DNA of 64,000 bases, from positions 744,001 through 808,000 of the forward strand of contig NZ_PVTK01000001.1 in assembly GCF_003002925.1 (NCBI RefSeq), read 5' to 3'. Position numbers and translations under genes: made by a program. Source of the DNA: Vreelandella songnenensis. GTDB lineage: Bacteria > Pseudomonadota > Gammaproteobacteria > Pseudomonadales > Halomonadaceae. Below are positions 1-64,000 of the stretch, in pieces (the stretch's first letter is position 1; the number at the start of each line of letters is the position of its first letter). The notes beneath the pieces were generated by a model. The model worked only from the letters and a program-made list of their open reading frames with translations, had not been told where the DNA came from and did not search any database.

Positions 1-410
1 GGCCAGCCCTCGCCGCCATCGGCTACCGTCAGAGCCGCCTCGGCCTCCAGACGCCACAACCGCTCGCTGGCGCGCTCATGCAGCGCGTAAATACGTTCAA
101 TGGAGTAAAGCTCCTTGACCAGACGCGACAGAATCAGCGTCTGGTAGCCCGAGCCCGTCCCGACCTCCAGTACTCGGCGCGGGTTGGCGCGAACCACCAG
201 TTCGGTCATCCGGGCAACCGTGAGCGGCTGAGAGAGCGTCTGCCCAAAGCCGATGGGCAGCGCGGTATCCTCATAGGCGCGGTGGGCAAGGGCTTCATCA
301 ACAAATAGATGCCTGGGCTCGCAGGCCATGACCTCCAGCACCTGCGGATGCCGAATGCCCTGCTCGATCAGGCGGTCGACCATGCGGTCCCGCGTACGCT
401 GCGAGGTCAT
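1..410 (-). CDS. pcm: Protein-L-isoaspartate O-methyltransferase, N-terminal part (cut by window edge)
   Basis: The gene runs off the left edge; about the first 136 residues are present. The enzyme methylates abnormal L-isoaspartyl residues in aged proteins using S-adenosylmethionine, which starts their repair. Visible are the N-terminal helix region, the conserved stretch [12 protein letters not shown] (about residues 51-62) and the SAM-binding motif [11 protein letters not shown] (about 80-90), all typical of Pcm. The ATG at 410 lies 31 bases after the surE stop, so it is the last visible gene of the ftsB-ispD-ispF-truD-surE-pcm series. In related bacteria nlpD and rpoS often follow, but that part is outside the window. 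The family assignment is secure; the exact start could also be the in-frame ATG at 383. Confidence 0.93.
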
Positions 411-441
411 CCCTCGCCCGCGTCGCTCGGTCGAGGAGAGC

Positions 442-1188
442 TCAGGCAAAGGCATCCAGCCAGTCCTGCACATCACTGCGCGCCGGGTGGCGCGTCAGGT
501 CGGTTTGCAACGGGGTAATCGACACATAGCCTGCCTCGATGGCGGCAAAGTCCGTGTCGTCGCCATCATCGGCGTTGGCGGCCACCGGGGCAATCCAGTA
601 GCGCGTGCGCCCACGCGGGTCTTCAACGGGCAGCGGCTTTTCCGCAGGCCCGCGATAGCCAAGGCGGGTCACTCTGAATCCCTTGATCGCCTCCCAGGGT
701 ACGTCCGGCACGTTGACGTTCAAGAGCGTTCTGGGCGGCAGAGAAAGCCGGTCGGCGGCGCCGATCAGGCTGGCCGCCACTTGCGCCGCCGTGGCAAAGT
801 GACGATGGCCGCATAGCGACATCGCAATGGCGGTCATGCCCAGGTTGCGCCCTTCCATGGCCGCGGCCACGGTACCTGAATAGAGCACGTCGTCGCCCAG
901 ATTGCTGCCGTGATTGATGCCGGAGATTACCAGATCCGGGCGCTCGTCCCAGATACCGTTGACCCCCAGGTAAACGCAGTCGGCGGGGGTGCCGTCAACG
1001 CTGTAAAACCCGTTATCCAGCGCGGTCAACGAAAGCGGCCGCGACAGCGTCAGCGAATTGCTCGCTCCGCTACGATCGCGGTCCGGGGCCACCACGCGCA
1101 GATTGGCATGAGCTTCCAAGGCGTCATGCAGCGCCTTCAACCCCGGCGCGTGAACGCCGTCATCATTGGAAAGCAGCAGTCGCCGCAT
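442..1188 (-). CDS. surE: 5'/3'-nucleotidase SurE
   Basis: This 248-residue protein is the usual SurE length. SurE is a metal-dependent phosphatase that removes phosphate from nucleoside monophosphates and is linked to stationary-phase survival. The N-terminus carries the metal-binding signature [13 protein letters not shown] (residues 4-16, with D9 and D10), followed by [12 protein letters not shown] and [10 protein letters not shown]. Further on, [19 protein letters not shown] is the conserved active-site segment. It sits 34 bases downstream of truD and 31 bases upstream of pcm on the same strand, the standard gammaproteobacterial surE-pcm pair. No anomaly is seen. Confidence 0.97.
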
Positions 1189-1222
1189 GGAGTCTCCTTG
1201 TCAGTCAGCGCAGTCTGGCGGC

Positions 1223-2272
1223 TTACGCCATGTCTGGGTGGTCAATCAGCTCACCGATCACAGCGGTGGCAAAGCTGCCGCGGGGCAGCGCAAACGAGAG
1301 TAGCACGCCCTCTGGCTCCCAGCGCAGCTGAGGCTGGGTCAAGCGCATACGCAGGGCGCGACGTGCGCTTTTTACACCGCTTTTCTCAAGGCCTTCGCAC
1401 AGGGCCGGGTGCCGGCGTGGCAGCTGTGCTTCATGGGCCGCCGCCTTGCTCTGTGCCTCAGCCCCGCCGCTTCCAACACCCCAGAGTACGCCCGTGGGGT
1501 GCACGTCCAGCGCTTCGGCGCGGGCCAGCAGGTTGCCATCGGTAGCGTCGATGGTAAAGACGCTTTGCGTGCCTTCCAGCATCAGCGTATCGCCTGCGAT
1601 GGGCCGGTTCCAGGTGCCGTCGGCCAGTCGGGCGCTTAAAAGCTCGTTGAACAGAAAGCTGCGCGCCGTGGAAAGCATCATCCCCTGGCGGTCGTCACGC
1701 TTGCGCCAGCCCCTTGCCAGCAGCGCTTGGGCGCGCTGCAGGTTGCGCCCCTCAGAGCCAAAGCGCTGCGGACCGAAATAGTTGGGCACACCGTGCTCGC
1801 AAAGAGCCTGCCAGCGGCGCTCGAAATCCTCAGCCTGCACAGCCTCGCCGGTCAAGCGCAGGATAAAGCCGTTGGTGCGATGCACACCACGCTTCAATTT
1901 ACGCGGATGGCGGGCTTTTTCCAGCACCTTGATACCCAGCGCCTCAAGCGAGGCGTCCAGCTCGCCCGGCGCGTCGCGCCCCGGCAGGTGCACGCTCAGC
2001 CACTGGCGAGTCACGGCGATGCGATCCTTCATGCCGGAGTAGCCAATATCTCGCGGGGTAACGCCACAGATTCGGCTGAGGCTTCTTACCACATCAAGCG
2101 TGGTCTGGTTACGCTTCTCAAGCCGCAGCCAGAGGTGCTCACCGTGAGCTTCCGGGGTGAAATCAAGCTGCTCATCGACCAGGAAGTCTTCCGGCCGGGC
2201 GCGGTACTGGCCCGGTTTGGGCGCGCCCAACGTGGCATCCAGGCAGCGCTGCCAGCGGGGTAATTCACTCAT
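1223..2272 (-). CDS. truD: tRNA pseudouridine(13) synthase TruD
   Basis: TruD converts uridine 13 of tRNA-Glu to pseudouridine. The catalytic segment [14 protein letters not shown] places the active-site aspartate at residue 83, and NYFGPQRFG further on is also typical. The open frame extends upstream to 2695, but that extension is antisense to and inside ispF. The ATG at 2272 gives 349 residues, the normal TruD size, and overlaps the ispF stop by 8 bases, which suggests translational coupling. The gene is part of the ftsB-ispD-ispF-truD-surE-pcm run. Confidence 0.96.
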
Positions 2273-2753
2273 TGAGCGCCTCGGCGCGGCCCAGCAGCAC
2301 CACGGCCTCAGCGGCAATGCCTTCGCCCCGGCCGGTGAAGCCAAGCTGCTCGGTGGTCGTTGCCTTGACGTTGACCTGATCCAGCGCCACGCCCAGCGTA
2401 TCGGCAATGGCTTTACGCATCGGCTCGATATGCGGCGCCATCTTGGGCGCCTGGGCCATGAGCGTGGCGTCCAGATTGACGACGCCCCAGCCCCTTGCCT
2501 GAACGAGCCCCATGACGTGGCGCAGCAGTGCACGGCTGTCAGCGCCCTTCCATTCGGGATCGGTATCCGGAAAGTGGTGGCCGATATCGCCCAGCGCGCA
2601 GGCCCCCAGCAGCGCATCGCTGATCGCATGCAGTAGCACATCGCCATCAGAGTGGGCGACAAACCCCTGCGAAAACGGCACCTTGACGCCGCCAATCATC
2701 AGATGATCGCCGGGGCCAAAACGGTGTACGTCAAATCCATGGCCAATTCGCAT
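2265..2753 (-). CDS. ispF: 2-C-methyl-D-erythritol 2,4-cyclodiphosphate synthase
   Basis: IspF cyclises the CDP-methylerythritol phosphate intermediate in the MEP route to isoprenoids. The protein starts with the zinc-binding signature [12 protein letters not shown] (D8, H10), and carries the conserved [14 protein letters not shown] (second histidine ligand) and [18 protein letters not shown] motifs. The length of 162 residues is normal for the family. It follows ispD by 9 bases and overlaps truD by 8 bases, so both MEP enzymes are co-transcribed with truD. No anomaly. Confidence 0.98.
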
Positions 2754-2762
2754 TGGGCTCTC

Positions 2763-3467
2763 CTAGGTTAACTGATCAAGTTGCGCGGTCAGAATGGCAC
2801 CGGCCAGGGCCAGGTCATCCGGATGGGTGACCTTCAGGTTGTCGCGTCGCCCGCTGACCAGCAGCGGCTGCTCGCCCAGCGCTTCTACTGCCGAGGCTTC
2901 ATCGGTCACCAGGCGCGCATCGCCGCGTGCGCTCTGAAGCGCCTGGCGCAGCAGCGCATAGCGAAACCCCTGAGGCGTCAGCGCATGCCAAAGCCCGTCG
3001 CGGGGCTCGGTGTGGATACTCTGCTGCCCGGCGCCGGCGCGTTTCATGGTGTCGGCTACCGGCATGGCCAGAAGCGCGCCGCCTGGGTGGCTGCTTGCCG
3101 CCTGGTAAAGGGCGTGCAGGTCAGCGGGGGTAATACACGGCCGGGCCACATCGTGAACCATGACGATGTCATCATCCTGGGCCGCTATCGCCTCCAGCGC
3201 GTTCAGCACGCTGTCCATGCGCTCGTTACCGCCGCTGACCCGCTGCCAGCGGGCAAACGGCACCCACTCGGGCTGAAACCAGCGGTCGTCGCTGTCCAGG
3301 CAGAGCACCAGCGTCGCCTCGGGGAAGGCCTGATAAAGCCGCGCCAGGGTATGGGCCAGAATGGGCTGCTCGCCAAGTGTCAGATACTGCTTGGGTTTAT
3401 CCGCCCCCATGCGGCGCCCCTGCCCAGCGGCAGGCACGATCAGCCAGAGCGTTGTATCCGCACTCAC
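2763..3467 (-). CDS. ispD: 2-C-methyl-D-erythritol 4-phosphate cytidylyltransferase
   Basis: IspD attaches CMP from CTP to methylerythritol 4-phosphate, the third step of the MEP isoprenoid pathway. The nucleotidyltransferase signature IVPAAGQGRRMGADKPKQYL lies at about residues 10-29, and VMVHDVARPCI is the conserved metal- and substrate-binding segment. At 234 residues it is full length. The start is a GTG at 3467 whose first bases overlap the ftsB stop codon by 4 bases, so translation is probably coupled to ftsB. The ispD-ispF pair behind ftsB is a conserved gammaproteobacterial arrangement. Confidence 0.97.
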   Translation of the reverse strand: MSADTTLWLIVPAAGQGRRMGADKPKQYLTLGEQPILAHTLARLYQAFPEATLVLCLDSDDRWFQPEWVPFARWQRVSGGNERMDSVLNALEAIAAQDDDIVMVHDVARPCITPADLHALYQAASSHPGGALLAMPVADTMKRAGAGQQSIHTEPRDGLWHALTPQGFRYALLRQALQSARGDARLVTDEASAVEALGEQPLLVSGRRDNLKVTHPDDLALAGAILTAQLDQLT

Positions 3468-3817
3468 GGGGTCGGCCGCTCGCGGCCAAAGCTTGGCTGG
3501 GTAACCAGGCCTGCGTTGATGCCTAGAAGCTCGGTGGCGATCGCCACGCCCGGCACCCAGAAGAACTGCTCGTCACTGCGCACCATGCCCATATCGCTGC
3601 GGGCGCGCTCTTCGATGGCGTCGAGGCCGGTCTTGAGATCGGTAACCTCAGCCGCCAGGCGGGCGTTGCGCTCGCGCATGGGCAGATTGTCGGCTTCTTG
3701 AACGGCCACACGCTGCTCGACCACCTGCAGGTCGCGCCAGCCGCCATTGCCCAGCCACAGCGTATACTGGAGCAAGCCCAGCACGCCAAGCAGTGCCACT
3801 ACCAGCCACTTGTGCAT
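3464..3817 (-). CDS. ftsB: Cell division protein FtsB
   Basis: FtsB is a small bitopic inner-membrane protein that joins FtsL and FtsQ in the divisome. The 117-residue protein has a single N-terminal membrane helix (about residues 4-21), a heptad-rich periplasmic segment (about 28-65) and the conserved ERARSDMGMVRSDEQFF stretch. I chose the ATG at 3817 because a GGGAG site lies 8 bases upstream; the open frame runs 12 codons further without a ribosome site. The C-terminal tail beyond the FtsB core is somewhat longer than in E. coli. In many relatives eno precedes ftsB, whereas here an unrelated acyltransferase gene does. Confidence 0.93.
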   Translation of the reverse strand: MHKWLVVALLGVLGLLQYTLWLGNGGWRDLQVVEQRVAVQEADNLPMRERNARLAAEVTDLKTGLDAIEERARSDMGMVRSDEQFFWVPGVAIATELLGINAGLVTQPSFGRERPTP

Positions 3818-3910
3818 CACCGATCTCCCAAGAATAAATAAGCGGGCGTGCAAGACCCGCAGTAACGGCGCGCATTATGCCATCATGGCGCACCATCAGC
3901 GAGCCGCAGA

Positions 3911-5059
3911 TCACTTGAAAGGCAGCGCCTGAAACGCCGCTTCCCGGTAGGCCAGCACGTGGGCGCCTTCTTCCGCGCAAAATCGCGCAACCCCCGCGGC
4001 AAGCCCTGGGTGCACCATATAGTGCAGCGAACGCACCCGCTGGGGGGCAAAACCACGCACCAGCTTGTGCTCGCCCTGAGTGCCGGGGTCGAAACGCGAC
4101 AGCCCCTTCTCGAGGCAGTACTCGATGCCCTGGTAGTAGCAGGCTTCGAAATGCAGGCAGTCGGCGACCACCTCACTGCCCCAGTAGCGGCCATAAAGTG
4201 TCTGCTCGCCACGAAAATAGAGCGCCGTGGCCACCGGCTGACCGTCTATGTGGGCCTGTACCAGCATGAGCGCGTCGGGCATGGTGTGGCGCAACTGATT
4301 GAAAAAGGCCTGGTTGAGATAAGGCGCCCGGCCACGCTCGTGATAGGTAATGGCGTAGCAGCGGTAGAAGTGTGCCATCGCTTCAGGCGTAATCTCATGG
4401 CCCTCAAGGCGCTTGAGGCTTATGTCCTGATCGGCCACGAGCCGCCGTTCGCGCTTGATCATCTTGCGCCGCTTGGAGGTAAGGCTTGTCAGGAACCCGT
4501 CAAAGTCGCCAAAGCCATCATCCTGCCACTGAAACTGAACGCCCTCCCGGGCAATCAGCTCGGGAAACTGCGCCTGCCAGGCGCTGACATCGTTCTCGTC
4601 GGCAAACAGCAGGTGCCAACTGGACAGCGAGGGCGACTGGCTACTTGCTTGCCAGGCCAGTGCCAGCGCAGCACGAACGGCACCGGCATCCGCCTGCGGG
4701 GCGATTAACGTGCGCGGCCCCGGCACCGGGGTAAACGGGATGGCGCTGAGCAGCTTGGGATAGTACGCACCGCCGGCGCGCTCAAACGCCTCGGCCCAGC
4801 CCCAGTCGAAGACATACTCTCCATAGGAGTGGTGCTTGCGGTACATGGGCAGCGCTCCGACCAGCGCCTCCCCCTGCCAGATGCACACATGGCACGGCTC
4901 CCAGCCGGTGTCAGGGCAAACCGAGCCGCTGACTTCCAGGGCATTCAAAAACGCATGACGCAGAAACGGCTGGTCGCGCCCCACCAGGTTATCCCACTGG
5001 CCTGCTTCAATGTCTTCCATGGCGGATAGCGTAGAGCGTCTTAGCGGGCACACAGACAT
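3911..5059 (-). CDS. FemAB-like (DUF482 / peptidogalycan-type) acyltransferase
   Basis: This 382-residue protein resembles the GNAT-fold family annotated as DUF482 or FemAB-like, whose substrates are mostly unknown. Supporting features are an N-terminal WDNLVGRDQPFLRHAFLNAL segment, a central YGEYVFDWGWAEAF-type stretch, SKRRKMIKRERR, and a C-terminal SRFDPGTQGEHKLVRGF motif, which is very characteristic. The start at 5059 is preceded by GGGAG; an upstream in-frame start at 5089 has no ribosome site. It is on the same strand as ftsB, 93 bases before it, so it may share transcripts with the operon. Family membership is good, while the reaction is not known. Confidence 0.8.
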   Translation of the reverse strand: MSVCPLRRSTLSAMEDIEAGQWDNLVGRDQPFLRHAFLNALEVSGSVCPDTGWEPCHVCIWQGEALVGALPMYRKHHSYGEYVFDWGWAEAFERAGGAYYPKLLSAIPFTPVPGPRTLIAPQADAGAVRAALALAWQASSQSPSLSSWHLLFADENDVSAWQAQFPELIAREGVQFQWQDDGFGDFDGFLTSLTSKRRKMIKRERRLVADQDISLKRLEGHEITPEAMAHFYRCYAITYHERGRAPYLNQAFFNQLRHTMPDALMLVQAHIDGQPVATALYFRGEQTLYGRYWGSEVVADCLHFEACYYQGIEYCLEKGLSRFDPGTQGEHKLVRGFAPQRVRSLHYMVHPGLAAGVARFCAEEGAHVLAYREAAFQALPFK

Positions 5060-5349
5060 GGTATCTCCCAGAAAGCATAGCGGTGGCATCCGTTCGTCTG
5101 CCGCCTACTTTAGCATTTAACCCACTACCTAACTTCACGACCTCTAGCCGTTGGCAGCGTAGGCGAAATCGGCATGGACGCTTATCATAGATGCTTTCCT
5201 GTTTTAGCAGGCTAAACAGGGAGCTAGCGATAGAACATCGGTCTTGACCGTATCGAGACAATAAAATTATGGCGAGCGGATTAAAGCTTGCGTACTAACG
5301 TCCGATATTTAGATAAGTTAATTTACCTGTTTTTTCATTTGGAAACCCG
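5060..5349. promoter_or_regulatory. Divergent intergenic region with an inverted repeat
   Basis: This 290-base gap separates the minus-strand acyltransferase gene from the plus-strand histidine kinase gene, so it should hold both promoters. It becomes AT-rich toward the kinase start. An imperfect 23-base inverted repeat (CCTGTTTTAG / CTAAACAGG arms) lies at 5198-5220 and could be an operator or a transcript hairpin. I cannot place -35/-10 boxes with confidence. No small gene is credible here. Confidence 0.5.
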
Positions 5350-7962
5350 ATGCAAGCCGCTGACAAGCCTCAAAACGAAGCACAACGCCTTGCGGCCTTG
5401 CATGCTCTGAATATTCTTGACACGCCCGTTGAAGCGACCTTTGATCGCATCACACAGCTGGCACGTGAAATTTTTGATGTTCCTATCGCCCTTGTCTCGC
5501 TGATCGATAAGGAACGTCAATGGTTTAAATCACATTTAGGTCTGGCGAACAGGGAAACGGAGCGCAAAGTTTCCTTCTGCGCCCATGCCATTATTCATGA
5601 CGCCCCCTTGGTGGTTGAAGATACGCATACGGACACGCGTTTTATTGATAACCCACTGGTGAGTAACGGACCGTTTATTCGTTTTTATGCGGGTTTTCCT
5701 ATACGCCCACACGACGGTCTACCCGTTGGCACGCTGTGTATTATTGGCCGCGAGCCACGAAGTTTTTCAGCGCGCGAACAGCGCATTCTTGAAGGTCTGG
5801 CACACCAGGTTGAAGAGCTTCTGCGCCAGTACACCTTAAAAGAGCGTCTAAGCAGCACAGCGCGTCGCTTTGAGGCGCTGTTCACTAAAAGCGCGACCGG
5901 CAAGGTGCGTATAGATCAAAGCGGTACCATTATTGCCGTGAACCCTTTTGCCCTTAAGCTTTTGGGCTATACCGAGAGTGAGCTCATTGGCAATAACGTA
6001 GCCATGCTCACACCGACGGATATCGCGTCCCAACATGATAGCTTTATTAGCCGCTACCTTTCCGGCAGTGCATCCTCTGTCATGGGGCGCGGCCGCGAAG
6101 TAGATGCACAGCACAAGCACGGCCACTACATACCCGTCCATCTGGCCATCAACGCTATCCCCAATGATCAAGGCGAAGTGATTGAGTTTTTGGGTATTTT
6201 AACGGACTTGCGCCATATTCAAACGGCCAATCAACGTATCCAAAAAGAACAGAGCCTACTTAAGGTGTTGCATCAGGGAATCACGGATTATCAAGCACTG
6301 ATGTCGGGCGAGCGCTTATGGGCTTTCCTGATGGAAGCCCTGCGTGAGCTGACCGACAGCGACTATGCGCTGATTGGCGAGGTGCTGCCATCAGATACTA
6401 CCAATACGCTCAAGATACATGCGCTTACCGACCTTTCCTGGAACGCTGAATCACGGGTTCTGATGGAGCGCCTGCGCAGCGGCGACATGACGTTGACCAA
6501 CCCCCACTCGCTGCTGGGCCGAGTGTTCGCCTTCGGCGAGGTGGTCATGACCGACGATGTGCTGACGCACACCCAGCACGGAGGCTTTCCACCCGGGCAT
6601 CCGCATCTCAACAACTTTCTGGGCGTGCCGATCTACAACGGTAAACGCCTGATCGGCATGTACGCGATTGCCAACAGCAAGCAGCCCCTGGACCACGCGC
6701 TGCTTGGCTGGCTGCAGCCCTTCACCGATACCTGCGCCCTGCTGATCAATCTTTATCGCCAGATGGCCGAACGCGAGCAGGTAACCCAGGATTTGAGTGC
6801 GGCCCGCGATCAGGCGGAAAAGGCCAACCGCGCCAAGAGCGAATTTCTCTCCTCCATGAGCCACGAGCTGCGCACACCGCTCAACGCCATCATCGGATTT
6901 TCCCAGCTTCTGAGCAAGGGCCGCCGCGAGCCACTGAGCAGCAAGCAGCAGCGTCAGGTCAATCAGATCGAAAAAAGCGGTCAGCACCTGCTGAGCCTCA
7001 TCAATGAAGTGCTGGACCTGGCCAAGATAGAGGCCGGAAAAATGGCTTTTTCCATCGAGCCGCTGCCGCTTGAAAGCCTGCTCGACGACGCCTGCCTGAC
7101 CCTGGAAGCAAACATGGAAGCGGCCAACATCACCTTGGTGCGCCCCCCGCTTTCGACCAGACTACACGTTGCGGCAGACTACACGCGCACCAAGCAGGTG
7201 CTGTTGAACCTGCTTTCCAACGCTATCAAGTACAACAGCGCCAGCGGCTCCATCACGCTATCCGCCGAACTTGTGGGCGAGAATGTGCGCATCAACGTGA
7301 CCGATACCGGCCTGGGCATCGCCCCCGAGCGCCATCATGAGCTGTTCGAACCCTTCAATCGCCTGGACGCCGAGCATGGGGCCATTGAAGGCACGGGCAT
7401 CGGCCTTGCCATTACGCGCCAACTGATCGAGCGCATGAATGGGCGAATTGGCGTTGACAGCCAGCCTGGGCACGGCGCCACATTCTGGTTCACGCTTCCG
7501 CGAGCCAACCCGGCCGCGCTCGAGAGCAGCCGTTCAAGCAGCGACAGTGCGAGCCTTGCTCTGGATAACCCGCGCGCCTATACCCTGCTCTATATTGAAG
7601 ATAACCCAACCAATCAGCGTCTTATGGAAGATATCGTTGACGAGATCGACGAACTCAAGCTGCTGATTGCGCCCAGTGCCGAAATCGGCCTGGAGCTGAT
7701 GCGCCAGTCGCCGCCGGATGTGGTGCTGATGGATATTCACCTGCCGGGAATGAGCGGCTTTCAGGCGCTTGACGTCATCCAGAAAGATGCCCAGCTGCGC
7801 GGCATCTACGTGATTGCCCTATCGGCCAACGCCATGGAGCGCGATATTACGCACGGCCTGGCCGCGGGCTTCGATGCTTATCTGACCAAGCCCTTGGATA
7901 TCGACCGGCTTATCGCGACGCTGACCAAGTTCATTACCCTAGCGCCGGAGAAATCGCCATGA
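5350..7962 (+). CDS. Hybrid sensor histidine kinase (GAF-PAS-GAF-HisKA-HATPase-REC)
   Basis: This 870-residue protein has no membrane segment, so it should be a cytoplasmic sensor. Domains in order: GAF (about 20-160), PAS (about 170-285), second GAF (about 320-470), HisKA with the phospho-acceptor in MSHELRTPLNA (H505), HATPase with NLLSNAIKYN, DTGLGI and GTGIGLAI boxes (about 605-720), and a receiver with phospho-acceptor aspartate D795 in VVLMDIHLPGMSG. There is no Hpt domain, so phosphate must pass to a separate partner if it is a phosphorelay. The obvious partner is the receiver of the next gene, whose start overlaps this stop by 4 bases. The signal is unknown. Start ATG has GGAA six bases upstream. 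Confidence 0.93.
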   Translation: MQAADKPQNEAQRLAALHALNILDTPVEATFDRITQLAREIFDVPIALVSLIDKERQWFKSHLGLANRETERKVSFCAHAIIHDAPLVVEDTHTDTRFIDNPLVSNGPFIRFYAGFPIRPHDGLPVGTLCIIGREPRSFSAREQRILEGLAHQVEELLRQYTLKERLSSTARRFEALFTKSATGKVRIDQSGTIIAVNPFALKLLGYTESELIGNNVAMLTPTDIASQHDSFISRYLSGSASSVMGRGREVDAQHKHGHYIPVHLAINAIPNDQGEVIEFLGILTDLRHIQTANQRIQKEQSLLKVLHQGITDYQALMSGERLWAFLMEALRELTDSDYALIGEVLPSDTTNTLKIHALTDLSWNAESRVLMERLRSGDMTLTNPHSLLGRVFAFGEVVMTDDVLTHTQHGGFPPGHPHLNNFLGVPIYNGKRLIGMYAIANSKQPLDHALLGWLQPFTDTCALLINLYRQMAEREQVTQDLSAARDQAEKANRAKSEFLSSMSHELRTPLNAIIGFSQLLSKGRREPLSSKQQRQVNQIEKSGQHLLSLINEVLDLAKIEAGKMAFSIEPLPLESLLDDACLTLEANMEAANITLVRPPLSTRLHVAADYTRTKQVLLNLLSNAIKYNSASGSITLSAELVGENVRINVTDTGLGIAPERHHELFEPFNRLDAEHGAIEGTGIGLAITRQLIERMNGRIGVDSQPGHGATFWFTLPRANPAALESSRSSSDSASLALDNPRAYTLLYIEDNPTNQRLMEDIVDEIDELKLLIAPSAEIGLELMRQSPPDVVLMDIHLPGMSGFQALDVIQKDAQLRGIYVIALSANAMERDITHGLAAGFDAYLTKPLDIDRLIATLTKFITLAPEKSP

Positions 7963-9719
7963 ACCTAGCCGATAAGCACCTGCTGGTGGTAGATGACAAC
8001 CCCGTCAACGTAGAGCTTCTGCTTGACCTGCTGGATGATCACGGCTTTACCAACGTGCACGGCGTAAGCGACCCGCGCGAGGTACTTGCCTACTGCGAAC
8101 AGCACAAACCTGATCTGCTGCTGCTTGATATTCGTATGCCTTACCTTGACGGCTATGCATTGTTCAGCCTGCTGCAAGAACGTTTTCTGCACCAGATGCC
8201 GCCCGTCATCGTACTCACGGCACAAATTGACGACGAAACGCGCCACCGGGCGCTCAACCTGGGCGTGCGCGACTTTATTACCAAACCGTTCAACCACGAC
8301 GAAGTCCTTCAGCGCATTCGCAACACGTTGCGCCTCGAGCACCGCTACCAGGTACGCGACCAGCAGGCCGAAACCCTTGAGCGCATGGTCGCCAAGCGAA
8401 CTCAGGAGCTGGACCGCCAATCGCGTACCGACCCCATTACCCAGTTGCCCAACCGCCGTGGTTTGATGCAGGCGCTGCGCGAAGCCTCCCTCGGTGCTGC
8501 CGACACCGGGCTTTTGTTTATCGCGCTCGACCATCTCGATGAGGCGATTCGTTTACATGGGTATCGCATTGCCGACCAGTTGGTTGGCCATATCAGCCGG
8601 ACGCTATGCTCGCAGCTGAGCAGTAACTGCATTCTTGGCCTGTGGGGCGGCAGCGAACTCTTGCTGATTACCCGCAGCGCCGACCAGCAAACGCTGGAAC
8701 GGCTGGCCACGCAGTTACTCAGCTTTTTCGAACACGACCAGGCGCTGGACGACCTGCTGATTCCGCTAGACGCGCGTATCGGCATCAGCTGGACCACGGG
8801 AAGCTTCAATATCGAACGGCTAGTTCACATGGCCGCCCTGGCGCTGCCACAGGACACTCCCCAGCGCATACAGAGCTACAGCGAAGCCCTTGAGGCCCAG
8901 CAGCGCCACCGGCTTAGACTTCAGCAGGCTATTCGTGGCGCCACCCAGCGCGGCGAGATGTCGCTGGCGTTTCAGCCCAAGATATCTCTGCTCACCCAGG
9001 AGATCATTGGCGCCGAGGCGCTGCTACGCTGGCATCATCCCGAACTTGGGCATATCTCGCCGGCGGATTTTATTCCCCTGGCCGAGGCCAGCGGTGATAT
9101 TCTGGCCATTGGCGACTGGGTACTTGAAGAAACCATGCAGCATATCGTGACATGGCGAAAACAGGGCCTGCTCAATGACCGCTTTCATGTGGCGGTGAAC
9201 GTGGCGGCAAGGCAGCTGACACGCCGGGATTTTGCCCAGCGGCTGCTGGACCGGCTGGCGGCATACGGCATCCCCGAGCGCTTTTTTGCCCTTGAGGTAA
9301 CCGAATCCGGGTTGATGAGCGACATGCAGAATGCGCGTATCCAACTGGCCCAACTTGCCAAGATGAACGTGGCGGTGGCCATCGACGACTTTGGTACCGG
9401 GCATTCATCGCTTGCTTACATCAAGACGCTGCCATTTTCGACGCTCAAGATTGACCGTGCTTTCGTGATGGATATCGACAAGAACCCGGTGGATCGTCAA
9501 CTGGCAGTGATGATCACTCAACTGGCCCACGCCGTAGGCTGTGACGTGGTCGCAGAGGGCATCGAAACCGCCGCTCAGGCGGCGTATCTGCACTCTATTG
9601 GTTGCGAAGCGGCACAGGGCTACTATTATGCTCGCCCACTACCGGCCAATGAATTTATCGACTGGTGCAACCACTGGGCACCGGTGCTTCCCCCACTTAC
9701 TGCCATGGAGCTTGTTTGA
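7959..9719 (+). CDS. Response regulator with degenerate GGDEF and intact EAL domain (c-di-GMP phosphodiesterase)
   Basis: The 586 residues comprise a receiver (1-125, phospho-acceptor D57 in [13 protein letters not shown], lysine in ITKPF), a GGDEF-like domain (about 150-300), and an EAL domain (about 315-570). The GGDEF signature is replaced by [10 protein letters not shown], so cyclase activity is unlikely. The EAL domain keeps E353 of [28 protein letters not shown] and VAEGIE, so it should cleave cyclic di-GMP. It overlaps the kinase gene by 4 bases and hexR by 1 base (TGATG), implying translational coupling of all three. Kinase-controlled c-di-GMP turnover is the likely role; the link to HexR is inferred from gene order. 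Confidence 0.92.
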
Positions 9720-10573
9720 TGGCGCATGACTTGCTTGACCGCTTACGCGAACGCGTAGAAGAGCTGAACCGCTCCGAGCGCAAGGTGGCTAACGTGATTC
9801 TGGACGATCCGGCAGCGGCTACCAGCTTAAGCATCGCAAGCCTTGCACAGGCAGCCAGCGTCAGCGAGCCGACCGTCAATCGGTTCTGCCGCAACTTTGG
9901 CGCCAAGGGCTACCCGGATTTCAAGATCAAGCTCGCTCAGAGCCTGGCAGGGGGAACGCCTTACGTGACCCGCGCCGTGGAACCAGGTGACACGGCCACC
10001 CAGTATACGCACAAGATTTTTGGCGCCACCATTGCCGCTCTCGATGAAGCCCAGCGCGCTATCGACATGGGCGCCGTCGAGCGCATGGTCGACTACCTCA
10101 CCCAGGCAAAACAGATTCACTTTTTCGGCCTGGGTGCCTCGGGGGCGGTCGCCCAGGACGCCCAGCACAAGTTCTTCCGCTTCAACCTGCCGGTCATGGC
10201 CTATGTGGATGTACTGATGCAGCGCATGGTGGCGGCGGCCTGCCATACCGGCGATGTCGTCGTGATCATCTCCTACACCGGACGTACCCGGGAACTGGTG
10301 GATATCGCCAGGGTGGCGCGCGAAGCGGGCGCGGTAGTGCTGGGGATTACCGCGCCGGCCTCCCCCCTTGCCCAGGCGTGCAGCGCGACACTCGAGGTCG
10401 CCACCCCGGAAGACACCGACCACTATATGCCGATGACCTCACGGGTGATCCAGCTCACCCTGATAGACGCGCTGGCGACCGGGGTCACGCTGCGTCGCGG
10501 TGAAGGTTTTCTGCCGCACCTGAAGAAGATCAAGGACAGCCTGCGCGACACCCGCTTTCCGCTGGATAGCTAG
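9719..10573 (+). CDS. hexR: RpiR-family transcriptional regulator HexR
   Basis: The 284-residue protein has an N-terminal RpiR helix-turn-helix (about 1-77; [24 protein letters not shown]) and a C-terminal SIS sugar-phosphate-binding domain (about 125-255; [21 protein letters not shown] and [14 protein letters not shown]). This matches HexR, which in Pseudomonas and other gammaproteobacteria controls the Entner-Doudoroff and linked genes (zwf, edd, eda, gap) in response to keto-deoxy-phosphogluconate. HexR is usually next to zwf or edd; here it is instead the third gene of a signalling operon, overlapping the EAL gene by one base. The ATG at 9719 is set by this overlap. Orthology to HexR is likely; the regulon here is inferred. 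Confidence 0.88.
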
Positions 10574-10597
10574 CCTTTAAGCGTCAGCCACCAAGGT

Positions 10598-10957
10598 TTA
10601 CGCCGATACCGCCGTGGTAACGGTAATTTCCACTTTCAGCTCGTCGGCCGGCATCGGTGCGCAGACACAGGTGCGCGCCGGGGCGTGGCCTTCGGGTACC
10701 CAGGCATCCCAGACGGCGTTCATGGCGGCAAAATCGTCGCCATCTTTCAGGTAGAGGGTGGCACTGAGCAGCTGTTCGCGGCTTGATCCAATCTCCTTCA
10801 GCAGCGCATCCACGCGCGCCAGCATGCTCTGGGTCTGTTCGGTGATATCGCCGTTTCGCGCTTCCGGCCCGGCCACCTGGCCGCACAGGTAAGCAACTCC
10901 TTGATGAATCACCGCGCGGCTCATACGGGCTTTGGTATCGTGACGTTCGATGGTCAT
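10598..10957 (-). CDS. RidA family protein (Rid/YER057c/UK114)
   Basis: Proteins of this family deaminate reactive enamine/imine intermediates or act in related small-molecule chemistry. The 119-residue protein shows the family pattern: [15 protein letters not shown] near the N-terminus, a central [19 protein letters not shown] helix and the C-terminal [12 protein letters not shown] with the conserved arginine. I chose the ATG at 10957 because GGAGTG lies just upstream; longer in-frame starts would overlap the neighbouring regulator gene. It is convergent with hexR (24 bases apart) and lies 71 bases downstream of an Lrp-type regulator on the same strand. Which Rid subfamily it belongs to cannot be settled by eye. 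Confidence 0.88.
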
Positions 10958-11028
10958 GGGACACTCCACTGCAGACATGAAAAAAAGCAGTGTAAACGCC
11001 TGGCAGGCGCCTGACCACGCCTGTCTGT

Positions 11029-11511
11029 TCAGCGCTCGGTGGGCACCGGGCGATGCTCGAACACCCGGCGCAGCACAAAGCTTGTGTGTGCCCCGGTCAC
11101 GCCTTCGATCCGATTGATGACGTGCAGCAGCAGGTGCTGGTAGTCGTCCATGTCGCGCACCAGAATCTTTAACTGGAAATCCGCCGCCTGGCCGGTAATG
11201 ATCAAGCATTCGATCACGTTGGGGATCTCGCGGATATGGCGCTCGAAGTTCTCGAACCGCTCTGAAGTGTGCTGGTCCATGGCGATGTGCAGCAGTACCA
11301 TGAGCTGAAAACCCAGCTGCCGAGCATCCACCTCGGCGCGGTACTGCATGATCAGGCCGTGCTCTTCCAGAGCGCGAACCCGCCGCAGACAGGGCGAGGC
11401 GGAAAGACCGATACGATCGGCAAGCTCCTGATTACTGATCCGCCCCTCCTGCTGCAAAACGGACAGGATCTGCCGGTCAAAGCGATCCAGTGTCAACGGC
11501 GTTACCGACAT
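11029..11511 (-). CDS. Lrp/AsnC family transcriptional regulator
   Basis: This 160-residue protein has the Lrp/AsnC plan: N-terminal helix-turn-helix ([44 protein letters not shown]) and a C-terminal RAM ligand-binding domain with a [18 protein letters not shown] segment. The start at 11511 is preceded by an AGAGG site; an upstream TTG at 11538 is in frame but less likely. The divergent neighbour is leuA and the downstream gene is a RidA protein, so control of branched-chain amino acid or imine metabolism is a reasonable guess. No effector can be named. Confidence 0.9.
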
Positions 11512-11775
11512 AAAAAGCAGCCTCTGCCAAGAAAACAAGATTATTTAGAATATACTGCCAATTAATGCCATTATTAGCCTTTTTTAGCAACAACCTAGCG
11601 CCGCAAACCCGTTACACTATGAAAACTGCCAAAAGCGGGAAAACTGCCAGAAGCGGTAAACGGTATGGTGCAGCGCCTTGAACCACGAGCCTGTATCGAT
11701 ACACGTGCATGAACGAGTCCGGCCTACGCCACAAGCGGCCAATTTTCCAAGTCATCAATCCTCAGGAATCTAACA
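11512..11775. promoter_or_regulatory. Divergent region between Lrp-type gene and leuA, with an 18-bp tandem repeat
   Basis: The region holds promoters for both genes. Two nearly identical 18-base units, GAAAACTGCCAAAAGCGG and the same with one A-to-G change, lie head to tail at 11621-11638 and 11639-11656. TTACACTAT just before the first unit resembles a -10 element. I looked for a leucine-rich leader peptide with an attenuator hairpin and for a T-box and did not see either. The repeat could be a regulator-binding site, possibly for the divergent Lrp-type protein. Confidence 0.45.
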
Positions 11776-13467
11776 ATGTCTGCTTTCGATCATCAAAAAT
11801 ACCGTCCAGCACCGCGCGTGCCTGCATTTGACCGCCAATGGCCTGACCGTGATCTGGATCGTGCTCCGATCTGGGTGAGCGAAGACCTGCGTGACGGCAA
11901 CCAGGCACTGCTGGAACCGATGACCGTTGAGCAGAAACAGCGCTTCTGGCACCAGATCATCAAGGTGGGTATCAAGGAAGTGATGGTAGGCTTTCCATCG
12001 GCCAGCCAGCCCGACTATGACTTCGTGCGCTGGCTGATCGACGAGAACCAGATTCCTGAGGACGTGACCATTGCGGTGCTGGTGCAGTGCCGCGAACACC
12101 TGATTGAAAAGACCTTCGAATCTCTGGTGGGCGCCAAACGCGCCATTGTCCATCTGTATAACTCGACCTCGACCATTCAGCGCGAGCGGGTGTTTGAGAT
12201 GGATCGTGAGGGCATCACCCAGATTGCCGTTCAGGGTGCTACCTGGGTCAAGCAGTATGCCGAACGCTACCCAGATATCGCCTGGCGTTTCGAATACACT
12301 CCAGAAAGTTTTTCCAGCACCGAAATCGACTTCTCACTGGCTATCTGCGAAGCCGTCATGGATGTCTGGCAGCCCACGCCGGAGAACAAGTGCATTCTCA
12401 ACCTGCCGACCACGGTGGAAGTAGCAGGGCCTCACCACCACGCCGACCAGATCGAGTATTTCTGTCAGCACATCAGCCGTCGCGACAGCGTGATCATCTC
12501 GGTGCATACCCATAACGACCGGGGCGGTGCGGTGGCCTCCGCCGAGCTTGCCCTGCTTGCTGGCGCTGACCGCGTGGAAGGCACGCTTCTGGGCAACGGC
12601 GAGCGTACCGGCAACATGGATATCGTGACGCTGGCCATGAATCTCTACAGCCAGGGCATCGACCCCCAGCTTGATCTTTCCAACCCGGATGAAATCATTC
12701 AGGTGGTTCAAGAATGCACCGGTATTACCATGCATCCGCGCCACCCCTGGGTGGGCGAGATGGTGTACACCGCGTTTTCCGGAAGCCATCAGGATGCGAT
12801 TCGCAAGTCGCTCAAGCATCAGAAGAGTGATGAGCCCTGGCAAGTGGCGTATCTGCCGATCGACCCGCACGACATTGGCCGCGACTACCAGGCGGTGATT
12901 CGCGTCAACAGCCAGTCGGGCAAGGGCGGCATGGCGTTCCTGCTGGAGCGCGACTACGGTATCAATCTGCCACGCTGGATGATGCTGGCCCTCGCCCCCT
13001 ATGTACAAAAAGAGAGCGAGGAGCGCGCCAGCGAGCTTTCAAGCGAAATGATTCGTCAGGTGATGTTCGATAACTTCACTCAGGAAGCGCCGCTGTCGCT
13101 GGCGGACTACCAGCTCTCCAAGGGACAGCGTGAAGGCATCGAAGTTACTTTGTGGCAGGGCAGCGAAACCCTGCGCCTGTCAGGCACCGGCAACGGCGCC
13201 ATGTCCTCCTTTACCGATGCCTGGGAAAAACACTCCGGGGTCAAGGTGGGCATCCTCGATTACAGCGAGCACTCGCTGGGCGGCGACAGCGAAGCCAACG
13301 CCATTGCCTTCGTGCAGCTCAATATCGATGGCCAGCGAATCTGCGCCGTGGCTGAAGACAGCGACACTGTAAGCGCTTCTCTAAAGGCCCTTATTTCGGG
13401 TATCAACAAGACCTTAAGCACGAGTAAAGCAGCGGCAAGTCGAAAGGACAATGCCCTGACGGCCTAG
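11776..13467 (+). CDS. leuA: 2-isopropylmalate synthase
   Basis: LeuA condenses acetyl-CoA with 2-ketoisovalerate, the committed step of leucine synthesis. The 563-residue length matches the longer LeuA type also found in actinobacteria and yeast, rather than the E. coli form. Visible are the catalytic/metal motif SEDLRDGNQAL (R39, D40), HTHNDRGGAVAS with the metal-binding histidines, and GTLLGNGERTGNMD. The C-terminal third (from about 430) is the leucine-sensing regulatory domain, with GTGNGAMSSF and HSLGGDSEANAIAF. The gene stands alone and is closed by a strong terminator, while leuBCD are not in the window. Leucine feedback is expected from the C-terminal domain. Confidence 0.96.
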   Translation: MSAFDHQKYRPAPRVPAFDRQWPDRDLDRAPIWVSEDLRDGNQALLEPMTVEQKQRFWHQIIKVGIKEVMVGFPSASQPDYDFVRWLIDENQIPEDVTIAVLVQCREHLIEKTFESLVGAKRAIVHLYNSTSTIQRERVFEMDREGITQIAVQGATWVKQYAERYPDIAWRFEYTPESFSSTEIDFSLAICEAVMDVWQPTPENKCILNLPTTVEVAGPHHHADQIEYFCQHISRRDSVIISVHTHNDRGGAVASAELALLAGADRVEGTLLGNGERTGNMDIVTLAMNLYSQGIDPQLDLSNPDEIIQVVQECTGITMHPRHPWVGEMVYTAFSGSHQDAIRKSLKHQKSDEPWQVAYLPIDPHDIGRDYQAVIRVNSQSGKGGMAFLLERDYGINLPRWMMLALAPYVQKESEERASELSSEMIRQVMFDNFTQEAPLSLADYQLSKGQREGIEVTLWQGSETLRLSGTGNGAMSSFTDAWEKHSGVKVGILDYSEHSLGGDSEANAIAFVQLNIDGQRICAVAEDSDTVSASLKALISGINKTLSTSKAAASRKDNALTA

Positions 13468-13493
13468 GCACCCATAGCGGATAATTGAACCGA

Positions 13494-13530
13494 CGCCTTG
13501 CGTGGCCTGCCACGCAAGGCGTTTTCTTTT
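13494..13530 (+). terminator. Rho-independent terminator after leuA
   Basis: A perfect 12-base-pair stem (CGCCTTGCGTGG / CCACGCAAGGCG) with loop CCTG is followed by TTTTCTTTT. It lies 26 bases after the leuA stop. Confidence 0.93.
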
Positions 13531-13601
13531 GCCTTGTAGCCACGTGCTAGAATCGAGCGCCGGTTCGTCGAACACGTATTCAGTCAGCAAACGGAGGAAA
13601 C

Positions 13602-13988
13602 ATGGGCCAGGGCATTGCGAACGTACTGCTGGTGGCGCTGGGCGGGGCGATAGGAGGAATGGGCAGATTTGCCATGTCCAATGTGGTGGCGCGCTGGCTG
13701 GGCAAGGCGTTTCCCTGGGGTACGCTGGTGGTCAATGCCACGGGGGCCTTGGCAGCGGGATGGCTGCTGGGTAGCCAGGGCGTGCCAGGCACCCCAGATG
13801 CCTTATGGCTGTTTACCGTCGCGGGGTTGCTGGGTGGCTATACCACGGTGTCTTCTTTTAGCTTGCAGACCCTTGAACTATGGCAAGGCGGTCAAGCAGG
13901 GCGCGCCGCTTTCAATATAAGCGCCACGCTGTTGCTTGGCATCAGCATGGCAGCGCTGGGCTGGCTACTGGCAGGGGGCCATGCATGA
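13602..13988 (+). CDS. crcB: Fluoride ion channel CrcB/Fluc, first copy
   Basis: CrcB/Fluc proteins export fluoride as dual-topology dimers. This 128-residue protein has four predicted membrane helices and the family motifs GGAIGGMGRFAMSN, FPWGTLVVNATGALAAGW and GLLGGYTTVSSFSLQT. GGAGG lies just before the ATG. Its last bases overlap the next crcB gene by 4, so the two are translationally coupled and may form a heterodimeric channel. I looked for the fluoride riboswitch often found before crcB genes and did not recognise it in the 70 bases between the leuA terminator and this start. Confidence 0.95.
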   Translation: MGQGIANVLLVALGGAIGGMGRFAMSNVVARWLGKAFPWGTLVVNATGALAAGWLLGSQGVPGTPDALWLFTVAGLLGGYTTVSSFSLQTLELWQGGQAGRAAFNISATLLLGISMAALGWLLAGGHA

Positions 13989-14386
13989 ACAGCTTGAAAA
14001 CCTATCTGGCCGTAGGCTTGGGTAGCGGGTTGGGCAGCGTGCTGCGCTACGGCGTTTCTCTTGCCTCCCAGGCTGTGCTCGGCAGCCACTTTCCCTGGGG
14101 TACGCTTATCGTGAACGTGCTGGGCTCAGGCCTGATTGGCTGGATAGCGGCTACGGCGCTGCGCGCCCCCCGCGGCCAACTTGCCCACTGGCATCCGTTT
14201 CTGGTCGCTGGCTTTTGCGGTGGTTTTACGACGTTTTCCGTGTTCAGCCTGGAATCACTGTATTTCATTACGCTTGGTCAAGCGTGGCTGGGGCTTTTAT
14301 ACGTATTGGTGAGCCTGCCACTGTGGTTGCTGGCGGCCATGGCGGGCGAACGTCTGGCATCACGTCGCGGCTTCACTGCAGAGTAA
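13985..14386 (+). CDS. crcB: Fluoride ion channel CrcB/Fluc, second copy
   Basis: A second, divergent Fluc subunit of 133 residues with four membrane helices and the same motif set: GSGLGSVLRYGVS, FPWGTLIVNVLGSGLIGW and GFCGGFTTFSVFSLE. The polar-track phenylalanine/threonine pattern (FTTFS) is intact. It begins inside the stop of the first copy (ATGA overlap). Paired crcB genes in some bacteria encode the two halves of a heterodimeric channel with opposite fixed orientation, and that is the likely arrangement here. The next gene starts 4 bases after this stop, so all three transport genes probably share one transcript. Confidence 0.95.
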   Translation: MNSLKTYLAVGLGSGLGSVLRYGVSLASQAVLGSHFPWGTLIVNVLGSGLIGWIAATALRAPRGQLAHWHPFLVAGFCGGFTTFSVFSLESLYFITLGQAWLGLLYVLVSLPLWLLAAMAGERLASRRGFTAE

Positions 14387-14390
14387 TGCC

Positions 14391-15350
14391 ATGCGTGCGC
14401 AGCTAGAAAAGCATCAGGGCTGGCTATACCTGGCGTGCATCGGCCTGGGGCTTGTGACGGGTATTCACCTACCCGCCCTGGCACAGGCGTTTGAACAGCT
14501 GCTGTGGCCGCTTCTGGGCCTGCTGCTCTACGCAACCTTTACTCAGATCCCGCTGCCTAGTGTTGCTCGCAGCGTTACCGATGGGCGCTTCATCGTGGCG
14601 CTGCTGGTGGGTAACTTTATCGCCATTCCGGCTTTTTTAGCGCTTTGCGTACTCTGGCTCCCGCTTTCCCCAGCGGTATTGGCCGGGGTATTGCTGGTGC
14701 TTCTGGTGCCCTGCACCGACTGGTTTATCAGTTTTACCCATCTGGGAAAGGGCAATACACCTCAGGCCGTTGCCGCCGCCCCGCTTCTGCTGCTGATACA
14801 AATAATCGCCCTGCCTGCTTATCTATGGCTTTTCCTGGGCGCCGAGTGGTTTCAATGGGCGCTTTCCGCATCGTTACTGAGCGCCTTTGCGGGCCTTATC
14901 CTGCTGCCCCTGGCACTGGCCTGGCTGACCGAGCATGCGGGCAGCCGACACGTTTGCATCAAGAGTGCCACCCACCATCTGGGCCTGCTGCCCGTACCGC
15001 TGCTTGCCCTGGTGGTATTGATCATCGCCGCTTCTCAGGTCAGCAGTCTGAGCGGACTTTATCCAGTGATGGCGCAGGTGATGCCTATCTTCATCGGCTT
15101 TCTGCTGTTTGCCGGCTGGCTCGGCCGCACCCTTGGCAGGCTGTTCAGGCTCCCCACCGCCAGCGCCCGGACGCTGGCCTTCAGCTTTGGCACGCGCAAC
15201 TCGTTTGTCATGCTGCCCGTTGCCCTGGCCCTGCCGGAAGCCTTGCAGATAGCCGTGGTGGTGATTGTCTTTCAGTCGCTGGTCGAGCTTTTCGGCATGA
15301 TCGTTTTCCTGCGCTGGGTACCCGGTACGCTGCTACCCAAGCGCCCTTGA
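14391..15350 (+). CDS. ACR3/bile-acid-symporter-like transporter (arsenic resistance type)
   Basis: This 319-residue integral membrane protein has about ten hydrophobic segments and belongs to the BART superfamily (SBF/ACR3). Features pointing to the arsenite-efflux-like branch are LLVPCTDWFISF with the conserved cysteine (C108), the SFGTRNSFVMLPVALALP segment, and a glutamate in VFQSLVELFGM near the end. It directly follows the two fluoride channels (4-base gap), giving an anion-detoxification operon. No arsR or arsC is nearby, so the true substrate could be arsenite, antimonite or an organic anion. Confidence 0.82.
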   Translation: MRAQLEKHQGWLYLACIGLGLVTGIHLPALAQAFEQLLWPLLGLLLYATFTQIPLPSVARSVTDGRFIVALLVGNFIAIPAFLALCVLWLPLSPAVLAGVLLVLLVPCTDWFISFTHLGKGNTPQAVAAAPLLLLIQIIALPAYLWLFLGAEWFQWALSASLLSAFAGLILLPLALAWLTEHAGSRHVCIKSATHHLGLLPVPLLALVVLIIAASQVSSLSGLYPVMAQVMPIFIGFLLFAGWLGRTLGRLFRLPTASARTLAFSFGTRNSFVMLPVALALPEALQIAVVVIVFQSLVELFGMIVFLRWVPGTLLPKRP

Positions 15351-15354
15351 ACGC

Positions 15355-15386
15355 AAAAGCCGCCCCGCTATGGCTAGCGGGGCGGC
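15355..15386 (-). terminator. Terminator between convergent transporter and universal stress genes
   Basis: A 12-base-pair stem (GCCGCCCCGCTA / TAGCGGGGCGGC, loop TGGC) lies between convergent genes. On the minus strand it is followed by TTTT, so it best serves the universal stress gene; it may also stop transcripts coming from the fluoride-channel operon. Confidence 0.8.
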
Positions 15387-15425
15387 GGCTAAACGGGCAG
15401 CTCTGTTCACCGGACTGATGGCTGA

Positions 15426-16298
15426 TCAGCGCAATATCAGTACCGGTATTTGACTACCGCGCAGCATGGCCGTGGTGGTGCTTCCAATCAACAGATGACG
15501 AATACGCGAGTGGCCATAGGCCCCCATCACCAGCAAATCGATATCCTGCTCTGCGGTATAAATCTGCAGCACTTCATCTACCTTGCCAGCGCGAATGCTG
15601 CCTTCTACCCGATGACCGGCATTACGCAGGGCACCCAACGCCCAGCCAAGCTCCAGATGATGCTCGGCGTTATCGACGCCAACGACCAGCACGTGGCACT
15701 CGATGCCGGTAAACAGCGGTGAACGAGCCAGCATTTCCACTCCCTTGCGGGTGGTTTTGCTACCATCGAACGCGATCAGTATCTTTTCGGGCCGCTTGAA
15801 GACTGGCGGCACCATGAGAATGGGCCGATGCATTTCGCGCACGACACGCTCAAGGTTCGCGCCCAGATGATCACTGGCCTGATGGGCCGTTTCGCCGCGC
15901 TTGCCCATTATCAGCAAGCGCACGTCTTCTTCAAGCTCGACCAGCGTTTCGACCAGCGTGCCATTCAACTGACGCGTATCGCAGATGCTAACACCCTTTT
16001 CTGAAGCCCGCGTCTGGGCAGCTTCCAGCATCAGCCGGCCCTGCTCCCGGTTCACCTTGGCGCGCTGTTCATCCAGCGTCGAAAGCTCTTCCAGCAGGTG
16101 CTCTCGGGCGCCAAAATGCAGATTACCCGAAAGGTTCTGCTCGGCTGGGGCTGGCGAATGGTTATCCACCACGTGCACGAAGGTCAGCGGCACGTCCAAT
16201 GCCAGGCTTGCCCAGGCGGCATAATCACAGACGCCTTCTGAAAACCGGGAGCCGTCAATCGCGGCTACGACGTATTGGTTAACAACGCGCTCAGTCAT
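15426..16298 (-). CDS. Tandem-domain universal stress protein (UspE-like)
   Basis: The 290-residue protein has two universal stress domains. The N-terminal half contains LLIMGKRGETAHQASDHLG and the C-terminal half LLVMGAYGHSRIRHLLIGSTTTAML. The latter has the full G-x2-G-x9-G-S/T nucleotide-binding pattern, which suggests ATP binding in the second domain. It lies 17 bases downstream of a SulP transporter gene on the same strand and is followed by a terminator, so the two form an operon. A role in regulating or sensing the transporter's state is inferred from this pairing, which recurs in marine bacteria. Confidence 0.93.
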   Translation of the reverse strand: MTERVVNQYVVAAIDGSRFSEGVCDYAAWASLALDVPLTFVHVVDNHSPAPAEQNLSGNLHFGAREHLLEELSTLDEQRAKVNREQGRLMLEAAQTRASEKGVSICDTRQLNGTLVETLVELEEDVRLLIMGKRGETAHQASDHLGANLERVVREMHRPILMVPPVFKRPEKILIAFDGSKTTRKGVEMLARSPLFTGIECHVLVVGVDNAEHHLELGWALGALRNAGHRVEGSIRAGKVDEVLQIYTAEQDIDLLVMGAYGHSRIRHLLIGSTTTAMLRGSQIPVLILR

Positions 16299-16315
16299 GC
16301 TGCTCTCCTTTTGCG

Positions 16316-17806
16316 TTAGTGGCCGCCCATCAGTTTCTCGACCGCCTGGGGATCGTCATGTATTGCGTAACGGTCGACCACCGTAGCGCTGGCTTCGCTC
16401 AATCCCACAAGCTCCACCTCGGTGCCTTCACGGCGGAACTTGATCACCACGCGATCAAGAGACTGTACGGCCGTCACATCCCAGAAATGCGCCCTGGAAA
16501 GGTCGATTGTGACCTTATCAAGGCTCTCCTTGAAATCAAACGCCGCCATAAAGCGCTGCGAAGAGGCGAAAAACACCTGCCCTACCACCTGATATTCGCG
16601 CTCTTTACCCGCCTTAACGTCAGTAGAGCTGATAACCATGATGTTGCCAACTTTATTGGCAAAGAACAGCGCCGCCAGCAGCACGCCGACAAATACGCCA
16701 ATCGCCAGGTTATGCGTACCCACCGTGACGGCAACGGTGGCCAGCATGACGATATTGGTACTCAGCGGATGCTTTTTCAGATCCCGGATCGATTCCCAGC
16801 TGAAGGTGCCGATCGATACCATGATCATCACCGCCACCAGTGCCGCCATGGGGATCTGGGATACCCAGTCGGATAAAAACACCACCATCAGCAGGAGCAC
16901 CACACCGGCGATCAGCGTAGAAAGACGCGTGCGCCCGCCGGATTTGATGTTGATCACCGACTGGCCGATCATCGCACAGCCCGCCATGCCGCCCATCAGG
17001 CCCGCGCCGATGTTGGCAACGCCCTGCCCCTTGCACTCACGGTTCTTGTCGCTGGGGGTGTCGGTCAGATCGTCGACGATGGTCGCGGTCATCATGGATT
17101 CCAGCAGGCCCACCACGCACAGCATCAGCGCGTACGGCAGAACGATCAGCAGCGTATCGATATTCAGCGGTACATCGGGCCACAGAAATACCGGCAGCGT
17201 GTCGGGAAGCTCACCCATATCGCCCACGGTGCGAATATCCATGCCGCTTGCCATGTACACGATGGTCAGCACCACGATGCACACCAGCGGCGACGGCAAG
17301 GATTTGCCGATAATGGGCAGGTACGGAAACAGGTAGATAATCCCCAGGCCCGCCGCAGTCATGGCGTACACGTGCCAGGTAACGTCGGTCAGTTCCGGCA
17401 GCTGGGCCATGAAGATAAGAATCGCCAAGGCGTTGACGAAGCCCGTCACTACCGAGCGCGACACGAAGCGCATCAGCTCGGCAAGGCGCAGATACCCGGC
17501 AATGATCTGGAACACGCCGGTCAAGAGCGTGGCGGCCAGCAGGTACTCAAGGCCGTGCTCACGCACCAGCGTCACCATCAGAAGCGCCATGGCGCCGGTG
17601 GCGGCGGAAATCATGCCCGGGCGGCCGCCGGTAAAGGCGATGATCACTGCGATACAGAACGAGGCGTAAAGCCCCACTTTGGGGTCCACCCCGGCGATGA
17701 TCGAGAACGCGATTGCCTCGGGAATCAGCGCCAGCGCCACGACCAGGCCTGAAAGCGTGTCGCCTTTGATATTGGAAAACCACTCATGCTTGCTGAAAAG
17801 TGCCAT
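16316..17806 (-). CDS. SulP family inorganic anion transporter with STAS domain
   Basis: The 496-residue protein has the SLC26/SulP plan: a membrane domain of many helices (about 1-380) beginning [30 protein letters not shown], and a C-terminal cytosolic STAS domain (about 400-490) with [23 protein letters not shown]. SulP members carry sulfate, bicarbonate or other anions. The substrate cannot be read from sequence, but bicarbonate (BicA-like) or sulfate are the main options. The ATG lies close to a weak GGA site. It is the first gene of a two-gene operon with a tandem universal stress protein. Confidence 0.93.
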
Positions 17807-18325
17807 TCAGGGAGTCCATGGTTAAGATGTGAACACGACGCGCCAACGCCGCCGCATAAGGGCAGAGGTCACGCCGTAGAGTCAGGTTGTATGTTTCAAG
17901 CGACAGATTGAAGACGCCAGTAGCGTCCATAACCAAACAACGGCCACAAGTGACCAGATAACGGCCGCAGGGGGCCGATACGCCGTAGCAGCGCGTAAGC
18001 GCCGTGACGTTTCAGGGGGGAGTGTTGCCTAGGGTGGAGTCATCAACCCAGCAGTCAGTCGTACAGGAGTAACCTGTGTGCGTTTCATTGCGTGTATGCC
18101 TTGCCGTGAAAACCTATGTCATGGTCGGCCGCTTGAGGGGTGCAGACCAACAGGGCGCGGAGTTTATCAGCAATTGGCAGGGCCTGCACCCGCTAGACGT
18201 ATGGACCCACGCGATGGGATGACCTTGCGCTTCGCCATGCCTTACCATAGGCAGCTAGCAACAAGACGCCACCGCTACGCCTGGTCGCCACTCAAGCGAT
18301 CAACATCAAACCTGAGGAGCAGTAC
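17807..18325. other. Intergenic region between sulP and isocitrate dehydrogenase genes
   Basis: This 519-base gap separates divergently transcribed genes and must hold both promoters. An 84-codon frame at 18078-18329 has an arginine- and cysteine-rich translation without family resemblance and is rejected. Two copies of AACGGCC near 17938 and 17962 are the only repeats I noticed. No RNA gene or riboswitch was recognised. Confidence 0.5.
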
Positions 18326-19339
18326 ATGAGCCAGTCAATTGCAGTGATCAAGGGCGACGGTATCGGGCCGGAAATCATGGACGCCACCCTGCGCGTGCTT
18401 GAAGCGCTCAAATGCGGGCTCGAGTATGAGTTTGTCGATGCTGGCCTGGTCGCGCTGGAAAACCACGGCACCCTGATCCCCCAGGCATCGCTTGATGCCA
18501 TCGAGAAGCACGGTGTTGCCTTGAAAGGCCCGCTCACCACACCTATCGGCAAGGGGTTCTCCTCCATCAACGTGCAGCTGCGCCGTCACTTTGATCTTTA
18601 CGCCAACGTGCGCCCGGCGATCAGCTTTCCCGGTACCCGCTCGCGCTTTGAAGATATCGACATGATCACGGTGCGTGAAAACACCGAGGGCGCGTACCTT
18701 TCCGATGGCCAGGAGATGATCGACGACGGCAATACCGGCATTTCGGTGATCAAGGTGACCCGAAAAGGCTCCGAGCGCATCGTGCGCTACGCCTTTGAAC
18801 TGGCAAAAAGCAGTGGCCGCAGGAAGGTCACGGCGGTACACAAGGCCAATATCATCAAGACAAGCTCCGGGCTGTTTCTGGACGTGGCCCGCGAGATTGC
18901 CCGCGAGTACCCCGAAATCGAGTTCCAGGAGATGATCGTCGATAATGCCTGTATGCAGCTGGTCATGAATCCGCATCAGTTTGACGTGGTGGTCACCACC
19001 AACCTGTTTGGCGATATTCTTTCTGATCTGTGTGCTGGCCTGGTGGGCGGGCTGGGCCTGGCGCCTGGTGCCAATATCGGCGAAAAGGCCGCGATCTTTG
19101 AAGCGGTACACGGTTCCGCGCCAGACATTGCCGGCAAGAAGCTCGCCAACCCCTGCGCCCTGCTGCTGGCCGCGGCGCAGATGCTCGACCACCTGGGAAT
19201 GGCGGAAAAAGCTGAAGCGATTCGCCGCGGTATCCGGGCGGTACTGGAAACCCGGCGCGACATGGTCACACCCGACATGGGCGGCAGCGGCACCACCGAT
19301 ACATTTGCCCAGGCCCTGGTGGAGTACGTTCAGGCCTAA
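18326..19339 (+). CDS. Isocitrate dehydrogenase, NAD-type
   Basis: This 337-residue protein belongs to the isocitrate/isopropylmalate dehydrogenase family and is closest to the short NAD-dependent isocitrate dehydrogenases. Markers are IAVIKGDGIGPEIMDATL, the substrate-binding serine/asparagine in GFSSINVQLRRHFDLYANVRPA, ITVRENTEGAYLSDGQE, HKANIIKTSSGLFLDVARE, TTNLFGDILSDLCAGLVGG and EAVHGSAPDIAGKKLANP. The length is about 80 residues shorter than E. coli NADP-type Icd. GAGGAG precedes the ATG. It would oxidise isocitrate to 2-oxoglutarate in the TCA cycle. Isopropylmalate dehydrogenase is an alternative that the RRHFDLYANVRPA pattern argues against. Confidence 0.87.
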   Translation: MSQSIAVIKGDGIGPEIMDATLRVLEALKCGLEYEFVDAGLVALENHGTLIPQASLDAIEKHGVALKGPLTTPIGKGFSSINVQLRRHFDLYANVRPAISFPGTRSRFEDIDMITVRENTEGAYLSDGQEMIDDGNTGISVIKVTRKGSERIVRYAFELAKSSGRRKVTAVHKANIIKTSSGLFLDVAREIAREYPEIEFQEMIVDNACMQLVMNPHQFDVVVTTNLFGDILSDLCAGLVGGLGLAPGANIGEKAAIFEAVHGSAPDIAGKKLANPCALLLAAAQMLDHLGMAEKAEAIRRGIRAVLETRRDMVTPDMGGSGTTDTFAQALVEYVQA

Positions 19340-19745
19340 CCAGCCAATATTGCCCTATCCATCACGCGCCCTTCCTCTGCAGGGGCGCAACTTGCTCTTT
19401 ATCATAAGCATCAGACACTCTTGTACAGACCTGACACGCAAACGCTTTCTTGACCGGCCTTGCCAGCGCCATCGGGAGGGGGGGTTATAAACGCCCTTCG
19501 CTTACCACGCTCATAAATTTTGCCCTATCCTCGTGCCAATTTTGTTGGCGCTTATGAAGTTACCAATGGCTTCAATGGGGCCCAACGGCAGATATTTTCC
19601 ATCAAGTCGCACTATTTTTAGCACTAACGCCAAGATTACTTTTCTCAATCATTCGTATTAAGAAAAAAGCAGTGCATATGTGACGGACACGGACTACTCT
19701 TCTTGTATAAAATTGTACTAACCCTGTACAGAGAGCACGCCCCCT
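19340..19745. other. Intergenic region upstream of the BdlA-like receptor gene
   Basis: About 400 bases without a credible gene. A weak GC-rich hairpin (GCGCCC / GGGCGC, 19366-19388) follows the isocitrate dehydrogenase gene but lacks a T-run. The right half is AT-rich and probably holds the receptor promoter. A motif like TTGTAC recurs at 19421, 19711 and, inverted, near 19726. I searched for a flagellar sigma-28 promoter and found only a poor match. Confidence 0.45.
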
Positions 19746-21020
19746 ATGCTACGCTTCCGTCGAAACTCATCCATGAAAACTGCCTTGAGTCAGCACACGG
19801 CTTATATCACTTTTACTCCGACAGGCCATATTAAAAAGGCAAGCCCGCTTTTTCTGACCACGATGGGCTATACACTCGAGGAAATAGCGGGCAAGCACCA
19901 TCGCATGTTCTGTAGTCATACCGAAACCCAGGCCCTTGAGTATCAAGCTTTCTGGAAATCACTTGCCGAAGGTGAAAGCCGACGCGGAACGTTCAGGCGC
20001 TTCAATGCTCAGGGCGATGAGGTATGGCTGGAAGCTACCTATTTGCCCACACTTGACCGACGCGGTCGGGTCAAGGAGATCGTCAAGATCGCCAATGACA
20101 TCACCGAAGCGCATATTGAAGCCGAGCGCAAGAATGCCGTTCTTCAGGCGTTGAATGGCTCCATGGCGGTTATCGAGTTTACCCCCGATGGCCATGTACT
20201 GGGGGTCAATGCCAACTTCGAGCGTGCCATGGGTTATACCAGTGAAGCACTGATTGGCTCTCACCATAAACGTTTTTGCACTCCAGAATTCTATCGAGCG
20301 CATCCACACTTCTGGCAGGAGCTTGCACAGGGTAAATCCAAGCAGGGCAAGTTCGAGCGCCTGAATGCTCAGGGTAGAAGCGTCTGGCTGGAGGCCACCT
20401 ACAATCCCATTTTTGATGCCCAGGGCCAGGTGTTCAAGGTGGTCAAGTTTGCGACAGATATTACCGCCTCGGTAGAAGAGTCCGAGGCCGCCAAGGCTGC
20501 CGTCTACTCGGCTCAGAGCACCTCCACTCAGACTGAACAGATCGCGCGCAATGGCCTGACACACCTTCAGCGAGTGATGGAAGACGCCAAGCAGGCGGCC
20601 CAAACCCTCGCTGAGGCGCAAAAACTGGTAGGCGCGTTAACCCAGCAGGCGCAGAGCATCAACAGCATCACCACCTCCATTGCCCGTATTGCCAACCAGA
20701 CCAACCTGCTGTCACTCAATGCCGCCGTGGAAGCCGCCCGCGCTGGTGAACAGGGCCGGGGCTTTGCCGTCGTGGCCAATGAGGTACGTCAGCTGGCCAA
20801 GGGTTCCAGCGCAGCGGTCGATGAAATTACCCGAGTACTGAAAGAGAATACGGCGCTGGTGATGCAGACCACGGAAGCCATGCAGCAGGTGGTCGAGCAG
20901 GGAAAATCGAGTCAGGAGAGCGTTGGCGAGATCGAAATGATCGTTAACGAAATTCTGACGGGCGCGCGCAATGTGTCCACCTCCATCGACCAGCTCGCTC
21001 TGGAATCCCCAGAGCTTTAA
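19746..21020 (+). CDS. Soluble chemoreceptor-like protein with two PAS domains (BdlA-like)
   Basis: The 424 residues contain two tandem PAS domains (about 10-125 and 135-245; the repeated pattern [13 protein letters not shown]/[13 protein letters not shown] is clear) followed by a methyl-accepting signalling domain (about 260-420). The hairpin tip motif [20 protein letters not shown] is intact, as is [15 protein letters not shown]. There is no membrane segment. Size and plan match BdlA of Pseudomonas aeruginosa, a cytosolic receptor involved in biofilm dispersal. The signalling domain ends soon after the tip, as in that group. No chemotaxis genes are nearby. The PAS ligand is unknown; flavin or haem binding is possible. 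Confidence 0.9.
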
Positions 21021-21035
21021 GCCAGCGGTGAAATC

Positions 21036-21072
21036 AAAAAGGCCCGGGGATGAATCATCCCCGGGCCTTTGC
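21036..21072. terminator. Bidirectional terminator between receptor and peroxiredoxin genes
   Basis: A 15-base-pair stem (arms 21038-21052 and 21056-21070, core GGCCCGGGGATG, loop AAT) has A-rich and T-rich flanks on both sides. It can stop the plus-strand receptor gene and the minus-strand peroxiredoxin gene. Confidence 0.85.
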
Positions 21073-21105
21073 CTAGCGTTATCCGCTTTCAGGAGCGCTA
21101 TTATC

Positions 21106-21756
21106 TCATTTCAGCGACGTTTTACGCAGATAAGGCAACACCGCATCAAACTCGCCAAACTTCTGCTTGGCATCTTCATCTGAAACGCTGGGCGGAATGA
21201 TAACGTCCTGCCCTACGGTCCAGTCGGCAGGAGTGGCAATACCATGCTTGGCCGTTGCCTGCAGCGCGTCGAGAGCCCGCAGAATCTCGGCAAAGTTACG
21301 CCCTACCGTCATCGGGTAGGTCATGGAGAGCTTGAGCTTCTTGTCAGGCCCGATGATGAACACGGAACGCACGGTGGCACTATCGGCAGGTGTACGACCA
21401 TCCGGCAGATAGGCATCTTCGGGCAGCATATCGAACAGCTTTGAAACGTTCAGGCCTTCATCGGCAATGATAGGAAAGCCGACTTCGCTGCCGCTATAGG
21501 TTTCGATATCCCCGGCCCAGCGCTTGTGATCTTCCACGCCATCCACCGATACACCAATAACCTTGGTGCCACGCTTTTCCCACTCGGCGCTCAGCCTGGC
21601 CACGGCACCAAATTCGGTGGTGCACACCGGCGTAAAGTCTTTCGGATGAGAGAACAAGATGGCCCAGTTGTCGCCAATCCACTCGTGAAACTGAATCGGG
21701 CCCTGGCTGGTCTGGGCTTCAAAATCCGGAACAACGGCATTGATACGTAGTGACAT
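21106..21756 (-). CDS. Peroxiredoxin, 1-Cys (Prx6) type
   Basis: The 216-residue enzyme reduces hydrogen peroxide and organic peroxides. The peroxidatic cysteine is C45 in HPKDFTPVCTTEFG, and the extended C-terminal dimerisation region (TPADWTVGQDVIIPPSVSDE) identifies the Prx6/1-Cys group. No second conserved cysteine for a 2-Cys mechanism is apparent. GAGGAG precedes the ATG. The gene is monocistronic, with a terminator downstream and the CNNM gene 129 bases upstream on the same strand. An oxidative-stress regulator site was not recognised. Confidence 0.95.
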   Translation of the reverse strand: MSLRINAVVPDFEAQTSQGPIQFHEWIGDNWAILFSHPKDFTPVCTTEFGAVARLSAEWEKRGTKVIGVSVDGVEDHKRWAGDIETYSGSEVGFPIIADEGLNVSKLFDMLPEDAYLPDGRTPADSATVRSVFIIGPDKKLKLSMTYPMTVGRNFAEILRALDALQATAKHGIATPADWTVGQDVIIPPSVSDEDAKQKFGEFDAVLPYLRKTSLK

Positions 21757-21885
21757 GTTGCCTCCTCGCGGGTGATTATTTTTAATACCTTAAACCACCA
21801 TTAAGTAATTCGCTATAGACCATTTGGCACTAAGACAGCCGATAACGCGCTATCGTTCATTCGCCCATAAAGCCGGTCATCTCAT

Positions 21886-22917
21886 CTACGCTGTAGGCTG
21901 CGCCCCCTTGCCCTTTATACGCGTTAGCCAGCGCTGCTTGGCGTAATGGCGCAAATTGGCCACGCTGTCGGTTTCATCGACAATATCCTGGCCCAGTATG
22001 GTTTCGATAATGTCTTCAAGGGTAATCAGGCCAACAAATGTGCCGTGCTCGTCGTATACCACTCGCATGTGCAGATGATCCTTCAGCATGGAAGTGAAGA
22101 CCTGTTCGACGTTATTGCCAACGTCCACGCTACTGATCGGGTGCATCAGCTCACGCATCGTTTTGGCGTCATCAGCGTGGTACATATCAGACTTGTGCAC
22201 ATAGCCAAACGCCTGTTCCCCGTTATCCATTACCGGAAAGCGGGTGAAGGGCGCCTTGCCGTACTGTTTATCAAAGTCGGCAACCGTCATGTTGGGCGGT
22301 ACAGTGACACACACCGTGCGCGGCGTCATTGCCTTGCTGACAAGGATATCGTGCAAGTTGAGCATGTTGATGATCGTGCGCGACTCGTCGGCATCCAGCA
22401 CTTTCTCCTCCAGCCCTACCCGCGCCAGCACCTTGATTTCATCGCGTAGATCAACATCATGTTCTGAGGTTCCAAGGCGGCGGGTAATCTGCTCGGAAAG
22501 CCAGATAAACGGCAGCAGTCCGACGATCATCGGCTTCAGCAGGCGCGGCAGAAACGGCGCCAGCCCACGCCAGTAGGTGGCTCCGATGGTCTTGGGGATG
22601 ATTTCCGAAAGTACCAGAATGAGCATTGTCATGACGGCTGAGACGATGGCAATAGAGCTTTCACCGAATACTACGGCCGCTTGTGCACCTACCGCCGTGG
22701 CCCCCACGGTATGGGCAATCGTGTTAAGCGTCAGGATAGCGGCCAGCGGGCGGTCGATACTGTTCTTAAGCTGGCTGAGCGATGCGTGCAGTTTGGGCTT
22801 TTCCTCTTTGAGCCTGGCGATATAGCTTGGCGTAATCGAGAGTAGTGCCGCTTCAAGGATGGAGCATAGAAAGGAGAGCGCGATTGAAAGAGTAGCAATC
22901 GTGATGAGAAGGAACAT
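21886..22917 (-). CDS. CNNM/DUF21 domain transporter with CBS pair (CorC/YfjD-like)
   Basis: This 343-residue protein has an N-terminal DUF21 membrane domain (about 1-175, four hydrophobic segments, with SFLCSILEAALLSITPS and LILVLSEIIPKTIGATY) followed by a CBS-domain pair (about 195-320; VSKAMTPRTVCVTVP and VVYDEHGTFVGLITLEDIIETILG). Such proteins are linked to magnesium or cobalt efflux or to membrane stress in other bacteria. The C-terminal CorC_HlyC transporter-associated domain found in longer relatives is absent. It sits alone on the minus strand. The substrate is inferred only from family membership. Confidence 0.9.
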   Translation of the reverse strand: MFLLITIATLSIALSFLCSILEAALLSITPSYIARLKEEKPKLHASLSQLKNSIDRPLAAILTLNTIAHTVGATAVGAQAAVVFGESSIAIVSAVMTMLILVLSEIIPKTIGATYWRGLAPFLPRLLKPMIVGLLPFIWLSEQITRRLGTSEHDVDLRDEIKVLARVGLEEKVLDADESRTIINMLNLHDILVSKAMTPRTVCVTVPPNMTVADFDKQYGKAPFTRFPVMDNGEQAFGYVHKSDMYHADDAKTMRELMHPISSVDVGNNVEQVFTSMLKDHLHMRVVYDEHGTFVGLITLEDIIETILGQDIVDETDSVANLRHYAKQRWLTRIKGKGAQPTA

Positions 22918-23044
22918 GGGTGCCTGAGGTAAGGGATGATAAAGCTTTTATAGGAGCAATGCGTGCGCCTGTCAAAGAGTTTTTTGAAGGCAACATCAGG
23001 GTAGTCCCAGAGGATGTACGCTTCAGAATAAGCGCGGCTGTCTT

Positions 23045-23073
23045 TGAAATATTTTATATGTTATAACATTTCA
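23045..23073 (+). promoter_or_regulatory. Zur-like operator upstream of the DUF1826 gene
   Basis: The right half reads GTTATAACATTTC, a perfect match to one half of the proteobacterial Zur consensus (GAAATGTTATA-N-TATAACATTTC as I recall it). The left half (TGAAAT...) is only partly matching. The site lies about 50 bases before the DUF1826 start, in an AT-rich promoter. DUF1826 genes are often associated with zinc limitation, so repression by Zur in zinc-replete cells is plausible. Confidence 0.55.
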
Positions 23074-23121
23074 AAAAAGAGTTGTGATCACTGATTGTTT
23101 GCCCACCGATGAGGTCATCCC

Positions 23122-23775
23122 ATGGCTACCAACGCCTCCTCTGCCGCTAATTTATGGCCTGCACACGCCGCGCAGGATAAAGACATCAGCGTGCTGCCGC
23201 GTATTTTTGAAGACGCGATCAACGTTGCCATCATGCAGCGCCGCTTGCCGGCAGATATCCAGCTAAGTGCGGCGGCGCAGTGTCAGTCAGAGCGCCCTTG
23301 GCAGTTTTCCTGGTTAGGGCCCGCCGATGTCACGCTGATCGATGAGCTCTACCGCCGCGCCCCTCAACCAGAAGCCGCCACCGCGCTGATCGACGATGTG
23401 CTGCTGATCTCCCAGGCAGTTGCCTACCTGTTCGATACCCAGAACGTCGGCATTCGACTTAGAGTACTGAATGAGGCCATGTGCCCACGCTTTCACTGCG
23501 ATAATCTCGCCGTACGTCTGGTGACCACGTATCTTGGCCCCGGCAGCCAGTGGCTACCCGACACGGCCGTTAACCGTGACGGTCTGGGCGCTCCTCGCCC
23601 CGGCCAGCCGGATATTGTGCGTGACCCAAGCGCTATTCAAACGCTGCAAGCAGGCGATGTGGCTCTTATCAAGGGCAGCGGCTGGGAAGGCAGTGAGAAT
23701 AGCGCGCTGGTTCATCGCAGTCCTACGCTTACCCAAGGTGAAAAACGCCTACTGCTGACTATCGACCCTGCCTGA
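23122..23775 (+). CDS. DUF1826 domain-containing protein
   Basis: This 217-residue soluble protein matches the DUF1826 family in my recognition: segments RIFEDAINVAIMQRRL, NEAMCPRFHCDNLAVRLVTTYLGPGSQWL and VALIKGSGWEGSENSALVHRSP are typical. The HxD...H pattern (FHCDN and VHRSP) may be a metal site. The biochemical function is not established. GAGG precedes the ATG at 23122, and an upstream Zur-like site suggests induction under zinc limitation. It ends at a strong bidirectional terminator shared with luxS. Confidence 0.82.
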   Translation: MATNASSAANLWPAHAAQDKDISVLPRIFEDAINVAIMQRRLPADIQLSAAAQCQSERPWQFSWLGPADVTLIDELYRRAPQPEAATALIDDVLLISQAVAYLFDTQNVGIRLRVLNEAMCPRFHCDNLAVRLVTTYLGPGSQWLPDTAVNRDGLGAPRPGQPDIVRDPSAIQTLQAGDVALIKGSGWEGSENSALVHRSPTLTQGEKRLLLTIDPA

Positions 23776-23779
23776 ACGT

Positions 23780-23808
23780 AAAACGCCTCCCATTAGGGAG
23801 GCGTTTTT
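23780..23808. terminator. Bidirectional terminator between DUF1826 gene and luxS
   Basis: A 12-base-pair stem (AAAACGCCTCCC / GGGAGGCGTTTT, loop ATTA) with T-runs on both strands lies between the convergent stops. Confidence 0.93.
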
Positions 23809-23829
23809 ACTTGCGCTGGCAACTATCAA

Positions 23830-24297
23830 TCAAGCAAACACTTCGGTCCATTCGCTGCGCTTGGCGAGCAGGTCGCGGGCGAGCTTCTGGGCACCTTCCA
23901 GGCTGTGGCTGGCGGCCCAGCCGCACTGCATTTCATTGCAGGCGGGTACTTCGGTGGCTTCCAGCACGTCGTTGAGCGTCTGCTCGATGATGCTCAGCAC
24001 ATCGTCGTAATCGTCGTGGTTGATCAGTGCGACATAGAAGCCGGTCTGGCAGCCCATCGGGCTGATATCGACCACTTTGTCGGTGTGGTTGCGCGAAAGC
24101 TCGGCCATCAGATGCTCGAGGGAGTGCAGTGCGGGCATCTCCATGTGCTCTTTATTCGGCTGGCAGATACGCAGGTCGTACTTGTGAATCTTGTCGCCAT
24201 TCTGGCCCTGCTTGATATCCGCCAGGCGCACGTAGGGGGCCTTGACCTTGGTATGGTCCAGGTTAAAGCTTTCGACGTTCATCTTTTTTTCGGTCAT
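23830..24297 (-). CDS. luxS: S-ribosylhomocysteine lyase LuxS
   Basis: LuxS splits S-ribosylhomocysteine into homocysteine and DPD, the precursor of autoinducer-2, within the activated methyl cycle. The 155-residue protein carries the metal-binding HSLEH motif (H58, E61, H62), the catalytic cysteine in [10 protein letters not shown] (C83) and the cysteine of [12 protein letters not shown] (C125). The ATG at 24297 has GGAG five bases upstream; the ATG five codons later is an alternative. No pfs or metE/metH is adjacent. A monooxygenase-fold gene lies 48 bases upstream on the same strand. Confidence 0.96.
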
Positions 24298-24345
24298 GTC
24301 TGCTCCACGGTGTTCGATTACGTTAGCCCATTCTACACGTCTGAC

Positions 24346-24693
24346 TTATACCCTGGGGGCATCAAAGTTCCAGGGTTCGTCGGTGTAGACACACACGTTG
24401 GCGTCTTCGATATCCCCATCCGGGGATTCAACGTGCTGGGCGAAGAAGTCCTGAATTTCCTTGCGCTGGCAGTGGGCCTCGAACTCTTCACGGCTTGCCC
24501 AGATTTCATGAAAGACGATCGGGTAGCTGGTGCCGCGGGCGAAGGGATTATCGATCTGGCGCGTGACCGTGTAGTGAATGCAGGCATCTTCACGGTGCGT
24601 GTTGGGCTCAAGTGACTGAAGCGCCTTGAATACCGCTTCTTCCTTGCCGGGCTTAGGTTTGAAGCTGGCTACACAGTAAATCTTCTCTGACAT
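24346..24693 (-). CDS. Antibiotic-biosynthesis-monooxygenase-fold (ABM) protein
   Basis: The 115-residue protein resembles the dimeric ferredoxin-like ABM family (LsrG/YgiN-type): SFKPKPGKEEAVFKALQSLEP at the start, CIHYTVTRQ, and FHEIWASREEFEAHCQRKEIQDFF. Such proteins oxidise or isomerise small molecules; LsrG acts on phospho-autoinducer-2, so the position next to luxS is suggestive but not proof. I chose the ATG at 24693, with AGGA upstream; an in-frame start at 24753 would add 20 unlikely residues. Same strand as luxS, which starts 48 bases downstream. Confidence 0.82.
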   Translation of the reverse strand: MSEKIYCVASFKPKPGKEEAVFKALQSLEPNTHREDACIHYTVTRQIDNPFARGTSYPIVFHEIWASREEFEAHCQRKEIQDFFAQHVESPDGDIEDANVCVYTDEPWNFDAPRV

Positions 24694-24754
24694 GATCGCG
24701 TCCTGATTCGTTAAACGTGCGTCATTATGCGGCTTCTGCTGACAGGTGAACACC

Positions 24755-25432
24755 CTAGCGAATGATACGCTCGGCCAGGGCTTCCAGATCGGACACCGTC
24801 ATGTCCGGCTCCACGCCCCAAGGGTCAAAAGGAGCATCCGAGCTTCGCCGTATCCAGGCGCTATGCAGCCCCGCATGCGCGGCTCCAATGACATCAAAGG
24901 GGTTGCTCGACACCAGCCAGGTCTGCTCCGGGCGTGTTTCCAGGCGGCTGCGCAGATAGGCGTAGACCGCCGGGTCGGGCTTGAAGCGCTTGATATCGTC
25001 AACGCTTACGACGTCATCCATACGGTCTTTGATGCCGGCGCGCGCAAGCAGTTGCGCCACGGCGTCCCCGGTGCCGTTGGAGAACGCCACGCAGCGCACA
25101 CCGGCGTCATGCAACTGATCCAGCGCAGGCACTACATCGTCAAACGCAGGCAATTCAGCGTATACCGCCATCAGATGATCGCGGTCGTTTTCGGAAAGCC
25201 CAGTCTGCAAGGCGCGGTCGGTAAACGCCAGCGCTTCGCGGGTGCATTCGGCAAACGGCACGTAAGCGCCCATCAGGCCATGCCGAAAGCTGTACTCAAG
25301 CTGCTTGTCTCGCCACCGCTTGGCAAAATCCACCGCCTTGCTGGCATCGCTCAGGCGGCGTTCTAGCTCTAGTGTGACGCCCTGGGTATCAATCAACGTG
25401 CCGTAAACATCAAAAGCCAGTACCGGTTGCAT
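24755..25432 (-). CDS. Haloacid dehalogenase, type II (L-2-haloacid dehalogenase-like)
   Basis: This 225-residue HAD-superfamily hydrolase shows the type II dehalogenase pattern: nucleophile motif AFDVYGTLIDT (D8), KRWRDKQLEYSFRHGLMG, motif II FSNGT, lysine in KRFKPDPAVY, and SSNPFDVIGAAHAG with the acidic residue. The family removes halide from 2-haloacids with inversion, although many genomic members act on other substrates. GGGGAG precedes the ATG. It is on the same strand as the ABM and luxS genes, ending 61 bases before the ABM start. Confidence 0.88.
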   Translation of the reverse strand: MQPVLAFDVYGTLIDTQGVTLELERRLSDASKAVDFAKRWRDKQLEYSFRHGLMGAYVPFAECTREALAFTDRALQTGLSENDRDHLMAVYAELPAFDDVVPALDQLHDAGVRCVAFSNGTGDAVAQLLARAGIKDRMDDVVSVDDIKRFKPDPAVYAYLRSRLETRPEQTWLVSSNPFDVIGAAHAGLHSAWIRRSSDAPFDPWGVEPDMTVSDLEALAERIIR

Positions 25433-25488
25433 AATCTCCCCCGCGTGTAGGGCAAATGGTTAGCTTTACCAGCATAGCTGCCTGCCTG

Positions 25489-25522
25489 GAAAACAGAAAC
25501 GCCGCTGCGTGAGCAGCGGCGT
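25489..25522 (-). terminator. Terminator of the aminotransferase gene
   Basis: A 10-base-pair stem (ACGCCGCTGC / GCAGCGGCGT, loop GTGA) is followed on the minus strand by TTTCTGTTTT. It lies beyond a set of 17-base repeats that follow the aminotransferase stop. Confidence 0.82.
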
Positions 25523-25538
25523 GAAGTAGCACCAGCGC

Positions 25539-25604
25539 ATAGTTACTACACGGATTAGTTTCTACACGGTATTAGTTACTACACCGTATTAGTTACTACA
25601 CGGT
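25539..25604. repeat. Four tandem 17-bp repeats spanning the aminotransferase stop codon
   Basis: The unit ATTAGTTACTACACGGT occurs four times in a row with few changes (15-base first copy at 25539-25553, then 25554-25570, 25571-25587 and 25588-25604). The last copy contains the TAG stop and final codons of the aminotransferase gene, so the end of the gene has been duplicated outward into its 3' untranslated region. On the coding strand every unit carries TAGTAACTAA-like stop triplets. Confidence 0.9.
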
Positions 25605-27029
25605 AAAGGCGGCTTCCTGTCGACCGGTCTTGAGGTCCCCCGAGCGGGTCAGCTCATCGGTGACGCGGTCGATGGCGCGCTTGGCACGGCCGATCATGTC
25701 ATCAACTTCACCGCGGTTGATGGTCAAGGGCGGCGCGAAGCCGAGAATATCGCCCTGGGGCATGGCACGGGCAATCAGGTTCTCCTCCATCGCCGCGGCG
25801 GCGACCCGCGGGCCGACTTTCAAGGCCGGGTCGAAGTGCAGGCGCTGCCTGGCATCCGGCGAGAACTCAAGCGCTGCCATCAGGCCGACGCCGCGCACGT
25901 CACCCAGCAGCGGATGGCCCTCGAAATGGGCTTTCAACTGGTTTTGGAAGTAGGCACCGGTTTCAGCGGCGTTGCCCACCAAGTTCTCGCGCTCGATGAT
26001 ATCCAGGTTGGCGATACCGGCAGCGCAGCCCAGCGCATGGCCCGAGTAGGTCCAGCCGTGGCCGATGGGGCCGAATTCGCCGGTGCCGTCTTCGAGCACT
26101 TTCCACACCTTGTCGCCGACGATCACCCCGGAGAGCGGCTGGTAGGCGCTGGTCAGTCCCTTGGCGATGGTGACCAGATCAGGCTTCATGTTGTAGTGGT
26201 GGCTGCCGAAGTCGGAGCCGGTACGGCCAAAGCCGCACACCACTTCATCGGCGATCAACAGCACATCGTATTTTTCGAGCACCGCCTGAATGGCGTCCCA
26301 GTAGCCTTCCGGGGGCGGTACGATACCGCCGGTGCCCAGCACCGGCTCGCCGATGAACGCCGCCACGGTGTCCGGTCCTTCTTCGAGAATCATGGCTTCG
26401 AGCTTCTCGGCGCAGAAGGAGGAGAACTCGAGCTCGGTCATGCCGTGCTGCTCAGCGGCGCGCAGATAGTAGTGCGGCGCCTCGGTATGGCGAATGGTGT
26501 CGATGGGCAGGTCGAAATGATCGTGGAAGGCCTTCAGGCCGGTCAGCGAGCCTGAGGCAATGCCCGAGCCGTGGTAGCCGCGCATCCGCGAGATGACCTT
26601 TTTCTTCTGCGGGCGGCCCAGGACGTTGTTGTAGTAGCGCACGATCTTGAGCTGGGTTTCATTGGCGTCGGAGCCCGACATGCCATAGTAGACCTTGGAC
26701 ATGTTCATGCCGGCGATTTTCAGGACGCGCTCGGAAAGCTCGATCTGCGGCTCGTTGGAGTGGCCTACGTAGGTGTGGTAGTAGGAGAGCTCCAGCGCCT
26801 GCTTGTAGATCGCCTCGGCGACTTCGGTGCGACCGTAGCCGATGTTGACGCAGTAAAGCCCGGCGAAGCCGTCGATGAACTCGCGCCCATCCTTGTCCAC
26901 GATGTTGATGCCCTTGCCGCCGGTAATCACGCGGCCCGGCGCGTCGCCGTGGGCAAAATCACGCAGGTGGGTAGAGGCGTGGAACGTCACCTTGCGGTCG
27001 CGTTCGATCAGGTCCTGATGCTGGCTCAT
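25596..27029 (-). CDS. Class III PLP-dependent aminotransferase (omega-amino acid:pyruvate type)
   Basis: The 477-residue enzyme is a fold type I, class III transaminase. Seen are GFAGLYCVNIGYG, the substrate-pocket YYHTYVGHSNEP, YYGMSGSDANETQLK, the PLP-binding IADEVVCGFGRTG (D261) and the Schiff-base lysine in VTIAKGLTSAYQPLSG (K290). Relatives use GABA, beta-alanine, taurine or diamines as donors, often with pyruvate as acceptor. A semialdehyde dehydrogenase gene lies 185 bases upstream on the same strand, so an omega-amino acid is probably converted to its semialdehyde and then oxidised. The last codons lie in a tandem 17-base repeat. Confidence 0.9.
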   Translation of the reverse strand: MSQHQDLIERDRKVTFHASTHLRDFAHGDAPGRVITGGKGINIVDKDGREFIDGFAGLYCVNIGYGRTEVAEAIYKQALELSYYHTYVGHSNEPQIELSERVLKIAGMNMSKVYYGMSGSDANETQLKIVRYYNNVLGRPQKKKVISRMRGYHGSGIASGSLTGLKAFHDHFDLPIDTIRHTEAPHYYLRAAEQHGMTELEFSSFCAEKLEAMILEEGPDTVAAFIGEPVLGTGGIVPPPEGYWDAIQAVLEKYDVLLIADEVVCGFGRTGSDFGSHHYNMKPDLVTIAKGLTSAYQPLSGVIVGDKVWKVLEDGTGEFGPIGHGWTYSGHALGCAAGIANLDIIERENLVGNAAETGAYFQNQLKAHFEGHPLLGDVRGVGLMAALEFSPDARQRLHFDPALKVGPRVAAAAMEENLIARAMPQGDILGFAPPLTINRGEVDDMIGRAKRAIDRVTDELTRSGDLKTGRQEAAFTV

Positions 27030-27100
27030 GGCGTTCTCTCTGTACGATAAACCTCCCCGATCAGCGGGGCGGCATTTGAAATATTGCGGGCTTCACGGCG

Positions 27101-27189
27101 GGTCAGGCACACGCGAACACGCTGTAAACCCATCCCTGGGCGCTCGGCTTTTTCATCCCTGAAAAAGACGGTTCGCTTAGTGCCTGACC
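27101..27189. repeat. Structured intergenic element (outer inverted repeat enclosing two hairpins)
   Basis: Outer arms GGTCAGGCACACGCGAAC (27101-27118) and GTTCGCTTAGTGCCTGACC (27171-27189) are inverted repeats. Between them are two small hairpins, CCCA-TCCC-TGGG (27129-27140) and CTTTTTCA-TCCC-TGAAAAAG (27148-27167), both with the same TCCC loop. The layout resembles dispersed palindromic intergenic elements (REP/BIME or ERIC-like) of gammaproteobacteria. It lies between two co-oriented genes and would form a three-way junction in their transcript. No second copy is in the window. Confidence 0.7.
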
Positions 27190-27214
27190 AGCCTCTACCG
27201 TGATTTTATCCGCA

Positions 27215-28723
27215 CTAGCTTCCCGACACCGAACCCAGCGCGCCGAGACAGTAGTACTTGGTTTCGAGATACTCGTCGATGCCGGTGGCGCCGCCTTCGC
27301 GTCCAAGGCCGGACTGCTTCACGCCGCCAAAGGGTACCGGCGGGCCGGTCATCTTCACCGAGTTGACGCTGACCATACCGTACTCGAGGGCACGCATCAG
27401 CTTCCAGATACGGCGAATATCGTGGGTGTAGAGGTAGGCGGCCAGGCCGTACTCGGTGTCGTTGGCAAGCGCGATCACTTCCTCGTCGCTGCCGTAAGCG
27501 GTGATGCCGGCCACCGGGGCAAAGTTCTCCTCGCGCCAGACCTTCATCTGCGGTGTCACGCCGGTCAGCAGTACCGGCATGAAGAAGTTCTCGCCCGGCG
27601 CCTGGCGCTGGTCGCCCAGTATCTGAGTCGCCCCACGGGAAATCGCATCATCGACGATCGCTGCGGCCTTCTCTACCGCCTGGCGATGAATCAAGGGGCC
27701 GAGATCGACCTCACCCTTGAGCCCGTTACCCACGGTGAGCGCGGCCATGCGCTCGGTAAACGCGGTAACGAAAGCGTCGTGAATGGATTCGTGCACCAGA
27801 ATGCGGTTGGCTGCGAGACAGTCCTGGCCGGCGGTCTGAAACTTGGCGTCCACCGCAGCGTAAGCTGCCTCCTCGGGGTCCATGTCCGGGCCGACGATAA
27901 ACGGCGCGTTGCCCCCAAGCTCCAGGGAAAGACGCTTGACGGTACTGGCGCTCTGCTCCATGAGCAGACGCCCCACGCGGGTGGAACCGGTAAACGAGAG
28001 CGCCCGAATGCGCGGCTCGCTGCACAGGATCTTCGATACCTCGGCAGGCTCGCCCAGCACCACATTGAAGATACCCGCCGGAATGCCCGCGCGCTCGGCA
28101 AGCTCTGCAAGCGCCAGCGCCGAAAACGGCGTCTCGTTGGCAGGCTTGACGATCACCGGGCAGCCAGCGGCCAGCGCAGCAGCGGCCTTGCGGGTAATCA
28201 TCGCCAGCGGGAAGTTCCAGGGGGTGATCATTGCCGCGATCCCCACCGGCTCCTTGAGGGTGCCCAGCGACGCATTGGGGATATGGCTCGGAATCGTCTC
28301 GCCGTAGGTGCGCTTGCCCTCTTCGGCAAACCAGCGCACGAAGCTTGCGCCGTACTCCACCTCGCCGCGGGCATCGGGCAGCGGCTTGCCCTGCTCCAGG
28401 GTCATGATAGTGGCGAGGTCTTCACGGTTGGCCTGAATCAGGTCATACCAGGCCAGCAGGCGCTCGCAGCGCTCGTCGGCCCGCAGGGCGCGCCACTGCA
28501 CGAAAGCGATTTCTGCAGCATCTACCGTGGCGGTAATCTGGTTGCCCTCCAGCAGCGGTATATGGCCGATGACAGCATTGGTAGCCGGGTCGACGACGGC
28601 CTCTTCACGCCCAGCATCGCCGTGAGTCCACTTGCCGTTGATATAGGCGTACTGGCGAAACAGCCGAGGGTCGTTGAGCCGCTTTGTCAGGGCAGTCGAT
28701 AGTTGGGTTGATAGCATCGTCAT
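27215..28723 (-). CDS. NAD(P)-dependent succinate-semialdehyde dehydrogenase-like enzyme
   Basis: This 502-residue aldehyde dehydrogenase belongs to the GabD group. Motifs are ITPWNFPLAMITRKAAAALAAGC, FTGSTRVGRLLMEQ, the general base in LSLELGGNAPF (E268), and the catalytic cysteine C302 in FQTAGQDCLAANR. PFGGVKQSGLGREGG near the end is also typical. GGAG lies six bases before the ATG. The aminotransferase gene follows on the same strand after a structured repeat element. Succinate semialdehyde from GABA is the first guess; aspartate semialdehyde (a DoeC-like role in ectoine breakdown) is a serious alternative because DoeC enzymes are of this family. Confidence 0.9.
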   Translation of the reverse strand: MTMLSTQLSTALTKRLNDPRLFRQYAYINGKWTHGDAGREEAVVDPATNAVIGHIPLLEGNQITATVDAAEIAFVQWRALRADERCERLLAWYDLIQANREDLATIMTLEQGKPLPDARGEVEYGASFVRWFAEEGKRTYGETIPSHIPNASLGTLKEPVGIAAMITPWNFPLAMITRKAAAALAAGCPVIVKPANETPFSALALAELAERAGIPAGIFNVVLGEPAEVSKILCSEPRIRALSFTGSTRVGRLLMEQSASTVKRLSLELGGNAPFIVGPDMDPEEAAYAAVDAKFQTAGQDCLAANRILVHESIHDAFVTAFTERMAALTVGNGLKGEVDLGPLIHRQAVEKAAAIVDDAISRGATQILGDQRQAPGENFFMPVLLTGVTPQMKVWREENFAPVAGITAYGSDEEVIALANDTEYGLAAYLYTHDIRRIWKLMRALEYGMVSVNSVKMTGPPVPFGGVKQSGLGREGGATGIDEYLETKYYCLGALGSVSGS

Positions 28724-29086
28724 GAAAATCTCCGTTGGCTAACGCCACTGGGCGGCTGCAAGCCCGCATCACTATATTGCAAGCAGTGCCGACTACCGTT
28801 TTCTTGATGTGTCTAGGCTACGGCAGAGTCGTCATGAAGTGTTTTTGAATAGCGTACTCGTACAGGCAACTTTTTTGGCAAACAGCACTGAAAGTGACCT
28901 TTTTTTTGGCAAGCCAGCGATCATCTTGACCAAGCCTGTCAACGCAAACCTCTTACGCCCAATACCAATAAAACTTTAATACTCACTCTACCGCCAATAT
29001 CGGGTAAGCTTATTTGCGTGTGGCTAACCTCCCTGCCCATCCTCAACCTCATTAAAATTAGCCATGATCAGCGCAGAGGCAGCGCC
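28724..29086. promoter_or_regulatory. Divergent promoter region with a direct repeat
   Basis: The region between the dehydrogenase (minus) and the diguanylate cyclase (plus) is AT-rich in its right half. TTTTTTGGCAA occurs twice, at 28871-28881 and 28902-28912, exactly 31 bases apart (about three helical turns), which is the kind of spacing seen at operators. In the opposite reading TTGCCA could be a -35 element of the dehydrogenase promoter. No gene is credible here apart from the possible upstream start at 29018. Confidence 0.45.
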
Positions 29087-30310
29087 GTGCATCGACTCTC
29101 TTATTACTACCAGCAGCTTTCACAGCCCGCCGATGAGACGAGCTCGGTACGCGACCAGTACGACCGCGACCGCCACGATGAGCGGTTACACTCACTCAAG
29201 CGCGTTTGCGGGTGGCTGGCGCTGTTCTATTTCACGTACACGCTGGTCGATATCTATTTGATTCCTGATGTTTCCATGCGCTCTTTTGCGCTGCGTTTTG
29301 GCCTGGTTGGACCGTCGACTCTGCTGCTGTTCGCCTATTTCAAACGTCCGGTTTCGATCCGTCGCAAGGAACTGGCCGCCGTATGTCAGGGGTGCCTCGG
29401 CGCGCTGGTGTGGTGCATGATCCTCATTTCCACCCAGACCCCCGATGTGCTGAACTACTACTACGCTGGTCTGGTTTTTATTCTGGTACTGACTATTGTG
29501 GCCACTCCCCCTTTCGAGCAGAGTTTATACGGCACCCTGTTGGTGTTTGCCGCGCTCTATACCACTATCTGGTTTTTACCTGGCGCGACGATGCATTACG
29601 TCCTTTTACATTTGTCAGTAGGAATACCCGTTACACTGTTATCGCTCATGGCCAACTATCGATTTTCCGCTGAATCGCTGCGTCTATATCTAGAAAAGCT
29701 CAGCGTTGATCAGCTGCGCCGGGAGTTGGCTCAGCGTAATCGTGAGCTGGAAAAGCTCTCTTTGATAGACCCCCTTACTGGCCTGGCAAACCGCCGCGCC
29801 CTGACAAACAGGATCAGCCAGTTAACCGACCAGGCTGGCGCGCCGAGTGAAATGGCCGTGGTCATTATCGATGTGGATCACTTCAAGGCATTTAATGACT
29901 TTTACGGTCATAGCGAGGGCGATAACTGCCTGTGTGCCGTCGCGGGCGCCATCCGCACGGCCTGTGGTACCAACGACCTGATATGCCGCTACGGCGGTGA
30001 AGAGTTCTTGGTACTTCACATCACGCCATTCTCCCCTGCCGCTAATGCTCGGGCGCTTGCGGAGAGTATCCGCGGGCGCATTGACTGTCTGGCCATGCCC
30101 CACCAACCCACCCAGAAGGGCCACGTTACCGTGAGCGTGGGCGTGTGCAGCGGCCTCCTAAGCGATGCAAGCCAGCTCAATACGTTAATCGAACACGCCG
30201 ACGAGGCGCTTTATCAGGCAAAACGCAAGGGCAGAAACCGCGTCGAAGAAAGCGCTTACAGCATTTTAATGACAACACAAAATCTACGTGCAGCTACCTG
30301 TAAAGAGTAG
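29087..30310 (+). CDS. Membrane-bound diguanylate cyclase (GGDEF)
   Basis: With the GTG at 29087 (GAGG seven bases upstream) the protein has 407 residues; the frame opens further upstream at a GTG at 29018 without a ribosome site. About six hydrophobic segments occupy the first 200 residues (WLALFYFTYTLVDIYLI onward), followed by a coiled linker and a GGDEF domain with LIDPLTGLANRRAL, VVIIDVDHFKAFND and an intact CRYGGEEFLVLH signature. It should make cyclic di-GMP. The position of the RxxD inhibitory site has GTND, so product inhibition there is probably lost. The input signal of the membrane domain is unknown. Confidence 0.9.
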   Translation: MHRLSYYYQQLSQPADETSSVRDQYDRDRHDERLHSLKRVCGWLALFYFTYTLVDIYLIPDVSMRSFALRFGLVGPSTLLLFAYFKRPVSIRRKELAAVCQGCLGALVWCMILISTQTPDVLNYYYAGLVFILVLTIVATPPFEQSLYGTLLVFAALYTTIWFLPGATMHYVLLHLSVGIPVTLLSLMANYRFSAESLRLYLEKLSVDQLRRELAQRNRELEKLSLIDPLTGLANRRALTNRISQLTDQAGAPSEMAVVIIDVDHFKAFNDFYGHSEGDNCLCAVAGAIRTACGTNDLICRYGGEEFLVLHITPFSPAANARALAESIRGRIDCLAMPHQPTQKGHVTVSVGVCSGLLSDASQLNTLIEHADEALYQAKRKGRNRVEESAYSILMTTQNLRAATCKE

Positions 30311-30624
30311 TTAACAACTTGCTGTGAAATCAGCACATGCTAGGGCATTTTATGCATACGCTATTTATGAGCAGGGATCGGTTACCCATCATTCGTTACG
30401 GACAGCCTATAGTCGCCAATTGATAACGAATGATTGACACGTTTATAGCGTCTTTTTCTTTATACTCTAATCCGCTTGTTTTATTATTCTGACTAGTCGA
30501 TTTACCATAGCCAACGATATCAATTCATATCAAGTTACCCAACTTAAAGCGGGCAGCATACTAAACCCTTTGGGTTAATTGCTGTCATTGTCAGGGAACG
30601 CCCAACGTGATTAAGGATAAATTA
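30311..30624. promoter_or_regulatory. Leader region of the AAA+ cluster, with a perfect 11-bp inverted repeat
   Basis: Perfect arms ATCATTCGTTA (30388-30398) and TAACGAATGAT (30424-30434) flank 25 bases. The right arm abuts TTGACA (30434-30439), a good -35 hexamer, while TATACT (30461-30466) is 21 bases further, longer than the usual spacer. The 5' leader contains a hairpin CAGCA...AACCC-TTT-GGGTT...TGCTG (about 30554-30585). The layout suggests regulated transcription of the downstream cluster. No gene is seen in the region. Confidence 0.55.
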
Positions 30625-31704
30625 ATGAGTGCTTCACAATTCGATCAAATGATTCAAGAGTCGCAAGAGAAAGTTAAAGTGTCTAAAGCGAAGGTGTCTG
30701 CAGTAACCGCACAGATGGAATCAGCCAGAGACAAGATGGCCGCTGGCGAAGACGCTGATCTCGACATCGAAAACGCCACGCTGGACGACGTACAAAATCA
30801 CGCCGACTCGATGAATGCCAATATCGCCGAGCTGATCATGGGGCTTGACGATACAACGGCGGGATTTTCCCAAGACTTTGACCAAATGCGCAGCAAGAGC
30901 GGTTGGGAAAATTTCGTCGGCTTCTTTAGCAAGGGAAAGTCCGAGTCCATGCGCCAGGAGCGTATTCGCACGGCCAATATCGACGATAAGCTCCAGGACC
31001 TGATCTCCAAGTCGGATATTATCGTTAATCTGTTGCAAGACCAGTTGGAAACGCTTGAAGAGCAGCGCGAAAAAGTTCAGCAAAACTTGAGTAGCACGCT
31101 GGATGAGCGTGAAGCGACCGTTCAGGAGCTAGAGAGCGTGCGCGCAGAAATTCTGGCGCTCGATCCCAAAATCCTTGAGCTTGAAAACAAGATCGCCGTG
31201 GAGCAGGACGCTGGTGCGCGAACCCAGCTGGAAAACGCACTAGCCAGCCTAAACGAACAGTACAACGCGCTCGTCCAGCAGGAGCAGGTCAAGATTGCCA
31301 AGTCTCAGACGCTTGAGCGCTACGTTGAAAAAGGCAAGACCTGGGTCGACAGTCTGCAGAACCAGGCAGCGACCCAGATGGTACTGATCAACAAGCTGCA
31401 GACCGACACTCAGCAGCGCGTTGTGCTCTATGACGCACTGACCAAATCGCTCAAAACCGCCCAACAGCAGGAGGTCGCCCACCGTATCAACGAGATCGGT
31501 GTCGAAACGGACAAAGAGGCGCAAACCGCCATGGCCGGAATTGGCTCAGCCACCAACAAGCGTATGGCCGACATGATGGAATCCCACGAAGATAACATGG
31601 TCTTTGCGCGCGAAGTCATCGAGAAAAAAGCCAAGGCGGACGATCGCTTTGCCCGGCGCTTCTCGGCCATCGTCGAAAAACACGACAAAAACCTTTACGG
31701 ATAA
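30625..31704 (+). CDS. Coiled-coil protein of unknown function, first gene of the AAA+ cluster
   Basis: I do not recognise a named family with certainty. The 359 residues are almost entirely helix-forming, rich in Gln/Glu/Lys, with long heptad stretches (about 5-40, 115-240, 255-300). A short hydrophobic/aromatic patch followed by lysines (GWENFVGFFSKGK, residues 93-105) could be an amphipathic membrane-binding helix. There is no signal peptide or membrane span. The arrangement loosely recalls TelA-type tellurite-resistance proteins and PspA-like polymers, but this is structural analogy only. ATG 30625 has AAGGA upstream; a GTG at 30607 is in frame. It is followed by a hairpin at 31714 and five co-oriented genes. 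Confidence 0.85.
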   Translation: MSASQFDQMIQESQEKVKVSKAKVSAVTAQMESARDKMAAGEDADLDIENATLDDVQNHADSMNANIAELIMGLDDTTAGFSQDFDQMRSKSGWENFVGFFSKGKSESMRQERIRTANIDDKLQDLISKSDIIVNLLQDQLETLEEQREKVQQNLSSTLDEREATVQELESVRAEILALDPKILELENKIAVEQDAGARTQLENALASLNEQYNALVQQEQVKIAKSQTLERYVEKGKTWVDSLQNQAATQMVLINKLQTDTQQRVVLYDALTKSLKTAQQQEVAHRINEIGVETDKEAQTAMAGIGSATNKRMADMMESHEDNMVFAREVIEKKAKADDRFARRFSAIVEKHDKNLYG

Positions 31705-31713
31705 CCACGGCCC

Positions 31714-31738
31714 GCGGGACCGACTGCGCAGGTCCCGC
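31714..31738 (+). other. Hairpin between first and second genes of the AAA+ cluster
   Basis: Perfect 8-base-pair arms GCGGGACC and GGTCCCGC with a 9-base loop, ten bases after the coiled-coil gene stop. There is no T-run, so rather than a classic terminator it may be an RNA-stability or partial-attenuation element giving more of the first protein than of the rest. Confidence 0.55.
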
Positions 31739-31849
31739 AAAGCCATGAGAACTCCGTAACACAGCAGCGCGGGCACTTGCCCGCCCGGTGCCCACGCCCT
31801 GCTTGCGTTTCGCTAAAGGATGATTGAGGCAGCGCCTCGAAGGACCTCC

Positions 31850-32971
31850 ATGACAGAGCTCAGCCGCGACCATTCCAACCTGGCAGATGCCATGGCTTCG
31901 CGTCGCTACTTTCGCAAGTTTGACGATATTATCCACTACCTGGCGCGAACCGCCGTTACGCTTCAGGCAGAGGGCCAGCTCTCCAAGACACATACAAAGG
32001 TGTTATCAGACTACCTGCTGCGCCTTAACCGCTCTTTTAAGGCATTGAGCATGAAATATCTGCTCGTTGGCAGCGAGCGAAGCCCGCTGGTCAACGGTCT
32101 GACCATGGACCGGCGGGATAGCGGTTTCCCGGTGGCCACAGAGCTTTTGACCATGGGCAACGATGCCCAGCAGGCCGTGCTTCATCTGGCCAACCAGCCC
32201 TCGGCGCAGGCGCTGAAAAAGCAGATGCTTCATACCATCCTGACCGAGAGAAGGTCGCCGTCCCAGCTGCAGTTTGCGCTCTCCCAACGGCTTTACTACG
32301 AAACCTTGACAGAGGGGAATCTTTTCTGGTCGCGCAACGACCCGCAGTTTATCTTGCTGGACCCATCCGCCGAGGGGCGCCGCCAGTTTTTGTTGCACTG
32401 GGCGGTGTACGACAGCCAAGTCAACCTACCGGTTGTCTATCTCATGGAGGTCGAAGATACCGGAGATACGCCGCTGCCTTACGATCAAGGCCGCTGGCCG
32501 CAGGCGCAAATGCACCTGATGTCTCAGTCACTGGCGGGACTCAAGCTGCTGACCATTGCCCAAGGCTTTGACAAGGATTTCCGCGACCTACATCCCAAGC
32601 AGCTGCGTCGCTACCACATTGGTCCGATGTATTCATCAGCCTATACCCATCAGGCAGGACCGCTGCGCGAGGTGCTGGAGCAGGCGGCCACCCAGCCAGG
32701 GCAAGACTGGGCGCTGGCCTGGACTCTGGAGACTCTGGATAGCCATGAGGTTCGCGAGGAGCGCGCTGGCTGGTTCAGCAAAGTGGAGCGCGAAGTCTAC
32801 GCCCTTGATCCATTTGGTGGACAGGGGGCCGATACCGGCGCCACGCGTACCGAACGCGCGATCATTCTGCCCCAGCACCCCTTTCAAGTGCTCACCGAAC
32901 TCAACCCGCCGGGCTTTTTTGACGTTCGTAAATTCGTGGTGAGCACCAAGGGACAGGTACTCAGCTATTAG
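31850..32971 (+). CDS. Conserved-looking protein of unknown function, AAA+ cluster
   Basis: I do not recognise the family. The 373-residue protein appears soluble: a helical N-terminal part (about 1-150; SRRYFRKFDDIIHYLARTAVTLQAE, LKKQMLHTILTERRSP) and a mixed, more beta-rich C-terminal part (WAVYDSQVNLPVVYLMEVEDTGD, RAIILPQHPFQVLTELN). No signal peptide, membrane span or catalytic motif is evident. ATG 31850 follows GAAGGA; an in-frame ATG at 31820 lacks spacing for a ribosome site. It lies between the coiled-coil gene and the AAA+ ATPase gene, so a role as adaptor or partner of the ATPase is plausible but unproven. Confidence 0.85.
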   Translation: MTELSRDHSNLADAMASRRYFRKFDDIIHYLARTAVTLQAEGQLSKTHTKVLSDYLLRLNRSFKALSMKYLLVGSERSPLVNGLTMDRRDSGFPVATELLTMGNDAQQAVLHLANQPSAQALKKQMLHTILTERRSPSQLQFALSQRLYYETLTEGNLFWSRNDPQFILLDPSAEGRRQFLLHWAVYDSQVNLPVVYLMEVEDTGDTPLPYDQGRWPQAQMHLMSQSLAGLKLLTIAQGFDKDFRDLHPKQLRRYHIGPMYSSAYTHQAGPLREVLEQAATQPGQDWALAWTLETLDSHEVREERAGWFSKVEREVYALDPFGGQGADTGATRTERAIILPQHPFQVLTELNPPGFFDVRKFVVSTKGQVLSY

Positions 32972-33094
32972 CCCGGCGCGCGCTCGCGCCAGATACACAT
33001 TAGACACGTCAAGTCGGCTCGTGCGGTTATCCAGCACCGCCAGCCAGCACGAAATACTGTACTAGGGCCGGAGTGCCCTGCCAGCGAGGACACA

Positions 33095-35041
33095 ATGAGT
33101 TTGACCAGCGACCAGATGGAACTGCGCGAAGACGATATCCGCAAACACTATGCCGCCGCGACGGCCATGCTGGACGGTATCGACCACACCCCGCGCATCG
33201 CCAAACCCCAGGCTGCCCCCGCCGAAGCGGCCTCCGAACGCTCGCCGGGCATTGGCCATACCCGGCGGATGCGCTCCACCACCCCGGGGCTCGCAACCCG
33301 TTCCACGGCACGCCCGCAGGGCGTTCACCTGCGCGCGCGCATCGAGGATACAGAGGAGGAAGATCCGCTTATCTCGCCTCTTCAGGCAACGGCGCTGCAT
33401 CAGCTTCGCCGTGCGCTGGCCATTGCTCTTGCCGTTGGCGATAACTATGCCAACGCCTCGGGTCTTGCCGAGCTGAAACGTGCCAATCTGGCCGGCACTC
33501 TGGACGCCGGACGCAAGCGCGAGTTCAGCGAGCTGTTAGCCGGTGAGTCTCTTGCTGTAATGCACGTGTTCGCCAACGCCAGCGCCTATTTGCTGGCGCC
33601 ACACATTGGTGAGGTCAATGTCGAGATCGGCGAAGTCGAAGAACTGCTCACCGATAATGCCCCGCTGGCGCTCAACGGCGTTCTGTGGGAACTTGACCAG
33701 ACCCTGGCCCAGCACGCCACCGATGAGCCACGACTGCTGGCCACGCTGGGCGCCTTTGCCGAACAGTGCATGGAGAAAGTTGCCCTACGGGCGCAAAATG
33801 CTCCCCGGCTTGCAGCTTTCACCGACGCGGCATGGCACATCGAGTCGGACGACCTGACCCTGCGCGGCTTTGAGCCCGCCACCAAGGCCAAGTCGACAAC
33901 GCTGACCATGTCATTCAAAAAGCCCCACGAAGTAGTCGGCAACCATATCGCCAAGTACCAGTCGCTGCGCCTGTCCAAGATGATCATGGCCTACGACTTC
34001 GAACGGCGACTCAATCCCTTTGCCGAGCTTGGCGGGTTCATCTTCACCTTCATGGGCGACGGCAAGCCCGGCACAGGTAAGACGACGCTGATCCAGATGA
34101 TGGCGGGGCTTTTGAACGACTACTGCCAGGTAGCCGGCTACCCGTTTCGCTACCAGAACTTTGGTATCGACAACATCGACAGTTACCAGGGTAAATCCGG
34201 CCAGAACGCCAAATCTTTCATCAACAATCTGATGGACCCGAGCGTTATCGGTTTCGGCACGGTGGACGATATCGATCAGATTGCCGGAAAACGGGGCGAT
34301 AGCCACTCCTCGGCCGGTCAGCAAGAGGTGACGGCCGTGCTGATGGATGCCTTTGCCGGCGCCAATACGGTGGTGCGCGGCAACTGCACGTTCGGCATGT
34401 TCTCCAATTATCCGGAAAACGTCGACGATGCCCTGCGCCAGCGCTCCGGCGCACGCTTTCTGGTCGATGGGCCGCAGACCCGTGATGACTACATCGACGT
34501 CCTCCACCTGCTGCTTGGCAAGGGTGCCGACTTGCCACTGGGCGACCACGACCTCTACGCCGCTCAGGAGATTCAAAAAGCCGTTGCCAAGTCATTCGAT
34601 GCCCATAGCCGTCCGCAGGAAGAGCGGCTCCTGAATGTGTTTGACAAGGTCCACTCCCGGGTGGGCGAGCTCGACAACATCGCCAAGCTGGGCACCTATC
34701 TGAAAGCCATTCAGGAGGCCGATGAGCGCTTTACCGGCCGGGCGATCAAGAATATTACCGACGCGGTCAAGGTGCGTTCCATGGACTTCGAACTGCCCGA
34801 CGAGTGGATGGAGCATCCGGAGCTGTTTCTGCACCGGGACTATGATACCAAGCTTGGCATGATCAAGGAGCTGCGCCAGCCCATCACCGCCGAGATGGTG
34901 CTTCAGGAGATCAACCGCTACGCCGACAGCGAGTTCCGCTATTCAGGCAAGTCCGACGAAGCGGCTATCGAGCGGATGGTCCGTGACATGGGGCTGCAGG
35001 AGCAAGCCAAGCGACGCTATCTGCAGGGAGCCAACCCATGA
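33095..35041 (+). CDS. Vps4/katanin-like classic AAA+ ATPase with large N-terminal region
   Basis: The 648 residues have an N-terminal region of about 300 residues without recognised domain (Pro/Ala/Arg-rich at 30-80), then one AAA module. Walker A is GKPGTGKT (323-330); a pore-loop-like SYQGKSGQNAKSF (363-375) matches the KWxGESEK region of Vps4-class enzymes; Walker B is VIGFGTVDDIDQIAGKR (384-400); the second region of homology reads FSNYPENVDDALRQRSGARF (436-455) with sensor-1 N438 and candidate arginine fingers R448/R450. The usual Walker B glutamate is aspartate (D391-D392). GAGGA precedes the ATG. The stop overlaps the next gene by 4 bases. The ATPase call is secure; function is unknown. 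Confidence 0.9.
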   Translation: MSLTSDQMELREDDIRKHYAAATAMLDGIDHTPRIAKPQAAPAEAASERSPGIGHTRRMRSTTPGLATRSTARPQGVHLRARIEDTEEEDPLISPLQATALHQLRRALAIALAVGDNYANASGLAELKRANLAGTLDAGRKREFSELLAGESLAVMHVFANASAYLLAPHIGEVNVEIGEVEELLTDNAPLALNGVLWELDQTLAQHATDEPRLLATLGAFAEQCMEKVALRAQNAPRLAAFTDAAWHIESDDLTLRGFEPATKAKSTTLTMSFKKPHEVVGNHIAKYQSLRLSKMIMAYDFERRLNPFAELGGFIFTFMGDGKPGTGKTTLIQMMAGLLNDYCQVAGYPFRYQNFGIDNIDSYQGKSGQNAKSFINNLMDPSVIGFGTVDDIDQIAGKRGDSHSSAGQQEVTAVLMDAFAGANTVVRGNCTFGMFSNYPENVDDALRQRSGARFLVDGPQTRDDYIDVLHLLLGKGADLPLGDHDLYAAQEIQKAVAKSFDAHSRPQEERLLNVFDKVHSRVGELDNIAKLGTYLKAIQEADERFTGRAIKNITDAVKVRSMDFELPDEWMEHPELFLHRDYDTKLGMIKELRQPITAEMVLQEINRYADSEFRYSGKSDEAAIERMVRDMGLQEQAKRRYLQGANP

Positions 35042-36303
35042 AACGCCTGATCGACAAGGGGTTGATGTTTGGCAACTTGTTATACGTCGGCTCCCCGGCG
35101 CTTGTAGAGCGCTACGCCCGCGCACTCAAGCACCTCACCGGCCACACCACCGCGCTTGACGAATTCCATATCGATATCTCCGGCTACTCGCCGGAGATCG
35201 GCGATGAGCTGGAAGACCATTATTACCTCAATCATGGCGGTGTGAACCGGCAGTTCATCCTGCTCTCTACTGAACAGAAGTTCTGCCCGCTGCTCAACGC
35301 CCACTTCTCCACCAGCCACGATATCCTCAAGCGCTTCATGGAGGCCAACGAGCGCCAGCTGTTTGCGCTGATGGCCACCGATGCCGTGGCGGGGGAGCTC
35401 GAGAACTCGGTACTGGGCGTCGACTCCCCGGAGCAACTGTTCGATATTCGTCGGATTGTCATTGAAGCTGACACGACTACCGGTACCATCAAGGAATCAG
35501 CGCGCCTGGAAACAATGATCGACCGCTTCATGCAGGAGGAGGACAGCTGGTTCGACGATGAACTGATCGAGGCGATGGTGACAAGCGCCAAGCGCACCGG
35601 CAACATCACCCGCAACCCTCTGTCGCTTGAGCACCAAGCATTTGAGCAGAAGAATTTCTGGACAGCCCACTTTGGAGGACTCTATCTTTTTCAGGATGCG
35701 GACAGCTCGGCGCTGATTGCCAGTCGCGAAAAGCCACAGGGGCGATTTCCCGTCAAACGCATCTTGAGCCTTGGCGAGCGCAAGAAGATTGGCGAGTTTC
35801 TTCAGGAGAATCAGCTTGCCGAACCCATCGTTAAAGTTCGCGGCGCCGATGAGGCCCAGATTCTGCGCCAGAAAATGACCTTTGTACTGGCAGAGACACT
35901 AGTCAACAAGGGTATGGATGTCGCAGGCCTCTCCTACGCCGACGTGCGCCGCCTTGCCGCCCGTTACACCGATGATCTCCCTCCGGAGTACGAGGGCCTG
36001 GCCGCCATGGTGCGATGGGCTGAAACCCGCGGCGCTCGCCCCAAAATCGGCCTGGATGACCCGAGCTACTTTTATCTAATGCGGGCAACCCATGGCCCAG
36101 ATAGAGATCTGGTCAACATGCTGCTGGCCGAACTCTCGCCGCTGGATATGCGCCAGCTCTATATTTGCCACAAGAACGAGTTTTACCGCCAATACCGTGA
36201 CTGGCCCGACGCCAAGAAAGCCTACTGCGTCGACTTTCTGGCGCGGGAATACGTCGATAACAAAGCGGGGGCTCGCGCCTATCTGTTTGGCGATGAGGAA
36301 TAA
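35038..36303 (+). CDS. Conserved protein of unknown function translationally coupled to the AAA+ ATPase
   Basis: The 421-residue protein has no membrane segment or signal peptide. It begins MKRLIDKGLMFGNLLYVGSP and contains FHIDISGYSPEIGDELEDHYYLN, FILLSTEQKFCPLLNAHFS and a helical C-terminal half. I have an unverified impression that it belongs to a DUF family seen beside AAA ATPases in alphaproteobacteria (possibly DUF6638). Its ATG overlaps the ATPase stop by 4 bases, so the two proteins are probably made in step and may form a complex. No catalytic motif stands out. Confidence 0.87.
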   Translation: MKRLIDKGLMFGNLLYVGSPALVERYARALKHLTGHTTALDEFHIDISGYSPEIGDELEDHYYLNHGGVNRQFILLSTEQKFCPLLNAHFSTSHDILKRFMEANERQLFALMATDAVAGELENSVLGVDSPEQLFDIRRIVIEADTTTGTIKESARLETMIDRFMQEEDSWFDDELIEAMVTSAKRTGNITRNPLSLEHQAFEQKNFWTAHFGGLYLFQDADSSALIASREKPQGRFPVKRILSLGERKKIGEFLQENQLAEPIVKVRGADEAQILRQKMTFVLAETLVNKGMDVAGLSYADVRRLAARYTDDLPPEYEGLAAMVRWAETRGARPKIGLDDPSYFYLMRATHGPDRDLVNMLLAELSPLDMRQLYICHKNEFYRQYRDWPDAKKAYCVDFLAREYVDNKAGARAYLFGDEE

Positions 36304-36351
36304 GCGAGGCGGCGCGTGTGCTTGAGGTAATCATCTGACAAGGGGGCCAGC

Positions 36352-36618
36352 ATGCTGCACTTCATGCGCTTGGTCGTCATTTTTATCATGACGCTTGCCG
36401 TGCTGTATAACGCGCTGACATTTTATATGCGCACATGCCAGCGCTGGCGATTGAAGCGTCTCTGGCAGCACGAGCGCCCAGCGCTGGACCAGGCCACTTT
36501 TGTCAAACGCAGAATGGCTGAGTTCGAAGACTCTTTCAAACGCAAGCTGGCCCACTTGGTGTACGTGACCCCGCCAAGCGCCATCGTGCTCATCATCTAC
36601 GTGATCAACTTTATGTGA
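36352..36618 (+). CDS. Small two-helix membrane protein, AAA+ cluster
   Basis: This 88-residue protein has two hydrophobic segments, about residues 4-24 (LVVIFIMTLAVLYNAL) and 70-87 (PPSAIVLIIYVINF), with a charged, helical, basic loop between (CQRWRLKRLWQHERPAL..., KRRMAEFEDSFKRKL). A hairpin topology with the loop in the cytoplasm fits the positive charges. No family is recognised. A G-rich ribosome site precedes the ATG, 48 bases after the previous gene, and the DUF1523 gene follows after 10 bases. It may anchor the soluble cluster proteins to the inner membrane. Confidence 0.78.
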   Translation: MLHFMRLVVIFIMTLAVLYNALTFYMRTCQRWRLKRLWQHERPALDQATFVKRRMAEFEDSFKRKLAHLVYVTPPSAIVLIIYVINFM

Positions 36619-36628
36619 GGCGACCCTG

Positions 36629-37282
36629 ATGGTCTATTTAAAATGGTTTTTCCTGCTGGTCGTGTGGACGCTGATCGGGGCATTTTTGCACTACAGCCTG
36701 CCCCGCCACGATGTGGTGAGAATTGTGAACACCTATGAAGAGCGTATCGACCTAGATACCTGGACGCGCATCTTCTGGTCAGACCCCACCGAACAAGCCA
36801 AGACGCTGGTCAACCGTGATGTAAAATTCATTCAGGGGGTACGCCCCAACGGCAACAGCATCGTCTACCGCAATGAAGACACCGGATGGGGATGGCCGCC
36901 CTACTTCAAATTCGACACGGCCAACCTGCATACTGAAGCGAGCGATTCCATCTCGGCCCGCGACAATCCGCGCTGGGTCAGCGTCACCTATTTTGGCTGG
37001 CGCAACTTGTTTTTCACCATTTTCCCCAATGCGATCTCCATTACCCCTGTGGATGGCCCTGACGATAAGCCGTTCAACTGGTTCACGACGCTGTTTCTGA
37101 TCGTGTTTGGTGGCAGCGTGGGCTACGGCTACTACTGCTGGCGGCGCTTTCGTCGCAACCGGATCACACCAGCGCTTGAAGGAGTAGGAGATAATTTCAG
37201 TGCCGCTGGAGAGGCGTTCAGTCAGAAACGCGGCCGTTTTCAAGCCTGGTTGGATACCTGGAAGAGCAAGAAAAGGCGCTAA
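36629..37282 (+). CDS. DUF1523 family membrane protein, last gene of the AAA+ cluster
   Basis: The 217-residue protein has an N-terminal membrane helix (about 3-22), a central domain of about 125 residues, a second membrane helix (about 150-170, TLFLIVFGGSVGYGYYCW) and a basic cytosolic tail. The central segments VVRIVNTYEERID, NRDVKFIQGVRPNG, YRNEDTGWGWPPYFKFDTANL and SIFPNA-like FTIFPNAISITPVD match the DUF1523 family as I know it. With this topology the conserved domain is periplasmic. Function is unknown. It closes the six-gene cluster and converges on doeX. Confidence 0.85.
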   Translation: MVYLKWFFLLVVWTLIGAFLHYSLPRHDVVRIVNTYEERIDLDTWTRIFWSDPTEQAKTLVNRDVKFIQGVRPNGNSIVYRNEDTGWGWPPYFKFDTANLHTEASDSISARDNPRWVSVTYFGWRNLFFTIFPNAISITPVDGPDDKPFNWFTTLFLIVFGGSVGYGYYCWRRFRRNRITPALEGVGDNFSAAGEAFSQKRGRFQAWLDTWKSKKRR

Positions 37283-37305
37283 CGAAAAGCGCTACTGCCT
37301 CTATC

Positions 37306-37776
37306 TCAGTCGACGAGTTCAATAGGCAGTGGTGCCCGCTTGACCGTCTTGGTCACGATATAGGTGCAGTAACGTTCGATGCCCACCTCCGACACCAGCC
37401 AAGCGTCCATTAACCGCTGGTAGCTGTCGATGCTGCGGGCTTCGAACTTCACCAGATAATCGACCCCGCCGCCGACCGCCACGCACTCGGTGACGTCCGG
37501 GGTTTCCATCACCAGCGCTTCAAAACGCGCAAAGCTTTCGGCGTTGTGCGCTTTCAGCTCGATCTGCACCCACACCGGATTACGCGGCACCAGCACATCG
37601 GCATTGATACGTGCGGTGTAGCCCTCGATGACCCCGGCCTTTTCCAGGCGCTTGACGCGCTCCCAGCAGGGGCTGATCGACAGGTTGATCGCCTCGGCCA
37701 GTCGGGACTTGGTGATGCGCCCGTCCCGGGAGAGGATAGCGAGAATGTTCAGATCATAGCGGTCAAGTTTCATCAT
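37306..37776 (-). CDS. doeX: Lrp/AsnC-type regulator of ectoine degradation, DoeX
   Basis: This 156-residue protein has the Lrp/AsnC plan: helix-turn-helix (YDLNILAILSRDGRITKSRLAEAINLS, SPCWERVKRLEKAG) and RAM domain (VDYLVKFEARSIDSYQRLMD). It starts 8 bases after the doeB stop, with its GGAGG ribosome site inside the end of doeB, as in the doeABX operon of Halomonas elongata. DoeX there binds the promoter region of the ectoine-degradation genes. The ATGATG start could be either codon. Co-occurrence with doeA and doeB makes the assignment strong. Confidence 0.92.
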   Translation of the reverse strand: MMKLDRYDLNILAILSRDGRITKSRLAEAINLSISPCWERVKRLEKAGVIEGYTARINADVLVPRNPVWVQIELKAHNAESFARFEALVMETPDVTECVAVGGGVDYLVKFEARSIDSYQRLMDAWLVSEVGIERYCTYIVTKTVKRAPLPIELVD

Positions 37777-37784
37777 GCCTGGGG

Positions 37785-38801
37785 CTACGCCTCCAGGCGG
37801 TCGACAACGTCGGCAATCACCGCAATGGTGTCGCCCATGTTGACCAGCGCCGGGGCACGGCGCGCGATCAGAATGCCATCGCGCTCGGCGCGGTAGGCCA
37901 CCGGCTCGCTGCCCGTGCGGGTCATGTCATAAACGTAGGCCAGCACCTGCCCCTGGGTCACGGCATCGCCCAGCGCCACGGTCAGCTCCAGCACCCCGGT
38001 GTGCTGGCTCTGCACGTAGCAGCTGGCGTCCGGCATATCGAGATAGACCTGACCACCTTCCGGCATGGCTACCTCGCCCTCCATCAGCCCGTAATGGATC
38101 AGAAAATTGCGCACGCCGCGCTCGGTGATCGCCATGCTCTGGGGCGTGGAGGTGCCGCCACCGCCCAGTTCGGTGGCCACGAATACCTTGCCCTGGCGCT
38201 CGCAGGCCGTGTCAAACAGCTTTTCGGCGTCGAGCTCGAACATCACCATGGCGTAGGGCGCGCCAAACGCCTTGGCGCCGTCAAGCGCGGCCTGCTGTTG
38301 GGCCTTGTCATCGAGCACATGCGAGGCGCCAAAAGGCAGAATATCCAGGGTGCGCCCGCCGGAGTGCAGATCCAGCACCACGTCACTCATGGGCACCAGT
38401 ACGCGGGTGAAGTAGTCGGCAATCTGCAGCGTCACGCTGCCGTCGGGGTCGCCGGGGAAGCTGCGGTTGAGGTTGCCCTTATCCATGGGCGAGGTGCGTG
38501 CGCCTGCCATCACCGCCGGGGTATTCATGCAGGGCACGATGATGACCCGCCCGCTGACGTCTTGCGCTTTCAGCGCATTGGCAAGCTTGAGTAGCGAGGT
38601 AATGCCCTCGTACTCGTCACCGTGGTTGCCGCCGGTCAGAAGTGCTGTAGGGCCGTCGCCATTCTTGACCACCGTGATCGGGATCATTACCGCGCCCCAG
38701 GCAGAAATATCGGTCGAGATGGGCAGCTTCAGAAAGCCGTGCTGCACACCGTCAGCATCAAAATCGACGGTCGCGGAAATCGGGCTCGGTCGCAGGGTCA
38801 T
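37785..38801 (-). CDS. doeB: N-alpha-acetyl-L-2,4-diaminobutyrate deacetylase DoeB
   Basis: DoeB removes the acetyl group from N-alpha-acetyl-diaminobutyrate, the second step of ectoine breakdown. The 338-residue protein is of the AstE/AspA zinc carboxypeptidase-like family: zinc ligands in LLTGGNHGDEYEG (H60, E63) and VVLDLHSGG (H146), plus NLNRSFPGDPDGS. ATELGGGG and the C-terminal beta-rich domain fit the succinylglutamate-desuccinylase group. GAAGGA precedes the ATG. It lies 18 bases after doeA and 8 bases before doeX, the H. elongata order. Confidence 0.94.
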   Translation of the reverse strand: MTLRPSPISATVDFDADGVQHGFLKLPISTDISAWGAVMIPITVVKNGDGPTALLTGGNHGDEYEGITSLLKLANALKAQDVSGRVIIVPCMNTPAVMAGARTSPMDKGNLNRSFPGDPDGSVTLQIADYFTRVLVPMSDVVLDLHSGGRTLDILPFGASHVLDDKAQQQAALDGAKAFGAPYAMVMFELDAEKLFDTACERQGKVFVATELGGGGTSTPQSMAITERGVRNFLIHYGLMEGEVAMPEGGQVYLDMPDASCYVQSQHTGVLELTVALGDAVTQGQVLAYVYDMTRTGSEPVAYRAERDGILIARRAPALVNMGDTIAVIADVVDRLEA

Positions 38802-38819
38802 GATAAATCCTTCAATTGG

Positions 38820-40019
38820 TTACTTGACGAACAGCTGACGCGGGAAGTTGGCAAGCGTCTCGCAGCCCGTTTCGGTGATCAGGATGCTTTCGGTAATCTC
38901 CAGGCCCCAGTCCTCCACCCAGAGTCCTGGCATGAAGTGAAACGTCATGCCGGGTTTCAGAATCGACTCATCCGAGGGCCGCAGGCTCATGGTGCGCTCG
39001 CCCCAGTCCGGCGGGTAGGAAATCCCGATGGGGTAGCCGCAGCGCGCCCCGCCCCGATCAAAGCCGTACTTGTCCATCGCCGCCCCCAGGGCCATGGCGA
39101 TATCCGCGGTGCGATTGCCAGGCTTGGCCACCGCCAGACCGTTTTCGATGCCTTCCAGCAGGGCGGACTCTGCGCGAATGAAATCGATCGGCGGGCGCCC
39201 TAGAAACACGGTGCGCGACATCGGTGCGTGGTAGCGCTTGAACACCCCGGCAATCTCGAAAAACGTACCCTCGCCTTCGCGAAACGGCGTGTCGTCCCAG
39301 GTCAGGTGCGGGGCCGCTGCATCCTTGCCGGTGGGCAGCATGGGTACGATGGCGGGGTAATCGCCGCCATGCACCTTGCCGTTCTCGTCCACAAAACCTT
39401 CGATGCCGACGCGGTAGATTTCCGAGACCAGCTTGCTCTTGGGCAGGCCAGGCTCGATCACTTCCAGGATGCGCGAGTGCATGCCCTCGACAATCTTGCC
39501 GGCCACCCGCATGTAGGCAATTTCCTGAGGCGACTTGATCGCCCGGCACCAGTTCACCAACGCATTGGCGTCGATGAAGCGGGCGTGGGGCAGCTCGCGC
39601 AGAAGGCTCTGGTAGGCCTTGGCAGAGAAGTAGTAGTTGTCCATCTCCATGCCCACCACGCCGGTATGCCAGCCCCGGTCAGGCAGAATCGACTGGGCCA
39701 GATAGTCCATGGGGTGCATGTCCGGATTCTGGACGTAGTAATCCGGGTAATAGGTGATGTTGGATGGATCGATCCAGCAGGTGCGCAGCGCCCCGTTGGC
39801 ATCCATACGTCGGCCAAACCACACCGGCTCGCCTTCAAGGCCAACCAGTACGCACTGGTGAACATAGAATGACCAGCCGTCATAGCCGGTCAGCCATGCC
39901 ATGTTGGAAGGGTCGCTGACGATCAGTACATCAATGCCGCGGCCGGCCATTTCAGCGCGCACCTTCCACAGGCGGCTTGCATACTCTTCACGCGTAAAGG
40001 GCAGGGAAACCTGAGTCAT
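38820..40019 (-). CDS. doeA: Ectoine hydrolase DoeA
   Basis: DoeA opens the ectoine ring to N-acetyl-diaminobutyrate. The enzyme has the creatinase/M24 peptidase fold: IDVLIVSDPSNMAWLTGYDGWSFYVHQ at the N-terminus and HGGDYPAIVPMLPTG, YHAPMSRTVFLG, GYPIGISYPPDWGERTMSL and FHFMPGLWVEDWGLEITES in the C-terminal domain. I start it at 40019, giving 399 residues, close to the known enzyme; an in-frame start at 40037 adds six residues. It is first in a doeA-doeB-doeX operon. The later steps (doeC, doeD) are not adjacent. Confidence 0.94.
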   Translation of the reverse strand: MTQVSLPFTREEYASRLWKVRAEMAGRGIDVLIVSDPSNMAWLTGYDGWSFYVHQCVLVGLEGEPVWFGRRMDANGALRTCWIDPSNITYYPDYYVQNPDMHPMDYLAQSILPDRGWHTGVVGMEMDNYYFSAKAYQSLLRELPHARFIDANALVNWCRAIKSPQEIAYMRVAGKIVEGMHSRILEVIEPGLPKSKLVSEIYRVGIEGFVDENGKVHGGDYPAIVPMLPTGKDAAAPHLTWDDTPFREGEGTFFEIAGVFKRYHAPMSRTVFLGRPPIDFIRAESALLEGIENGLAVAKPGNRTADIAMALGAAMDKYGFDRGGARCGYPIGISYPPDWGERTMSLRPSDESILKPGMTFHFMPGLWVEDWGLEITESILITETGCETLANFPRQLFVK

Positions 40020-40182
40020 CGGGCAACTCGCCATCAAAGATCACTAAGTACCGATGCGCGTTTGTATTACGCCAAGCACCGAGCCACAGGATCGACCTGG
40101 ATTGCCGCTTGAGGGCCGCCAACGTCGTCTTAGCCCGATACTAGCACCACCCCTTGGTTGCGGGTCAAAGCCTTTATGCACC

Positions 40183-41193
40183 TCAGGCCGTCTGATCCTT
40201 CAGGCGGCTGCGCAAAAGCTCGAGCACGGCGCGCTCATCCGGGCCGATCAACTGCTCCTTTTCAAGCTCCTGCTCCACCAGCTGGCGGAAATGCTCAAGG
40301 GTGCGGCCATCCAGGTAGCTTTCGACCACGCGGGGGTCGATATAGCTGGCCTTGGCAATGCTCGGGGTATTGCCCAAGGACTTGGCCACCCGCTCTACCG
40401 CCTGGCGCACGTTTTTCTGGCTGATGCTTTCGTCTTCGCCAATGCCCAGCTCTTCAAGCGCCAGCGCCGCGATAGAGGTTCCCGCCCAGGTACGAAAATC
40501 CTTGGCACTGAACTCCTCGCCCATGACTTCGTGGATATACGCATTGAGCTCGGTGCTATCCACCCGCACCTTGTTACCCTCGCTATCGAAATACTTGAAA
40601 ATCTCGTAGCCGGGTATGTCATCGAGCTCGGCGACCACCTGAGCAAGCTTGGCGTCCTCCACGACCCGATGCTGGTGCTGGCCGCTTTTGCCCTGGTAGT
40701 CGAAGATCAGTTCGTCGCCGTCGATGGTGAGGTGCTTGGAGCGCATGGTAGTCAGCCCGTAGGAGTCGTTCTCGCGCCGGTAGCGCTCACTGCCCGGGCG
40801 AAAGTAGGCGCTGTCGATCAGTCGCACCATGCAGGCCAGCACTTTTTCCCGCGGCATGCCGTCAAGCGTCAGGTGCTGCCCGGTGATACGGCGCATGGTG
40901 GTCAGCCGCTGGGCAAAATCCACGATGCGATCAAATTTCTTTGCCTCGCGGGCTTCGCGCCATTTTGGGTTGTAGATGTACTGCTTGCGTCCGGCATCGT
41001 CGCGCCCCACGGCGTAGATATGGTGGCGGCGGTTGAGGGTTATCTCCACCTCACGCCAGGCCGGCGGAATGGCCAGCGAGTCGATCCACTCCCGCCAGCT
41101 CGCATCGCGTAGCGTGTTGCCGGAAGCCGTTCGATAGGTGAAGCCCTTGCCGCATCGATGGCGGGTGACCTTGCGCGGTGAAACTGGTGACAT
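40183..41193 (-). CDS. DNA topoisomerase IB (poxvirus type)
   Basis: This 336-residue enzyme relaxes supercoiled DNA through a 3'-phosphotyrosyl intermediate. Catalytic residues are recognisable: R132 in YFRPGSERY, K169 in DYQGKSGQ, R234 in SAKDFRTWAGT and the nucleophile Y284 in SIAKASYIDPRVV. The N-terminal WIDSLAIPPAWREVEI and HHIYAVGRDDAGRKQYIYNPKWRE are family hallmarks. It stands alone on the minus strand, upstream of doeA but 164 bases away. Bacterial members are sporadic accessory topoisomerases of unclear role. Confidence 0.94.
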   Translation of the reverse strand: MSPVSPRKVTRHRCGKGFTYRTASGNTLRDASWREWIDSLAIPPAWREVEITLNRRHHIYAVGRDDAGRKQYIYNPKWREAREAKKFDRIVDFAQRLTTMRRITGQHLTLDGMPREKVLACMVRLIDSAYFRPGSERYRRENDSYGLTTMRSKHLTIDGDELIFDYQGKSGQHQHRVVEDAKLAQVVAELDDIPGYEIFKYFDSEGNKVRVDSTELNAYIHEVMGEEFSAKDFRTWAGTSIAALALEELGIGEDESISQKNVRQAVERVAKSLGNTPSIAKASYIDPRVVESYLDGRTLEHFRQLVEQELEKEQLIGPDERAVLELLRSRLKDQTA

Positions 41194-41375
41194 GGCAATT
41201 TCCCTTTACCGTGATCGTCGCTTTACAGCGTAGGCCAGACTTTTGATTTCTTCGCCCTCGCCAAGTCGGTAGATGAAAATTAGTAGATAGCAAGCAGTAC
41301 GTTACGACTTGCAGCACACGCGGGAGGTCGCCCATGATAGTGACTCAATCGCGTAACCATGCCTGTGGAGGCGAG

Positions 41376-42311
41376 ATGAAAATTGTGGTGCATATCGATA
41401 ATGCCCGGCAGTGGCAGGAAGCGCTGAGCCAAGCGCTGCCCCAGGCCACGGTACTGACCAGCGAGGCCCAGACTGACGAGCGCAAGGGCGCTGATTACCT
41501 TGCCGTATGGAAAGCCCCAGCCCATCTGCTGGAAGAGCAGACTCATCTCAAGGGCATCATCAACCTGGGCGCCGGGGTGGACTACCTGCTGAGCACTCCA
41601 GGGCTACCTTCTGATGTACCCATCGTGAAGCTGCGCGATGCAGGCATGGGCGAGCTGATGGCCGACTACGCGCTCTACGGGGTCCTGCACTTCTACCGCA
41701 GCATGGACCGCTACGCGGCGCAGCAAGCCGGCGCCTGCTGGCAGCCGCACGAGGTGGTCGAAAAAGCCGACTGGCCGGTGGGCGTGCTGGGCCTGGGGGC
41801 CATTGGCGCGTATGTGGCCAGCGCCTTGCAGCAGGCGGGCTTTCCGGTACTGGGCTGGAGTCGTTCCCCCAAGGCCGTGAAGGGCGTGGAGTGCCTGCAC
41901 GGCGACGAGGGGCTTGATACCCTGCTGCCTCGGGTGAAAAGTCTGATCACTATTTTGCCCGACACCGCCGCCACCCGGCACCTGCTCGATGCAAGGCGGC
42001 TGGCCCAACTGCCCAAGGGTGCCAGCGTTATCAACCCGGGCCGCGGCAGCCTGATCGACGAGCAGGCCCTGCTGGACGCTCTGGGTCACGAAGAGACGCC
42101 TGGGCATCTGCGCGGTGCGCTGCTGGATGTCTTTCACGAAGAGCCGCTGCCCGCAGAGCACCCACTCTGGCAGCATCCACGGGTAGTGGTCACGCCGCAT
42201 ATGGCCGCCCCCACGCCGCTCAACGAGGCCATCGACCAGGTAATTTCCTACCTGCACGACTTTGAAGCGGGCGAAACGCTGCCTACCGTGAATTCAGATC
42301 AGGGTTATTAA
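41376..42311 (+). CDS. ghrA: D-2-hydroxyacid dehydrogenase, glyoxylate/hydroxypyruvate reductase A type
   Basis: The 311-residue protein matches GhrA in size and motifs: KGIINLGAGVDYLL, GELMADYALYGVLHFYR, the Rossmann motif VGVLGLGAIGAYVASAL, INPGRGSLIDEQALLDAL, LLDVFHEEPLPAEHPLW and the catalytic histidine in VVVTPHMAAPT. It would reduce glyoxylate and hydroxypyruvate with NADPH. I chose the ATG at 41376, with GGAGG upstream, over an in-frame ATG at 41334. The gene is monocistronic between divergent topoisomerase IB and the DUF3108 gene. The exact substrate is by family inference. Confidence 0.88.
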   Translation: MKIVVHIDNARQWQEALSQALPQATVLTSEAQTDERKGADYLAVWKAPAHLLEEQTHLKGIINLGAGVDYLLSTPGLPSDVPIVKLRDAGMGELMADYALYGVLHFYRSMDRYAAQQAGACWQPHEVVEKADWPVGVLGLGAIGAYVASALQQAGFPVLGWSRSPKAVKGVECLHGDEGLDTLLPRVKSLITILPDTAATRHLLDARRLAQLPKGASVINPGRGSLIDEQALLDALGHEETPGHLRGALLDVFHEEPLPAEHPLWQHPRVVVTPHMAAPTPLNEAIDQVISYLHDFEAGETLPTVNSDQGY

Positions 42312-42492
42312 GCCGCACATTTCATACTGCTCAAGACGCCCAGGCTCATGAAAGGTAGAATACCGCGCTAGAGAAAGGACAGTGCGATCAACCGCAGGAA
42401 CCTATGTCTGCGTTTCGCCCTCTATCGACACGTTCGTTTTCAATCTCTGCCCGGCCTGATTGGGCAATCGCTTGTCAACAAGGAGAGTCACC

Positions 42493-43173
42493 ATGCGAAC
42501 CGCCCGTTTAACGCCCCTGCTGGGTGCTACCTGCCTTTCACTGCTGGCATTTCAGGCCCGGGCCGGTGAAGAACCCCCTCAGGCACTTGCCGACCTGGCC
42601 CCGTTCGAGGCCAAGTATCGACTGGAAACCCGCAGCTGGCCCAGCGCGACCATTACCCATACGCTCTCCCAGGAGGGCCTGCACTGGCTAAGCGACATGC
42701 GCTTTTCCGTTGCCATCGCGCGTGGGCAGGAGTACAGCCGCTTCTCGGATAGCCAGGACACCATTCGCTCACTGCTGTACAGCAGCAGCTACTCGCTGCT
42801 CGGCGTAGGCGACAGCTATCAGCTCACCGAGGCCGACATCCCAAGCATCGACCGCCAAGCCGCGCTGGTCGATCTGTCTCGCCGCGCGGGCCATGAATCG
42901 TGTACCCAAAGCGCGCCCTGCGATCTTGAGTTTGTCGATCACCGCGGCCGCGACGAACACTTCCAGTACTACGCCGTTGAAGGGCTGCAAACGGTCAATG
43001 TTCCGGCGGGCGAATTCGAGGTTCAGCAGGTCGTGTTAAACGATGTCGAAAAACCTGACCGTTTTCTTGAACTCAACTTTCACCCGGACTGGCCCGGGCT
43101 GATCGTTTCGGCGGAGTACCTGAAAGAGGGTAAACGCCAGACCCGCATTCGACTGACCAGCTTTACACCCTAA
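42493..43173 (+). CDS. DUF3108 domain protein, probably periplasmic
   Basis: This 226-residue protein begins with a cleavable-looking signal peptide (LTPLLGATCLSLLAFQARAG, cut after about residue 25). The mature part matches DUF3108 in pattern: LAPFEAKYRLETRSWP near the start, a middle strand-rich part (QEYSRFSDSQDTIRSLLYSS), and FEVQQVVLNDVEKPDRFLELNFHPDWPGLIVSAEY at the end. Function of the family is unknown. GGAGAG precedes the ATG at 42493. The LysO-like gene follows after 18 bases, so they may be co-transcribed. Confidence 0.8.
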   Translation: MRTARLTPLLGATCLSLLAFQARAGEEPPQALADLAPFEAKYRLETRSWPSATITHTLSQEGLHWLSDMRFSVAIARGQEYSRFSDSQDTIRSLLYSSSYSLLGVGDSYQLTEADIPSIDRQAALVDLSRRAGHESCTQSAPCDLEFVDHRGRDEHFQYYAVEGLQTVNVPAGEFEVQQVVLNDVEKPDRFLELNFHPDWPGLIVSAEYLKEGKRQTRIRLTSFTP

Positions 43174-43191
43174 GGGGGCATCACACCTTCA

Positions 43192-44124
43192 ATGCTGTCT
43201 GGATTACTGATTGTTCTTCTGCCCCTGGTAGTGGGCTACCTGGTACGCATTCGTTCCTCTTATCTGCAATCGTTGATCAACCGGGCCGTCAGCGGCTCGG
43301 TGTATCTTATTCTGCTCTTGATGGGTGTAAGCCTGGCCGGGCTTGAAAACCTGGCAAGCCAGCTTTCACGGCTGGGCGGCAATGCGTTTGTGCTATTTGG
43401 CATCACGGCCGTGTTCAACCTGGCCGCCCTTTGGTGGCTATCCAGGCGGGTAGCGTTAAAAGCAGGCACATCTCCGGTGGTGAAAAATGCTCCAACCAGC
43501 AAGCTTGCGGCCATGCAGGGCTCGCTACTGCTGCTGGTCGTGGTAGTGGTTGGCGTGGTGGCAGGCTTGCTGCTGGGCCCAAGGCTTGGCGAGACGCTTT
43601 TTGCAGCGGCGGATCTGCTGGCCGAAGGGGTGCTTTACGCGCTGCTCGCACTGATTGGCTGCCAGCTGCGTAACTCCGGCATGCCGCTCCGGCAGATTCT
43701 GCTCAACCGGCTGGGGCTTGCCATCGCGCTTACCCTGGCCGCAAGCTCGCTGCTTGCGGGGCTGCTGGCAGCGCCTCTGCTCTCGCTTACCTGGAACGAG
43801 GGCCTGGCGATGGCGTCCGGTTTTGGCTGGTACTCGCTTTCCGCGATTCTGGTCGGCGATCAGTTGGGGCCGCTTCTGGGTGGCGTTGCGTTTTTCAACG
43901 ACCTGGCCCGCGAGCTGCTGGCGTTCGTTCTGATTCCGCTGGTCATTCACCGCCACACAGCGCTGGCCATCGGCTACGGTGGCGCCACCTCCATGGATTT
44001 CACCCTACCGGTCATCCAGCAGCACGGCGGCGTGGCCTGCGTGCCCATCGCCGTTGTCAGCGGCTTTATTCTCTCGCTTTTATCACCGCCACTGATTCTG
44101 TTTTTTCTTTCCCTGTCGGCTTAG
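43192..44124 (+). CDS. lysO: LysO/YbjE-type lysine exporter
   Basis: The 310-residue integral membrane protein has about eight hydrophobic segments and resembles LysO (YbjE, DUF340), which exports lysine and thialysine in E. coli. Supporting segments are SGSVYLILLLMGVSLAGLENL, ALLALIGCQLRNSG, ASGFGWYSLSAILVGDQLGPLLGGVAF, and ATSMDFTLPVIQQHGG near the C-terminus. A G-rich ribosome site precedes the ATG. It lies just downstream of the DUF3108 gene and is followed by a hairpin at 44195. Lysine is the expected substrate by homology only. Confidence 0.87.
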   Translation: MLSGLLIVLLPLVVGYLVRIRSSYLQSLINRAVSGSVYLILLLMGVSLAGLENLASQLSRLGGNAFVLFGITAVFNLAALWWLSRRVALKAGTSPVVKNAPTSKLAAMQGSLLLLVVVVVGVVAGLLLGPRLGETLFAAADLLAEGVLYALLALIGCQLRNSGMPLRQILLNRLGLAIALTLAASSLLAGLLAAPLLSLTWNEGLAMASGFGWYSLSAILVGDQLGPLLGGVAFFNDLARELLAFVLIPLVIHRHTALAIGYGGATSMDFTLPVIQQHGGVACVPIAVVSGFILSLLSPPLILFFLSLSA

Positions 44125-44612
44125 GCTTAGCTCGACAGCCGTCAGGCACATCGACGCGCCTGCGTGTTCCGCCTTGCTTTTAGCACGTGAATCCTACCGG
44201 CCTCAGGCCGGTATCTTTCCGTGCCTATTTAAAATTTATTGAAATAGTCAAAAAACCACCAAGCGATTAATAAATATAGTAAATAAAAGATCACTCTCTT
44301 ATTTCCTCTCAAAACTACCTGGCTTGACACTTATCAACATCAACTTTAAAAACCATATTTTTTATAGACTTAAAAAAAGAATTAACTTTTCTCTAAAAAA
44401 TGACAATTAATCCATTATTTTAGCAAAAGGATAATCTATATTATGGTTATCCTGCGTACCATCGGCGTATGCTTTTTAAACACTTTATTCAGTAGTGACG
44501 ATAGCGTGCTCCCTGATGGCAAGGCAGCTGGCGGGAAACGCAAGCAAATCGTCAAGAAGATGAGTTATCTAGTTACACGATAATTAACCATGGTAATCCA
44601 AGGAGGTTGAAC
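44125..44612. promoter_or_regulatory. AT-rich leader region of the glycogen/trehalose operon
   Basis: The first 90 bases include a hairpin TACCGGCC-TCA-GGCCGGTA (44195-44213) followed by a pyrimidine run, probably the end of lysO transcription. From about 44220 to 44460 the DNA is strikingly AT-rich compared with its neighbours. TTGACA at 44324 and an AGGATAA...TTATCCT inverted repeat (44428-44453) are possible promoter/operator parts. A strong AGGAGG (44601-44606) precedes glgA. The long, AT-rich leader suggests elaborate control. No small gene was recognised. Confidence 0.55.
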
Positions 44613-46289
44613 ATGGGTAGTGTGGCTTTTGGCGAGGCAATAAACGAAGATAGTGGTTCCGAAAAGAGTCTAAAAGAAGTTAGCGACGAAGAGCCAAGTA
44701 TAGTTAACACTTCTTTTATTACTCCATCTGCAAACACCCACCACTCTTCAGATCCAGGCTTTACTGATAGTTTTCATGATACGGGGAGTAATCAGCCCCA
44801 TCACAAGAAGTCAGACGCAGCGCAGCGAATTCTCTTTGTGACTACCGAGATTACCGACTTTGTAAAAGTGGGTGGTTTGGGCGACGTCTCCTCAGCGCTG
44901 CCTCGTGCGCTTGCCGCACACCACGATGTACGCGTATTGATTCCCGCCTATCGTGAAATGATTCACTCTGAGTACGAAATTGTTCCGGCGGGACACGTGC
45001 CTGCCTTCGCTGGCTTACCGGCCTGTGATATTGGCCGAATCACCTGCAGCGACGGATTGATCCTCTATGTCCTGCTATGCCCTGAGCTCTACGACCGCGA
45101 GGGCACCCCCTACGGGAGCGGCGCAAGTGGCTACGGCGATGGCCAGGGCGAAGGCTGGGTAGACAACGACATCCGCTTTGCCAGGTTGTCACGCGCCGCC
45201 GCCGACATCGCGTTGGGCCAGGCAGATCTTGACTGGCAACCTCAGCTACTCCATCTCAACGACTGGGCCTGCGGCCTGGCACCGGCCTATCTGCACTGGC
45301 AGGGTCACCCGGTACCCACGGTTTTCACCATTCATAATCTGGCATACCAGGGGCTGTTCAACGCCTCGCGCATGGCGGTACTCGGCGTGCCCGAAGACGC
45401 CTTTCACATCGACGGCGTCGAGTATTACGGCGAGCTCTCGTTCATGAAAGCGGGCATCAATTATGCCTCGCAAGTCACCACGGTCAGCGCCACCTACGCC
45501 CAGGAAATCACCACCCCCAAATTCGGCTGCGGGCTGGACGGCCTGCTGCGCTGCAAAGCCGAGCAGGGGCGCCTGAGCGGCATTCCCAATGGTATCGACG
45601 ACTCCTGGGACCCGCGTACCGACAGCCACCTGGTGCAGGCCTTCTCCTGCAACGACTGGCGGGGAAAACGCGCCAATGCCGATTACGCGCGGCGCTTTTT
45701 CGGACTCAACCCGAGTCAGGGCCCGCTGTTTGCCGTGATCTCCCGGCTGGTACATCAAAAAGGCCTCGACCTTACCATCGAAGCCGCCAAGGCCATCGTC
45801 CATGGAGGCGGTCAGATCGTGTTCATGGGCTGCGGCGAACGCCACGTGGAAGACGCTTTGCGCCAGCTGTCGGAGCGCTTCCCGGGGGCGATCTCTGCCT
45901 ATATCGGTTTCGATGAGTATCAGGCCCGCAGCCTGTTCGCCGGCAGCGACTTTCTGCTCATGCCTTCACGGTTCGAGCCGTGTGGATTGAGCCAGATGTA
46001 CGCCCAGCGGTTTGGCTCACTGCCCATCGCTCACCGCACCGGCGGTCTGGCCGACACCATCGAAGATGGCGTCACCGGATTCCTGTTCGACGACATGCAG
46101 TTTGAAAGCTACATGCGCGCCATTCAGCGGGCGTTCGCGGTGTACAAGTCAACCGACCTGTTCAACGCCATGCGCGGAGCGGCGATGGCGGGACGCTACC
46201 ACTGGAAACAGTCGATCGTGCCCTACAGCAAGCTGTACCGGGTAGCACTCGAGCAGTTAGGCAACGAGACAACGCTGGCCTGCCAGTAA
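44613..46289 (+). CDS. glgA: Glycogen synthase GlgA with extra N-terminal segment
   Basis: GlgA transfers glucose from ADP-glucose to growing alpha-1,4-glucan. The GT5 core starts near residue 73 (RILFVTTEITDFVKVGGLGDV, with the sugar-nucleotide lysine K85), followed by LLHLNDWACGLAPAYL, VFTIHNLAYQGLF, GIPNGIDDSWDP, SRLVHQKGLDL and MPSRFEPCGLSQMYA. The first 70 or so residues form a polar, Ser/Thr/Asn/His-rich extension absent from E. coli GlgA. At 558 residues it is correspondingly long. The ATG follows a perfect AGGAGG by six bases; an in-frame TTG two codons earlier is less likely. It is the first gene of a nine-gene operon. Confidence 0.94.
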   Translation: MGSVAFGEAINEDSGSEKSLKEVSDEEPSIVNTSFITPSANTHHSSDPGFTDSFHDTGSNQPHHKKSDAAQRILFVTTEITDFVKVGGLGDVSSALPRALAAHHDVRVLIPAYREMIHSEYEIVPAGHVPAFAGLPACDIGRITCSDGLILYVLLCPELYDREGTPYGSGASGYGDGQGEGWVDNDIRFARLSRAAADIALGQADLDWQPQLLHLNDWACGLAPAYLHWQGHPVPTVFTIHNLAYQGLFNASRMAVLGVPEDAFHIDGVEYYGELSFMKAGINYASQVTTVSATYAQEITTPKFGCGLDGLLRCKAEQGRLSGIPNGIDDSWDPRTDSHLVQAFSCNDWRGKRANADYARRFFGLNPSQGPLFAVISRLVHQKGLDLTIEAAKAIVHGGGQIVFMGCGERHVEDALRQLSERFPGAISAYIGFDEYQARSLFAGSDFLLMPSRFEPCGLSQMYAQRFGSLPIAHRTGGLADTIEDGVTGFLFDDMQFESYMRAIQRAFAVYKSTDLFNAMRGAAMAGRYHWKQSIVPYSKLYRVALEQLGNETTLACQ

Positions 46290-46303
46290 AGGTGAAATAC
46301 GCA

Positions 46304-48130
46304 ATGTTGGAAAAGCCACTATTCCACAAGGAAGCCTTTCAACCGATGCTCGGCGCTCAGATCATTGAAGCGGGGCGGACACGTTTCACCCTTTGGGCAC
46401 CCACAGCCAGGAGAGTGGATGTCGAGGTTGAGGGGCTGCCCCGTGCCACCATGACATCCACTCAGGATGGCTATGTCACCGCGGAGCTGGATTGCGGCCA
46501 TGGCGCAGGCTACCGCTACCGTGTCTTCATGGAAGACGACGAACAGGGCACGCTGGTGCCCGACCCGGCCGCTCGTGCCCAGCAAACGGATATCGATAGC
46601 CCAAGCCTTGTAATCGACCCAGGCCGCTACGCGTGGCAAACACAAGGCTGGCAGGGGCGCCCCTGGCACGAAACGGTGCTTTACGAGCTGCACGTGGGCG
46701 CACTCGGGGGCTTTGCCGGGGTGCGTCAGCACCTGCCTTACCTTGCCGAACTGGGCGTCACCGCCATTGAGCTGATGCCGATCTCGGAGTTTCCCGGTGC
46801 GCGAAACTGGGGATACGACGGCGTGCTGCCTTACGCCGTTGAGGCTTCCTACGGAAGCCCAGATGACATGAAAGCCTTGATCGACGAGGCCCACCGCCTG
46901 GGCATCATGGTATTTCTCGACGTGGTCTACAACCACTTCGGCCCCGACGGCAACTACCTGGCAAGCTACGCGGCCCCCTTCTTCCGCGAGGACCTGACCA
47001 CCCCCTGGGGACCTTCCATCGACTTTCGGAACCCTCAGGTGCGCCGCTACTTCATCGACAACGCCTTGATGTGGCTCGAGGAGTATCGCCTGGATGGCCT
47101 GCGCTTCGACGCCGTTCACGCGATCAGCGAGCAGGATTTTCTCACCGAGCTGGCCCAGGCGATACGCAGCCACACTGCCCCCGAACGGCACGTTCATCTG
47201 GTGCTGGAAAACGAAGGCAACACCGCAAGCCTGCTTACCCCCCCGCAGTTTACCGCCCAGTGGAATGACGACTGGCACAACGTGATGCACGTACTGCTGA
47301 CCGATGAGCAGGAAGGCTACTACAGCGACTTTGTGCAAGATGCTACCCAACGTCTGGCACGCTGCCTTGGTGAAGGCTTCATCTTTCAGGGCCAGCCGTC
47401 ACGCCATGGCCATATCCGGGGCGAACCCAGCGCGCATTTGCCCCCTACTGCCTTCGTTGCCTTTCTGCAGAACCACGACCAGACCGGCAATCGCGCCCTT
47501 GGCGAGCGCCTGAGCGTGCTGGCCGATGCCGAATCGCTTTCGGCCGCCGCTACCCTGCTGCTGCTTTCGCCGATGATTCCCTTGCTGTTCATGGGCGAAG
47601 AGTGGAGCTCCACGCGACCGTTTCTGTTTTTCACCGAACACAATGAAGAACTCGCCCAGGCGGTTCGCGAAGGGCGCCGGGCAGAGTTTGCCGACTTCAG
47701 CGCCTTTCGTGACGAAAAGGCCCGGGCAGGAATCCCAGACCCCAACGCGCTTGCCACCTTCGAGGCGTCAGTGCCCGATTTCGCCGCGCGGGAAATTGCG
47801 CCCCACGCTGACAGCCTGGCGCGCTACCGCACGTTGCTGGCCCTGCGCCACCAGCACATTGTGCCCCGCCTGGAAGGGGCGGCCTCGACAGGCACAGAGG
47901 TGCTTGGCCACAAGGCCGTGCTGGCCCGTTGGCGGATGGGCGACGCGACCCAGCTTGTGATTGCGCTCAACCTGAGCGAGCAGCCCGTGGCTATCTCGAT
48001 GTTGAAAGGCGAGCGCTTGCATGAGACGCGCAGCGGTGTCGCGACCGCCGCGGAACAGGGCCAGCTCCCGCCCCGGGCGGCAGCCGTCTGGCTGCACCGC
48101 GAACAGCCTGCTGATGAGGTGGCCTTATGA
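46304..48130 (+). CDS. treZ: Malto-oligosyltrehalose trehalohydrolase TreZ
   Basis: TreZ releases trehalose from the end of maltooligosyl-trehalose made by TreY. The 608-residue GH13 enzyme has an N-terminal CBM48-like domain (TRFTLWAPTARRVDVEVEG), then VLYELHVGAL, NWGYDGVLPYAVEASYG, FLDVVYNHFGPDGNYL, the nucleophile in LDGLRFDAVHA (D269), and LQNHDQTGNRALGERL, the pattern typical of TreZ. I start at ATG 46304, 14 bases after glgA; an in-frame GTG lies at 46292. It overlaps malQ by 4 bases. TreY is two genes downstream. Confidence 0.95.
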   Translation: MLEKPLFHKEAFQPMLGAQIIEAGRTRFTLWAPTARRVDVEVEGLPRATMTSTQDGYVTAELDCGHGAGYRYRVFMEDDEQGTLVPDPAARAQQTDIDSPSLVIDPGRYAWQTQGWQGRPWHETVLYELHVGALGGFAGVRQHLPYLAELGVTAIELMPISEFPGARNWGYDGVLPYAVEASYGSPDDMKALIDEAHRLGIMVFLDVVYNHFGPDGNYLASYAAPFFREDLTTPWGPSIDFRNPQVRRYFIDNALMWLEEYRLDGLRFDAVHAISEQDFLTELAQAIRSHTAPERHVHLVLENEGNTASLLTPPQFTAQWNDDWHNVMHVLLTDEQEGYYSDFVQDATQRLARCLGEGFIFQGQPSRHGHIRGEPSAHLPPTAFVAFLQNHDQTGNRALGERLSVLADAESLSAAATLLLLSPMIPLLFMGEEWSSTRPFLFFTEHNEELAQAVREGRRAEFADFSAFRDEKARAGIPDPNALATFEASVPDFAAREIAPHADSLARYRTLLALRHQHIVPRLEGAASTGTEVLGHKAVLARWRMGDATQLVIALNLSEQPVAISMLKGERLHETRSGVATAAEQGQLPPRAAAVWLHREQPADEVAL

Positions 48131-50268
48131 AAGCTACATTGAGACAGCTCGCCGAAGCCGCCGGTCTACTGCTTGAATGGGAAGATAGCGACGGCAAGCC
48201 CTGCCAGCTGCCCGAAGAAACCCAACGACATCTGCTGGAGATTCTCGGCTTCAAGACGGCAAGCGAAACGGACATTGAACAAAGCCTTGAACGCCTCGAG
48301 CGCCTGAACACACCGCAAGGTCCCGACGAGTGGCCGTCGCTGCTGACCTGCGATGTCGACACGCCGATTTCCCTACCCTCACCGCTGGCGTCTGGCCAGG
48401 CTTATACCCTTGTCCTTGAACAGGGTGACCAGATTGACGGCCATCTGGAGAGCGACGGCAGCGTGCCCGGCATCGCGGAAATAGGCTATCACCGGTTACA
48501 GATTGCCGGCACTCGGCTGACCCTGGCCGTCGCCCCCCGTCAGTGCTATTCGCCGGGCGATGTCAGCGGTGACGCCACGCCGCGGCTGTGGGGCCTGGCC
48601 GCGCAGCTTTATGCGCTGCGCCGCACCGGGGATGGCGGCATTGGCGATACCCTGGCGCTCGAGCAGTGCATCGTCCAGGCCGCCGGGCAAGGCGCAGACG
48701 CCGTGGCCATCAGCCCGACCCATGCCATGTTCAGCGCCAACCCGGATACCTACAGCCCTTACTCGCCCTCCACCCGGCTGCTTTATAACGTGCTGTATAG
48801 CGCCGCTGAAGCCCTGCTGGGTGAGGCCTGCGTTCACAAAGCCCAAGAGCGCAGCGGCCTGCAGGCGACGCTACGCCAGCTGGAAGCCTGCGAGCTGCTC
48901 GACTGGCCCGAGGCGGCACGCGTCAAGCTCACCTGGCTGCGCTGCCTTTACGAAGACTTCATCGCGCGCAAGGAGGACGTGGCCCAACCTCTGCACCAGG
49001 CGTTTCAAGCATTTCGGCACAAGAGCGGCGACATGCTCGAAGACCACTGCCGCTTCGAGGCGCTGCAGGAGAAACTGGGCCCCAGCGACTGGCGCACCTG
49101 GCCTGCGGAACTGCGCGACCCGAAAAACCCGGCGCTTGCCCGGTTCGCCGAGACCCAGGCATTTGAGGTCGGCTTTCATGCCTTTCTGCAGTGGATCACC
49201 GCCGAGGGCCTCTCCCGTGCCCAGCAAACGGCACGCGAAAGCGGCATGGCCATTGGCCTGATCGCCGATCTGGCGGTGGGCGCCGATGCCGGGGGCAGCC
49301 AGACCTGGAGCCGCCAGGCAGACATGCTGGAAGGCGTTTCCATCGGCGCGCCGCCGGATCTGTTCAATGCCTATGGGCAAGACTGGGGCCTGGCCGCCTT
49401 CTCCCCCTACGGCCTGAAGCGTTCGGGGTTTCGCAGTTTCATCGACATGCTGCGCAGCGCCTTCGCTCACGCGGGTGGGGTGCGTATCGACCATATCCTG
49501 GGCTTGATGCGCCTCTGGCTGGTTCCCCATGGGGCCTCGCCCACGCAAGGCGGTTACCTGTGCTATCCGCTGGATGATCTGCTGCGCCTGATCGCCCTCG
49601 AATCCTGGCGCCATCGTGGCATCGTGATTGGTGAAGATCTGGGCACCGTGGCGCCGGGGTTTCGTCAGCGCCTTGGCGCTCGCGGCATATTGGGCATGCA
49701 GGTGCTGTGGTTTGAGCAGGATGAAGAGAACAACTTTCTTCCCACTCGCCAGTGGTCTCCTGAGGCCATGGCCACCACCTCGACCCATGACCTGCCCACC
49801 GTGGCCGGCTGGTGGGCGGGGCGCGATATCGAATGGCGCAGCCGCCTAGGGCTGCTCAAGGAGACGCAAACCGCCGCCAGCGAGCAGCAGGTGAGATGTC
49901 AGGAACGCGCCAAGCTGGCCGCCACGCTTGGCTTGCTGGGTACCACGCCGGCGGCCCTGACCCTGGAAGCCGCCGATATCCCGGTTTCCAAAGTGCTGGA
50001 TGCCTGCGCGCGTCACCTGGGCAGCACCGCCGCCCCCTTGCTGCTGCTACCCGTGGAAGATGCGCTGGGCCTTGAAGAGCAGGCCAATCTGCCGAACACC
50101 GTGGATGAGCACCCCAACTGGCGCCGCCGCTTTACCGCCGAGGCTGGCCAACTGCTGGTCTCCGACGAGACACGCAAGCGGCTTGCCACGCTGGGCCAGG
50201 CGCGCAAGGCCTCCACCGCAAACCCGCCTTCACACTCCGCCCTGCACGGGAGCTCGGCTCATGAATGA
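48127..50268 (+). CDS. malQ: 4-alpha-glucanotransferase (amylomaltase) MalQ
   Basis: MalQ moves glucan segments between maltodextrins. The 713-residue GH77 protein has an N-terminal region (about 1-150) and catalytic barrel with RRTGDGGIGDTLALEQ, SPTHAMFSANPDTYSPYSPSTR, IGLIADLAVGADAGGSQTW, GAPPDLFNAYGQDWGL, the nucleophile in GVRIDHILGLMRLW (D455), GEDLGTVAPGFR and TTSTHDLPTVAGWW. It overlaps treZ by 4 bases and treY by 8 bases. Within the operon it can rebuild longer chains for TreY and GlgE acceptors. Confidence 0.95.
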   Translation: MKATLRQLAEAAGLLLEWEDSDGKPCQLPEETQRHLLEILGFKTASETDIEQSLERLERLNTPQGPDEWPSLLTCDVDTPISLPSPLASGQAYTLVLEQGDQIDGHLESDGSVPGIAEIGYHRLQIAGTRLTLAVAPRQCYSPGDVSGDATPRLWGLAAQLYALRRTGDGGIGDTLALEQCIVQAAGQGADAVAISPTHAMFSANPDTYSPYSPSTRLLYNVLYSAAEALLGEACVHKAQERSGLQATLRQLEACELLDWPEAARVKLTWLRCLYEDFIARKEDVAQPLHQAFQAFRHKSGDMLEDHCRFEALQEKLGPSDWRTWPAELRDPKNPALARFAETQAFEVGFHAFLQWITAEGLSRAQQTARESGMAIGLIADLAVGADAGGSQTWSRQADMLEGVSIGAPPDLFNAYGQDWGLAAFSPYGLKRSGFRSFIDMLRSAFAHAGGVRIDHILGLMRLWLVPHGASPTQGGYLCYPLDDLLRLIALESWRHRGIVIGEDLGTVAPGFRQRLGARGILGMQVLWFEQDEENNFLPTRQWSPEAMATTSTHDLPTVAGWWAGRDIEWRSRLGLLKETQTAASEQQVRCQERAKLAATLGLLGTTPAALTLEAADIPVSKVLDACARHLGSTAAPLLLLPVEDALGLEEQANLPNTVDEHPNWRRRFTAEAGQLLVSDETRKRLATLGQARKASTANPPSHSALHGSSAHE

Positions 50269-53062
50269 CATCCGCGCCACGCTGCGGCTGCAGTTCCATC
50301 GCGACTTCACCTTAACGGATGCCGAGCGCTGGGTGGATTACTACGCGGCCCTTGGCATCAGTCATCTCTATGCCTCACCGCTTCAGGTTTCACGGGCGGG
50401 GTCTGCGCATGGTTACGACGGTGTCGATCCTACCCGTATCGACCCCGAACTTGGCGGTGAAGCCGCCCTTGAAAGCCTGGTCTCCCGGCTGCGCAAGCGC
50501 GGCATGGGGCTGGTGCTGGATATCGTGCCCAACCATCTGGCCGTGGGCGGTTCGCAAAACCCCTGGTGGCTGAACGTGCTGACCTGGGGGAGCGACAGCC
50601 CCTACGCCAAGTTCTTCGATATCGACTGGCACTCTCCTGACCCCGCTCTTGCCGGCAAACTGCTCGTACCGTTTCTAGGCGCTCCTTACGCCGAGGTGCT
50701 GCGCTCCGGTGAGCTCGCGCTTGGCTATGACGCTGACACCGCCGGGTTTCATATCGACTATCACGAGCACCGCTTTCCCATCGACCCGCGTCACTACGGC
50801 GATATCCTGCGCTTTGCCGAGCACAACACCCTGTATGAACAGGCGGCGTTTTTCGAATCGCTACAGCAGAACGAAGACGCCTACGGCACTGCGCAAGGTA
50901 TGTGTGCCCAGTTGAACAAGGTGATGGAGTCGGCCGCGGCGCAAAAGGCGGCCCGCGCGGCGACTGCCCTGTTCGACGCTACCAACGCCCATGGCGCCAC
51001 GCGGCTTCACGCCCTGCTCGAGCGTCAGCACTACCGCCTGGCGTGGTGGCGCACCGCTTCGGACGAGATCAACTGGCGGCGTTTTTTCGACGTTACCGAA
51101 CTCGGCGGCGTGCGGGTCGAGATACCCGACGTATTCGACGCCGTACACGCGCTGCCGCTACGGCTTGTCGAGAAAGGCTGGGTCGATGGGCTGCGCGTTG
51201 ACCACGTGGATGGGCTGGCCGACCCGCGCGGCTACTGCCTGCGCCTGCGCCAGCGCCTGGATGCCCTGGCGGAAAAGCGCCCCTTGAATGCGCCGCGCCA
51301 TGTGGCTCTTTATGTAGAAAAGATTCTGGGTGATGGCGAAACGCTGCACACCGACTGGGGCGTGGATGGCACCAGCGGCTACGAGTTCATGAACGAGGTC
51401 TCGGGGATACAGCACGACCCGGCAGGCAGAGAACCGTTACGCCGGTTATGGCATGACATGAGCGGGCGCGAGGCCGACTTTCCCGCCGAGGTACGCCTTG
51501 CCAGACGCGAAGTACTCAACTCTCTGCTGGCCAGCGAATTTTCCGCCTGCGCACGCGCCCTGCACCGCGTCGCTCGCGCTCGGCTGGAGAGCCGGGATAT
51601 TACCCTGGCGGGCATTCGCCGGGCCCTTGAGGCGCTGGTTGTCCACTTTCCCATTTACCGCAGCTATGCCGATGCCGCCGGCCGCCCCGCCGCCGACGCG
51701 CCCTTCTTCGCTGAAGCGATGCTGGGGGCGCGCGACGTACTGAGCCCACCGGATACGGCGGTGCTCGAGGCGCTTGAGCGCTGGCTGGGGGGCGAAGCGC
51801 CCCAGGCGTGTGCCAAGGACGAAGAGCGCCAGCTGCGCCAGCACGCGATTACCCGCTTCCAACAGCTGACCTCGCCGGTGGCCGCCAAGGCGGTCGAGGA
51901 TACCGCCGGCTACCGCAGCGCCGTGTTGATCTCGCGAAACGACGTGGGCTTTGATGGCGAGCACTTCAGCCATACTCCCGAGCGCTTTCACAAGGCCAAC
52001 GCCCAGCGTGCCCGCGATTTCCCGCAGAGCATGCTGACCACCGCCACCCACGACCACAAGCGTGGCGAAGATATACGCGCCCGCCTTGCCGCCCTGAGCG
52101 AAGCCCCGGCCCGCTTTAGTGCCCAGGTCGAGCGCTGGCGGCGGATGGCGGCGCCGCTGCGCCAGGCGCTGCCCGACGGGCCGGCGCCCTCCCCGGGCGA
52201 TGAGCTGATTGTCTATCAGATACTGCTGGGGGCCTGGCCGCCAACGCTCGACCCGCAGGACGACGATGGCATGCGCCAGTTCATCGAGCGGCTGACCGAA
52301 TGGCAGCTCAAGGCCCTGCGTGAAGCCAAGCTGCGTAGCCACTGGCTCTGGCCCGATGACGCCTACGAGGCGGCCTGCCGCGAATTTCTCGAGGGGCTGT
52401 TGACGACCCCGGCCCTGCGCGACTCGATTGCCGCCGCGGCGCGCGAGCTTGATCTGCCGGGTGCCGTCAACGGGCTTGCGCAAACGGTACTGCGCCTGAC
52501 CGTCCCCGGCGTGCCCGATCTGTATCAGGGTGGCGAGTTCTGGGACTACAGCCTGGTTGATCCGGATAACCGCCGGCCCATCGATTACGCCTTGCGTCAG
52601 GCAGCGCTCGATGAGGCGCTTTCGCCTGCCAAGGCGCTACCCACCTGGCGCGATGGCCGAGTAAAGCAGGCGCTCACGGCCCGGCTATTGGCCTTGCGCA
52701 GCCGCCATCTGGCGCTGTTTGCCCACGGCGATTACCAGCCACTGACGGCCACCGGTGAACATGCTCATCGTGTGGTGGCCTTTACCCGCCGGTATAGCGG
52801 TCATCAACTGCTGGTAGTGGTTCCACGCCTGGCAACGCCCCTGCTGTCAGGCGCCGAACGGCCGCTTATCGCGCCGCCCGCGTGGGGGGATACCAGCCTG
52901 CAACTTAGCCCGGGCAATTGGCACAACGTCTTGACTGAAGCGCCTCTGGACACAGGCAGCGCCAGCGTTTACCTGGCCACCCTGCTTTGCGACCTGCCCG
53001 TGGGCGTTTTTCTACGTGAAGAGCACCTGGACAGCAGTACCTCAACACCGAGTCACCTTTAG
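50261..53062 (+). CDS. treY: Malto-oligosyltrehalose synthase TreY
   Basis: TreY turns the reducing end of a maltodextrin into a trehalose unit by internal transglycosylation. The 933-residue GH13 protein shows ATLRLQFHRDFTLTDA, SPLQVSRAGSAHGYDGVDPTRI, VLDIVPNHLAVGGSQNPWW, the nucleophile in GLRVDHVDGLADPRGY (D314), YVEKILGDGETLHTDW and TTATHDHKRGEDIRARL. The frame is open back to 50000, but that part is inside malQ; the ATG at 50261 overlaps the malQ stop by 8 bases. GlgX is not needed for its action but provides linear substrate. Confidence 0.95.
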   Translation: MNDIRATLRLQFHRDFTLTDAERWVDYYAALGISHLYASPLQVSRAGSAHGYDGVDPTRIDPELGGEAALESLVSRLRKRGMGLVLDIVPNHLAVGGSQNPWWLNVLTWGSDSPYAKFFDIDWHSPDPALAGKLLVPFLGAPYAEVLRSGELALGYDADTAGFHIDYHEHRFPIDPRHYGDILRFAEHNTLYEQAAFFESLQQNEDAYGTAQGMCAQLNKVMESAAAQKAARAATALFDATNAHGATRLHALLERQHYRLAWWRTASDEINWRRFFDVTELGGVRVEIPDVFDAVHALPLRLVEKGWVDGLRVDHVDGLADPRGYCLRLRQRLDALAEKRPLNAPRHVALYVEKILGDGETLHTDWGVDGTSGYEFMNEVSGIQHDPAGREPLRRLWHDMSGREADFPAEVRLARREVLNSLLASEFSACARALHRVARARLESRDITLAGIRRALEALVVHFPIYRSYADAAGRPAADAPFFAEAMLGARDVLSPPDTAVLEALERWLGGEAPQACAKDEERQLRQHAITRFQQLTSPVAAKAVEDTAGYRSAVLISRNDVGFDGEHFSHTPERFHKANAQRARDFPQSMLTTATHDHKRGEDIRARLAALSEAPARFSAQVERWRRMAAPLRQALPDGPAPSPGDELIVYQILLGAWPPTLDPQDDDGMRQFIERLTEWQLKALREAKLRSHWLWPDDAYEAACREFLEGLLTTPALRDSIAAAARELDLPGAVNGLAQTVLRLTVPGVPDLYQGGEFWDYSLVDPDNRRPIDYALRQAALDEALSPAKALPTWRDGRVKQALTARLLALRSRHLALFAHGDYQPLTATGEHAHRVVAFTRRYSGHQLLVVVPRLATPLLSGAERPLIAPPAWGDTSLQLSPGNWHNVLTEAPLDTGSASVYLATLLCDLPVGVFLREEHLDSSTSTPSHL

Positions 53063-53084
53063 ATAGCACACAGGGAGAGCTGAG

Positions 53085-53696
53085 ATGACTGACGAAGAAC
53101 GCGTACGTCAACTGGCCTACAGCATCTGGGAAGCTGAAGGGCGCCCCGAAGGGCAGCAGCAGCAGCACTGGGACAGAGCACTCAAGATAGCGGCCGCCGA
53201 GCAGGCGGCGGGCAACGACGCCGGGCTCGAAGAAGTGGGTGAACTCATCGACGAGACCCCGATTCTGGAAGACGACCTGCCTCTGGAGGAGGACGAGCTC
53301 GGCATTCAGGAAAATCGCCTGCCGCTGGAAGCCCCGGACGGAGACCCTTCGTTCGATGAGATCCCGTTTCGGGATGACGTAACGGCAGGTCAGGACGTGC
53401 CCGTCCATGACCGCGGCCACCCTTCACAAACACCCACACCGGAGGACACGACCGGCTCGCTGGAGCCACTGCCCGAGGACTCCGCCACGGTCACCCGTAC
53501 CCGCCGCCCCCGGCGCGCCAGCGAACCCGCTTCAGCGGCAGATACCGCCGCGGTTGGCAAGCCCGCCACGAAGCGCAAGGCCAGTGCGAGCAAGACAAGT
53601 ACAAGCAAGACCAGCAAGAGCAAGACCCAGGACAGCGAAACGAAAAAGGCGGGGCCGGCGAAGCGATCCAAGCCGCTTAAATCCGATCAGCGTTAA
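53085..53696 (+). CDS. DUF2934 protein with acidic middle and lysine-rich tail
   Basis: The first 35 residues (DEERVRQLAYSIWEAEGRPE, then QHWDRAL) match the small DUF2934 motif often found next to glycogen and trehalose genes. Residues 45-135 are strongly acidic, and 138-203 are basic and low-complexity with many Ser-Lys/Thr-Lys steps. Most of the 203-residue chain should be disordered. No enzyme motif is present. It sits inside the glycogen operon, 22 bases after treY and 48 bases before glgX, so a role as scaffold, glucan-granule or nucleic-acid-binding protein is possible but unproven. Confidence 0.85.
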   Translation: MTDEERVRQLAYSIWEAEGRPEGQQQQHWDRALKIAAAEQAAGNDAGLEEVGELIDETPILEDDLPLEEDELGIQENRLPLEAPDGDPSFDEIPFRDDVTAGQDVPVHDRGHPSQTPTPEDTTGSLEPLPEDSATVTRTRRPRRASEPASAADTAAVGKPATKRKASASKTSTSKTSKSKTQDSETKKAGPAKRSKPLKSDQR

Positions 53697-53744
53697 CACG
53701 CTAGCCCCACAATCGAGTGGCCGAACAGCTCAAGGATGAAGGTA

Positions 53745-55943
53745 ATGAATACAAGCCAAGCTCGGCGGGACGGCAGTAACTCCGTTGCCACTGATGAATC
53801 ACCCAGCGTCATGCGGCGTTCGCGCGTCCATGAAGGCTCCTCGTTCCCACTCGGCGCCACCTGGGATGGGCTGGGGGTGAATTTCGCGCTGTTCTCGGCG
53901 CATGCCACGCGGGTTGAACTGTGTCTGTTCGACGATACCGGTGAGCATGAGCTTGAGCGCATCGAGCTGCCCGAATATACCGACGAAGTCTGGCATGGCT
54001 ATCTGCCCGATGCTCGCCCGGGCCAGCTTTACGGTTACCGCGTGTATGGGCCCTACGCCCCCGAGGAAGGCCATCGCTTCAACCACAACAAGCTGCTGCT
54101 CGACCCTTACGCCAAGCAGATCGTTGGCGAGATAAAATGGGATGAAGCGCTGTTTGGCTACACCATCGGCCATGCCGACGGCGATTTGAGTTTCGATGAA
54201 CGCGACAGTGCACCGTTCATGCCGCGCTGCCGGGTGGTCGACCCCGCCTTCACCTGGGGCCGCTCGCGGCCGGTACAGCGCCCCTGGGATCGTACCGTGC
54301 TCTACGAAACCCACGTGCGCGGCTATACGATGCGCCATCCCTCGGTACCCGAAGCGTTACGCGGCACCTTCGCAGGCCTGATGGTCAACGACGTTGTCGA
54401 GTATATCCGCTCGCTGGGCGTGTCTTCGGTAGAGCTTCTGCCCATCCACGCGTTTGCCGACGACCAGCACCTGCAGGAGCAGGGGCTGCACAACTACTGG
54501 GGCTACAACACTCTGGGCTTCTTCGCCCCCCATTCGCGCTACTTGTCCGGCGATAGCGTCAACGAATTCAAGGAAATGGTCGCGCGCTTTCATTCAGCCG
54601 ACCTGGAAGTCATTCTTGACGTGGTTTACAACCACACCGCCGAAGGCAACGAGCTCGGCCCGACGCTATCGTTCAAGGGCATCGACAACGCCTCCTACTA
54701 TCGCCTGATGCCCGAGGAGCCGCGCTACTACATCGACGATACCGGTACCGGCAACACCGTTAATCTGAGCCACCAGCGCGTTCTGCAGATGGTTACCGAT
54801 TCGCTACGCTACTGGGCGACCGAAATGGGCGTCGACGGCTTCCGCTTCGACCTGGCGACCATCCTTGGGCGCGAGCCTCACGGGTTTGATGAAGGCGGCG
54901 GCTTTCTCGACTCCTGCCGCCAGGACCCGGTGCTCAGCCGGATCAAGCTGATTGCCGAACCCTGGGACTGCGGCCCCGGCGGCTATCAGGTGGGCGGTTT
55001 TCCGCCAGGCTGGGCGGAGTGGAATGACCAGTTCCGCGATACCGTGCGTGCCTTCTGGCGCGGCGATGAGGGGCAACTGCCAACGCTTGCCACGCGGCTC
55101 ATGGGCTCGGCGGACTTCTTCAACCGCCGCGGACGCAGGCCGTTTGCGTCGGTCAACTTCGTTACCGCCCATGACGGCTACACGCTGCATGACCTGGTGG
55201 CCTATGACGACAAGCACAACGAGGCCAACGGCGAGAACAATCAGGATGGCCACAGCCATAACCTGTCCTGGAACCACGGCGTTGAAGGCCCCAGCGACGA
55301 TAGCGACATCCAGGCGCTGCGCCTGCGCCAGATCCGTAACCTGATTGCCACCACGCTGTTTTCTCAGGGCACCCCCATGCTGCTGGCCGGCGACGAGCTG
55401 CTGCGCACCCAGCAGGGCAATAACAACGCCTACTGCCAGGATAACGAGATCAGTTGGCTTGACTGGAACCTGGATGGCGATGCCCACGCGATGATCGAGT
55501 ACGTTCGCCAGGTCAACGCACTGCGGCTGCGCTACCCCATCCTGCGCCGAGGGCGCTTTCTCTCCGGTGACTACAACGAGGAGATGGGGCTCAAGGAAGT
55601 CACCTGGCTTGCCCCGGACGGCAACGAAATGGACGTGGAGCGCTGGGAGGACACCGAGTCGCGCACCCTCGGCCTGCTGCTCGACGGCCGCGCCCAGCCC
55701 TCCGGCATACGCCGGGCCGGGGCGGATGACACCCTGCTGCTGCTGTTCAACGCCCATCACGATGCCGTGGCGTTCCAGCTACCCGAAGCGCCCAGCGGCA
55801 GCGGCTGGCGATGCCGTCTCGACACCAGCCAGACCATGGGGGACGCCCCCTCACCCCGCGCTTTTGGCGAGGAGCACGTCATGGAAGGCCGGTCGCTGGC
55901 CCTGCTGGAACTGGTCCAGCAGGCTGATAACACCGTTTCCTAA
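53745..55943 (+). CDS. glgX: Glycogen debranching enzyme GlgX
   Basis: GlgX hydrolyses alpha-1,6 branches of short outer chains left by phosphorylase. The 732-residue GH13 enzyme has a CBM48 domain (SFPLGATWDGLGVNFALFSAHATRVEL), VLYETHVRGYTMRHPSVPE, NYWGYNTLGFFAPHSRY, DVVYNHTAEGNELGP, nucleophile D369 in VDGFRFDLATILGR, acid E405 in LIAEPWDCGPGGYQVG, and the typical DNEISWLDWNL. AAGGA lies eight bases before ATG 53745; an in-frame ATG at 53736 is the alternative. It supplies linear chains for TreY/TreZ and MalQ. Confidence 0.95.
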   Translation: MNTSQARRDGSNSVATDESPSVMRRSRVHEGSSFPLGATWDGLGVNFALFSAHATRVELCLFDDTGEHELERIELPEYTDEVWHGYLPDARPGQLYGYRVYGPYAPEEGHRFNHNKLLLDPYAKQIVGEIKWDEALFGYTIGHADGDLSFDERDSAPFMPRCRVVDPAFTWGRSRPVQRPWDRTVLYETHVRGYTMRHPSVPEALRGTFAGLMVNDVVEYIRSLGVSSVELLPIHAFADDQHLQEQGLHNYWGYNTLGFFAPHSRYLSGDSVNEFKEMVARFHSADLEVILDVVYNHTAEGNELGPTLSFKGIDNASYYRLMPEEPRYYIDDTGTGNTVNLSHQRVLQMVTDSLRYWATEMGVDGFRFDLATILGREPHGFDEGGGFLDSCRQDPVLSRIKLIAEPWDCGPGGYQVGGFPPGWAEWNDQFRDTVRAFWRGDEGQLPTLATRLMGSADFFNRRGRRPFASVNFVTAHDGYTLHDLVAYDDKHNEANGENNQDGHSHNLSWNHGVEGPSDDSDIQALRLRQIRNLIATTLFSQGTPMLLAGDELLRTQQGNNNAYCQDNEISWLDWNLDGDAHAMIEYVRQVNALRLRYPILRRGRFLSGDYNEEMGLKEVTWLAPDGNEMDVERWEDTESRTLGLLLDGRAQPSGIRRAGADDTLLLLFNAHHDAVAFQLPEAPSGSGWRCRLDTSQTMGDAPSPRAFGEEHVMEGRSLALLELVQQADNTVS

Positions 55944-55969
55944 CCATTAGCGGCAAGGAGAAGCATGCG

Positions 55970-57991
55970 ATGAGTTCAACCGTCCACTCAGCGCCGGGGG
56001 CCAACCCGGCGCAGGAGCAAAGCGATATCCTGGCGGCCGTCGAGGCCCCGCGCATTGCCATTGAAGCCGTCATGCCATCCCTTGACCAGGGGCGCTTCGC
56101 GGCCAAGGCGGTGGTCGATGAGCCGGTATTGGTCAAGGCCACGATCTTTGCCGATGGCCACGATGTCCTCGCCGCAGCGATCTGCTGGCAGGATGACGAA
56201 GGCCGAGAGCAGCGCGAGCCCATGCATCTGGCCAAACCGCTCGGCCTTGATGAATGGGAAGGATGTTTCACTCCCCGCCGGGTGGGGCGCCATGCGTTCG
56301 TCATCGAAGCCTGGTGGGATATTTATGCCACCTACCGCTACGAGCTTTCCAAGAAGCACCAGGCAGGGGTGGCGGTTGGGCTCGAACTCGAAGAAGGCCG
56401 GCTGCTGGTCGAGCGCGCCTCTGAGCGCAGCGAAGGCGCGCTGCGAGACGCCTTGAACAGTGTCCACGAGCAGTTTTTAAAGGCTCAGCAGGAGGCCGAG
56501 CGCGTCGCCCTGCTGCTGGCAAGCGAGACAGCCCGGTTGATGCACGACGCCGACACCCGCCCGCACCTGACCCAAAGCGATACCCGTTACCCCCTGGACG
56601 TGGAGCGGCTCAAGGCGCGCTTTGCCAGCTGGTACGAGCTGTTCCCCCGTTCGGAAACCGACGACCCGACCCGCCACGGCACGTTCAAGGACGTTCACCG
56701 CCGTCTGCCGATCATTCGCGACATGGGCTTTGACGTCCTCTACTTTCCGCCTATCCACCCGATTGGGCGCGCCCACCGTAAAGGCCCCAACAACAGCCTG
56801 GTAGCGGGCCCTGATGACCCGGGCAGCCCCTACGCCATCGGCAGTGCCGAAGGCGGCCACGAGGCCATTCACCCGGCGCTTGGCACGCGTGAGGATTTTC
56901 GCGCGCTGGTGCACGCGGCCAGCCAGCACGGCCTGGAGATTGCGCTCGATTTTGCCATTCAGTGTTCGCCGGATCATCCTTGGCTCAAGGAGCATCCGGG
57001 CTGGTTCTCCTGGCGGCCCGATGGCTCGATCCGCTACGCCGAAAATCCGCCCAAGAAGTATCAGGACATCGTCAACGTCGACTTCTACGCCCAGGACGCC
57101 ATGCCCGCGCTGTGGCTCGAGCTGCGCGATGTGGTACAAGGCTGGGTCGATGAAGGAGTGAAGATATTTCGCGTCGATAACCCCCACACCAAGCCGCTGC
57201 CCTTCTGGGAGTGGCTGATCGCCGATATCCGCCGACGTGATCCCGACGTGATGTTCCTGGCGGAAGCGTTCACTCGCCCGACCATGATGCTGCGTCTGGG
57301 CAAGCTCGGCTTTAGCCAGAGCTACACCTACTTTACCTGGCGTCACACCAAGGCCGAGCTGACCGAATACTTCACCCAGTTGAACGAAGCGCCACTGCGT
57401 GACGGCTACCGTCCCAACTTCTTCGTCAACACGCCGGATATCAACCCCTACTTTCTGCAGTCCTCCGGGCGCGCCGGCTTCCTGCAGCGCGCGGCGCTGG
57501 CCACCATGGGTTCCGGGCTTTGGGGCATGTACTCGGGGTTCGAGCTGTGTGAAGGCGCCCCGGTGCCCGGCAAGGAGGAGTATCTCGATTCAGAGAAGTA
57601 CGAGATTCGCCTTCGCGACTATAGCGCGCCGGGCAATATCGTCTACGAGATCGCCCAGCTCAACCGGATCCGGCGAGAAAACCCGGCCCTGCATACTCAC
57701 CTGAACCTCGAGACTCATACCGTTCATAACGACCGCGTGCTGCTGTTCAGCAAGAACACCGAGGCACTCGACAACGTCATTCTGGTGGCCGTCAACCTGG
57801 ACCCTTTCGAGGTACAGGAAGGGGCGCTTGAACTACCGCTTTCGTTATTCGGCCTGGCCGAGGATGCGGCCCTGCACGTCGAAGACCTGATGAGCGGCAG
57901 GCGCTGGATCTGGCAGGGCAAATGGCAGTCGGTTCGGCTTGACCCGGCGGCGATGCCGTTCGCTATCTGGCGCATCCGCCCGGCGGACTAG
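55970..57991 (+). CDS. glgE: Alpha-1,4-glucan:maltose-1-phosphate maltosyltransferase GlgE
   Basis: GlgE extends alpha-glucan with maltosyl units from maltose 1-phosphate. The 673-residue GH13_3 protein has an N-terminal beta domain (about 20-130), a helical segment, and a catalytic barrel with LYFPPIHPIGRAHRKGPNN, LALDFAIQCSPDHPW, WFSWRPDGSIRYAENPPKKYQDI, nucleophile D403 in IFRVDNPHTKPLPFWEW and acid E432 in FLAEAFTRPTMM. FVNTPDINPYFLQ is also characteristic. Its donor is made by the TreS-Mak protein of the next gene (65 bases downstream). Confidence 0.96.
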   Translation: MSSTVHSAPGANPAQEQSDILAAVEAPRIAIEAVMPSLDQGRFAAKAVVDEPVLVKATIFADGHDVLAAAICWQDDEGREQREPMHLAKPLGLDEWEGCFTPRRVGRHAFVIEAWWDIYATYRYELSKKHQAGVAVGLELEEGRLLVERASERSEGALRDALNSVHEQFLKAQQEAERVALLLASETARLMHDADTRPHLTQSDTRYPLDVERLKARFASWYELFPRSETDDPTRHGTFKDVHRRLPIIRDMGFDVLYFPPIHPIGRAHRKGPNNSLVAGPDDPGSPYAIGSAEGGHEAIHPALGTREDFRALVHAASQHGLEIALDFAIQCSPDHPWLKEHPGWFSWRPDGSIRYAENPPKKYQDIVNVDFYAQDAMPALWLELRDVVQGWVDEGVKIFRVDNPHTKPLPFWEWLIADIRRRDPDVMFLAEAFTRPTMMLRLGKLGFSQSYTYFTWRHTKAELTEYFTQLNEAPLRDGYRPNFFVNTPDINPYFLQSSGRAGFLQRAALATMGSGLWGMYSGFELCEGAPVPGKEEYLDSEKYEIRLRDYSAPGNIVYEIAQLNRIRRENPALHTHLNLETHTVHNDRVLLFSKNTEALDNVILVAVNLDPFEVQEGALELPLSLFGLAEDAALHVEDLMSGRRWIWQGKWQSVRLDPAAMPFAIWRIRPAD

Positions 57992-58056
57992 CCATCTGGA
58001 AAACGGAAATTTCTAACTGATTCATACACATTGATGACAGCAGAGAGGGCAAGCCA

Positions 58057-61000
58057 ATGATGGATGCCAGTAGCGAAACACACGCCGTCGAGGCGATGGA
58101 TTTCCTCGACGACCCACTCTGGTACAAGGATGCCGTGATCTATCAGGTACACGTCAAGGCGTTCTTTGACGCCAATGACGACGGTATCGGCGATTTCGAA
58201 GGCCTGATCCAGAAGCTCGACTATATCGTAAGCCTTGGCGTCAACACGATCTGGATACTGCCGTTCTACCCGTCGCCCCGGCGCGATGACGGCTACGATA
58301 TTGCCGAATACACCGGCGTCAGCCCCGACTACGGCACCCTCGATGACGCCAAGCGCTTCATTCAGGAAGCCCACCAACGCGGGCTGCGCGTGATTACCGA
58401 GCTGGTCATCAACCACACCTCCGACCAGCACGAGTGGTTTCAGCGCGCGCGTCAGGCGCCGGCCGGCTCACCGGAGCGGGATTTCTACGTCTGGTCGGAC
58501 ACCGACCAGGCCTACGCCGGTACGCGCATCATCTTTCTGGACACCGAATCCTCCAACTGGACCTGGGACCCGGTGGCCGGCGCCTACTTCTGGCACCGTT
58601 TCTACTCCCACCAGCCGGATCTCAACTTCGACAACCCCGTGGTACTCGACGAGATTCTCAAGGTCATGGAGTACTGGCTGGACATGGGGGTGGATGGCCT
58701 GCGCCTGGACGCCATTCCGTATCTGGTCGAGCGCGAAGGCACCAACAACGAAAACCTGCCCGAAACCCACGTGGTACTCAAGAAGATCCGCGCGGTGCTC
58801 GATGAGCGCTACCCGGACCGCATGCTGCTCGCCGAAGCCAACCAGTGGCCCGAAGATACCCGCCCCTACTTCGGCGACGGTGATGAGTGCCACATGGCGT
58901 TCCACTTCCCTCTGATGCCACGCATGTACATGGCGCTCGCCCAGGAAGATCGCTTCCCGATCACCGATATTCTGCGCCAGACGCCGGAAATTCCTGCCAA
59001 CTGCCAGTGGGCGATTTTCTTGCGCAACCACGACGAGCTGACGCTTGAAATGGTCACCGACAAGGAGCGTGACTACCTGTGGAACCACTACGCCGCCGAC
59101 CGCCGGGCGCGTATCAACCTGGGCATTCGCCGACGCCTGGCGCCGCTTCTCGAGCGCGACCGGCGGCGTATCGAACTGCTCAATAGCCTGCTGCTCTCGA
59201 TGCCGGGCACGCCGGTACTGTATTACGGCGACGAGATCGGCATGGGCGACAATATTTATCTGGGCGACCGCGACGGTGTGCGCACGCCCATGCAGTGGTC
59301 GGTGGACCGTAACGGCGGCTTCTCCCGCGCCGACCCGGCCAAACTTGTGCTGCCGCCGGTCATGGACCCGCTCTACGGCTACCAGACGGTCAACGTCGAA
59401 GCCCAGGTGCGCGATGCCCATTCGCTGTTGAACAACATCCGCCGCCTGCTGGCGGTACGCAGCCAGCACCGCGCCTTCAGCCGCGGCACCCTGCGTCCGC
59501 TCTACCCGGCCAACCGGCATATTCTCGCCTACCTGCGCGAAATGACCCTGGATAACGGCGAGACTGAAACCTTGCTGTGCGTGGCCAACGTGGCCAGCAC
59601 CGCCCAGGCCGTCGAGCTCGATCTTTCCGCGTTTGCAGGGCAGGTGCCGGTGGAAATGGTCGGCGGCAGCGCCTTCCCGCCGGTGGGCAAGCTGAGCTAT
59701 CTGCTGACGCTTCCGCCCTACGGTTTCTTCTGGTTCCTGCTGGCCCCGGCAACCGCCATGCCCGAGTGGCATACGCCAGTACCCGAGCCGATGCCGGATT
59801 TCGTCACCCTGATCATCAAGAAGCGCCTCGAGGAGATTTTCGAAGGCTCCTCAAGGCAACTGCTCGAGCGCGAGACCTTGCCGCACTACCTGACCAAGCG
59901 GCGCTGGTTTGCGGCCAAGCAGGCGCGCGTCGAGGAGATTCACCTGCACTCGCTTGCAAGCCTTGAGCACGGCGGCCATACCCTGCTGCTCAGCGAACTG
60001 GAAATCACCCATGCCCAAGGCAGCGAGCGCTATCAATTACCGTTAGCCTTCCTGGCTGAGGATGAGCAGAGCAGTCCTCTTGCCCAGCAGCTTGCCATGG
60101 CGCGGGTACGCCGCTTCCATGAAGTAGGCCTGCTCACCGATGCGCTGACCCTGGACGCCTTTACCCTGGCCATTCTGGATGCCCTGCGCCAGGCCGTCGT
60201 GCTGCCAAGCGCCAGAGGGGCTATTCACTTTTTGCCGACGCCGGAGCTTGTCGAACTCACGCTTCCCGAACACCCCGGCATTACCCAGCAGGGCGCCGAG
60301 CAGTCCAACAGCTCAGTGGTGATCGACCATCAGCTGGTACTCAAGCTGTTTCGTCGTCTTGAGCCGGGCGTTCACCCGGAAGCGGAAATCGGGCGTTACC
60401 TGACCGAGCGAGGCTTTATCAACACCGCGCCGCTGCTGGGTGAAGTGACTCAGCTCGATGAACAGGGCACGCCGCAGACATTGATGATTCTGCAGGGCTT
60501 TATCGATAACCAGGGCGATGCCTGGTCATGGACCCGCACCACGCTCGAGCGCGCGATTCGCGAAGCGCTGGCGGATGAGCAGGCCAATGAGCCTGCCCAG
60601 GACAAGGCTCGCTACGGCGCGTTCGATGAGCTGGAAGCGTTTGCTGCCACCCTCGGGCAGCGGTTGGGCGAACTGCACATGGTGCTGGCACTGCCTACCG
60701 ATGACCCGGCGTTTGCAAGCGAAATGGCCGGCCCCTCTCACACCGCTCACTGGAAACAGCGGGTGACCGAGCGCGTTGAAGAGGCGCTGGATGTGCTCGA
60801 GCGTCACCTGGGGGCTATTGATGCCGCCGAACAGCAGATTGCCACAAGCGTTCTGGCCCAGCGCGACAAGCTCCTCTCCTCCATCGGTTACATGGCTGAC
60901 CTTGCCGAAGGCAGCCTGATCACGCGGATCCATGGCGATCTGCATCTTGGTCAGGTGCTGGTGGCCCACGACGATGCCTATATCATCGATTTCGAGGGTG

Positions 61001-61401
61001 AACCGGCAAGGCCATTGGAAGAGCGGCGCGCCAAGGACAGCCCGCTGCGCGATGTAGCCGGCATGCTGCGCTCCTTCGACTACGCCTACGCCAAGATCGA
61101 GGAGGCTCAGGGTGGCTACAGTGAAGCCGACAGCGCCGGCAAAGGCCATCAGGTAGTGGAGCAGTATCTGCTTAGAGGGCGCCAGGTGTTCTTGAATGCC
61201 TACTGGCAAGCCACGTTGGAGCTTCCCCACGAGTGGCAGAAAGCCAACGGCGCTGCGGCGGCCGTTGACCTGTTCGTGCTCGAAAAGACTGCCTACGAGA
61301 TCGCCTACGAAGCCGCCAACCGTCCGGCCTGGCTTGGCGTACCGCTGCGCGGCCTGGCGGCCATTGTCGACCAGCTAAGCCCAGGAGAGCCCCATGAATG
61401 A
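58057..61401 (+). CDS. treS: Fused trehalose synthase-maltokinase (TreS-Mak/Pep2)
   Basis: The N-terminal half (about 20-560) is TreS, which interconverts trehalose and maltose: [36 protein letters not shown], nucleophile D218 in [15 protein letters not shown], acid E260 in [12 protein letters not shown]. The C-terminal half (about 600-1110) is a maltokinase that makes maltose 1-phosphate with [36 protein letters not shown] and the Brenner-type motif [16 protein letters not shown] (H959, D961). The fusion ties both steps to one 1114-residue chain. It overlaps glgB by 8 bases and follows glgE, completing the GlgE pathway. Confidence 0.95.
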
Positions 61402-63619
61402 TGTCACGACCACCCGGCCCGTGCTGGATGACACCCTGTGGCTAAGTGAAGACGACGCCGACGCCCTGGTGGAAGGCACCCATCGTGACCCCTTCTCGGT
61501 ATTGGGTATGCATAGCGATGAACAGGGCGATTACCTACGGGTCTTTCTGCCCGGTGCCGTTGGCGTGGACGTACTTGACCGTGACGGCGGCAGCTTGCGC
61601 TGCTGCCTGACGGGCATTCAGATTCCCGGCCTGTTCGCCGCGCGTCTGCCTCACGCCGCGCCTTACCAGCTGCATATCCGCTGGCCCCAAGGCGAGCAGA
61701 TCACAGAAGACCCCTACAGCTTTGGCCTGCTGCTGGGTGAAATGGATCTTTACCTGCTGGGCGAAGGCAATCACCGCAACCTGGGGCACTGCCTGGGCGC
61801 ACAGCCCATGACGGTAGAGGAGACGCAGGGCGTGCGTTTTGCGGTCTGGGCGCCTAACGCACGCCGAGTCTCGGTAGTCGGCAACTTCAACAGCTGGGAT
61901 GGCCGACGCCACCCAATGCGCCTGCGCCACCCAGCCGGCGTGTGGGAGCTGTTCATTCCACGCCTCGGCCCGGGCGAGGCGTATAAATACGAGATTCTGG
62001 AAGCTCAGGGCGCGCTTGGCCTGCGCGCCGACCCGGTGGCACTGGCCACCGAAGCCCCGCCCTCCACCGCCTCGGTGGTTGCCGACACCACGCCGTTTAC
62101 CTGGCATGACGACGAGTGGGTCGCCCAGCGGGAAAAGGCGCACGCGCCCTCTCGTCCGATGAGTATTTATGAGGTGCATGCGGCCTCCTGGCGCAAGCAC
62201 GGCGGCGACAACGGCGAACTTTACCGCTGGCGCGACCTTGCCGAGCACCTGATTCCCTATGTGCTCGAGCTGGGTTTCACCCATGTCGAACTGCTGCCCA
62301 TCATGGAGCACCCCTTCGGCGGCTCCTGGGGCTATCAGCCGCTTGGCCAGTTTGCTCCCAGCGCCCGCTTTGGCACACCCGCCGACTTCGCCTACTTCGT
62401 CGATGAGTGCCACCGCGCCGGGCTTGGCGTGATTCTTGACTGGGTGCCGGCGCATTTCCCCACCGACCCCCACGGCCTGGCACGCTTTGACGGCACCGCC
62501 CTGTATGAGTACGAACACCCTTTCGAGGGGTTTCATCAGGACTGGAACACCTACATCTACAACCTGGGCCGGCGTGAAGTGCACGGCTTCATGCTGGCCT
62601 CGGCGCTGCACTGGCTGAAGCACTTCCATATCGATGCGCTGCGCGTGGATGCGGTGGCCTCCATGCTCTACCGCAACTACTCGCGCAACGAAGGCGAGTG
62701 GATCCCCAATCGCCACGGCGGCCAGGAGAATCTCGAGACCATCGAGTTTCTGCGCCATCTCAACGATGTGATAAGCGAAGAGGCGCCCGGCACCATCGTG
62801 ATCGCCGAGGAGTCCACCGCCTGGCCGGGGGTGACTCAGCCTACCAAAGAAGGCGGGCTGGGGTTTGCCTACAAGTGGAACATGGGCTGGATGCACGACA
62901 CCCTGACCTATATTGCCAAGGACCCGATCTATCGCTCCCACGCCCATCATGAGATGACCTTTCCCATGGTGTACGCGTTCTCGGAGCACTACGTGCTTCC
63001 GATTTCTCACGACGAGGTGGTACACGGCAAGGGCTCGCTGATCGGCAAGATGCCCGGCGACGAGTGGCAGCAGTTCGCCAATCTGCGCGCCTATCTGGTG
63101 CTCATGTGGTCACAGCCGGGCAAGAAGCTTCTGTTCATGGGCTGCGAGTTCGGCCAGTGGCGCGAGTGGAGCCATGACCGGGAGCTGGACTGGTCGCTGC
63201 TTGCCGAGCCGCGTCACGCCGGCATTCACCGGCTGCTGGGGGATCTCAACCGCTGCTACAAGGAGCTGCCCGCGCTGCACGAATGCGACAGCGAGCCCCA
63301 GGGCTTTACCTGGGTAGTCGGCAATGACGAAGCCAACAGCGTATTTGCCTGGCTGCGCTGGAGCGCTTCCGGCGAGCCGCTGCTGGTGGTCGCCAACCTG
63401 ACGCCCATCCCCCGCGAGGGTTACCGCCTGGGTGTGCCCCATGTCGGTAGCTGGGAAGAGCGCTTCAACAGCGACGCCGAGTGCTACGGCGGCTCCAATA
63501 TGGGCAATCTGGGGCGCTTAACGGCAAAGGATGCTCCGCTGCATGGCCAAAGCGCCAGCCTTGAACTGACGCTGCCGCCGCTGGCGGTGCTGCTGTTGCG
63601 CCCGGTAAAGGCGCCTTAA
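61394..63619 (+). CDS. glgB: 1,4-alpha-glucan branching enzyme GlgB
   Basis: GlgB introduces alpha-1,6 branches into linear glucan. The 741-residue protein has two N-terminal carbohydrate-binding domains ([14 protein letters not shown] at about 32-45 and [22 protein letters not shown] at about 150) and a GH13_9 barrel with [33 protein letters not shown], nucleophile D419 in [12 protein letters not shown], acid E472 in VIAEEST and [15 protein letters not shown]. It overlaps treS by 8 bases and is the last gene of the operon, with a strong terminator after it. It branches glucan from both GlgA and GlgE. Confidence 0.97.
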
Positions 63620-63648
63620 CCGGCACACATGGAACCAAGACGGTAGTC

Positions 63649-63684
63649 AAAAGCTTCAGGCGCTTCAGCGCCTGAAGCTTTTTT
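63649..63684 (+). terminator. Terminator of the glycogen/trehalose operon
   Basis: A perfect 15-base-pair stem (arms 63649-63663 and 63668-63682, core GCTTCAGGCGC, loop TTCA) continues into a T-run and lies 30 bases after the glgB stop. Confidence 0.94.
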
Positions 63685-63810
63685 ATTCCCCTACGGCCAA
63701 ACAAGGTGAGCTTCAATCGTCAGATTGCCAGGACGCGCCGCTGCTGTGGTGCTCAAGCAAATTAGGTAGGATGCCCGTACGTTACTATCCACTCAGGACA
63801 TTCGCTCTTC

Positions 63811-64000
63811 ATGCTCAATGGAATCTGGTTAAGCTTTTTCATCGCCGCGTTTGTCGGCGCGCTCTGGCAGTGGCTGGTGGGCGGGGATGGCGAGGTGTTT
63901 GCGCGCCTGGTGCAGTCGCTTTTCGATATGGCCAAGGTGAGCGTGGATATCATCCTGGTGCTGCTGGGCGCCATGACGCTGTGGCTGGGTTTTTTATCCA
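63811..64000 (+). CDS. SpmA-like nucleoside-recognition-domain membrane protein, N-terminal part
   Basis: The frame is open to the right edge, giving the first 63 residues. They begin MLNGIWLSFFIAAFVGALWQ and contain FARLVQSLFDMAKVSVDIIL and GAMTLWLGFLS, which resembles the start of spore-maturation-protein-A-like (YjiH/SpmA) membrane proteins carrying the nucleoside recognition (Gate) domain, common in non-sporulating gammaproteobacteria. The ribosome site (AGGA, 12 bases upstream) is weak. The gene follows the terminator of the glycogen operon and is separately transcribed. Its role is unknown. Confidence 0.72.
   Translation, partial: MLNGIWLSFFIAAFVGALWQWLVGGDGEVFARLVQSLFDMAKVSVDIILVLLGAMTLWLGFLS

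Follow-up and report, generated by a model that had tools for sequence, protein, structure and literature searches.

The locus and its genes

We analyzed a 64,000-nucleotide stretch of the Vreelandella songnenensis genome (the window; contig NZ_PVTK01000001.1, positions 744,001 to 808,000). An ORF check of the window confirmed all six of the co-oriented genes, here P1 to P6, whose content and order had been described in an earlier note. They are all on the + strand and span 30625-37282:

P1, 30625-31704, + strand: first core gene, all-helical coiled-coil protein of 359 aa (ORF; no Pfam family)
P2, ORF 31820-32971 with likely start at 31850, + strand: soluble alpha/beta core protein (no Pfam family)
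P3, 33095-35041, + strand: classic-clade AAA ATPase of 648 aa (PF00004, 8.3e-12)
P3/P4 junction, 35038-35041, + strand: 4-nt overlap, ATGA; the variable cargo slot of relatives, empty here (from sequence)
P4, 35038-36303, + strand: DUF6638 core protein of 421 aa (PF20343, 3.8e-186, 619.7 bits against a cut-off of 27)
P5, 36352-36618, + strand: small membrane protein of 88 aa with two TM helices by hydropathy; branch-specific
P6, 36629-37282, + strand: DUF1523 protein of 217 aa (PF07509, 5.3e-67, 225 bits against a cut-off of 23); branch-specific

Most aligned homologues of P2 use the ATG matching 31850, giving a protein of 373 aa; the ATG at 31820 is also possible. Pfam searches gave no family above the cut-off for P1, P2 or P5, and the assignment of P6 to DUF1523 is borne out by its match above the cut-off. 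Based on hydropathy, P1-P4 have no hydrophobic helix and P6 has one clear hydrophobic helix at its N-terminus, beyond which its domain is probably periplasmic.

P3 is a classic-clade AAA ATPase with an unusual Walker B

P3 belongs to the classic clade of AAA proteins based on its PF00004 match, Walker A, aromatic pore loop 1, sensor-1 Asn and SRH arginines. The motifs lie at residues 321-330 (Walker A), 363-368 (pore loop SYQGKS), 389-394 (Walker B, TVDDID) and 448-450 (RQR). K329, Y364, G366, N438, R448 and R450 are invariant in 84 of 84 P3 sequences, which include L113 and L114, apparently drawn from the L035 and L036 genomes. The catalytic Glu of Walker B is replaced by Asp (D391-D392) in every one of the 84 sequences, and the strongly diverged P3 of locus L158 (see below) also has DD at this place. 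ATP hydrolysis may be slow or absent as a result of this replacement.

The description of P3 as Vps4-like does not extend beyond its membership in the classic clade. The best PDB profile match is an i-AAA protease domain (7.7e-5), followed by Rpt2, katanin, Afg2, fidgetin and Pex6, and there is no Vps4 chain among the 31 PDB profile matches with E<=10. A Pfam search of P3 at E<=1 found neither MIT nor Vps4_C; residues 1-290, which have no assigned domain, could hide a very divergent MIT. No Snf7 match was found at the same threshold, and the Walker B Asp is a further difference.

P1 and P2 have no close relatives among known families

The AF2 model of P1 is all-helical, with helices at residues 3-39, 52-98, 105-192 and 196-352 (mean pLDDT 71). 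The aromatic/lysine amphipathic segment pointed out in the earlier note is present as SGWENFVGFFSKGK (residues 92-105), and in nine divergent P1 proteins E95 and F101 of this segment never vary. At 0.28-0.41, the hydrophobic moment of the segment is modest; P1 has its strongest moment at the C-terminus (0.59-0.67, residues 328-358).

The fold of the P1 model matches generic helical bundles (syntaxin, STAT, MSP1, AhlC) with Z up to 14.4, which is unremarkable for helical models, and a fold search gave no match at E<=0.001. ESCRT-III and PspA folds are absent among the best 50 matches listed in both P1 fold searches, which used a model of pLDDT 71 and returned generic helical matches; this absence carries no weight against such folds. 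TelA, suggested by eye, was rejected: neither P1 nor its own genome has a PF05816 match, and the hhalign probability, based on shallow alignments, is 0.2%. PspA and Snf7 gained no support either. A Pfam search at E<=1 found no Snf7, PspA_IM30 (PF04012) or TelA match in P1, and hhalign with shallow alignments gave a probability of 1.6% for PspA. 

These results bear on the possibility that the locus is a strict bacterial ESCRT-III/Vps4 or Psp-type system, in which P1 would be a divergent Snf7/PspA polymer and P3 its Vps4. Bacterial PspA/Snf7 proteins are reported next to AAA ATPases (Ravi et al. 2024, PMC11237479), P1 is predicted to be all-helical with very long helices, and P3 is a classic AAA protein with an aromatic pore loop. 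Nevertheless, we consider this explanation very improbable given that Snf7, PspA_IM30, MIT and Vps4_C are all without a match at E<=1, that the alignment of P1 to PspA is so poor, that Vps4 is not among the closest PDB relatives of P3, and that the genome encodes a separate PspA (contig C6).

P2 was modeled with high confidence in its 383-aa form (pLDDT 91, pTM 0.89). Foldseek against the PDB gave nothing at E<=0.001 and the PDB profile search only a chance match; against viral structures Foldseek also gave nothing at E<=0.001 (best 8.5e-3, TM-scores <0.1). The top VIA Z was 5.2. Similarity to several T-fold enzymes (urate oxidase, dihydroneopterin aldolase; Z about 4-5, residues 185-347) was considered and set aside as too weak a lead. 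P2 is a confidently predicted protein that no solved structure clearly matches. The hairpin 3' of P1 was also considered as an expression-ratio device and rejected, since it beats nearly all shuffles in only 9 of 79 loci.

P1-P4 form a conserved core with a patchy distribution

We fetched 82 loci around DUF6638 matches from genomes chosen for contig room around the locus: two named genomes, 20 of the 25 other matching genomes of a 398-genome survey, 57 further f55 genomes and three of the own genus. The earlier note had made its proposal depend on the genes occurring together elsewhere, and the proposal withstood this check. The order P1-P2-P3-P4 and its strand are kept in 82 of 82 loci (81 directly, one after extending the stretch), and the same order and strand are found on megaplasmids of V. 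parahaemolyticus and V. vulnificus. The four genes also occur, strongly diverged, in one further gammaproteobacterium (L158; profile E-values 2e-13 for P1, 1.3e-7 for P2, 1.4e-63 for P3 and 8.4e-47 for P4). In L082, P1 and P2 at first seemed to be lost, but this was due to the edge of the fetched stretch, as both are in place in a wider stretch of that genome. Within the phylum survey, the genomes with a P3 profile match are exactly those with a P4 family match (26 of 398). Because of this shared occurrence and the constant order and strand, we conclude that the linkage of P1-P4 is far beyond chance.

P5 and P6 are branch-specific and lie outside the invariant core. A P5 ortholog was detected in 76 of the 82 loci and P6 in 77; the two are together in 76 and P6 is without P5 in one. 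In the remaining five loci, which form one branch, the place of P6 is taken by a DUF2333 protein, which has 1-2 hydrophobic helices. L158 has a 2-TM and a 1-TM protein 3' of P4, and membrane-protein genes accompany the core in all fetched loci except the Vibrio ones. Thus, of the six-gene system first proposed, the P1-P4 core around a classic-clade AAA protein is conserved and accompanied by membrane proteins, while P5 and P6 are not invariant.

The distribution is patchy, with the locus in 112 of 248 f55 genomes and in 5 of 82 genomes of the own genus. The Halomonas copies are inserted between doeC and doeX, and the operon reached Halomonas by horizontal acquisition. The surroundings of these copies look like an osmolyte (ectoine degradation) locus. 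A prophage or viral origin was rejected, as a P3 search of phage records and viral contigs gave no match.

This conserved system is apparently undescribed so far. Literature searches found no description of an AAA system of the P1-P4 kind, no paper on DUF6638 or PF20343, and for DUF1523 only papers with unrelated titles. Pfam gives no function for PF20343 (DUF6638), PF07509 (DUF1523) or PF10095 (DUF2333).

A hypervariable slot between P3 and P4

In relatives, the place where P3 meets P4 is a slot of hypervariable content. Junctions of at least 240 bp are found at P3-P4 in 59 of 80 loci, at P1-P2 in 33 of 79, at P2-P3 in 6 of 79 and at P4-P5 in 0 of 74 (L113 and L114 were dropped from the slot counts). 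Of the 80 slots, 25 hold a small membrane-protein family, 15 hold nuclease, Abi or HEPN-like genes, 19 hold other cargo and 21, including all Halomonas loci, are without cargo. Slot states changed at least 27 times over 79 tips. The small membrane family was found only in the P3-P4 slot within the fetched stretches, and it never shares a locus with recognisable cargo (P 5e-5; this exclusivity, as well as the enrichment figures below, ignores relatedness).

Slot ORFs were defined by plain ORF length because codon-model gene calling missed AT-rich slot genes; shadow ORFs inflate the resulting count. ORFs of at least 150 aa in the P3-P4 slot are sense rather than antisense by 34 to 4. Of the 34 sense ORFs, 26 are AT-rich, 7.6-23.2 GC points below P3 of their own locus. 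The fit of these 26 to the slot is close. In 19 of them, a possible start lies no more than 15 nt from the P3 stop; in 21, the ORF ends no more than 15 nt from the P4 start, and 16 of these overlap P4 by exactly 4 nt. Cargo thus overlaps core genes in the way that translationally coupled genes do, a pattern that suggests coupling.

Slot cargo includes defense-type genes

Cargo of the P3-P4 slot matched AbiJ_NTD4, putAbiC, DUF559, DUF3825, HNH and HEPN-like families, and Fic was found in P2-P3. Some matches are weak: DUF4145 and an HNH (1e-3) are below cut-off, and DrmA is a fragment only. A scan of 57 slot ORFs, of which P3-P4 contributes 46, matched 10 PADLOC models at E<=1e-5 (one ORF each), compared with 0 models in 57 flanking ORFs. 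Five of the 10 are PDC-S04, and some of the 10 may be one protein; the PDC-S04, PDC-S24 and PDC-S37 matches come from the pooled slot ORFs of P3-P4 and other junctions together. The scanned slot ORFs are those of at least 120 aa (41 of 98 sense slot ORFs are shorter and fell outside the scan, with two scanned separately). As a control, 57 of 230 flanking ORFs were used; these are longer on average (390 vs 221 aa), and the control's Pfam comparison covers the 25 of 81 families listed. Since the sampled flanking genes are not defense-rich, the locus is not a classical defense island. P1-P6 themselves matched no PADLOC-DB 2.0.0 model at E<=1e-5; the strongest matches were TRIP13 (3.9e-4) and IetA (1.2e-3), which are generic AAA.

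A toxin-antitoxin-like or interbacterial system, with the slot gene as toxin and a core gene as its antidote, would also fit the AbiJ and HEPN-like domains encoded in P3-P4 and the Fic domain in a P2-P3 slot. Four conserved core genes are large for an antidote and are retained with an empty slot, and we regard this explanation as very improbable.

The main rival explanation is that P1-P6 carry out housekeeping envelope or osmotic maintenance, looking after the inner membrane or a cell-wall-linked assembly, and that the P3-P4 junction is a permissive gene-capture site, colonized by selfish or defense genes since an insertion there is well expressed and harmless. We take this to be a serious contender, less probable than our best reading below and with clearly less than an even chance of being right. 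The core is kept in the 21 loci without cargo, P6 or another membrane protein is retained in most branches, the Halomonas copies lie in the apparent osmolyte locus, and cargo is diverse, with 19 of the 59 occupied slots lacking a recognised conflict family. The patchy distribution is, however, unusual for such a role. The restriction of cargo to certain junctions, often with 4-nt overlaps, is more than tolerance requires, and a dedicated small membrane family occupies the slot in 25 loci.

A proposed membrane-linked machine with interchangeable effectors

Given the variable P3-P4 slot in relatives, the most likely kind of function differs from that proposed in the earlier note. Our best reading, held tentatively, is an AAA machine that is linked to the membrane, works through interchangeable effectors and probably serves in phage or envelope conflict. 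P1-P4 would make up a single ATP-driven machine in the cytoplasm, tethered to the inner membrane by P5/P6 or, in other branches, by other membrane proteins. The predicted P3 ring would most likely grip and remodel a helical partner through its central pore; by analogy only, the long coiled coil of P1 is its likeliest substrate. P2 and P4 would probably serve as adaptors or regulators. The slot gene, usually a single small membrane protein or AT-rich foreign gene, would be the effector: the core would sense or assemble, the slot gene would act, and the whole would be an anti-phage or envelope-attack conflict system. As the slot of the window copy is empty, with P3 and P4 overlapping by 4 nt, the acting part there would have to be P5/P6 or the product of an unlinked gene, unless only the core function is retained; likewise, the 21 loci without cargo imply that the core works without it or is incomplete there. 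Against this reading, 25 slots hold a membrane family of no assigned role and 19 hold cargo without a recognised defense-type family.

A more specific version, which we consider less likely than not, is that P1-P4 are a hitherto undescribed, AAA-driven immune platform at the inner membrane. Its core would detect an attack by phage or on the envelope and then license an exchangeable effector, the product of the gene between P3 and P4. In this version a P1 polymer would be remodeled, the Asp of Walker B would be tuned for slow, switch-like ATP turnover, and the small membrane proteins and the Abi, HEPN and nuclease genes would be alternative effectors.

If the slot genes are effectors, DUF6638 together with a DD-type AAA protein would serve as a search key to a new conflict system across alphaproteobacteria, Halomonas and Vibrio, with the slot supplying a ready list of candidate effectors. 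Should the core prove to be an envelope machine, it would remain an AAA system that our literature searches found nowhere described, and one whose Walker B shows a conserved departure.

Comparison with known systems

Some of the proteins belong to Pfam DUF families: P4 to PF20343, P6 to PF07509, and the protein at the P6 position in one branch to PF10095. The locus resembles ESCRT-III/Vps4 (Cdv) in having a classic-clade AAA protein beside a helical coiled-coil protein, with membrane partner genes. It differs in the absence of MIT, Vps4_C and Snf7 matches, the Walker B Asp, the additional core proteins P2 and P4, and the variable slot. Psp/PspA envelope-stress operons with AAA partners (PMC11237479) likewise combine a coiled-coil protein, an AAA protein and small membrane proteins, but P1 is without a PspA match; DUF6638, DUF1523 and DUF2333 are absent from the main text of that paper. 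In BREX loci, various nuclease effector genes are reported to be embedded in a conserved ATPase-bearing core locus (NAR 2026, PMC12839542). The core described here is much smaller, P1-P6 have no BREX match in Pfam or PADLOC, and the main text of the BREX paper contains neither DUF6638 nor DUF1523. The likeness to BREX lies in the arrangement, a conserved ATPase-bearing core with differing embedded genes, here including nuclease-type candidate effectors.

A six-gene cluster with a core conserved as a unit

The cluster and its surroundings in the window are arranged as follows.

25596-28723: doeD/doeC-like genes, flanking the operon
29018-30310: GGDEF gene between doeC and P1, diguanylate cyclase-like by eye
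30625-37282, + strand: six ORFs, P1 (coiled coil), P2, P3 (AAA ATPase), P4 (DUF6638), P5 (two transmembrane helices) and P6 (DUF1523)
37306-40037: doeX/doeB/doeA-like genes, flanking the operon on its other side

Pfam families were assigned above cut-off to P3 (AAA, PF00004), P4 (DUF6638) and P6 (DUF1523), and to none of P1, P2 and P5. Searches of P1-P6 against PADLOC, PHROGs and NCBIfam returned weak or generic matches only, the strongest being P3 against a PHROG of unknown function (6.6e-7). The P3 and P4 reading frames share 4 nt, and comparison with homologues points to 31850 as the start of P2.

The P4 family, PF20343, is present in 26 of 398 genomes phylum-wide, and a P3 profile (E<=1e-15) recovers the identical 26 genomes. 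In the 82 loci collected around P4 matches, which include two second copies of named Halomonas loci, the order and strand of P1-P2-P3-P4 are kept without exception (81 at the first pass, plus L082, whose first stretch stopped inside P3 and which was settled with a wider stretch). P1-P4 thus form one unit. The six-gene cluster around an AAA ATPase that the earlier note had described is confirmed, and with homologues co-occurring elsewhere in the same order the case is stronger than was visible from the sequence alone. P5 and P6 are both found in 76 of the 82 loci and P6 alone in one; in five, a DUF2333 protein with one or two hydrophobic helices replaces them (identified by Pfam in one locus, the other four being BLAST relatives of it).

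The core extends to distant genomes. In two loci on Vibrio megaplasmids (two of four Vibrio records examined), P1-P4 are present at ~39, 31, 42 and 27-28% identity, respectively, and P5/P6 are absent. Sinorhizobium meliloti pSymB carries P1-P4 together with a gene annotated as an endonuclease, an IS4-like transposase and DUF2333. A locus in the class of the f55 genomes (L159) has P1-P4 and P6. In L158, from another gammaproteobacterium, P1-P4 are found at ~22-31% identity (profile E-values 2e-13, 1.3e-7, 1.4e-63 and 8.4e-47, P2 being joined by profile only), again followed by a 2-TM and then a 1-TM protein. This most divergent version (6457-13388, genome G1007), whose genome is the sole carrier among 24 of its order, is well placed to root the core families.

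A variable slot between P3 and P4

The variable slot, the P3-P4 junction, is the most interesting result, and it makes function testable. The matched P3 and P4 stretches lie at least 240 bp apart in 59 of 80 loci, and junctions of at least this length occur in 33/79 loci between P1 and P2, 6/79 between P2 and P3 and 0/74 between P4 and P5. Slot ORFs of at least 150 aa number 34 in sense vs 4 in antisense. The GC content of 26 of the 34 sense ORFs is 7.6-23.2 points below that of P3 in the same locus. These 26 GC-poor ORFs sit tightly in the junction: an in-frame start codon lies no more than 15 nt from the P3 stop in 19 of them, and in 21 the 3' end is no more than 15 nt from the start of P4, for which the first position of the P4 match was used. 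In 16, the overlap with P4 is exactly 4 nt.

A family of small membrane proteins with two or three predicted helices accounts for 28 matches in 25 loci and, within the fetched stretches, is confined to this slot and to the sense strand. Recognisable cargo occupies 15 loci, other cargo 19, and 21 have none.

Recognisable cargo in the P3-P4 slot
AbiJ_NTD4: 2 loci
putAbiC: 1, plus 2 BLAST relatives
DUF4145/HEPN-like: 3 weak matches, plus 1 BLAST relative
DUF559: 3
HNH: 1, weak match
DUF3825: 1
HATPase/DrmA fragment: 1

The membrane family and the recognisable cargo have no locus in common (hypergeometric 5e-5, kinship ignored). On the P3 tree (79 tips), at least 27 changes of slot state are required; 500 label shuffles gave 36 changes on average and never fewer than 27. 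The slot is therefore subject to fast turnover with some inheritance.

Four slots (L070, L081, L083, L086) hold a family of soluble proteins of 250-290 aa; the L070 member has no match in Pfam or PADLOC, and that of L081 matches PADLOC REase_II at 0.002 only. At 5.9 kb, the insert of L082 (oriented 1352-6592, genome G589) is the longest observed between P3 and P4. It contains a sulfotransferase-like gene and an ORF of 1314 aa, to which we attribute beta-helix/RTX matches; its GC is near that of P3. The pSymB transposase lies in the slot (L118, 11106-12851), adjoining the endonuclease-domain gene. The P1-P2 junction is a second variable slot, mostly containing small proteins that have one or two TM helices and differ in sequence. 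In L062 (oriented 1561-2220) it holds a pair of genes whose products resemble, by eye, Phd/YefM (80 aa) and PemK (156 aa). A single Fic gene occurs between P2 and P3, in L056.

The three slots contain 98 sense ORFs of >=80 aa; the 57 with 120 aa or more, 46 of which lie in P3-P4, were all scanned in the same way as 57 random ORFs out of 230 from the flanks. At E<=1e-5, ten PADLOC models matched in the slots, each a single ORF (best 5.2e-27); five were PDC-S04 and possibly hit one protein. The 57 flanking ORFs gave none (best 6.8e-5), and, judged by the 25 of 81 Pfam families shown for them, most have ordinary metabolic roles. The slots are enriched in conflict-type genes and their surroundings are not, in a comparison in which control ORFs were longer and kinship was ignored. 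We therefore do not regard the locus as a classical defence island.

Core proteins

By its sequence, P3 is a classic-clade AAA protein. K329, the pore-loop residues Y364/Q365/G366, N438, R448 and R450 are conserved in 84/84 P3 sequences. The residue following the Walker-B aspartate is normally the catalytic glutamate; it is aspartate in all 84, and in the divergent L158 P3 (FDDID). The best PDB profile match is an i-AAA protease domain (7.7e-5), followed by Rpt2, katanin, Afg2, fidgetin and Pex6. None of the 31 matches at E<=10 is Vps4, and Pfam found no MIT or Vps4_C domain in P3. The Vps4/ESCRT-III analogy drawn earlier is therefore supported in part only: as a label, "Vps4-like" adds nothing to "classic AAA".

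The P1 model is all-helical (3-39, 52-98, 105-192 and 196-352; mean pLDDT 71), and fold searches returned generic helical bundles only. Profile comparison gave no support for kinship with PspA or TelA, although a very distant relation could escape it. The aromatic segment, located at the low-confidence turn that joins helices 2 and 3, includes E95 and F101, invariant across nine divergent proteins. The P2 model is confident (pLDDT 91) and has no clear match among PDB and viral structures.

Distribution and uptake by Halomonas

The operon is carried by 112 of 248 genomes in family f55, 5/82 in the window's genus, 2/321 in its class (its own genome counted) and 4/240 in the class of G067. Families f55 and f51 are probably Rhodobacteraceae-like and Rhizobiaceae-like. 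In a tree of 84 P3 sequences, the Halomonas copies group as a single clade (support 1.0) nested in f55, and the node uniting it with the two nearest f55 sequences has support 0.96. At the insertion site in six operon-free relatives, doeX adjoins doeC in three, the GGDEF gene alone separates them in two and a different 9.6-kb insert is present in one. This nesting and these operon-free sites show that Halomonas acquired the operon horizontally. The doe names, which we take to denote ectoine degradation, are putative assignments.

The doe junction (25596-40037) is plastic in Halomonas. The GGDEF gene is retained in L152 and L153, both without P1-P6, and has no match in L035, L048 or L112, the further Halomonas loci with the operon that were checked.

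Possible function and related systems

One explanation, somewhat less likely than the one favoured below, is a housekeeping envelope machine with a slot that captures genes. Foreign genes fit between two overlapping core genes more exactly than a merely tolerant insertion site would require, which suggests that slot products are co-produced with P3 and P4 and act jointly with them. We therefore favour, tentatively and at a little short of an even chance, a model in which the AAA ATPase drives a membrane-linked platform whose effectors can be swapped. By analogy with AAA mechanisms, P3 would remodel P1. The window's own copy has no cargo; in Halomonas the system may rely on P5/P6 or on an unlinked effector, or it may serve its core role only.

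No literature on DUF6638/PF20343 was found, DUF1523 returned unrelated titles only, and in broader searches no title or abstract showed the system. For DUF2333, the literature search gave one paper, on the T6SS. The words DUF6638 and DUF1523 are absent from the main text of PMC12839542 and PMC11237479, which describe the nearest parallels: for the slot, BREX loci with nuclease effectors embedded in the locus (PMC12839542), and for the core, Psp/Snf7 operons with AAA partners (PMC11237479).
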